This document shows positions 1 through 32,347 of a DNA stretch of 32,347 bases, in pieces. Positions within the stretch are counted from its first letter, which is position 1; each line of letters opens with the position of its first letter. The notes below the pieces were generated by a model that ran no database searches, was not told the origin of the DNA, and was given only the letters and a program-made list of their open reading frames with translations. The DNA comes from Bacteriovorax sp. (GTDB taxonomy: Bacteria > Bdellovibrionota > Bacteriovoracia > Bacteriovoracales > Bacteriovoracaceae): positions 1 through 32,347 of the forward strand of contig JACMPM010000041.1 in the NCBI GenBank assembly GCA_014377485.1. Reading direction: 5' to 3'. The position numbers and the translations under genes were made by a program.

Positions 1-792
1 CTAGTAAGCGAGCTTGATGGGCAATTTAACGAAATCCAAATCGAGCAATCGCGAGCTGTGCTGGCCCAGGTTCCAAAGTGGAGAATCACAAGCGAAGACA
101 AAACTTCTATTTCAATTAAAACCAAGAGTCTGGCAAGCGGGATGAATTTTTGTTCCGATGAAAAATTTAGTGACTTGCCGCTGGTATCGAGTTGTTCAGC
201 ATTTTTGGTTGGACCTGATTTACTCTTGACCGCAGGTCATTGTGTAAAAGATAAATCCGATTGCCAAAATTCCTATTGGATACTTGACTATAATGATATT
301 GCAGGTTTTGATAATTCAACGGGAACCACCGTTTTTCAAAAAGATAATATTGTTACATGCGCTCAAATTCTTTCAAGGTCCGAAAATCCAAAATTGGATT
401 ACGCTTTAATTAAACTGAATCGAAAAATTACTGATCGCACTCCACTAAAAATTAGGCGTCTAGGGACTGTTGATAGTGCTGATTCTCTCCTGGTCATTGG
501 TCATCCAATGGGCCTTCCAAAAATCATGGCCGATCAGGCGTTGATTCGGGATAATTCTTTAACTTATACTTTTGTCACCAATGCCGACACATTTAGCGGT
601 AATTCCGGCTCTCCAGTTATCAACCCTGCCACGCAAATGGTTGAAGGAATTTTAGTGAGAGGAGATGAAGACTTTAAAATGGATCTTGATCTTGGGTGCA
701 ACCGATCTTTCCATTGTTATGGACCTGAGTGCAAAGGCGAAACAGTTCAACGGACTACCGTTCTTCCTTTAAAACTTATTCCTAAAATTTAA
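1..792 (+). CDS. Trypsin-like (S1) serine protease, 5' end outside the window
   Basis: This is an exported serine protease of the trypsin/V8-like S1 fold. The frame is open from base 1, and the residues before the first GTG (base 58) still align with the paralogue at 2645-3538, so the true start and signal peptide probably lie upstream of the window. The triad is visible: His in TAGHC (codon 238-240), Asp in KLDYALIKL, and Ser in GNSGSP. Conserved blocks shared with the paralogue include the Cys before the His motif, GHPMGLP, TNADTFSGNSGS and EGILVRGDED. The C-terminal part is Cys-rich, suggesting disulfides and an extracytoplasmic location. The next gene begins 40 bases downstream. The fold and active site are seen directly. 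A role in degrading host, prey or environmental protein is inferred. Confidence 0.9.
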   Translation, partial: LVSELDGQFNEIQIEQSRAVLAQVPKWRITSEDKTSISIKTKSLASGMNFCSDEKFSDLPLVSSCSAFLVGPDLLLTAGHCVKDKSDCQNSYWILDYNDIAGFDNSTGTTVFQKDNIVTCAQILSRSENPKLDYALIKLNRKITDRTPLKIRRLGTVDSADSLLVIGHPMGLPKIMADQALIRDNSLTYTFVTNADTFSGNSGSPVINPATQMVEGILVRGDEDFKMDLDLGCNRSFHCYGPECKGETVQRTTVLPLKLIPKI

Positions 793-831
793 GCAGTTGT
801 TTTCTAATCAAAGTTCTTTTACGATTAAGTT

Positions 832-1227
832 ATGGAATACGAATGTGGCCCACTTCTCCTATATAGTCAGGACAAAATCCGAATGATGGATTTCCTCTCA
901 GATGTTTTTGAGTTTGATGTCGATTGTGTCTCTGACAGTGTTCAGCGCGGACCACTTTTTTTAAAATTATTTGAATTGGGGACAGACAATATTAATATTC
1001 AGGGCAATAACAACAATGCCGTTGTTTTTTCTTTTAAAGTTAAAAGTGAACTTGAGCTTAAAGAAATTATAAGCAAGTATAATTTTTTTCTTTATCGTAA
1101 ATCAAATTCACATAATATTGCTGAAAAAATAGAACTTCTTCAAACTGAAACTAAAAAAGTTTTGACCATTTCTGATATTGATCAAAGGCTTTGGCGTTTT
1201 GAGTTTGAACCGAGAGCGGATCTCTGA
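832..1227 (+). CDS. Small VOC/glyoxalase-like protein of unknown function
   Basis: The product is a 131-residue soluble protein with no signal peptide or membrane segment. I do not recognise a specific family. The N-terminus (PLLLYSQDKIRMMDFLSDVF) resembles the first strand and helix of vicinal-oxygen-chelate proteins. The C-terminal DIDQRLWRFEFEP resembles the 'DPDGNLWEF' ending of that fold. The metal-ligand residues of enzymatic members cannot be assigned with confidence, so it may be a non-catalytic or binding member. Its stop is two bases before the start of the amidohydrolase at 1230, so the two are almost certainly co-transcribed and perhaps translationally coupled. There is no strong Shine-Dalgarno sequence ahead of its ATG. 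The superfamily call is an inference from motif shape only. Confidence 0.6.
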   Translation: MEYECGPLLLYSQDKIRMMDFLSDVFEFDVDCVSDSVQRGPLFLKLFELGTDNINIQGNNNNAVVFSFKVKSELELKEIISKYNFFLYRKSNSHNIAEKIELLQTETKKVLTISDIDQRLWRFEFEPRADL

Positions 1228-1229
1228 TT

Positions 1230-2546
1230 ATGCCTATAAAATCTATTCAAGCTGTCTGTGCGACGAGTAAGGGGATTTCAAGAAAAGAAATTCTTTTTGA
1301 TTCTGAATCAGGGTTAATAAAAAGCGTTGGAGAGTGTAAACTTCCAAAGTCTAACGTTGATTTTTTCTATGATGATGATTTTTTATTATTCGCTGGCATG
1401 GGTGATATTCATATTCATGCCCGCGAAGATATTTCTGGAATAAATAATTACAAAGAAGATTTTAACTCTGTCTGTTGTGCCGCTTTAAATGGCGGGCTGG
1501 TTCATGTAGCAGATATGCCCAATAATCCGGTGCCTCCGATTGATGATAAAAGTTATTTAAGCAAAGTAGACCTCGGAGCAAAAAGCCTCGTCCCCATTTT
1601 GATGTATGCCGGGATTGGACCTGAGACCAGACCTCTTAGTTTTTCTGTTCCCTATAAAGCCTATATGGGGCCTTCAGTAGGAGATCTTTATTTTAAGAGC
1701 AATGCAGACCTCGAAAATGTTTTAAAACACTACCGTCATCAATGGGTGAGTTTTCATTGTGAAGATCCCGAAATTTTAGATCAGAATAAAAATAAATCAG
1801 ATCATTTTAAACGAAGACCAATTCAAGCAGAATTAATGGCCACAGATTTTGCCCTGGCGTTGATTGAGAAATTTGAACTCAAAGGAAAACTTTGTCATTA
1901 CAGCGCAGGAGATGGGCTAAATGCAATTAGAGCTGCTCGCAAAAAAGGCATATCTGTCACTTGCGAAGTCACTCCACAACATTTATTTTTTACAGAAGAA
2001 AGAATTCGTGCGATGAAGCCAGCGGAGCAAATACTTTTTCAAATGAATCCGCCAATAAGAACGATCAGTGATTCAAAAAAATTAATGGATGCTTTAAGAA
2101 ATAATGAAATTGATTATTTGGCCACAGACCATGCACCTCATTCACCAAAAGAGAAAGCTGCCGGTATGAGCGGACTTACCGGGCTTGATACTTATGCTGC
2201 TTTTGTCACTTGGCTATTAATAGATCAGAAAATTTCTGCCGAAACCATAGCTTTCATTACGACTGAGAATCCAGGGAGATTTTTTAATCAATTTTTAGAA
2301 AGTCTAAATAAAAAAACAGAACTATATAAAAAATGGGGAAAGGGAATGGGTTTTCTAGAACCCGATTTTTCGGCCTCTTTCACTGTGATAAATCTAAAAA
2401 AATCACATACTGTTACTAATGCCAATATCAAAACAAAGGCCCTATGGTCTCCCTTTTTAGGTGTTACCTTTCCGGGCTCACTAGAAGCTGTTTTTCTCAG
2501 CGGTAATATTATGTTTGATAAACCTGATCAATCTGATCAACTGTAA
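1230..2546 (+). CDS. Dihydroorotase-family zinc amidohydrolase
   Basis: A 438-residue cyclic amidohydrolase, most like dihydroorotase, which interconverts carbamoyl-aspartate and dihydroorotate in pyrimidine synthesis. Metal-site residues are all recognisable: HIH (His61 and His63), a candidate carboxylated Lys143 in YKAYMG, His176 in FHCEDP, His223 in LCHYSAG and Asp300 in ATDHAPH. MPNNPVPP matches the substrate-loop region, and VTPQHLFF and GLTGLDTY match conserved C-terminal blocks. Lys143 followed by MGPSVGDL resembles the stand-alone MGSS-type dihydroorotases rather than the type with Asp in place of Lys. It sits directly behind the small VOC-like gene, and no other pyrimidine gene is in the window. 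Dihydropyrimidinase or allantoinase activity is the main alternative. Confidence 0.88.
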   Translation: MPIKSIQAVCATSKGISRKEILFDSESGLIKSVGECKLPKSNVDFFYDDDFLLFAGMGDIHIHAREDISGINNYKEDFNSVCCAALNGGLVHVADMPNNPVPPIDDKSYLSKVDLGAKSLVPILMYAGIGPETRPLSFSVPYKAYMGPSVGDLYFKSNADLENVLKHYRHQWVSFHCEDPEILDQNKNKSDHFKRRPIQAELMATDFALALIEKFELKGKLCHYSAGDGLNAIRAARKKGISVTCEVTPQHLFFTEERIRAMKPAEQILFQMNPPIRTISDSKKLMDALRNNEIDYLATDHAPHSPKEKAAGMSGLTGLDTYAAFVTWLLIDQKISAETIAFITTENPGRFFNQFLESLNKKTELYKKWGKGMGFLEPDFSASFTVINLKKSHTVTNANIKTKALWSPFLGVTFPGSLEAVFLSGNIMFDKPDQSDQL

Positions 2547-2597
2547 GTTTTTGTAAGTGCAAAAGGTGCTTAATATGTTCTTTAATAATCGCGTTAA

Positions 2598-2617
2598 CCT
2601 AATTAATTTTAATTAGG
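2598..2617. promoter_or_regulatory. AT-rich perfect inverted repeat upstream of S1 protease gene
   Basis: The arms CCTAATTA and TAATTAGG are perfect complements separated by four bases, and end 27 bases before the ATG at 2645. A second small hairpin (AGGC, five bases, GCCT; 2615-2627) overlaps the right arm, so the two structures would be mutually exclusive in RNA. It could be a regulator site for the protease gene, or part of the 3' end of the preceding amidohydrolase transcript. No run of T follows, which argues against a simple terminator. Confidence 0.35.
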
Positions 2618-2644
2618 CAATAAGCCTTTGTTGTAGGACAAAAA

Positions 2645-3538
2645 ATGAAATCAAAATTAATCCTTTGCTCTTTTCTAGCTGTTAGTTTTTTAAATGCACA
2701 AGCTGCAGTAAAAAATATGTCTCCAATTAAAATTGTTCCAAAAGTTATTTATGGAAATGACGATCGGCTTGATGTTTATGAAAGCTCTGATTCCCTCATG
2801 AGAGAACTTTCTCGTTCAACAGCAGCTCAAATTTTAAATAATAATATTACGCTTGAAGGTGATGTTTATACTGTTAAATCAAAAACTCTTGCAGATGAAG
2901 GAATTTGTAAAAGTGAGCGTTTTTCAAATCAAATGGCCGCAGCTAACTGTTCAGGATTTTTAGTTTCAGCTGATACTCTTGTGACTGCCGGACACTGTAT
3001 TAATACTGTAAGCGACTGTGCAAATCATTCTTGGGTTTTTGATTTTGCAAACACAAGCGAAGAAAAAACATCTTTCACATTTACTAAAGACCAGGTTTTT
3101 CATTGCACAAAGATTATCGCTCGTGAGAAAAATTCTGAAACAATGAACGATTACTCAGTTTTAAAACTAGATCGTCCAGTGCTAGGAAGAGCTCCTCTTA
3201 AATTTAGAACAAATGGAAAGACCGCTGACGACGCAGTCTTCACAGTAATTGGCCATCCAAGTGGTCTTCCAACCAAAATTACGGCAGCTGCTGATATGAG
3301 AGACAATACAAATCTAGTTTTCTTTAGAACTAATGCTGATACTTACGGAGGCAACTCTGGATCGGCAGTCGTTGACTCTAGAACAGGTGTGGTTGAAGGT
3401 ATTTTGGTTCGCGGAGACCAAGACTACGCTCAGGCAGAAGGTGATTCATGCTTAGTCTCAGTTCATCGCGATCAAAACGGTGGGCGTGGAGAAGACGTAA
3501 CTAGAATTACAAACATTAAAGTATTACTAAAAAATTAA
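2645..3538 (+). CDS. Secreted trypsin-like (S1) serine protease
   Basis: A complete 297-residue paralogue of the truncated protease at the left edge. The N-terminus has a Sec signal peptide (MKSKL, then a hydrophobic stretch ending in NAQA) with likely cleavage after residue 20 or 21. About 60 residues then precede the protease domain and could act as a propeptide. The catalytic triad is His117 in TAGHC, Asp169 in NDYSVLKL and Ser238 in GNSGS. Cys residues near 88, 102, 118 and 124 suggest disulfides. The start is supported by AGGA at 2635-2638, six bases ahead of the ATG. It appears to be a single transcription unit, followed by a hairpin at 3555-3582. The domain and export signal are seen, but the substrate is unknown. 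Confidence 0.93.
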   Translation: MKSKLILCSFLAVSFLNAQAAVKNMSPIKIVPKVIYGNDDRLDVYESSDSLMRELSRSTAAQILNNNITLEGDVYTVKSKTLADEGICKSERFSNQMAAANCSGFLVSADTLVTAGHCINTVSDCANHSWVFDFANTSEEKTSFTFTKDQVFHCTKIIAREKNSETMNDYSVLKLDRPVLGRAPLKFRTNGKTADDAVFTVIGHPSGLPTKITAAADMRDNTNLVFFRTNADTYGGNSGSAVVDSRTGVVEGILVRGDQDYAQAEGDSCLVSVHRDQNGGRGEDVTRITNIKVLLKN

Positions 3539-3554
3539 TTAAGTTTAGATAAGT

Positions 3555-3582
3555 AAAAGTGAGAAAGAAATTTTTCACTTTT
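3555..3582. terminator. Bidirectional terminator hairpin
   Basis: The arms AAAAGTGA (3555-3562) and TCACTTTT (3575-3582) pair perfectly around a 12-base loop rich in A and T, with T-rich sequence on the 3' side on either strand. It lies just after the S1 protease stop and could also stop the minus-strand dehydrogenase transcript. Confidence 0.6.
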
Positions 3583-3591
3583 GATTCCTAT

Positions 3592-3633
3592 GGATGGGAT
3601 GAAAGTTTGCAAGAGGCAGGAGCCGAAGCAGAC
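3592..3633. repeat. Intergenic hairpin element, copy A
   Basis: This 42-nt segment matches copy B at 6226-6267 at 36 of 42 positions without gaps. It starts with GGATGGGATG and carries a 21-base identical core containing GAGGCAGGAGCCGAAGCAG. GTTTGC (3605-3610) can pair with GCAGAC (3628-3633), including one G-U pair. Inside the loop GGC-AGGA-GCC forms a second short stem. It lies between the S1 protease terminator and the 3' end of the dehydrogenase gene. Function is unknown. Confidence 0.6.
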
Positions 3634-3641
3634 GCAAAAAT

Positions 3642-3666
3642 GGCCTCTAGGGAAGGAGGTCTTTTT
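3642..3666 (+). terminator. Possible terminator following repeat copy A
   Basis: GGCCTC (3642-3647) can pair with GAGGTC (3656-3661) with one G-U pair, and is followed at once by six T residues. It overlaps the last codons of the minus-strand dehydrogenase gene. If real, it would end plus-strand transcripts carrying repeat copy A. The stem is short, so the call is tentative. Confidence 0.35.
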
Positions 3667-4621
3667 TATTCACCCATGCTTCTAATTCATGATCTTCAAG
3701 CCCCGCAATAATATTCTTCGCAGCTAAAATTGACATTGCTCTTCTCGCTTCATAGGTAGCAGAACCTATATGGGGAAGTACAATTGCATTTTTTAATTTG
3801 AAGAGTTCATTCTCAATAGGTAATGGTTCGGGATCTGTCACATCAAGACCTGCAGCAAAAATGGTATTTTCTTTAAGTGCTTTAATGAGTGCTGCTTGAT
3901 CAACAATTTCACCTCTGGCCGTATTCACTAAAACTGCATTTTTCTTCATGGAATCAAATTCAGCTTTCCCAATCATATTTTTAGTCGTGCAATTTAGAGG
4001 TAAATGAAGTGATATAAAATCACTCTTTGAAAGTAGTTCTGAGAGTTCGACTTTAATTGCCGCTAGAGAATTTTCTTTTTCACTATTTGCGACATAAATA
4101 ATTTTCATATTAAAAGCGCGAGCGCACATTGAGGCCAGGCGCAATCCAATCCGGCCAAAGCCAACAACACCTAATGTTTTACCGCTTAAAGCGAATCCTA
4201 AATGCTCTGTGGGGTGCCAATTTTTCCACTGGCCTTGTTCTCCCGATCTTTCAGCAGAGAGAAAATTTCTTGAAGCTGCGATCATTAAGCCCAATGCTAC
4301 TTCAGCTGTAGCTTCCGTAAGAACGTCGGGAGTATTACCAATTGGAATTTTCAGCGAACTGGCCATTTTAATGTCGATATTATTAAAACCAACAGCATAA
4401 TTTGAAATGACTTTTAAATGTGAATTAGATTTAAGGAAAGCTTCGTCAATTCGATCGTTAAGCATTGTAATAAGCGCATCGTAGCCATGGGCCTTGGATT
4501 TTAGTTCTTCGTAAGTCATTGGGCGATCAAGTTCACTTACATCAACTTTATATCCACGGGCCCTTAAGAGTTCTGCACCATCAGGGAGAATAGATCGTGT
4601 AATAAATACCTTCTTTTGCAT
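3647..4621 (-). CDS. D-2-hydroxyacid dehydrogenase (glyoxylate/hydroxypyruvate reductase type)
   Basis: A 324-residue NAD(P)-dependent oxidoreductase that should reduce a short 2-keto acid such as glyoxylate or hydroxypyruvate. The dinucleotide-binding loop is GVVGFGRIG in the second domain. The catalytic Arg is in NTARGEIVD, the acid in DVTDPEPLP and the catalytic His in LPHIGSAT, all in the usual order. I chose the ATG at 4621 (MQKKVFITR) because a strong AAGGAAAGG ribosome site precedes it and the family normally begins there. A longer frame to 4693 has no supporting signal. The gene is monocistronic and divergent from the first S8 protease. Length and motifs are typical. The exact substrate cannot be told from sequence alone. 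Confidence 0.92.
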   Translation of the reverse strand: MQKKVFITRSILPDGAELLRARGYKVDVSELDRPMTYEELKSKAHGYDALITMLNDRIDEAFLKSNSHLKVISNYAVGFNNIDIKMASSLKIPIGNTPDVLTEATAEVALGLMIAASRNFLSAERSGEQGQWKNWHPTEHLGFALSGKTLGVVGFGRIGLRLASMCARAFNMKIIYVANSEKENSLAAIKVELSELLSKSDFISLHLPLNCTTKNMIGKAEFDSMKKNAVLVNTARGEIVDQAALIKALKENTIFAAGLDVTDPEPLPIENELFKLKNAIVLPHIGSATYEARRAMSILAAKNIIAGLEDHELEAWVNKKDLLP

Positions 4622-4758
4622 AAAAAAATTCCTTTCCTTAAGATCTATTTCTAACAAATACTTACAATCTGTAAAATTGGTCTTGGTCAACATTATTTTA
4701 ATTCAATTTTAAATAAAAAATGCTAGGTTCCGGCAATCACTTCTACGCAGGAGATCTC

Positions 4759-6147
4759 GTGAAAATTTTAATCCCTTTACTCGCCCTTGTACAATTAAGT
4801 ACTGCTGATGCTTCATTAGTAGGAATCATGGATTCTGGAACAGATATTTCTCATAAAGATCTGGCACCAAAAGCGTGGCTTAATAGAAACGAGACGGCAG
4901 GAAGTTTAGTTGACTTAGACAATGATGGTCTTCCAGGAGACATTCATGGATGGGACTTCACTGAAAATTCCGCAAAAGTTTTCAATGATAACCATATAGA
5001 CTTGATTACTGCTGATGTTAAAACATTTTATAATTACTACAGCCTGTATGAACTTGGTAAACTTAATCAAACCTCTGCAGAACTCGTATGGTTAAAGACA
5101 CATACTAAAGACGAAGACCTAATGAATAAAGTTAACTTTGTTGGTGGGTATATTCACGGCACTCACGTAGCAGGAGTTTCTGTTTTGAATAATCCTCAAG
5201 CAAAAATTCTTTCAATGAAAATTATCCCAACTCCTTACCAAGAGTTAAAAAAGACAGATCCTAATGCTCCAAAGGCCATTCCAAAAGTTACAACTCCTGA
5301 AACTCCAGCAAAAACTGTTGAAGAATATACGACAGATGTTGTAAATAGCGCTTCTGAACAAATAAACCAAATGGTAGGTCTACACACATACGTTAATTTT
5401 CATAAAGTGGATGTAGTTAACCAATCTTTTGGAATTGGTTACGGTGACGCTGTTAATTTTATTAAGGCAGGATTTGTCGATGAAGTTAAGCGAGCTCCAA
5501 CTGATGTTGAGACGGCTGCTATCGTAAAGGCCTATTTTGCTGAACTGTTTCAAGATGGACCTAAGATGTTTGCTGCTGCACCTAATACGATATTTACAAT
5601 TGCAGCTGGAAACGATTCATCAAACAATGACCTTTTTCCAGACTACCCGGCCGATATTCAAGCTGAAAATAAAATCGTTGTTGCAGCTACACTCGGTTAT
5701 AAATCAATTGCTGACTTCTCAAACTACGGTGCAACTAAAGTTGATGTTGCAGCTCCTGGCGTTGCAATTACTTCTACAGCTCCAACAAATGTGTATATGG
5801 CCCTAAGTGGAACAAGTCAGGCAACGCCGTACGTAACAAACATTGTTGCTGCGATGAAAGATTTAAATCCTGCACTTAGTGCCAGAGATTTAAAAGCAAT
5901 CGTTCTTGGAACGGTTGACGTGAAGTCATGGTTAAAAGGAAAAGTTAAAACTTCAGGGATCGTTAACAAGCCTCGCGCTCTTAAAGCTGCAGAGTTTGCT
6001 AAGTCACAAACAGTTGACCTTGCCATCTCTAAGGCCCGTGCGACTATTGCGGATGTTGCAGTTGAGAAATCACTTTCTCTTAAGCCTTCAGGATTAACGC
6101 TTAACTTTAAGCCATTACGTCCAAGCTTACTTATACCAAGAAAATAA
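4759..6147 (+). CDS. Secreted subtilisin-like (S8) protease, first of tandem pair
   Basis: A 462-residue S8 serine protease. I chose the GTG at 4759 because AGGAG (4749-4753) sits five bases upstream and the product then begins with a clean signal peptide (KILIPLLALVQLSTADA). The triad is Asp25 in GIMDSGTD, His133 in IHGTHVAG and Ser353 in SGTSQATPYV. The oxyanion-hole Asn is in AAGNDSSNND. The Asp is only a few residues after the predicted cleavage site, so there is no room for the usual I9 propeptide. The Asp-His interval (108) and His-Ser interval (220) are far longer than in subtilisin (32 and 157). It has a tandem paralogue at 6400. A strong terminator follows at 6193. Confidence 0.93.
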   Translation: MKILIPLLALVQLSTADASLVGIMDSGTDISHKDLAPKAWLNRNETAGSLVDLDNDGLPGDIHGWDFTENSAKVFNDNHIDLITADVKTFYNYYSLYELGKLNQTSAELVWLKTHTKDEDLMNKVNFVGGYIHGTHVAGVSVLNNPQAKILSMKIIPTPYQELKKTDPNAPKAIPKVTTPETPAKTVEEYTTDVVNSASEQINQMVGLHTYVNFHKVDVVNQSFGIGYGDAVNFIKAGFVDEVKRAPTDVETAAIVKAYFAELFQDGPKMFAAAPNTIFTIAAGNDSSNNDLFPDYPADIQAENKIVVAATLGYKSIADFSNYGATKVDVAAPGVAITSTAPTNVYMALSGTSQATPYVTNIVAAMKDLNPALSARDLKAIVLGTVDVKSWLKGKVKTSGIVNKPRALKAAEFAKSQTVDLAISKARATIADVAVEKSLSLKPSGLTLNFKPLRPSLLIPRK

Positions 6148-6192
6148 TTCAAGATTGTCTCTTTCAGCACCCAAGCTGAGAGGGATATTATT

Positions 6193-6218
6193 AAGGCATC
6201 TCTCGGGATGCCTTTTTT
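6193..6218 (+). terminator. Rho-independent terminator after first S8 protease
   Basis: AAGGCATC (6193-6200) pairs perfectly with GATGCCTT (6207-6214) around a six-base loop, and the T run continues to 6218. It lies 45 bases after the stop codon. An additional weaker stem (TCAGC with GCTGA) occurs just upstream. Confidence 0.9.
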
Positions 6219-6225
6219 ATTCCCA

Positions 6226-6268
6226 GGATGGGATGTATTTCTGCGAGAGGCAGGAGCCGAAGCAGAAA
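6226..6268. repeat. Intergenic hairpin element, copy B
   Basis: The second copy of the element at 3592-3633. TTTCTGC (6238-6244) and GCAGAAA (6262-6268) form a perfect seven-base-pair stem, enclosing GAGA, GGC-AGGA-GCC and GAA. Differences from copy A in the stem largely keep pairing: one pair is U-A here and G-C in copy A, and another is C-G here and U-G in copy A. It lies between the terminator of the first S8 gene and the second S8 gene. No poly-T follows, so it is not an ordinary terminator. Confidence 0.6.
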
Positions 6269-6399
6269 GCTGTGCAAACCTAAAATCCATCTTCCAATTC
6301 CCCTCCCTAGTAAGTATTAGTCAGAAATATCCTATAGACCTCAACACTAAGTCAGCATGATAATTGGGAATTACCAAAAACGGTGTCCAGGAGTCAGTG

Positions 6400-7773
6400 A
6401 TGACAAAATTATCAAGTTTATTAAGTCTCGTTCTACTACTCTCAGTAAATTCAGTAAGCGCTTCAATTATCGCTGTTGTTGATTCAGGAAACGATTTCTT
6501 GCATAAAGATCTAGTTGCCAAAGCATGGGTAAACCCCCTGGAGATTCCAGGCAATGATCGCGATGAAGATAAAAATGGTTACCCTGATGATATTAACGGA
6601 TGGAACTTTGCCGAAGGCAATAATATCCTGATGGATTATTCGTACGCTAATACAAATACGGAAGACGCTAGAAAATTTTTCGATGTTCAATTAAAATCTT
6701 TTTTAGGAACTATTACTCAAGCTGACCGCGATTGGGCAAAAGAAAAATTTAAAGATCCTGCTTTCGTCGCCAATCTTCAAAAGTTTGGAAACTGGATGCA
6801 TGGCACTCACGTAACGGGAATCACTGTAAAAAATTCTCCTGAAGCAAGAGCTGTAGGGATTAAATTGATTCCAACTGAAGTTAAAGTTCCCGGGAAAAAA
6901 GATGTCGAAACTGTGCTTGCTGATAAAGGCGGAATTAAAGACGTTCTTCTTAAAGCTGCATTAACAGCTTTGGCCCAACAACAAACAAAAGTTTACGTAG
7001 AGATTGGTGCTTATATCAATGGATCAAAAGCTGACGTTATGAACGGATCTTTTGGTACTTCTTACGAAGCTATTTCTGGGGTGATTAAAACTATTTACAA
7101 AACTTTCTTCAAAAAAGATCCAACTGAAGAAGAAGTAAAACTTTATACAGACCATTTCTTTACGGTGAACCTTGAAGAAACAAAAAAATTCTTAAGCGCA
7201 GCTCCTAATACACTTTTCGTATTTGCTGCTGGTAACGAAGGATCAGATAATGATGTAGTTCCTTCTTCACCAACTAACGTTCAAGCAGAAAATAAAATTT
7301 CTGTTGCTGCGACATTAGGTGATCAAAGCTTAGCTAACTTCTCTTGTTACGGAGCTAAGAACGTTGAAGTTGCTGCTCCTGGAGTAGGAATACTTTCAAC
7401 AATTCCTATGAACAACTACCTAGCTGTTAGTGGAACAAGCCAAGCGGCACCATACGTAGCGAACATCGCTGGTAGAATTAAAGATGTAAATCCAAAATTA
7501 GGATTTAGAGAAATTAAAAAAATCATCATGGAAACAGTAGATGTTAAATCTTGGTTAGCTGGAAAAGTTAAAACTTCAGGTTTAGTAAACCGCGACCGTG
7601 CAATCAGAGCTGCTGAACTTTCAAGAACTCTTGATCTGTCCCAAGCGATTGCAGGATCAAAAAGAGATGTCTTAGCTAAATCAGAAAATGATAAGGCAAT
7701 GGAGCCTCGTTACTTCCAAGTTCCAAAAGAATTTATTCAGTCTCTTCCTAGTCCAATTGCTTTTAAATTCTAA
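6400..7773 (+). CDS. Secreted subtilisin-like (S8) protease, second of tandem pair
   Basis: A 457-residue paralogue of the preceding S8 protease. The ATG at 6400 has AGGAG at 6389-6393 and gives a signal peptide (MTKLSSLLSLVLLLSVNSVSA). A GTG at 6397 is a close alternative, and upstream frames lack support. The triad is Asp28 in AVVDSGND, His134 in MHGTHVTG and Ser347 in SGTSQAAPYV, with Asn in FAAGNEGSDND. As in its neighbour, the catalytic Asp lies almost directly after the signal peptide. The Asp-His (106) and His-Ser (213) spacings are similarly enlarged. The pair also shares GWDF/GWNF, IQAENKI/VQAENKI and VDVKSWL blocks, so they arose by duplication. Transcription should end at 7801-7828. 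Confidence 0.93.
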   Translation: MTKLSSLLSLVLLLSVNSVSASIIAVVDSGNDFLHKDLVAKAWVNPLEIPGNDRDEDKNGYPDDINGWNFAEGNNILMDYSYANTNTEDARKFFDVQLKSFLGTITQADRDWAKEKFKDPAFVANLQKFGNWMHGTHVTGITVKNSPEARAVGIKLIPTEVKVPGKKDVETVLADKGGIKDVLLKAALTALAQQQTKVYVEIGAYINGSKADVMNGSFGTSYEAISGVIKTIYKTFFKKDPTEEEVKLYTDHFFTVNLEETKKFLSAAPNTLFVFAAGNEGSDNDVVPSSPTNVQAENKISVAATLGDQSLANFSCYGAKNVEVAAPGVGILSTIPMNNYLAVSGTSQAAPYVANIAGRIKDVNPKLGFREIKKIIMETVDVKSWLAGKVKTSGLVNRDRAIRAAELSRTLDLSQAIAGSKRDVLAKSENDKAMEPRYFQVPKEFIQSLPSPIAFKF

Positions 7774-7800
7774 TTTAATTTTTATAATTACTAAAAATAT

Positions 7801-7828
7801 GGCCAGCTTTTATGCTGGCCTTTTTTTT
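7801..7828. terminator. Terminator between convergent genes
   Basis: GGCCAGC and GCTGGCC (7801-7807 and 7814-7820) form a perfect seven-base-pair stem followed by eight T residues on the plus strand. The loop contains the stop codon of the minus-strand P450 gene (7810-7812), so the P450 coding region ends inside the terminator of its convergent neighbour. On the minus strand A and T residues also follow, so it may act in both directions. Confidence 0.9.
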
Positions 7829-9096
7829 AATCCAATAATAAATCCGCCTACAACATCCAAAGTTATTTGAGGTTTAATGACAGGCGAGTGATTGCAGTCA
7901 ATGAGTTCAAAACGATTTAAAAGATGCTTAAGCATAATTCTCATTTCAATCATTGCCAGACTCATTCCAATACATGTCCTTGGTCCGTAACCAAAGGGGA
8001 TGAAAGATCCTTTAACTATTTCATTCTGAAAACGTTCTGGGTGAAATTTATTTGGTTCATCCCAGATTTTGGGATCTCGATGAGTGAGGTATGGACTCAT
8101 CAAAATAATTTCACCAGCAATAACTTTGTGATTCTTGAGCAGGTCTTCTTTAAGTGCAACTCTGCTCCATGCCCATCCGGGAGGATATAGGCGCATAGAT
8201 TCTTTTATTATATTATCTACTGTTTGATACGGAGTGCTCTCCAATGGAGATGTATTTAATAAAGTTTTAAATTCTTCTCTTAAGATAACCTGATAAGGAG
8301 AATTTTTAGAGAGTAGATGGGTTAGCCAACTCATGCAAAGGGCGGTTGTTTCATAACCTGCAAATATCAAAGTAACTAATTGGTCTCTTATTTCTTTATC
8401 GGTCATAGTTGAATCTTTTTGCAAAGAAAGTTCTGCAAGCATTGAAAGAGCATCACTGCTAAATTCTTTTGATTTTTTTTTATCATCTATGATTTTAAAT
8501 ATAACTTTATCTATAAACTCAATGCTCTTATCACGTTTTTTTATTTTACTTTTGTACAAGAGAGCGAAGTTTTGAATTGAATTCATTTGAGTGAGGCTGT
8601 CAGTTACGATTTTAATATGTTCTTTTAGTTGGTAATGGGCCTGGAATTCATTTCCAATAATTGTGGATGTTATAACTTTAAAACTAATTTTATTGAAAAA
8701 TTCTTGTATATCAAAAACTTCACACTCTTCTAATTGAGAAAACTCCTCTTCACATATTTGTTCAATTAAAGGTATGAAGTTGGCAATATGTTCGTTTTTA
8801 AAAACCGGGCGAATCATTTTTCTTTGTTCTTTCCATTCTTCACCATTACTTAAAAAAATATTCTTTTTACCAAAGAATTGATCGATATTACTTTTTTTAA
8901 TATAATTATTAAAATTTTCTTGCATGATACGGGTTATGTCTTCCGGATTGGTAACTACGGTTAAGTTAATATTTCCAATTTTGACTTTGAAAGTATCGCC
9001 ATTTTTTTTATGCATTTTAGTAAGAAATGAAATCTTGTCTTTTTGATAGGCCAGGAAATTTCCAATAAATGGCAGGCCTTTTTCGAAAGGAATCAT
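7810..9096 (-). CDS. Cytochrome P450 monooxygenase, last gene of minus operon
   Basis: A 428-residue soluble P450 that should hydroxylate or otherwise oxidise a hydrophobic substrate with a separate redox partner. The I-helix oxygen-activation motif is FAGYETT, the K-helix ExxR is ESMR, PERF follows, and the haem loop is PFGYGPRTCIG with Cys375 as axial ligand. The long I-helix to haem layout and ESMRLYPPGW resemble the CYP102/CYP4 group that often uses fatty substrates, but the substrate is an inference. No N-terminal membrane anchor is seen. Its start overlaps the end of the GNAT gene by four bases, so it is co-translated with the upstream four genes. No ferredoxin or reductase gene is in this operon. 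Confidence 0.95.
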   Translation of the reverse strand: MIPFEKGLPFIGNFLAYQKDKISFLTKMHKKNGDTFKVKIGNINLTVVTNPEDITRIMQENFNNYIKKSNIDQFFGKKNIFLSNGEEWKEQRKMIRPVFKNEHIANFIPLIEQICEEEFSQLEECEVFDIQEFFNKISFKVITSTIIGNEFQAHYQLKEHIKIVTDSLTQMNSIQNFALLYKSKIKKRDKSIEFIDKVIFKIIDDKKKSKEFSSDALSMLAELSLQKDSTMTDKEIRDQLVTLIFAGYETTALCMSWLTHLLSKNSPYQVILREEFKTLLNTSPLESTPYQTVDNIIKESMRLYPPGWAWSRVALKEDLLKNHKVIAGEIILMSPYLTHRDPKIWDEPNKFHPERFQNEIVKGSFIPFGYGPRTCIGMSLAMIEMRIMLKHLLNRFELIDCNHSPVIKPQITLDVVGGFIIGLKKRPA

Positions 9097-10112
9097 TTAA
9101 GCACCTTTTTAAATAAGAGGTATTCATTAATCTGATAGGGTTTTGAAGATCTTTTAATGAAAAACTGACTGGCGTTTCCTTCTCGAATAAGTGCGCCAAC
9201 CATTTCAGTAAATCCATCTTTTTTTGCACGATCAAGCATTTCAAAAATAAGCGTTGATCCCAAGCCTTTAGATCGTGTGAGCGGAGAAACTAATATCGTT
9301 TTGATAATTATTTGATGATTATCTGGAATGCCGAAAATATAACCCCATTTGCGTTCATCATTTTCAATGAAACGACAATAGCTGAGATCCATACCTTTGA
9401 TGCTGTTTAAAATTGAATCTTTATATTGCTCAAAAGAAATTGGAGTATAAAAATAATTTTCATTAAAGCATTCACAGTTGAGTTGAAAAAGAATCTTTTG
9501 ATGTTCCTTGTCTGATATATCGATCGGGGAAAACCTGTAGCCTTGGTTCAAAGCAATATCATAAGCAGGTTTTAATACATGCATATCGTCTATGGTGGGC
9601 ATAAAATATGAGAAGAACTTTTTATCAATTTCAAAATTCTCAGCTAAGAAATCTTCGGGGTATTCATTAGGATTGATAGGTTCCCAGAAATGTTGAATGG
9701 AAACAGCAGGATAAATAAATCTATTAGAAAGCCACGTGTTATAATTAATCGGTCCGACGATATCTTTCATCTGCAAATTGGAGCAATAATGATAGACGGC
9801 CTGGAAAAGGCTTTTTTTAATATCTTCTCTATTTTTATAATTAATTGGAAGATGATAATTCCCTATAAAACATACGGCAGGATAATTTGGAACTGTTGTA
9901 ATTGTAGCACATGCTAAAATCTTATGCTCTTCTTCAATAATAATGAATTTACTTTGTTCATTAAAAAATAATTTTAATAGTCCTAAGTGTGCTTCAGGTG
10001 TTGTTGGTCTACTATTGTATAAAGCTTCTGATTCTGACATAAATTGAGCGAGGTCGTTAAAGCAATCGACTTGATCATGGGCGATTATTTTAGTTTTCAT
10101 ATCTTTTTTCAT
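9093..10112 (-). CDS. GNAT-family N-acyltransferase, two-part protein
   Basis: A 339-residue protein whose C-terminal part is a GNAT domain. The strand-helix TILVSPLTRSKGLGSTLIFE contains the R/QxxGxG acyl-CoA pyrophosphate loop (RSKGLG, near residue 280), and AKKDGFTEMVGALIREGNASQFF matches the end of the fold. Residues 1-200 look like a second, more degenerate GNAT-like half (KILACATITT, then GPINYNTWLSNRF). Typical GNAT proteins are about 150-180 residues, so this is a double-length form. It overlaps the P450 downstream by four bases and the PEP-synthase-like gene upstream by one base. An acyl or amino-acyl transfer step in the pathway is inferred, and the acceptor is unknown. Confidence 0.8.
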   Translation of the reverse strand: MKKDMKTKIIAHDQVDCFNDLAQFMSESEALYNSRPTTPEAHLGLLKLFFNEQSKFIIIEEEHKILACATITTVPNYPAVCFIGNYHLPINYKNREDIKKSLFQAVYHYCSNLQMKDIVGPINYNTWLSNRFIYPAVSIQHFWEPINPNEYPEDFLAENFEIDKKFFSYFMPTIDDMHVLKPAYDIALNQGYRFSPIDISDKEHQKILFQLNCECFNENYFYTPISFEQYKDSILNSIKGMDLSYCRFIENDERKWGYIFGIPDNHQIIIKTILVSPLTRSKGLGSTLIFEMLDRAKKDGFTEMVGALIREGNASQFFIKRSSKPYQINEYLLFKKVLK

Positions 10113-12847
10113 TAAGCTTTCTCTTTTACATTTATCCTGATTTCTCCTCGAGTAGCATCAAGAATAATAAAATCACCTGTTTTTATTTTTTTAAAAATAT
10201 CACCATGAACTCCGACAATTGTCGGTAGTCCTAACTCTCTGGCAACTACTGCAGAATGCGAGAGGAGGCTTCCCCGTTCAATGATAAGACCTTTACAAGA
10301 AGGATAGAGTGGTACCCAGCCCGGATCAGTTCTATATGTAACGAGAATCTCTCCTTCAATGCCTTGGGCCTCATGAATATCTTTTACTACTCTTGCTATT
10401 CCTTCAACAACTCCAGGTGAGCAACTGGTTCCGTAGATCAAATTAGGATCATCGCTAATTCTGACCTTATCTTTTAAGAGATCACTATTGTTTATGAGAA
10501 TAGAATTTTTAAAACTTACAGCAGTTGATCCATAAGTAATAAATCTTTCAGGAGGATCATTGAGTTGTCGGTATTTCTCAAATTCTTTTTTTCGGGCATC
10601 TATTAAATTTTTAAATTCCAAAGAGGGGAGGCAGCCTCTAGTCGAATCTAGTATTTCGTCAATGTAAAGATAGAAAATATCTTTTTCATTTTCAATTAAA
10701 TCAAGTTCTCTAAATTTCACTCCTATTTCTCGGAAGAGTCTGCGATAGAGACCAAATGATTTTGTTCTGGCAAAACGTAGGTTTTCGCGGTTCTTTACGG
10801 CGTTACGAGTATGTTTTAGCACCCAAAAATAAATAATGAGTTTGATACCACCGAGGTGAGTTTTAACTTTAGTTTCAGCATCGGAGCGAATCTTTTTTTC
10901 TTTTTCCTCCATATCTTTTATGGAGTAAGTTTTCATTTTTATGTATGACTGCAAATTACTTAAAGCAAAGCTTGGGTCATCAGTTAAGTCATTTTCTTCT
11001 AGTTTCTGTTCGTTGCTACACCGAAAACCATACTTATCCAGAAAGATATTCATCTCTTCAAAAATCATTTTTAATTTTGAGTTTTTATGGCATTCATTCC
11101 AAAGACTATTAGCATGAGTTGCAAGAAATAATTCTCTTACTGCAGGATCTCCATGATCAATTTTGTCAGCAAGACCCATTAAAAATTTAGTAGGCATTGT
11201 GCTTTCAAGGCCACCTTCACCGCATAAGAGGTCATTTTGGAGACCTTGAATATTGTCTCCCAAAATCCATTTTTCAGTTAATTTTTTACAAATTCCAAAA
11301 AAAATCATTACAAGAATGTCATTTATTATTGGCGGCATCCAATTGTGAGTAATTTTAGTTTCCAGTTCACTATAAATATTGACCAGCTGAGGTAGACTTT
11401 GTTTTTTGAAATCAAGAGAGCGCTTTTCTTGATAGATGTTTTCAAAGTTTTGAAGAAATTCGTCGACGGTTTTATTAATTCTACGAAAGTTTATAAAGAG
11501 CTTAGTCGCAACATTAATTTTTTGAAAAAAGGTGTATTTTGGTGCCGTCTTTACAAAATCAAAAAGAGATTTATGTTTGTCATGGAGCTCTTCTTTCACT
11601 CCCATCATGGTTTCCATAAAGCCTTGGTTGGTAGCATTCCCGGGTACCAGACAGAGAAGTTTATACCAATTGATAAGATTGTAATAAACTCTACCTTGAA
11701 TCATGCCCAACATATGATTAAATTCATAGTCATGATCTTGAATGAGTTTTTCTGGGACGCCTAAAAATCTACAGGTTTGTCGATAAACAATAGCATAACC
11801 TTTTCTTGTTCCAGAGAAAGTAAGGGGAGTTGTGACACCATTGAAGCTCTCGACAATATTAGAATTATCCCAAAGAATGGGCTCTCTTCCATTTATTTCT
11901 GGATTATAATAGGCGGCCGGAGGAAGTGTTGTTATGGGACGCATTTGTAAAATATAAATTTTATTATTTTCTATGGCCCATTCGATATCAAGTGGCAGGG
12001 ATGTTTTAATTTCGAGATCAATACCAATTTTTGTTAGAAGAATTAAGTTGTTGATCTCAACTGATGATTTATCTTGAAGTCCAGTTTCCACTGAGATTTT
12101 TTCTATTCCTGGAGCCGTTGCACACTTTTTATAAAGTAGTGGTTTGTTGGCTAATTTTTCAATAATCCCAAATGTTTCTTTGTTGATTATGAAATTATCT
12201 GCATCAAATTCTCCGCTGACTAAACCTTCACCCTGTCCATAGAGTCCTTCTATAACAACAGTTTTGTTACTGGTTACCTGGATAGGATTTTGAGTAAACA
12301 TTACTCCGGCAGTATCGCTGTTAATCATACGCTGGATGAGGATTCCCATCTTGATACCGTGAATTGGCATTTCATTTTTAATTCGGTAAGCAATGGCCCT
12401 TTCACTATAAGCAGATGCCCAGCAAAGTTTTATGGACAAAACTATATCCTCTCTTTTTTCCTGATAAAGATAAGACGAAAAAAGACCTGCAAAAGAATGT
12501 AGTGTTCCATCTTCATCAAGACCTGAACTTCTAACAGCTAGGTTTGAACCTAGCAGTCCTTCATCTCTTAATGATTCAAATATGTTGTCTTCAGTCGCAA
12601 TATTAAAACGAGCTTCAGTAAAGAGTTTATTTATTTGATCAAATTTTTTCTCATTCACCAACTTATTCAGTGGATCAGTTAATTGATTTTCAATTATAAA
12701 ATCTTCCATGCAATGAAAAGTAAGTGCAATAAATTCTGGAACATTTATTCCGAGCAGAACCATTTTCTCTGAATTAAAACATTTACCACCGGTTAATTGT
12801 TGAAAGTCGGTTAATGAATCTTTTTTTACAAGTATATACTTTTTCAC
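10112..12847 (-). CDS. PEP-synthase/rifampicin-phosphotransferase-like enzyme
   Basis: A 911-residue multi-domain phosphotransferase. Residues 1-310 form the PPDK/PEP-synthase ATP-binding domain (AVRSSGLDEDG, SFAGLF, VIEGLYGQGEGLVSG, DIEWAIENNKIYILQMRPI). The middle section, about 330-800, is divergent and probably binds the acceptor. Residues 815-911 are the swivelling His domain, with CSPGVVEG and the phospho-accepting His864 in GSLLSHSAVVARELGLPT. There is no PEP/pyruvate TIM-barrel, so it is probably not a true PEP synthase. The layout is that of rifampicin phosphotransferase, which phosphorylates a hydroxyl using ATP. Here the target may be an alcohol made in the pathway (inference). It is separated from UbiA by two bases. 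Confidence 0.88.
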   Translation of the reverse strand: MKKYILVKKDSLTDFQQLTGGKCFNSEKMVLLGINVPEFIALTFHCMEDFIIENQLTDPLNKLVNEKKFDQINKLFTEARFNIATEDNIFESLRDEGLLGSNLAVRSSGLDEDGTLHSFAGLFSSYLYQEKREDIVLSIKLCWASAYSERAIAYRIKNEMPIHGIKMGILIQRMINSDTAGVMFTQNPIQVTSNKTVVIEGLYGQGEGLVSGEFDADNFIINKETFGIIEKLANKPLLYKKCATAPGIEKISVETGLQDKSSVEINNLILLTKIGIDLEIKTSLPLDIEWAIENNKIYILQMRPITTLPPAAYYNPEINGREPILWDNSNIVESFNGVTTPLTFSGTRKGYAIVYRQTCRFLGVPEKLIQDHDYEFNHMLGMIQGRVYYNLINWYKLLCLVPGNATNQGFMETMMGVKEELHDKHKSLFDFVKTAPKYTFFQKINVATKLFINFRRINKTVDEFLQNFENIYQEKRSLDFKKQSLPQLVNIYSELETKITHNWMPPIINDILVMIFFGICKKLTEKWILGDNIQGLQNDLLCGEGGLESTMPTKFLMGLADKIDHGDPAVRELFLATHANSLWNECHKNSKLKMIFEEMNIFLDKYGFRCSNEQKLEENDLTDDPSFALSNLQSYIKMKTYSIKDMEEKEKKIRSDAETKVKTHLGGIKLIIYFWVLKHTRNAVKNRENLRFARTKSFGLYRRLFREIGVKFRELDLIENEKDIFYLYIDEILDSTRGCLPSLEFKNLIDARKKEFEKYRQLNDPPERFITYGSTAVSFKNSILINNSDLLKDKVRISDDPNLIYGTSCSPGVVEGIARVVKDIHEAQGIEGEILVTYRTDPGWVPLYPSCKGLIIERGSLLSHSAVVARELGLPTIVGVHGDIFKKIKTGDFIILDATRGEIRINVKEKA

Positions 12848-12849
12848 AT

Positions 12850-13698
12850 TTATCCTATTAAAAATTTAATTGCTAAAAAAAGCATATTGTAAATTAAGAA
12901 TAGCCCTATAAGACCTTCAATCTTTTTATAGTAATTCGGTTTAATTATTATGAGTGGAAGATGAGCGTAAATAATAAGGACTGGATAGAGTTCCCAGAAA
13001 AAGGCATTCAACAGGTAGGCACCATAAAGCGGAATAATAAGCAAAACTGCAAGGATTAATGCCGTGATATAAGGTCCATAAATACTAAGGTATGTTTTTA
13101 AAACTTTATCTGCGGCAGGATTTAGTTTTCTGCCAACTTCGTAAGTAAAAAAAGATCCCAATAACAATAGAGAAAAACCTACAGTTTTTAAACTATAGAC
13201 TAATTCTGGATTTATGAGAGAAACAATGAAAAAGACAAGGGGAATAATTATAATTTGATGAGTGACTGCATAAATTAAAGGATAGTTTGAAAGATTAGTT
13301 CCTACAAAAAATTCTTTGTACATTAAGTACAACCATATATTAACTACGATTAACCAGAGAGCTGGTTGAGTTCCAAAAAGTAAAAAAGCCAAAAGTGCAA
13401 AGAGCCACAAGGCACCTAAAAAAAGATAAATAAGTTTTAGGCATTCTTGAAGGGTTATGAGTCCCCTTGGAAGAGGTCTTGTCGTGTTGGCAATTTTATC
13501 TTTTTCATAATCTTTATATTCATCCATTATTCGAAGTTCAATAATAAAAGTAAGAATAGTAAAAAAGCTCAAGAGACTGGCGCTCCAATTCATATGACCT
13601 GTCATAGTCCAATTAATACTAAGAAGCATGAAGACTGCTATAATAATATTGGCAATTATATTGGCCCGTTCATAAATAAAGACAATGCTGTTTTTCAT
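12850..13698 (-). CDS. UbiA-family prenyltransferase
   Basis: A 282-residue integral membrane protein with about eight or nine hydrophobic segments. The first Asp-rich motif of the UbiA superfamily is RIMDEYKDYEKDK (about residues 56-68). It is followed by RPLPRGLI, the typical R-P-L-P-R-G sequence after that motif. The second motif is less standard (EVGRKLNPAADKVLKTYLSIYG), a form I associate with UbiA relatives of unassigned substrate. The enzyme should move a prenyl or similar diphosphate-linked group to an acceptor in the membrane. It overlaps the AMP-ligase gene by four bases and ends two bases before the PEP-synthase-like gene. Neither the prenyl donor nor the acceptor can be read from sequence. 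Confidence 0.87.
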   Translation of the reverse strand: MKNSIVFIYERANIIANIIIAVFMLLSINWTMTGHMNWSASLLSFFTILTFIIELRIMDEYKDYEKDKIANTTRPLPRGLITLQECLKLIYLFLGALWLFALLAFLLFGTQPALWLIVVNIWLYLMYKEFFVGTNLSNYPLIYAVTHQIIIIPLVFFIVSLINPELVYSLKTVGFSLLLLGSFFTYEVGRKLNPAADKVLKTYLSIYGPYITALILAVLLIIPLYGAYLLNAFFWELYPVLIIYAHLPLIIIKPNYYKKIEGLIGLFLIYNMLFLAIKFLIG

Positions 13699-15134
13699 AA
13701 ATTCACTTTTTTAAAGGTTCTAGGTCGATCAATTCTGGCGCGGTGTCTTTTATCTCTAAATATTTTTGAATAAAATATTTTTTTTAGTGGTGGCAGTTCA
13801 CTTGTCTCTATTTTTTCTTTTAAACTAGGATTTGCTATCAAAAAATATTCTTTATTTTGAATGAATACCATTGCCTCTGAAGATTCAAGAATTGTATAAA
13901 TTTTTTGCTCAAGGAGAAATTCTTCAAGACTTTGAAATTCTCTCCCTTGATACCATAGGTGACCGTCTTGTTTTAGAACTCTGTCGCCCATATTGTGCCA
14001 AATATTATTAAAGGCATCTTCTTTTTTATTTTTATTGTTGGCCTCATCATCATGAAGATATTTTTTTGAAACATGGCGACCTGTTATCCAAAGTTGACTT
14101 GGCGTCAATTCAATATTAATTTCAGGAACTTCATTACCGAGATAGAGGCATTGAAAATATCCTTTCTCGCGAGATTTCATGACAGCTATTTTGGCGTCAC
14201 TGACAGCTACTGGTTCCGCTTCAGAACTTCCATAAACATGGTCAAAATGAGCATCTGGCCAATGCTTAAATGCATCCTCAAGTAGATTGCAGTCAGATAG
14301 GGCACCGCCAATATGAAATGATTTTAAATGCTCACACTTAGATGAATTCAAAAGAATTTTTAAAAATGCAGGGCCACAAGCGATTGTATCAACCCTGTGC
14401 TCTTCATCCAGGTCATTTAATTGCTCTAAAACTTTTTTAGGCCATGAAGAAGGTATGATAAGACTTCCTTTATCGGCGGTAAGATTTGCAAGGACTAAAT
14501 TGGTAAATATGGTGAGATCCATTTTTGGATAATTTTCGTAGTTTAAGTATTTAAGAACAACTTCATTGGCATCATTTAGATATTGGTGAGTTCTAACAAC
14601 ACCTTTTGGTCTTCCACTGGTACCGCTGGTAAAAGTGAGCATTGCTTCTGTATTGGGATCAACTTTTGTTATTTCTATTTTATTGTTAGATTTAGTATTA
14701 TGTTTATTTTTTTTACAAATTTGATCACTTGATACTTTGTATTTTATCTGACGTATGGCACTTGAACGCATTCCCCAAAACCGACCTATTTTTTTTGAGA
14801 CAAAAACCTTGGGCCTGCAATTATTAATCAACTCGTTTATATGCTCGACTGAAAGCCATGGTTCAACTAATAAAATTTTTTGTCCTGATGCCATTATGGC
14901 CAGAATGGTGGCATAAAGTTTTACTGAGGGCTCTTCGAATAATAGAACATAATCCCCAATTTCTAAATTATATTTTTTTAGCGATTGTTGGGCATTAATG
15001 GACAGATCAATAAGCCCACCGAAAGTGATAGATTTATCAGGATGATTTAAACTTTTTAACCCGTCAAAAAAGACAATTGCTTTTTTTCCAGGGTCGTGAA
15101 CTTTGGAATAGAATTTTTCACATGCATTTATCAT
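13695..15134 (-). CDS. AMP-forming acyl ligase (ANL superfamily), first gene of minus operon
   Basis: A 479-residue adenylate-forming enzyme. The ATP-binding P-loop is LTFTSGTSGRPKGVVRTH, about residues 167-184. The adenine/acyl-binding motif is VYGSSEAEPVA, and MGDR is present before the hinge. The C-terminal domain is short and lacks a clear catalytic Lys motif, ending KRHRARIDRPRTFKKV. It is shorter than typical acyl-CoA synthetases (about 550) and resembles OleC-like and related AMP-binding proteins from lipid clusters. It would activate a carboxylic acid, probably a fatty acid, for transfer. It heads five overlapping or nearly touching minus-strand genes, and its promoter should lie in 15135-15330. 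Confidence 0.88.
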   Translation of the reverse strand: MINACEKFYSKVHDPGKKAIVFFDGLKSLNHPDKSITFGGLIDLSINAQQSLKKYNLEIGDYVLLFEEPSVKLYATILAIMASGQKILLVEPWLSVEHINELINNCRPKVFVSKKIGRFWGMRSSAIRQIKYKVSSDQICKKNKHNTKSNNKIEITKVDPNTEAMLTFTSGTSGRPKGVVRTHQYLNDANEVVLKYLNYENYPKMDLTIFTNLVLANLTADKGSLIIPSSWPKKVLEQLNDLDEEHRVDTIACGPAFLKILLNSSKCEHLKSFHIGGALSDCNLLEDAFKHWPDAHFDHVYGSSEAEPVAVSDAKIAVMKSREKGYFQCLYLGNEVPEINIELTPSQLWITGRHVSKKYLHDDEANNKNKKEDAFNNIWHNMGDRVLKQDGHLWYQGREFQSLEEFLLEQKIYTILESSEAMVFIQNKEYFLIANPSLKEKIETSELPPLKKIFYSKIFRDKRHRARIDRPRTFKKVNL

Positions 15135-15228
15135 GTTTTGACCTTCTTATAATTATTAAGGGTTATCGGATATTTCTAGGATTAGTTAATTAGGAAACTA
15201 AAATATTTGAGTCTTTTTTTAAAGAACC

Positions 15229-15243
15229 GTCTAAACTTTAGAC
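15229..15243. promoter_or_regulatory. Perfect palindrome in divergent promoter region
   Basis: GTCTAAA-C-TTTAGAC is a perfect seven-base dyad around one central base, placed in the 198-bp gap between the AMP-ligase and lipid-kinase genes. Odd-centred symmetric sites of this size are typical operators for dimeric repressors. No regulator gene is seen nearby, so the binding protein is unknown. Confidence 0.45.
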
Positions 15244-15288
15244 AGCAATGTATTTTTTCTACTCTTCATATCTATTGTTTTAGGAAGG

Positions 15289-15301
15289 ACTAGAATCTAG
15301 T
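15289..15301. promoter_or_regulatory. Second palindrome in divergent promoter region
   Basis: ACTAGA-A-TCTAGT is a perfect six-base dyad with one central base, 32 bases before the lipid-kinase ATG. It shares the CTA...TAG half-site pattern with the palindrome at 15229. The two centres are 59 bases apart, close to six helical turns. Confidence 0.4.
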
Positions 15302-15332
15302 TACTATTCATTTCTAATTTTTTAAGGATTTT

Positions 15333-16292
15333 ATGCAAAACATCTCTGTCTATCTTAATCAGAGGGCCTCGAATGGGGTCAATGACTGGCAAGGACAAAT
15401 CAATAATGCCTTATTCAGAAGTAATGTTGAATACCAAACACCTAATAATTTAGAGGAGCTTTATCGCCAGCTCGAACTTGATGTTGAAAATAAGGTCGAT
15501 GCTGTTTTATCTGTTGGAGGAGACGGCACTGTAAATACAATTATTCAAAGGTTAGCTGGCACTGATATTAGTCTTTTGGTTGTACCCGGTGGAACAGCCA
15601 ATGACTTTGCCCGTGTTCTGGGAACTAATTCAAATATTAAAAGAATAACTCAAACTATTCGTCATAATGTAAAAAAGAAAATAGACCTGATCAGTATTAA
15701 CGGAAAATATATGGCCACTAACGGCGGTTTAGGATTTGCTGCTGATGTTGCTGACGAAATTAATAATTTAAGAAAGAGCTTTCCAAAGTTTAAAAATTTT
15801 ATGAAATTTTCTGGAAAAAATGTTTACTCGATCTTTTTGGCAAAAAAATTATTGAATAGAGAAATTAAAACTTATAAATTTAGAATATCATCTGCAGAAT
15901 ATTCTGAAACAGTGCTTTCACCGCTCATATTGATCAACAATCAACCGGCATTGGGAGGGGATTTTACAGTTGCTCCCAATACTAACAACCAAGATGGAAC
16001 TATTAATATTACAATATTCAAACACCTAAATCGTCTAGAACTTATTCAATGTATTTTTAAAATTTTGAATGGCAATTATCCTAAAAATGATAAAAATTTA
16101 GTTAGCTTTGAGACCTCTTCAGTTAAAATTGATTTGATCGATGATGAAAATATTGTATTTTTTGGAGATGGTGAAATCTTAGATAAGGCCATTAGCTGGG
16201 ATATAAAATGTCACCCAAGTTTTCTTTCAGTTTTTTCACCAAAAGATCAAAATGATATGATAAATCTTTGCACGAAAGTATCGTTAATGTAA
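15333..16292 (+). CDS. Diacylglycerol kinase-like lipid kinase
   Basis: A 319-residue kinase of the DAGK/sphingosine-kinase catalytic family, which phosphorylates the hydroxyl of a lipid with ATP. The nucleotide-binding motif SVGGDGTVN is at about residues 66-74, followed by the family signature VPGGTANDFAR. The C-terminal lobe holds ALGGDFTVAPNTNNQDG and FFGDGE, matching conserved parts of YegS/DgkB proteins. Length is normal. An AAGGA site precedes the ATG at 15333. It heads a plus-strand operon divergent from the five-gene minus operon. In this setting the likely substrate is diacylglycerol or a related alcohol made by the neighbours, which is an inference. Confidence 0.92.
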   Translation: MQNISVYLNQRASNGVNDWQGQINNALFRSNVEYQTPNNLEELYRQLELDVENKVDAVLSVGGDGTVNTIIQRLAGTDISLLVVPGGTANDFARVLGTNSNIKRITQTIRHNVKKKIDLISINGKYMATNGGLGFAADVADEINNLRKSFPKFKNFMKFSGKNVYSIFLAKKLLNREIKTYKFRISSAEYSETVLSPLILINNQPALGGDFTVAPNTNNQDGTINITIFKHLNRLELIQCIFKILNGNYPKNDKNLVSFETSSVKIDLIDDENIVFFGDGEILDKAISWDIKCHPSFLSVFSPKDQNDMINLCTKVSLM

Positions 16293-16361
16293 TGTCTGGA
16301 TAATGAGGAAAAAAAATATTTGGAAAGTTTCCATTTTTTTGTCAAAGGATTAATCGGTCTT

Positions 16362-17366
16362 ATGAATATTTTTATTACAGGTGCAACAGGCTTTTTAGGA
16401 CAATATCTCATTAGAGAGTTGAGTCCTAATTTTGAGACAATTTATATTCTCTCTCGCAATTCTCAATTTACAGGATTTAATGATCTTCCCAATGTGAAAA
16501 TTGTAAAAGGAGATATTACTCAATTAGAAATAATAGAAGATATAATGATGCGCGACCTTATTCTTGAAGAAAGCGATTTCGTCATTCATGCTGCAGCCTT
16601 ATACGATTTAAAAGCAAGTCACTCCGATTGTTATTTGCAAAATATTGTAGGGACTCAAAATACACTTCGGCTAGTAAAAAAAATGAAAAAACTTAAGGCC
16701 CTGTATTATATCTCTACAATTGCAGTGGGTGATGATCAATCCTTTTTCCTGGAAGAGGATCATCTTCCAGTTAGAAAAAAGTTTAATGATTTTTATTCGG
16801 AAACTAAGTATTTTGCTGAAAAGATTGTTCGAGAGACGCAACACAATGGAGCTACTAGGATCATTCGCCCCGGCATCATAATTGGAGATTCTAAAACTGG
16901 AAAAATGGATAAGATAGACGGTCCTTATTATTTTATAGAGGCAATGAAAAAATATTCAACGTTTTTAAAGTCGATTCCATTCATTCCGCTCAGTTTTAAT
17001 CCTCGAACAAAAATTCCAATAATTCCAGTTGATCATTGTGCTCGGTATATTTCACTACTGATCGGCCGCGATTTAGGAGTTCCAGAATTAAAAACTTACC
17101 ATTTAATTAGCAATGAAGTTCCTACCGTCAAACAATTTTTGGACGACTTGAATGAAGCCTTTAGCATTAAAACTCAATATATCCCAGTCTTCAAAAATCC
17201 TGTGCATAATTCTGTCCTGAAACTGTTGGGTATTCCTAAAGAACTTGTTCCATTCATGTTTTCAAAACTCTCATACGATAAGACACGTACAATAGAGGAG
17301 TTACCAGAGATGCAAGAAAGTACCTACAGTGCTTTTAAAGGTATTCTCTTTTTGAAAACTCTCTAA
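16362..17366 (+). CDS. NAD(P)-dependent SDR reductase/epimerase family protein
   Basis: A 334-residue extended short-chain dehydrogenase. The N-terminal Rossmann loop is TGATGFLG, directly after the chosen start (MNIFITGATGF). The active-site YxxxK is YSETK. RPGIIIGDSKTGKMDKIDGPYY is a block I associate with NAD-binding-4 or 'male sterility' type reductases acting on acyl or alcohol groups. A longer TTG-initiated frame from 16320 is possible because GAGGAAA lies before it, while the chosen ATG has AAGGA 12 bases away, which is a long spacing. It follows the lipid kinase and precedes the AAR-like gene by 23 bases, so the genes likely form one operon. Reduction of a fatty aldehyde or ketone is plausible but unproven. 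Confidence 0.85.
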   Translation: MNIFITGATGFLGQYLIRELSPNFETIYILSRNSQFTGFNDLPNVKIVKGDITQLEIIEDIMMRDLILEESDFVIHAAALYDLKASHSDCYLQNIVGTQNTLRLVKKMKKLKALYYISTIAVGDDQSFFLEEDHLPVRKKFNDFYSETKYFAEKIVRETQHNGATRIIRPGIIIGDSKTGKMDKIDGPYYFIEAMKKYSTFLKSIPFIPLSFNPRTKIPIIPVDHCARYISLLIGRDLGVPELKTYHLISNEVPTVKQFLDDLNEAFSIKTQYIPVFKNPVHNSVLKLLGIPKELVPFMFSKLSYDKTRTIEELPEMQESTYSAFKGILFLKTL

Positions 17367-17389
17367 AAATTTCAACAAGTATAGAGTGT

Positions 17390-19438
17390 ATGAAACATAT
17401 CCTTTCTTTGGCCTTCGCCCAAGATCAATATAATTTTGATGAAGAAATTGAATTCTTTGGTGAGACCTATCGTATTACTCAATACTCAACTAATTTTGAT
17501 GTTGAACTAACAGAAAATATTATTAAAAAATATGATGGTCTTTGCGATGTAATCTGCATCTCAGGACTTCCACACAAGATTAAATTTAAAAAAGGTTTTT
17601 TCCTCCATCCAGATGCTTATCGAATTAAGGTCGCAGCTAAATTTACACCAACAGTAGATGGACAAATAATTAAAGATGTTTATATACCATATGCCTTACG
17701 TCTCTTTTATTTGAAAAATAAAAATTTTCTTTCTAAAAGAAAAATAGGATTTTATTCTGCAGCACTTCAAAAAAGTTTCGTAGAAGTTTTGGAAGATTTA
17801 GAAAATGATTTGGTTATGGCCGATCCATATTTTCTGACAAAGATGCCTTTTAATCTTCATAGTAGCAAAGGGCTAGATCAATATTTAAAAGCTCTCTCAC
17901 CTGTATTGAAAAGAATGAAGATTAAAAAAAGTAATGTTCCATCCTTCTCTGAAGATAATCGTAAGATGAATCGAGCGTTAGATGAATTTCTTTCTTGTGA
18001 TATTTTAGTAGGGAATGAAGCCAATATAACATTTTTAAATTTATCACATTTAAAAGGTAAAACTTTAATTATCGATATTGTTTCAGAAGGTCTAGAAGAA
18101 AAACTTAAAAATGCAGGTCTGAAGGAAGCTTTAATTTGCCTTCCACAGCTCTCAAGTTATACCAAAATTAATTACTCAATCCTAGAAGGCATTGTCCAGT
18201 TAAAAAAAGGAGCAGGGGGACTTGTAAGTGACGACGATATCATAAAATTAGTCAATGATTTAAAGCTTGAGCCTCAAATTAAAACTTTTAATGAAGATAA
18301 CGATAAAGTCGCAACTTTTTCATTTGTTATCCATCCCCTTAGTTCACGATTTTTATTAATGCATCCTTTCTTTAAACATATCAACAAAAAGTTTACCTCG
18401 ATTTTTGAATCAAGTATTGAAGAAGTAATGTCTTTCTCACCAGGCTTTTACTATGGAAAAATTGACGGAATTATCAGTGAAAAAAATGGAAAAAAAGTAG
18501 AAGGTTTAATTTATGCTGTTACTGAAACTCCAAAAAAATTAATGGAAAAAGAAGCTGATGTTATTTATAAAAAAATATTAAAGCTTTGTGATAAAGCACA
18601 CCTTGCTGGCTCGAAGATTATGGGATTGGGTGCATATACCAAGATTGTTGGGGATGCTGGTGTCACGATCGATAGACTTAGTCCAATACCAGTAACTACA
18701 GGAAACTCTTTGTCATCCGCCTCAACCTTATGGGCAGCTAAGCTTGCAGTTGAAAAATTGGGCTTTGTAAAAAAAGTTGATAATAAATTCTTAGGCTCGG
18801 TTATGATTGTGGGTGCAACTGGAAGTATTGGAGCTGTTTCAGCAAAAATTTTATCCCTCACATGGCGTGAAATAATTCTAGTAGCACCTCGTGCCTATAA
18901 GCTTATTGAGTTAAAAGAAGATATTCTTAAAATTAATCCTTTAGCGAATATCATTATTTCTACAGATGCTGATGCCCACTCTTTTGAATCTGACTTAATC
19001 ATCACCACCACTTCCGGGCAAGGCAAAACAGTTCTAGATATTATGAAAGTTAAACCAGGCTGTGTGATTTGTGATGTTTCGAGGCCTTTTGATATAAGCG
19101 AAAAAGAGGCAATCAGAAGACCTGATGTTTTAGTTATTGCCAGTGGTGAAGTTCAACTGCCAGGAAAAGACTTGAATATTAATATAGATTTAGGATTGGA
19201 AGGTAATATTGTCTATGCTTGCTTAGCAGAAACGGCTTTGTTAGCAATGGAAGGAAAATTTGAATCATTTACTCTTTCTCGCAATATTAATTATGAAAAA
19301 GTTATTGAGATAGATAAATTAGCACAAGAACATGGAGTGCGTTTATCGCATATCATGGGACATAATGGTTTTATTTCAGATGAAGAATTTAGCTTATGCC
19401 AAGAGCATGCAATTAAAAAATTAAATGAGAAAAAGTAA
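17390..19438 (+). CDS. Acyl-ACP reductase (AAR)-like protein with extra N-terminal half
   Basis: A 682-residue protein. Residues about 405-670 align by eye with cyanobacterial long-chain acyl-ACP reductase, which makes fatty aldehyde. The shared blocks are GAYTKIVGDAG, TTGNSLSSASTLWAAKLAVEKLG, the nucleotide loop GATGSIG (475-481), and VYACLAETALLAMEGKF. In that last block Cys611 sits where the reductase has its acyl-thioester Cys (ACFAEAMLLEFEG). HGVRLSHI also matches. Residues 1-330 have no counterpart in the roughly 340-residue cyanobacterial enzyme, and I do not recognise them. They include GFYSAALQKSF, VMADPYFLTKMPF and CDILVGNEANITFL. The stop overlaps the BtaA-like start by one base. 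Aldehyde formation is inferred. No aldehyde-deformylating oxygenase is seen nearby. Confidence 0.78.
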   Translation: MKHILSLAFAQDQYNFDEEIEFFGETYRITQYSTNFDVELTENIIKKYDGLCDVICISGLPHKIKFKKGFFLHPDAYRIKVAAKFTPTVDGQIIKDVYIPYALRLFYLKNKNFLSKRKIGFYSAALQKSFVEVLEDLENDLVMADPYFLTKMPFNLHSSKGLDQYLKALSPVLKRMKIKKSNVPSFSEDNRKMNRALDEFLSCDILVGNEANITFLNLSHLKGKTLIIDIVSEGLEEKLKNAGLKEALICLPQLSSYTKINYSILEGIVQLKKGAGGLVSDDDIIKLVNDLKLEPQIKTFNEDNDKVATFSFVIHPLSSRFLLMHPFFKHINKKFTSIFESSIEEVMSFSPGFYYGKIDGIISEKNGKKVEGLIYAVTETPKKLMEKEADVIYKKILKLCDKAHLAGSKIMGLGAYTKIVGDAGVTIDRLSPIPVTTGNSLSSASTLWAAKLAVEKLGFVKKVDNKFLGSVMIVGATGSIGAVSAKILSLTWREIILVAPRAYKLIELKEDILKINPLANIIISTDADAHSFESDLIITTTSGQGKTVLDIMKVKPGCVICDVSRPFDISEKEAIRRPDVLVIASGEVQLPGKDLNINIDLGLEGNIVYACLAETALLAMEGKFESFTLSRNINYEKVIEIDKLAQEHGVRLSHIMGHNGFISDEEFSLCQEHAIKKLNEKK

Positions 19439-20523
19439 TGGCACAAAAATATTTTACTGGATTAAATTATACTTTAGGAAATGAAGACACAAGCGTAGAG
19501 ATAGAACTGGTTAAACAGTTAAGGCCTAAATCTATTTTTTCAGTTTGTGGTAGCGGAGGAAGAGCTTTGCCTTTATGTGGAGAGGCAATTGATCTGACGT
19601 TGTCCGATTTGTCTCTTGAGCAAATCCACCTGGCCATGTTAAGAGAGGCAACTTATAAGCAATTATCTCATCAGGATTTTTTATTATTTTGGGGGTATTT
19701 TCCTTTTTCAGATAATAATTTTTGCGATTCCAGGAAAAATTTTTTTTTAAAGTTAGAAATCTCATCTGAGGTTCGTAATTATTTTCAAAATATATTTGAT
19801 GAAATTCAATTCACATCATTGTTGTATTTAGGTAAATGGGAGCGCACATTCCAAGTTCTCGCTAAAATTAATAGAGCACTCTTGGGACGTGACTTTGATC
19901 GCATTTTACGTTTTGACGATTTGAATGCCCAAAAAAAATATTATCAAAATGAATTTCCCCATTACAGATGGAAGGCCGTCATTTTTTTACTCGGCAATAA
20001 AGCTCTTTTTAATGCACTTTTATACAAGGGGGATTTTATAGAAAAGAATTCACCTGAATCTCATTTTGATTATTATTATAATGCCTTTGATCGCTTATTT
20101 ACTCAGGACATTGCTCAAAAAAGTTTTTTCCTACAGTTATGCTTTTATGGGAAAATTAATTCAATAGCGGGAGTTCCTGTTGAAGCAAGTCTGGAGACTC
20201 ACCAAAGAATTTCCGGATCTCATACCAAGACTCATTATTTAAATGAGGATTTAATCACTCATTTAAAAAGTGGCAATAAGACTTATGACTTTCTATCTCT
20301 GAGTGATGTACCTTCTTATTTTAGAGGGGAGCTTGAAGAGAATTTCATGCAGAATATACGTCCTGGACTTAGACCGGGGGCCATTATTGTCAATCGATAC
20401 TATCTTAGGAAGGCCAATTGCAATTTATCTGGATTCGAAGACATTACTAAAGATCATAAGGACTTAATCGCCTCTGAGAAGGTTCAAATGTACGATATTT
20501 GCATATATCGTTATGAACCCTAA
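19438..20523 (+). CDS. DUF3419/BtaA-like aminocarboxypropyltransferase
   Basis: A 361-residue protein of the DUF3419 family, whose characterised member BtaA moves the 3-amino-3-carboxypropyl group of S-adenosylmethionine to diacylglycerol in betaine-lipid synthesis. The N-terminal YFTGLNYTLGNEDTSVE is the family's opening block. SVCGSGGRALPLC is the SAM-binding loop, SDLSLEQIHLAMLREA takes the place of the usual DLNPAQ segment, and QDFLLFWGY follows. The end (FLSLSDVPSYF and LRPGAIIVNRYYLRK) is methyltransferase-like, as expected. It overlaps the AAR-like gene by one base. No BtaB-like methyltransferase is adjacent, although other methyltransferases occur at 21.8-24.6 kb. A BtaA-type reaction is plausible, but the acceptor could differ. 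Confidence 0.82.
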   Translation: MAQKYFTGLNYTLGNEDTSVEIELVKQLRPKSIFSVCGSGGRALPLCGEAIDLTLSDLSLEQIHLAMLREATYKQLSHQDFLLFWGYFPFSDNNFCDSRKNFFLKLEISSEVRNYFQNIFDEIQFTSLLYLGKWERTFQVLAKINRALLGRDFDRILRFDDLNAQKKYYQNEFPHYRWKAVIFLLGNKALFNALLYKGDFIEKNSPESHFDYYYNAFDRLFTQDIAQKSFFLQLCFYGKINSIAGVPVEASLETHQRISGSHTKTHYLNEDLITHLKSGNKTYDFLSLSDVPSYFRGELEENFMQNIRPGLRPGAIIVNRYYLRKANCNLSGFEDITKDHKDLIASEKVQMYDICIYRYEP

Positions 20524-20524
20524 G

Positions 20525-20547
20525 GGCAAGTTTCACCTAAATTTGCC
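20525..20547 (+). terminator. Possible hairpin after BtaA-like gene
   Basis: GGCAAGTTT and AAATTTGCC can form nine pairs, one of them G-U, around a five-base loop directly after the stop codon. The following sequence has only short T runs, so termination here would be weak. Confidence 0.4.
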
Positions 20548-20659
20548 TATCCTTTAAACATTTATAATTGTAGTAAGTGTAATAAATTCATGACCCGCCT
20601 GTGCTTATACTTTTTGGGATAATATCCTTAAAAGATCATGATTTTTAAAGAAGGCACCA

Positions 20660-20791
20660 ATGAAAGATTTAGTTTTCGTTTTAGTCATTTCTCTTACCGT
20701 TACAATGGCTTCAATGCTTAAATCTGATAGCAATACTCAGAACCCGAAGAGTGTTGTGGGGGAACAGAAATTTATTTCCTATAATCACTAG
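20660..20791 (+). CDS. Small exported or membrane peptide (43 residues)
   Basis: The reading frame starts MKDLVFVLVISLTVTMASML and ends FISYNH. AAAGAAGG lies five bases upstream of the ATG, a good ribosome site, and 136 bases separate it from the preceding gene, enough for its own promoter. The first 20 residues form one hydrophobic helix, followed by a polar tail (KSDSNTQNPKS), so the product could be a small membrane peptide or a short secreted one. It is convergent with ynbB, with nine bases between the two stops. I do not recognise a family. The short length means chance is possible, but the ribosome site and helix support it. Confidence 0.5.
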   Translation: MKDLVFVLVISLTVTMASMLKSDSNTQNPKSVVGEQKFISYNH

Positions 20792-20800
20792 GTGCTTATT

Positions 20801-21745
20801 CTAACTATAAATCCAGTAATACGTTAAGTAGAAAAAAACTAAATTAGAAAATATCAAAGAATCCATCCGATCAAGAATCCCGCCATGTCCTGGAATTAAA
20901 TCTCCCATATCCTTTATCTTCAAATCTCTTTTGATCGCTGAAATATTTAAGTCTCCAAAAAATCCGGCAATTGCAATTAGCATTGAAAGCAGCATTACCT
21001 GGAGAGTTGTTAGTGGCAAAAGATTTCTAAAAACATATCCAAACATGACTGAACCCAAAACACCTCCAATTAATCCTGCCCAGGTTTTATTGGGTGAAAT
21101 AAGTGGAGAAATTTTTCTTTTCCCAAATAATTTGCCAGAAACAAATTGTGCAACGTCGTTAAGCTGAGTAATAACGATCAAAAAGAAAATCATGCCAGGG
21201 GAACCTTCCTTAAGGGATTCAACATTGGGTAGAGAGGCAATATAAGAGATATGAGAAAGAGAGAAAACGGTCAGCATTAATGCCCAGTGAAGCTGGCTGA
21301 AGGTTTTGATGCTCTCTTTGCTTAAATCTTCCAAAATTGATCTAAATGGCAGCAGGACAAGCATTCCCACCGGAATAAAGGTGAGGAAGGCAATAAAGAA
21401 TTTTGAGTAAGCAAAATAGTATTGAATGGGAATTGCGATATAAGCAATAAGAAGTGTTTTGCGATGACTAGTATTAAAATTGAGTTTACTGGTTAGTTCT
21501 CTAAATGAAATGAGAGAGATCAAGGCCATCATGAAAAAGAGAACTTCTCTCTTTGTCCCAATCATAATCAGCACAATAATAAAAATAATCCACCAGGAAT
21601 TTACCCTTTGTTTTAAAACATGAAGAAATTCTCGTGGCCAAAAATAGTCCCATCCATAAAATAGAAGAGTAAAAAACATGATTAAAGAAAATATTGTTAT
21701 AATAGAAATTTGAGTTTGTTCACCGATTGCTAGTAATGAGAGCAT
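20801..21745 (-). CDS. ynbB: YnbB-like phosphatidate cytidylyltransferase (CdsA family)
   Basis: A 314-residue polytopic membrane enzyme that should make a CDP-activated lipid (CDP-diacylglycerol or similar) from CTP and a phosphatidic acid. The CdsA signature is complete near the C-terminus: SAIKRDLKIKDMGDLIPGHGGILDRMDS. Before it, NDVAQFVSGKLFGKRKISPLISPNKTWAGLIGG matches E. coli YnbB closely as I recall it, better than it matches CdsA. I chose the ATG at 21745 because GAGGAA precedes it; the longer frame to 21796 lacks a ribosome site. It is divergent from the ynbC homologue, with 69 bases between the starts. In E. coli the equivalent genes lie together in ynbABCD, whose product is not established. 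Confidence 0.92.
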   Translation of the reverse strand: MLSLLAIGEQTQISIITIFSLIMFFTLLFYGWDYFWPREFLHVLKQRVNSWWIIFIIVLIMIGTKREVLFFMMALISLISFRELTSKLNFNTSHRKTLLIAYIAIPIQYYFAYSKFFIAFLTFIPVGMLVLLPFRSILEDLSKESIKTFSQLHWALMLTVFSLSHISYIASLPNVESLKEGSPGMIFFLIVITQLNDVAQFVSGKLFGKRKISPLISPNKTWAGLIGGVLGSVMFGYVFRNLLPLTTLQVMLLSMLIAIAGFFGDLNISAIKRDLKIKDMGDLIPGHGGILDRMDSLIFSNLVFFYLTYYWIYS

Positions 21746-21814
21746 AAAATATTCCTCAATTTTCTGTATTTTTAGTCGATTAGTCTTCAAAGACAATTAT
21801 ATGCGGAGAATTCT

Positions 21815-23566
21815 ATGAATAAAAGAGAAGAAAAAAAATCTACTTTTTCAACCTTTGATGGTGAAAAATTAGTTTATCGTTCGTGGTCACCAACTAAAGA
21901 GTTCATAGGTGAAAAGAAGGCCTTAATCGTTATCCACAGAGGACATGAACATTCGGGAAGACTTATTGATTTAATCAATGGGGTGGAAGAACCTGAGTTT
22001 TGGGCCTTTGGATACGACTCACGTGGACACGGAGAGTCTCATGGACCAAGAGGATATGCTCCAAGTTTTTCTCATATCGTGAAAGACCTGGATACTTTTG
22101 TTAATTTTATTTCAAAAGAATACCAGATTAAAATCGAAAATATTTTTGTTATCGCCAATAGCGTTGGAGCGGTTGTCACGAGTGCATGGGTTCACGACTA
22201 TGCTCCAAAGATTCGCGGAATGGCCTTGGCCGCACCAGCTTTTGAAATTAAACTCTATGTTCCAGGTGCATTAGCTGGTTGTAGACTATTAGATGCTGTT
22301 AAACATCCCGCTTATATTTCAAGTTATGTTAAATCTAAATTTTTAACTCATGATCCAGCTGAGCAAAAAAAATACGATGAAGACAAATTGATTACACCTC
22401 AAATTGCTGTCAATATCCTTGTTGGACTTCATGATACCTCTGAGCGAGTTGTAAAAGATGCTGGTGCCATCCACACGCCGGCGATTGTTTTTTCTGCAGG
22501 AAGTGACTGGGTAGTAAGCAATAAACCTCAAAAGAAGTTTTTTGATAGTTTAAGTTCAAAGTCTAAAGAATATATTGTGCTTGATGGATTTTATCATGGA
22601 GTTTTGTATGAAAAAGACAAAAAAATTCCACTAGATCATATTCATCGTTTTATAGACAAATGTTTTGCAACGAATGCAATAGCTGTGGATATGGTTCGCG
22701 CTGATCTTGAAGGTTATACTTTCAACGAGTATAAATCAATTCAAGCAGGAGATGTTAGTTTTGTTAATAAAATTAATTACGCCATTCAAGTTCTCTCGAT
22801 GAAAACTTTGGGGAAACTATCAGTTGGTATTCGCATTGGTTATAAATATGGATTTGACTCGGGGATTTCCCTCGATCATGTTTATAAAAATAAGGCCCGC
22901 GGCGACTTGGTCCTTGGTAAAATTATCGACTTTTTCTATATCAATGCAGTTGGATGGAAAGGGATTAGAACTCGTAGAGTTCATATGAGAGAGTCTCTTG
23001 ATTTTTGTATTGATTCATTAATCAAGCAAGGCAAACCAGTTCGTATTATGGATATTGGTTCTGGACCTGGGCGCTATTTATTAGAGACAGCAAAAAAATA
23101 TGAAAAGAGCGATGTGAAAGTTTTATTGCGTGATTACTCTGAGAGCAATATTAACGAAGCACGTGAAATTGCCAAACAAATTGGATGCACAAATGCTGAC
23201 TTTAAAGTAGCAGATGCTTTTGAGCCTAAAACTTATAGTGAGCAAGAATTCAAACCCAATATTCTGATTGTCTCAGGTCTTTTTGAATTGTTTCCAAGCA
23301 ATGAAACTGTATTAAAAGCAGTCGTTGGAGCAACCTCTATTCTGGATCCTGAAAGCTATATCGTTTACACCGGTCAGCCATGGCATCCTCAATTAGAGAT
23401 GATTGCGCATACTCTTCCAAACCGTGAAGGAGTGAACTGGGTTATGAGGAGAAGAACTCAATTGGAAATAGATCAGTTATTTGCCAAACATGGTGCAAAT
23501 AAACTGGAAATGAAGATTGACCAGTGGGGAATTTTCACTGTTGCAACAGCTAAGTACACGAGATAA
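21815..23566 (+). CDS. ynbC: YnbC-like alpha/beta hydrolase-methyltransferase fusion
   Basis: A 583-residue two-domain protein. Residues 1-280 form an alpha/beta hydrolase with monoacylglycerol-lipase-like blocks (HRGHEHSGRL, DSRGHGESHGPRGY). Ser116 sits in ANSVGA, where the usual first Gly of GxSxG is Ala. A linker leads to a class I methyltransferase domain, about 400-583, with SAM-binding motif MDIGSGPGRYL near 413-424. GQPWHPQLEMIA, WVMRRRTQ and DQWGIFTVA agree closely with E. coli YnbC (585 residues) as I remember it. The fused pair suggests deacylation or hydrolysis followed by methylation of a lipid head group. GGAGA precedes the ATG. Five bases separate it from the next methyltransferase gene. 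Confidence 0.93.
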   Translation: MNKREEKKSTFSTFDGEKLVYRSWSPTKEFIGEKKALIVIHRGHEHSGRLIDLINGVEEPEFWAFGYDSRGHGESHGPRGYAPSFSHIVKDLDTFVNFISKEYQIKIENIFVIANSVGAVVTSAWVHDYAPKIRGMALAAPAFEIKLYVPGALAGCRLLDAVKHPAYISSYVKSKFLTHDPAEQKKYDEDKLITPQIAVNILVGLHDTSERVVKDAGAIHTPAIVFSAGSDWVVSNKPQKKFFDSLSSKSKEYIVLDGFYHGVLYEKDKKIPLDHIHRFIDKCFATNAIAVDMVRADLEGYTFNEYKSIQAGDVSFVNKINYAIQVLSMKTLGKLSVGIRIGYKYGFDSGISLDHVYKNKARGDLVLGKIIDFFYINAVGWKGIRTRRVHMRESLDFCIDSLIKQGKPVRIMDIGSGPGRYLLETAKKYEKSDVKVLLRDYSESNINEAREIAKQIGCTNADFKVADAFEPKTYSEQEFKPNILIVSGLFELFPSNETVLKAVVGATSILDPESYIVYTGQPWHPQLEMIAHTLPNREGVNWVMRRRTQLEIDQLFAKHGANKLEMKIDQWGIFTVATAKYTR

Positions 23567-23571
23567 TTTTT

Positions 23572-24570
23572 ATGCAAAATAAAAAATATAAAGATTTGGA
23601 AGTGTATTTTGATCTAATGTTGTCAAATGGCGCTTCTTCACTTTACCGAATTGTAGAAGAGATGGAAATTCTCAATTCTTACACACTAGGTGAAAAATTT
23701 AGTGCTGATGAATTGGCTGCTAAACATCAGTTTAAACTATTACCCACAAAAGTTTTGCTTGATACTTTAATGACATTAGGACTGGTGGAGAAAGCTGGCG
23801 ATTCTTATGTCATTTCAAATGTCATGAACCTTTTAAAAGGAAATTATCAAAATCTAAGTTCTGAGTACTGGGCCCATCTTCCAACGTTATTAAAATCTGG
23901 AACGCCATTCAAACGAATGGATACCGTTGAAAACAGCGAAAAAGAATATCAGGTTCAAGTTAAATCTCTTGAATGGATGATGACTCCTTGTGCGGAATTA
24001 ACGGTAGAGCTGATTTCAAAATTGCATTCAGAAACAAACATTAAAGAAGGTGCAATCAATGTTTTAGATGTTGGTGCTGGTTCCGGTGTTTGGGGATTTA
24101 ATTTTTTATATGCTAACCCTAAAGCAACTTGTACTTTGGCCGATTGGCCGGCCGTTTTGGTCGTTGCCAAGGAAACGTCAAAAAGAAATAAAATAGATTC
24201 TCGAGTAAGTTATATCGAAGGAAACTTCCATCAATCTAATTTTGGTGAACCTCGCTTTGATTATGCTACACTTGGAAATGTCACTCATATCCAAACTCCT
24301 GAAGAAAATCATAGAATCTTCAAAAAGATTTACGATGCTCTTCTTCCTGGAGGCAGACTCATCATCCTTGATGCTTACGGGAAAGTGGAAGAAGGTGCTC
24401 TGGCCCGTTCTTTGTACCAAATGGGCCTGACTATCAGAACGGTTCAGGGAAAAGTCTATCAACCTAGTGAGCTTCAACCATGGCTTAGTGAAGTTGGTTT
24501 TAAAACGTTTGAATTTCATTCACTTGATGTTGTTCCTTACTCAATGGGAATGCTGATTGCAAAAAAATAA
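23572..24570 (+). CDS. SAM-dependent methyltransferase with N-terminal winged helix
   Basis: A 332-residue methyltransferase of the O-methyltransferase type (hydroxyneurosporene or acetylserotonin methyltransferase-like). Residues 1-90 look like the dimerising winged-helix domain (FSADELAAKHQFKLLPTKVLLDTLMTLGLVEK). The SAM loop is LDVGAGSGVWG at about 165-175, followed by ADWPAV and the post-motif region GNVTHIQTPEENHRIFKKIY and LLPGGRLIILDAY. Small-molecule O- or C-methylation is expected. It lies five bases after ynbC, and its stop touches the ATG of the next gene. No equivalent is present in E. coli ynbABCD, so this is an added function. The substrate is unknown. Confidence 0.9.
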   Translation: MQNKKYKDLEVYFDLMLSNGASSLYRIVEEMEILNSYTLGEKFSADELAAKHQFKLLPTKVLLDTLMTLGLVEKAGDSYVISNVMNLLKGNYQNLSSEYWAHLPTLLKSGTPFKRMDTVENSEKEYQVQVKSLEWMMTPCAELTVELISKLHSETNIKEGAINVLDVGAGSGVWGFNFLYANPKATCTLADWPAVLVVAKETSKRNKIDSRVSYIEGNFHQSNFGEPRFDYATLGNVTHIQTPEENHRIFKKIYDALLPGGRLIILDAYGKVEEGALARSLYQMGLTIRTVQGKVYQPSELQPWLSEVGFKTFEFHSLDVVPYSMGMLIAKK

Positions 24571-24939
24571 ATGAAAGCAATGGAGTCTCAAACAATTCCG
24601 ATTCTCTTGATTTTAGTTGCGGCCTTCATAGGTGCATGTGCTCAATATTTTTTTAAATTAGGTTCGCTTAAAATTGTGGAAATTCCCATTTATAAAAATT
24701 GGTTTTTCCTTGCAGGTCTCGTTTCATTTTTTTGGGTCTTGGTTTTGATTACACTTTCGTTTCGTTTTGGTGGGCTAATGATGGTTGTCTATCCTGTTTA
24801 CGGAACAACTTATATCTGGGCATTGCTAATTTCTCATTATTACGAAAAATCTCCGGTCAATTATTTTCAGGTCTCGGGAATAGCATTTATCATGCTAGGA
24901 ATAAGTCTGGTCTCTTTTCAGAAAGCTAGTTTTAATTAG
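24571..24939 (+). CDS. Small DMT/SMR-type membrane protein
   Basis: A 122-residue protein with four hydrophobic helices, the size of small multidrug-resistance and ArnE/F-like subunits. The first helix (IPILLILVAAFIGACAQYFFKLGSLK) carries the AQ-x-x-x-K-x-G region typical of the EamA/DMT fold, and the last helix ends VSGIAFIMLGISLVSFQ. The Glu14 characteristic of EmrE-type drug pumps is not evident in helix one. A lipid or lipid-intermediate flippase role, as for ArnE/F, therefore fits the context better than drug export, but that is inference. Translation starts immediately after the methyltransferase stop. It is the last gene of the ynbC operon. Confidence 0.8.
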   Translation: MKAMESQTIPILLILVAAFIGACAQYFFKLGSLKIVEIPIYKNWFFLAGLVSFFWVLVLITLSFRFGGLMMVVYPVYGTTYIWALLISHYYEKSPVNYFQVSGIAFIMLGISLVSFQKASFN

Positions 24940-25157
24940 CCTTATAAACGTTTCTTATTAACCGAATCAACAATACCACTTTTCTGTCTCCCGGTCTTGC
25001 TCAGTACATGCATTGACAGCCTAGAAGAACCAGAGAGCATTCTTTATTTTTTTACAAGTTTGATGCTGATCCTAAATTGTCCTAGCGAAAGTAGGAATGT
25101 GTTAGAGAAGTCCAAGTAAAAGGATAATTTTCATTTTAATTTTCTCATTTTTTAAAA
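24940..25157. other. Convergent intergenic gap of 218 bases
   Basis: It lies between the small transporter (plus) and the ynbA homologue (minus). A five-pair hairpin (TCCTA, GCGAAAG, TAGGA at 25080-25096) and AT-rich sequence are present, but nothing convincing as a gene, RNA or terminator. Confidence 0.5.
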
Positions 25158-25745
25158 TTAATATAAAGATTTTCTAACTCTATTGAATATTGTGGCCAAG
25201 AGTAAAAGTGAAACTACAGATAAGAGCACCGTGTACAGAGTCTCGTTGATAACTCCAAAGCTAATTAAAAGGGCAATAATTGAAAAGACAAAGGCCCTGT
25301 CACTTTTGCCCATGGGTCCGGCATATTGTCTTGGACTTCCATTAAGGAGCACAGCAAGTCCAGTTATCTCTGTCACTGCTGAAAAAAAGATTATAAAAAA
25401 TAAAAGTTTTTGATTAATAAAAAAAAATCTACCAAAGGAAAAATAGAGAAATCCGTCTGAAACCACATCTGTCACTTCATTTAAAATGGCGCCCATTGGA
25501 GATTTTAAGTTATGTTCTTTGGCCAACATGCCATCAATTGCATTTAAGGCCATACGAAAAAAGAAAAAGAGCGGCAGAATATAAAACATTTCATTTTGTG
25601 AATAAAAAAGCCAAAGTCCAGTCGCCACAGACAACAAACAAGTTCCTAAAGTTATCTGATTAGGAGTAATACCCATTTTCCATAGAACACTAACACACGG
25701 ACGTAACATATTTTGAAATTTAGGTTTTAAATTGTAAATGGTCAA
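25158..25745 (-). CDS. ynbA: YnbA-like CDP-alcohol phosphotransferase
   Basis: A 195-residue membrane enzyme that should move a phosphoalcohol between a CDP-lipid and an alcohol. The CDP-alcohol motif is atypical: NAIDGMLAK, then G-AIL-N-EVT-D. The first and third Asp of the usual DxxDGxxAR...GxxxDxxxD are Asn and the Arg is Lys. E. coli YnbA, as I recall it, has Asn at the same two positions, so the Asn changes appear to belong to the subfamily. Other matches are MTIYNLKPKFQ, LRP at the N-terminus and YAGPMGKSDRA. The acyltransferase gene upstream overlaps it by four bases. In E. coli ynbA heads ynbABCD; here it is separated from ynbB and ynbC and on another strand from ynbC. Confidence 0.93.
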   Translation of the reverse strand: MTIYNLKPKFQNMLRPCVSVLWKMGITPNQITLGTCLLSVATGLWLFYSQNEMFYILPLFFFFRMALNAIDGMLAKEHNLKSPMGAILNEVTDVVSDGFLYFSFGRFFFINQKLLFFIIFFSAVTEITGLAVLLNGSPRQYAGPMGKSDRAFVFSIIALLISFGVINETLYTVLLSVVSLLLLATIFNRVRKSLY

Positions 25746-26410
25746 ATTGTATCCTTTGATGCCGAAGTCGCTGGAAATTTTTGGTTCACTGAAAAATTAC
25801 TCATTGCCTGAATTTGAGATCCGCTGCTTATATTTGTCCCTGGCCCCATTTTGGTAAAAGCACCAACAAAAGTGTAGCTTCCTATTTTTATTTTTCTTAC
25901 GTAGACAAAAAAATTTCCATTTTTTACTCTCAAAAGATGTGAAGACATATAAGTGTTGTGACCGAAAATCACAAAATCTCCGACTTCCATTAAGCCTCGA
26001 TCGTTCACCACTGTTCCAGGTGTCCAAAAAACACTCTTCCCAATTTGACTTCCCCAGGCCCGAAGCCATGCACTATAGAGACCCGGAAGAAAAAATAGGA
26101 GCCTTTCCAGTTGAGGAAATACCAGGTAGATCTGTTGAATCCGGAGGGAGAATAACCAAGGTGAAAAGGATTTTTCAGCAAGACCTATATAATTACCGCC
26201 TTCTTTAAGTGGGTAGATGCCCAGAACGATTCGTTGAATGAAAAGCGGAAGCAAATAGGGAACAATACAAAATAAAACAAAGAATATTAAGCATTTGGTT
26301 AGAACGAATTGAGCAAATAAAAAAAGCATGAGTGAAAAAAATATTAATGGAAAAAAATGCTGTAAGCGTTTAAACAAAAAATTTAATATATCATCTTTAT
26401 ATATAGTCAT
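25742..26410 (-). CDS. Hexapeptide-repeat acyltransferase with N-terminal membrane part
   Basis: A 222-residue protein. The first 75 residues hold two hydrophobic stretches (FPLIFFSLMLFLFAQFVL, then LIFFVLFCIVPYLLPLFI). The rest shows left-handed beta-helix turns: IGKSVFWTPGTVV, MEVGDFVIFGHNTYMSS, IKIGSYTFVGAFTKMGPGTNI. HNTYMSSH could supply a catalytic His. I chose the ATG at 26410 because the longer frame (to 26503) would run into the divergent P450 gene. No strong ribosome site is seen, which leaves the start uncertain. It overlaps ynbA by four bases and so belongs to the same lipid operon. Transfer of an acyl or acetyl group to a lipid or sugar is inferred. Confidence 0.78.
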   Translation of the reverse strand: MTIYKDDILNFLFKRLQHFFPLIFFSLMLFLFAQFVLTKCLIFFVLFCIVPYLLPLFIQRIVLGIYPLKEGGNYIGLAEKSFSPWLFSLRIQQIYLVFPQLERLLFFLPGLYSAWLRAWGSQIGKSVFWTPGTVVNDRGLMEVGDFVIFGHNTYMSSHLLRVKNGNFFVYVRKIKIGSYTFVGAFTKMGPGTNISSGSQIQAMSNFSVNQKFPATSASKDTI

Positions 26411-26453
26411 TCTAAAATTATAAATCAATTTACGAAAATAAAAATAAGGAAAT

Positions 26454-27788
26454 ATGAGACGAGCAGTAAAACCACCACGCGATTTTTTTTGGGGCCCAAT
26501 CACCGGGCACGCCTTAAGTTTGAGAAAGAGCCGTCTATCCTATATGTATGCTTGTCTAAAACAGTATGGTGATTTCATCGAGATGTACTTAGGAAAACAA
26601 AGGACTTTGCTGGTCAACGACCCGGCCGGTTTAAAATATGTTTTGCTAGATAATGGTAAGAATTATCCCAAAAATACACCAGGCTACAAAAGAGTTGCTG
26701 AAGTTCTGGGCCAGGGAGTTTTTACTGATGTCGGTGAAGAATGGAAAATTGGCAGAAAGGCCATTCAACCTACTTTTAATCCGAGTAAATTTGATCATTA
26801 CTTTTCTATCGTCGCTGATGAAACACAAAAAACCATAAACCAGATTAAGGACAACGCAAAAATAAATCGCTCAATCAATATATCATCATGGTCTACAAGA
26901 TATGCTTTGCATGTTATTGGAAGAAGTTTATTAAATGAAACGCTTGAAGATAGTTTTAATATCATTAGTAAAAATTTATCACATCTCATTGACCTGACCG
27001 AAAAAAAAATGACATATATTACTCCCATTAAAACTCTGTTCAAATGGAGACTAGAGAAAGATTTCAATAGTACGCTAAAAGTTTTAGATGATGAGATTAT
27101 AAAGATTATTGCCAACGAAAAACAAAAAGTTCGATCACCCAAAGAGAATATGCTGCATGCGCTGTTTGATTCTCCAATGAATTTTAGTGATAAAAAAATT
27201 CTGTCACAAGTTAAAACGATGATTTTTGCAGGCCATGAAACTACTGCCAATGTCATCACTTGGGCCTTTTATTTTTTGTCCCTACATCCACAATGGCAGG
27301 AAAAAATCTTTAGTGAATTTAAGGATCATGATTTTTCCATCACTAGTGAAGAAGATCTTAAAACATTTTCTTCTATCAATTTATTTTTAAATGAAGTTTT
27401 GCGAATGAGGCCACCTGCCTGGTCTTTTGGTCGTGTGGCAATAGCAAAAGACCGCATTCATGACGAAGAGATAAATGCTGGAGATCTAATATCCATCTCT
27501 CCATTTCTAATACATCATCACCCGGACTTTTGGGAAAACCCTGAAGATTTTATGCCTGAGCGATTTCTAAAAGCACCAGCACCCTTTACTTTTATACCTT
27601 ACGGAGCAGGTCAGAGAATTTGTATGGGGGAGAGATTGGCAAATTTAGAAATGTGCATGTTTCTCCTTCATGCCATTAAAGAATTTACTTTCACTTTTTC
27701 TTCTCAAACTATTAATGTTCAAATGAATGCTCAAGTTTCATTAAGACCAGATCAGGCCATTTATCTTGATGTAGAAGTTAGAAAATAG
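26454..27788 (+). CDS. Cytochrome P450 monooxygenase (second in window)
   Basis: A 444-residue P450. The oxygen-activation motif is FAGHETTANVITW, the ExxR helix is NEVLRMRPPAW, PERF follows, and the haem loop is PYGAGQRICMG with axial Cys390. It is distinct from the P450 at 7810-9096 but of the same broad CYP102/CYP4-like type, with matching layout (GEEWK, R-K-x-IRP/IQP, ESMR/NEVLR). AAGGA lies five bases ahead of the ATG. Only 43 bases separate its start from the start of the divergent acyltransferase, so one or both promoters must lie partly inside coding sequence. It is followed after 52 bases by a nitroreductase, which might not be functionally linked. The substrate is unknown. Confidence 0.95.
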   Translation: MRRAVKPPRDFFWGPITGHALSLRKSRLSYMYACLKQYGDFIEMYLGKQRTLLVNDPAGLKYVLLDNGKNYPKNTPGYKRVAEVLGQGVFTDVGEEWKIGRKAIQPTFNPSKFDHYFSIVADETQKTINQIKDNAKINRSINISSWSTRYALHVIGRSLLNETLEDSFNIISKNLSHLIDLTEKKMTYITPIKTLFKWRLEKDFNSTLKVLDDEIIKIIANEKQKVRSPKENMLHALFDSPMNFSDKKILSQVKTMIFAGHETTANVITWAFYFLSLHPQWQEKIFSEFKDHDFSITSEEDLKTFSSINLFLNEVLRMRPPAWSFGRVAIAKDRIHDEEINAGDLISISPFLIHHHPDFWENPEDFMPERFLKAPAPFTFIPYGAGQRICMGERLANLEMCMFLLHAIKEFTFTFSSQTINVQMNAQVSLRPDQAIYLDVEVRK

Positions 27789-27840
27789 TGTTAAATTTTT
27801 ATGATTAAAAATTAAATAAACCAAGATATAAGGAGCGTTA

Positions 27841-28491
27841 ATGGAAAACTTATCACCAGCAAAATTAATTGAATCACTAGAGTGGCGTTATGCAACCAAG
27901 AAATTTGATGCATCAAAGAAAATCGATGAAAAAACATGGGCATGTTTAGAGCAAGCCTTGATTTTGAGTCCTTCTTCTTATGGACTTCAACCTTGGAAAT
28001 TTATTATTGTTCAAAACACAGAAATCAAAAATAAATTGAAGGCCGTTTCTTGGAATCAAGCGCAAGTCTCAGATTGTTCTCACCATGTGGTCTTCGTCAT
28101 TAAAGAAAAGATGGATGAAGAGCATATTGCTTATTTCATTAATCAAACTGCAAAAGTTCGTAATCAAGATGCTCAAAGTATGGAAGGGTATAAAAAAATG
28201 ATGATTGGCGATCTGGTAACGGGGCCCCGAAGCCATGTAATTTCTGAATGGGCCGCTCGCCAGGCCTATATTGCACTTGGAAATTTTATGACTGCCGCTG
28301 CTGTGATCGGTGTGGATACATGTCCGCTTGAAGGAATTGATCCGGTAAAATATGATGAAATTTTAGGTCTTACTGGATCTGGATGGAAAGTTGTTGTTGC
28401 CTGTCCGGCCGGATACCGAGCTGATGATGATAAATATTCAGCGGCCAAAAAAGTCAGGTTTGACACTAAAGACTTGATTATCCACAAGTAG
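27841..28491 (+). CDS. NAD(P)H nitroreductase family flavoprotein (NfsB-like)
   Basis: A 216-residue FMN-dependent oxidoreductase, close in length to E. coli NfsB (217). The N-terminal RYATKKFDASKKI and LSPSSYGLQPWKFIIV hold the FMN-phosphate and flavin contacts. AARQAYIALGNFMTAAAVIGVDTCPLEG is the second family block, and GWKVVVACPAGYRADDDK is the C-terminal strand. It probably reduces quinones or nitro compounds with NAD(P)H. AAGGAG is eight bases before the ATG. It follows the second P450 by 52 bases and may share its transcript. A perfect 11-bp inverted repeat lies after the stop. Confidence 0.92.
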   Translation: MENLSPAKLIESLEWRYATKKFDASKKIDEKTWACLEQALILSPSSYGLQPWKFIIVQNTEIKNKLKAVSWNQAQVSDCSHHVVFVIKEKMDEEHIAYFINQTAKVRNQDAQSMEGYKKMMIGDLVTGPRSHVISEWAARQAYIALGNFMTAAAVIGVDTCPLEGIDPVKYDEILGLTGSGWKVVVACPAGYRADDDKYSAAKKVRFDTKDLIIHK

Positions 28492-28513
28492 TTAATGGCC
28501 TTTATTTTATCTT

Positions 28514-28552
28514 CCACCAACTGACAATAATTAGACGCACTTCAGTTGGTGG
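28514..28552. terminator. Long perfect hairpin after nitroreductase gene
   Basis: CCACCAACTGA (28514-28524) and TCAGTTGGTGG (28542-28552) are exact complements of 11 bases with a 17-base loop. No T run follows on either strand, so it may be a transcript-end stabiliser or a protein site rather than a standard intrinsic terminator. Confidence 0.5.
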
Positions 28553-28680
28553 TACATTCAATCTTAATCACTAAAGTACTATTTTCTCATATCCTTATTT
28601 AGACTGCCGATAATCTCTTAAAATACCTACTGATGAATCATTAATGTTTCTAGGATTTTTTTAGTATTTAAGGATTATCC

Positions 28681-31600
28681 ATGAAAAATTCACTTATTCT
28701 TTTTATGCTTCTGCCATTTCTAATATTTGTTGGATGCTCCAAAAAAGGAGTTACGCCTGCAAAATTTAAATTAAATATTGCTGGCATGACGGGCACAGTA
28801 AACGGCATTGCGATTAGTGATGGAATTCTTTATGGAAAATCTGATAAAGGGGATTATTTCGGGCATGTGATCAGTTCAACAAGTGAATCATTTACTATGC
28901 CAAATGGTAATTGGACTTTCCAAGCTTTCATTTGGGACGCAGCTGTTAACAATACTCTTTCTGGCGCAACAGCGATGAATGGTAACGTTTATTGTGGATC
29001 TTCAACGGCCGCACTTTCCGGTGCCGACGTAAATCTTTCATTGAATTTAACAAATGCCAATTGTACTAATGGTGCTTTTGCAGCTGCCGGAAGAACATAT
29101 ACAGATACCCAAACAATTCCGCAAAAAAGATTTGCAGAATTATTTTTCGAAGAGTGTGACGAACTAATGGCCGTTCCTGGATTTACTTGTGGCCTTAATC
29201 ACCAAGGAAGTGCGCTTTCCTATAAAGTCGTATTTAACGAATTCAGTTCAGGATTTGCTTCTGGAACCGGTGCCATTGAGTCGGCATGTTTGGTTGTAGG
29301 CACGACAACAGGTAAAATGTTTGATTCGAGCAGCCATGGTTTACCAGTGAATTTTCCAAGCGGTAATGGATTTTCAGTAAACGTTAAGATGTATTTAAGT
29401 AATGATTGTGACGTTGGTGATCCCACTGGCCCTAAAGGCGTTCACGTGGCTCATTTTCCTGGCGGTTTAGGAGTTCAAAATGGACCTAATGATGTTATGA
29501 TTGCCTCAGTCAACAGCTGTCCTCATCTTTTTGCAACCGTTACACCTATGCAAAATTTAGCATGTCTAGATGTGCTGGGTACAATTTCTACAGATTGTAT
29601 TTCTAATCAACCTATCATCAATCGTTTTAGTTCAAGTTGTTTAAGTGGTTTAACTGCGGCTACGACTTCCTTAAAACATTTGGTATCAATTCCAACGCCA
29701 AATTTATGTTCTAAATATATTAACTCTTCAACAACAATCGGTGCTCATCCATTTGCTGGTGGTGATGGAACTAACTTGCGTCCATATAAAATTTGTACAG
29801 AATGGCAGCTTAATCAAATAGGTGAGTATAATGCACCCTCTAACTATGAAACTTCTTCATATAAATTAATGAACGATCTCGATATGAATAAAGCAGATTT
29901 TTTAGGCCCTTATCCAAAACCTTTTTGTGTTGGTGTCGCTAACTCTTTGGTTAAGGATCATCATAATTTAAATTCGTTGGATAAAATTGCTGAAAACTCT
30001 TCATGCACTACATTTGAAACAACAAATTTAGGATTCTCTGGAACATTTAATGGTAACGATAAAACAATTCGTAATGGAAGAATTTCAGCTAAATCTGCTT
30101 CAGGACTTGGCCTTGTTCGATATCTCAATGGTGGAACCATTAAAAATCTCAGCTTCAATAATTTGGAAGTTGGAGGACGCGATCATGTTGGGGGCATTGC
30201 CGGTAACGCTGCCCCAGCTACTTTTAATCCAAGGATTGAAAATATCTTTATCGATAATTTAAATCTGGAAGCTGAGAGCAATGGAGGCACTTATGGTGAC
30301 TTTGTTGGCGGGATTGCAGGTCGTATGAATGGTACTCCTGCAACTGCCTTGATCAATAATGTACATATCAACCATGGTCATGTTCGCGCACGTGATGCAG
30401 CTGGGGGTCTGGTAGGCGATAATTTGGGAACTATTAATAATTCTCATTTTAGTGGAGTCGTAAAAACTGACCAAAATGTTGGAACTAATATTGGTGGTCT
30501 TGTTGGTTCTAATAATGCTGGCGCAATAACTAATTCTTATTCTGAAGGACTTATAAATGCTTCAACCTCATATATTGGCGGTATAGCTGGTTATAATTCG
30601 GGAACAGTAACGAGTGTATATTCAACTATGGCCATTTTGTCTCACTGGAGTAGCGTTGGAGCAAGTGTTGGCGGGATTGTCGCCAATAATAGTGGTGGTG
30701 GAACACTTACGGATGTTTATTTTGATGGATCTATAAAACATAATGGTGGTAGTTCTCCTGTTTTAAACGGTGTTATTGCGCAAGGAACCGGTGTTTCTTT
30801 ATGCTACAGCTCTTATTCTCCAGCGAGTACCTGTACGTCAAACTATACGGCCTTGAGAGATGGTGCTAGAAGCTTTACGACACCAGCAGCATGGTCTCAA
30901 ACTTCTGGATCAGTGCCTCGTCTGGCGTGGGAAATTCGTGCATGTCTTTTATCTGCCAATCAATTAGGTGTCTCTGCACAAGTATCAGCAGGAAGAGGAA
31001 CAACTAGTGCCGACCCGATTATTATTTGTAATCAATTTCAACTCAGTTCTGTAACAGGCAGACCATCAACTGAATTTTATCGAATGGCCGAAGATATTAA
31101 TATTTCTAATTGGACGGATGCTAACTTGATCACGACTTTTAATGGTGATTTTAACGGTGCAGGAAATGTTCTTTATGGTGCAAATTTGACAATGGTTTCC
31201 GATCCTAATCAATATGAAGGACTATTTAGAACAGTCGCTAGTTCTGGGAAAATTAAAAATCTAAAAGTTTATAGCAATGCAATTATGAATATAGCTGATA
31301 TCGATGACACAGGTACGGGAATGCTTATTGGCTTAAATCAGGGAACCGCAAACAATATTGAATTCTACGGAACGAATGTTTCAGGTGGTGATGATATTGG
31401 AACGGTTGCCGGAAGTAATTCAGGCACTATTTCGGATATAAAAATTGAAGAAGGAAGTGTCATAGGTAATCATGCCGTCGGTGGTGTCGCAGGCTTTACG
31501 AGCAGCACTAGTGTAATTTCTAAAATCGATATACAGACTAATGTTTCAAATATTTCTTCTGGAAACTTCGAATGGTTTGGAGGGATTGTCGGAAATAATA

Positions 31601-32347
31601 ATGGGCAAATTGATCAGGCCTCTTTTGGTGGTCAAATGACTACCTCGCCTTCAACTTCGGCTGGAGCACTTCATATCGGTGGAATCGCCGGGATCAATGC
31701 TGGACTTATAACCAATACCTATACTGATAATTATTCTTCAATCACCGTTAAAGATACTCAAAAAATTGGTGGTCTTATTGGAGAAAATATTTCAGGTGGG
31801 AATATAAATCGATCCTTTGCTCTTGGAAAATTGATTTATAATAACGGGGGAGCTGCAACTGTTGCTCAACCATTTCATTCTCTAGTCGGAGCTAACTCCG
31901 GTATCATTGGTGGCGACGTCTTCTATTTAGAAAATAATATTGGCTCACTCCTTGGGTCAACTTCAACGACTGCACCTTGTGTTGGTGGATCAGCGTGTCC
32001 TCTCTTGGCCAGTACTCCGTCTGGTAACTTATTTGGTCTTACTTATGGTGGTGGCGGTAATGGTTTGAGTACTCTTATTCCGATGACCCCAACGGCCTTT
32101 AGCATGACATATACAGGAGCTACCACATTATCAAGTAGTACCAATATTAATTACTATCAAAGCTATACAATAACGCCTTCAACAGGCCTTAGAACGGCAG
32201 CTCAGTTTGGGACGCTAGCATCTTTTTGCTCTAGTTGGTCTGGAAGCTTAGGAAATGAAGTCTGTATCAACGGTTATGATATTGCGGGCATGGATTTAAC
32301 TGTTCCTTCTGATGACCGTGGTGGAAATCGTCTTCTTGGCTATTATC
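28681..32347 (+). CDS. Giant lipoprotein with GLUG-like repeats, 3' end outside the window
   Basis: The frame is open from the ATG at 28681 to the last base, giving at least 1,222 codons. The N-terminus is a lipoprotein signal (MKNSLILFMLLPFLIFVGC, then SKKG), with lipid attachment expected at Cys19. AAGGA precedes the start. From about residue 360 onward there are many GLUG-type repeats (VGGIAGN, GGLVGSNNAG, IGGIAGYNSGTV, VGGVAGF, IGGLIGEN). They sit in two larger modules, each introduced by an ICxxxQL segment (IKICTEWQLNQIG-like and IIICNQFQLSS-like). Such repeats form a long beta-solenoid, as in surface adhesins. The N-terminal 350 residues are Cys-rich and of unknown fold. A role in attachment is inferred. 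Confidence 0.88.
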   Translation, partial: MKNSLILFMLLPFLIFVGCSKKGVTPAKFKLNIAGMTGTVNGIAISDGILYGKSDKGDYFGHVISSTSESFTMPNGNWTFQAFIWDAAVNNTLSGATAMNGNVYCGSSTAALSGADVNLSLNLTNANCTNGAFAAAGRTYTDTQTIPQKRFAELFFEECDELMAVPGFTCGLNHQGSALSYKVVFNEFSSGFASGTGAIESACLVVGTTTGKMFDSSSHGLPVNFPSGNGFSVNVKMYLSNDCDVGDPTGPKGVHVAHFPGGLGVQNGPNDVMIASVNSCPHLFATVTPMQNLACLDVLGTISTDCISNQPIINRFSSSCLSGLTAATTSLKHLVSIPTPNLCSKYINSSTTIGAHPFAGGDGTNLRPYKICTEWQLNQIGEYNAPSNYETSSYKLMNDLDMNKADFLGPYPKPFCVGVANSLVKDHHNLNSLDKIAENSSCTTFETTNLGFSGTFNGNDKTIRNGRISAKSASGLGLVRYLNGGTIKNLSFNNLEVGGRDHVGGIAGNAAPATFNPRIENIFIDNLNLEAESNGGTYGDFVGGIAGRMNGTPATALINNVHINHGHVRARDAAGGLVGDNLGTINNSHFSGVVKTDQNVGTNIGGLVGSNNAGAITNSYSEGLINASTSYIGGIAGYNSGTVTSVYSTMAILSHWSSVGASVGGIVANNSGGGTLTDVYFDGSIKHNGGSSPVLNGVIAQGTGVSLCYSSYSPASTCTSNYTALRDGARSFTTPAAWSQTSGSVPRLAWEIRACLLSANQLGVSAQVSAGRGTTSADPIIICNQFQLSSVTGRPSTEFYRMAEDINISNWTDANLITTFNGDFNGAGNVLYGANLTMVSDPNQYEGLFRTVASSGKIKNLKVYSNAIMNIADIDDTGTGMLIGLNQGTANNIEFYGTNVSGGDDIGTVAGSNSGTISDIKIEEGSVIGNHAVGGVAGFTSSTSVISKIDIQTNVSNISSGNFEWFGGIVGNNNGQIDQASFGGQMTTSPSTSAGALHIGGIAGINAGLITNTYTDNYSSITVKDTQKIGGLIGENISGGNINRSFALGKLIYNNGGAATVAQPFHSLVGANSGIIGGDVFYLENNIGSLLGSTSTTAPCVGGSACPLLASTPSGNLFGLTYGGGGNGLSTLIPMTPTAFSMTYTGATTLSSSTNINYYQSYTITPSTGLRTAAQFGTLASFCSSWSGSLGNEVCINGYDIAGMDLTVPSDDRGGNRLLGYY

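Follow-up and report, generated by a model that had tools for sequence, protein, structure and literature searches.

The window analysed here, a stretch of 32,347 nucleotides, is an entire contig (C128) of a 3.95-Mb Bacteriovorax-like MAG, which is a draft assembly. Analysis of its ORFs places six genes between positions 20801 and 26410, organised in three transcription units (Table 1). ynbB is read leftward, ynbC, a methyltransferase gene and a small DMT gene are read rightward, and a hexapeptide-like gene followed by ynbA is again read leftward. Five of the six genes have family support, the exception being the hexapeptide-like gene, whose matches lie below the curated cut-offs. YnbC is 92% identical to its counterpart in the nearest named relative, a Bacteriovorax sp. 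MAG. The start codon of ynbA is a TTG that overlaps the stop of the preceding gene, while ynbB likely starts at the ATG at 21745 rather than at the TTG at 21796. Promoter-consensus matches in the region between ynbB and ynbC are no more numerous than in shuffled sequence, and a scan for promoters and terminators gave no excess over shuffles.

Table 1. Features of the Ynb block and its immediate neighbour.
Feature	Position	Strand	Evidence or remark
YnbB, CTP-dependent cytidylyltransferase, CdsA paralogue, 314 aa	20801-21745	-	CTP_transf_1, E 2e-62
Divergent ynbB/ynbC intergenic region, 69 bp	21746-21814	.	
YnbC, monoacylglycerol-lipase-like hydrolase fused to SAM methyltransferase	21815-23566	+	Hydrolase_4, E 2e-62; Methyltransf_20, E 5e-100
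O-methyltransferase-type SAM methyltransferase, 332 aa	23572-24570	+	Methyltransf_2, E 4e-14
Small DMT/EamA-half membrane protein, candidate lipid flippase	24571-24939	+	DMT_YdcZ, 26.9 bits (cut-off 24)
YnbA, CDP-alcohol phosphotransferase fold, 195 aa	25158-25745	-	CDP-OH_P_transf
Variant CDP-AP motif of YnbA, N68xxD71G..A75K..G85xxxN89E90xxD93xxxD97	25455-25544	-	
Membrane protein with left-handed-beta-helix-like C-terminus, possible hexapeptide acyltransferase	25742-26410	-	Weak sub-cut-off NCBIfam matches
Cytochrome P450	26454-27788	+	Just beyond the 20801-26410 block

An earlier note on this DNA had recognised homologues of YnbA, YnbB and YnbC in the locus, and both Pfam families and BLAST against E. 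coli proteins confirm all three. Its description of genes lying on different strands agrees with the three transcription units, and the locus does lack a YnbD-like phosphatase; a 440-aa Campylobacterota YnbD query is unmatched genome-wide too. The note also called the locus split, an arrangement that is not special. Divergent or dispersed layouts are likewise seen in Rhizobium, Shinella, Burkholderia and other Bacteriovoracaceae, the divergent ynbB/ynbC arrangement is common to several related loci (L007, L028 and L030-L035), and a split locus is ordinary within the family. Searches with PHROGs and PADLOC for a phage or defence link returned only generic esterase and methyltransferase matches.

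YnbA of the window shares 44% identity over 196 aa with E. coli YnbA, and BLAST against the E. coli proteins gave no match to PgsA. The structure model (pLDDT 90) is an all-helical membrane fold like that of PIPS or AF2299, with PIP synthases as the best PDB structures (TM up to 0.78). HMM alignment and this confident model together place the protein on the CDP-AP motif frame. The canonical motif of class I CDP-alcohol phosphotransferases is DxxDGxxAR...GxxxDxxxD (PMC8633023). In M. tuberculosis PgsA1, a PIP synthase whose residue numbering coincides with that of the window YnbA, two metals are bound by D68, D71, D89 and D93, the last of which presumably acts as the base; R94 is essential and critical for inositol phosphate (PMC6506517).

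YnbA departs from the four-Asp motif and reads NxxDGxxA...GxxxNExxD. Positions 68 and 89, which correspond to the first and third Asp of the motif, are Asn in 29/29 YnbA sequences, and position 90, beside the second Asn, is Glu in 29/29. Asp is present at positions 71, 93 and 97 throughout the same set (29/29), and a GPxxKSDR segment is invariant. The five canonical enzymes used for comparison, taken from this genome and from E. coli, all have Asp at both 68 and 89 (5/5). Since D1 and D3 bind metal in characterised enzymes, the two Asn could point to another reaction. Position 94 is never basic (V, I, Y or W across the 29 sequences), so that YnbA lacks the Arg or Lys that would mark a PIP synthase, and the loss of R94 weakens the case for inositol phosphate as the acceptor. 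Because E90 is acidic and a base is missing at 94, a neutral or cationic acceptor would be likelier than inositol phosphate, a weak indication read from the motif. The actinobacterial PIP synthases (MtPgsA1, RsPIPS and MkPIPS) share the fold of YnbA and give its best PDB sequence match; relative to them, YnbA has Asn for D1 and D3, Glu for A90, and no counterpart of the R94 that holds inositol phosphate. A lone YnbA with a decayed motif, NAIGG, occurs in one genome (G250, L127:7239-7844), with neither YnbB nor YnbC nearby.

Window YnbB scores 174 bits against E. coli YnbB vs 100 bits against CdsA, and the match to CdsA is confined to ~124 C-terminal residues. The catalytic motif of this C-terminal half (SPxKT / GD / KR...GHGGxxDRxDS) is intact and common to CdsA, whereas the N-terminal half differs. 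In a 50-protein tree the housekeeping CdsA proteins form a supported clade (95/89), and the window YnbB sits outside it with other Ynb-locus proteins; one CdsA row (G530) that fell outside the CdsA clade is probably a misread frame and is to be disregarded. The earlier note had made its reading depend on this comparison with PgsA and CdsA: by BLAST, both YnbA and YnbB are nearer to their Ynb namesakes, as is YnbB by tree. Separate housekeeping copies of CdsA (C6) and PgsA (C115) are encoded elsewhere in the genome, and E. coli YnbB is unable to replace CdsA (PMC6362211).

YnbC is 41% identical to E. coli YnbC over 581 aa. It comprises a hydrolase domain (about residues 1-287) and a Methyltransf_20 domain (about 276-580). 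The hydrolase triad S116/D231/H261 is invariant, as are D413/G417/D440, and the SAM-binding motif of the second half is intact. The hydrolase half matches MGL structures (Z 31.9 to mtbMGL); in a structure search aimed at the methyltransferase half, matches to the hydrolase half fill the list, which makes it uninformative. One weak phenotype is on record: a transposon insertion in ynbC was one of five that raised polyphosphate and altered LtrA localisation in a single strain background, but Keio deletions did not reproduce the effect (PMC2435150).

Compared as a whole with E. coli ynbABCD (b1408-b1411), the window has orthologous proteins with 41-44% identity for A and C and 37% for B, and the E. 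coli proteins carry the same invariant residues. The window differs in lacking YnbD, in having genes on both strands, and in the additional methyltransferase, DMT, hexapeptide-like and P450 genes.

To assess the co-inheritance of A, B and C claimed by the earlier note, we surveyed 589 genomes from two phyla, 291 of Bdellovibrionota and 298 of Campylobacterota. A YnbA profile separates YnbA (118 to 300 bits) from the next family (103 bits or less). Methyltransf_20 at full strength, the mark of YnbC, is found in 11/291 Bdellovibrionota and 10/298 Campylobacterota genomes, and YnbA is present in 20/21 of these. In Bdellovibrionota, YnbA occurs in 11/11 genomes with YnbC vs 2/280 others (Fisher 3e-18, uncorrected for kinship); the corresponding figures for Campylobacterota are 9/10 vs 1/288 (Fisher 2e-15, likewise uncorrected for kinship). 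The three genomes with YnbA and without YnbC comprise one decayed copy and two copies at or near contig edges. All three genes are present on three separate contigs in G161, and in G291 ynbC lies on a contig apart from ynbA and ynbB; the association between YnbA and YnbC thus does not rest on linkage alone. Plasmids, or entries of plasmid collections, from alpha-, beta- and gamma-proteobacteria, Fusobacterium and a cyanobacterium also carry the set. The survey and the neighbourhood comparison bear out co-inheritance over a large distance, and since the genes co-occur even where they are unlinked, a single pathway formed by YnbA, YnbB and YnbC is well supported.

The YnbA profile also revealed a sister family in which positions 68 and 89 are Asn in 19/20 readable sequences, which rules out that the Asn pair is unique to YnbA. 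A YnbB-like gene adjoins the sister CDP-alcohol phosphotransferase in 21/21 loci (L094-L110 and L121-L124, from Bdellovibrionota and Campylobacterota). These cassettes often contain a PlsC-type gene, and a relative of the small DMT gene is present in five of the 21. In contrast to YnbA, most sister transferases retain R94, and no YnbC was found within the 1.5-kb flanks examined. An Asn-type transferase thus accompanies a YnbB-type CTP enzyme whether or not YnbC is there. Two transferases stand in tandem in at least two genomes with sister cassettes (G261 and G148), and in G130 also by profile search.

The most widespread extra partner of the Ynb genes is a PlsC-type lysophospholipid acyltransferase (PF01553) whose NHxSHxD and PEGxR residues are invariant. 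It stands beside YnbABC in most loci, with 17 occurrences among the compared loci, and is present in alpha, beta, gamma and cyanobacterial loci as well. It was found neither near the window nor in the rest of the draft assembly, where the best match reaches 44 bits vs 253-281 in five relatives. An assembly gap is possible; in the strain of one related locus (L007) the PlsC-type gene lies on another contig. The ynb operon of E. coli K-12 lacks the gene, whereas a version of the set on E. coli plasmids has it. This second set (A, B, PlsC type and C; L075:6833-10755) is located near a colicin M gene, is found at full length in just 3/5426 E. coli genomes, and has a YnbA whose C-terminus aligns poorly. 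A Pseudanabaena plasmid carries YnbA, YnbB, a PlsC-type gene and only the methyltransferase half of YnbC (L078:7848-8792), adjoining nif genes.

YnbD combines a PAP2 and a dual-specificity phosphatase and is likely a lipid-phosphate phosphatase in other phyla. In many Campylobacterota, Rhizobiaceae, Burkholderia and E. coli its gene comes after ynbC, but no full-length YnbD was found in ten Bdellovibrionota genomes or in the draft genome of the window. In every locus of the Bacteriovoracaceae family an OMT-type methyltransferase gene follows ynbC, usually together with the small DMT gene, relatives of which are present in most family loci. The earlier note had listed a methyltransferase, an SMR-like protein and a hexapeptide acyltransferase as interleaved additions to an expanded locus. 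The methyltransferase and the small membrane protein are indeed there and recur in most family loci; the SMR label is not sustained, as DMT_YdcZ alone reached threshold and Pfam SMR (PF00893) did not. The protein encoded next to YnbA gave no Pfam hexapeptide or LbH match, and its NCBIfam matches are weak and below the cut-offs. Its gene stands beside ynbA in L007, L030 and L031 and is cut by the contig end in L032, and a P450 gene is a neighbour in five related loci (the window, L007, L030, L031 and L032); each of the two is found in about half of the family loci, and the word expanded fits mainly the methyltransferase and DMT genes. An MMPL exporter gene adjoins YnbA in some relatives. In two Bdellovibrionota outside the Bacteriovoracaceae, a SnoaL-like gene and a PEMT/ICMT-type phospholipid methyltransferase gene come right after YnbC (L036:10005-11083 and L037:761-1845), the PEMT-type call being a Pfam match in L036 and an alike ORF in L037.

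Beyond the observed family memberships, motif states and co-occurrence, we propose that the Ynb genes encode a dedicated, optional phospholipid pathway that runs parallel to housekeeping phospholipid synthesis, a reading to which we give a probability of about 0.6. We infer the order of its steps, the roles of the accessory genes, the catalysis by YnbA and the nature of the head group. A PlsC-type acyltransferase, not found in this assembly, would make phosphatidic acid, which YnbB would activate with CTP to a CDP-lipid. With its altered metal site, where D1 and D3 are Asn, YnbA would then pass the phosphatidyl group on to an acceptor alcohol that is not inositol phosphate. YnbC would methylate the product with SAM, while its lipase-like half may remove or check an acyl group, as trimming or proofreading. 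In Bacteriovoracaceae the second methyltransferase and the small DMT protein might stand in for YnbD; the former would methylate a second time, and the DMT protein may flip the lipid; some relatives would add an MMPL exporter. The occurrence of YnbD in other phyla would be better fitted by a phosphorylated acceptor, contrary to the neutral or cationic one considered above. That the added genes disclose the head-group chemistry, as the earlier note hinted, is conjecture. Against the proposal stand the absence of the hydrolase half from one cyanobacterial locus and the failure to find a PlsC-type gene or YnbD in the genome of the window. We put forward more tentatively, as a proposition that may well prove wrong, that YnbA and its sister family are a distinct class of CDP-alcohol phosphotransferases with an Asn-substituted metal site and a dedicated YnbB-type partner, which would make a CDP-lipid unlike CDP-diacylglycerol; bacteria of many phyla, most E. 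coli among them, would then produce a membrane lipid that has yet to be described.

Other explanations account for parts of these data. The resemblance of the YnbC hydrolase half to monoacylglycerol lipases, its nearest relatives, and the ability that PlsC-type acyltransferases could have to reacylate lysolipids would suit a role in lipid remodelling or turnover, where YnbC deacylates with one half and caps the head group with its methyltransferase while A, B and the PlsC-type enzyme rebuild ordinary phospholipids. Such a cycle needs no dedicated CTP transferase and phosphotransferase with sequence signatures of their own, and the cyanobacterial locus without the hydrolase half also speaks against it; we regard it as unlikely. 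YnbA might not be a phosphatidyl transferase at all but a scaffold, or an enzyme such as a hydrolase with a different nucleotide lipid as its substrate, given that two of the four Asp that bind both metals in M. tuberculosis PgsA1 (PMC6506517) are Asn in YnbA. However, the invariance of N68, N89, E90, D93, D97 and GPxxKSDR points to an active site that has changed and not decayed, and the sole decayed copy found (L091) stands without B or C, which leaves this explanation with a rather low likelihood.

A link with the E. coli glycolipid MPIase is suggested by the rise in MPIase on over-production of YnbB, and the Ynb genes could then be a backup route to MPIase or a similar pyrophosphoryl glycolipid. 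In that study (PMC6362211) MPIase did not change when ynbB was deleted, and the conserved gene set is without sugar-handling genes, which makes this route improbable. The proteins belong to the same Pfam families as PgsA and CdsA, but chance adjacency of ordinary housekeeping homologues has next to no likelihood left: BLAST, tree and motif set them apart and rule out a PgsA/CdsA identity, and the housekeeping copies lie elsewhere in the genome.

The Ynb genes are already known as uncharacterised families, and 4242/5426 complete E. coli genomes carry at least 80% of ynbABCD. The open-access library searched yielded no work on the enzymology of YnbA or YnbC. As far as these tools show, three things are new: the Asn-type motif, the fact that it pairs with YnbB-type enzymes, and the PlsC-type partner. 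If the dedicated pathway makes a new phospholipid, the best-studied bacterium would contain a lipid that has escaped notice. In a family thought to need four aspartates, the replacement of two by Asn poses a precise and testable question of catalysis, and the larger gene sets, with PlsC-type, PEMT-type, MMPL and DMT genes, tell what to co-express in order to see the product.

Several other gene groups surround the Ynb block. At 15333-20523 (+) a lipid kinase, a thioester/fatty-acyl-reductase-like SDR, a 682-aa acyl-ACP-reductase/PigE-like protein and a DUF3419 (BtaA-like) protein are encoded in a row. This row recurs in L007 and L030 but not in L031, and so probably forms a lipid module of its own next to the Ynb genes. 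Genes for a P450, a GNAT-like protein, a 911-aa PEP-synthase-like protein, a UbiA-like prenyltransferase and an AMP-forming ligase lie on one strand at 7810-15134 (-), in what looks like a biosynthetic cluster; relatives of its GNAT, UbiA and ligase genes also adjoin the Ynb block in L007. Two similar-looking protease pairs, trypsin-like and subtilase-like by eye, are located at 1-792 and 2645-3538 and at 4720-6147 and 6364-7773, possibly as duplications in a predatory lineage. At the other end of the window, a large lipoprotein gene (28681-32346, +) with many GLUG-like repeats by eye runs off the contig end.
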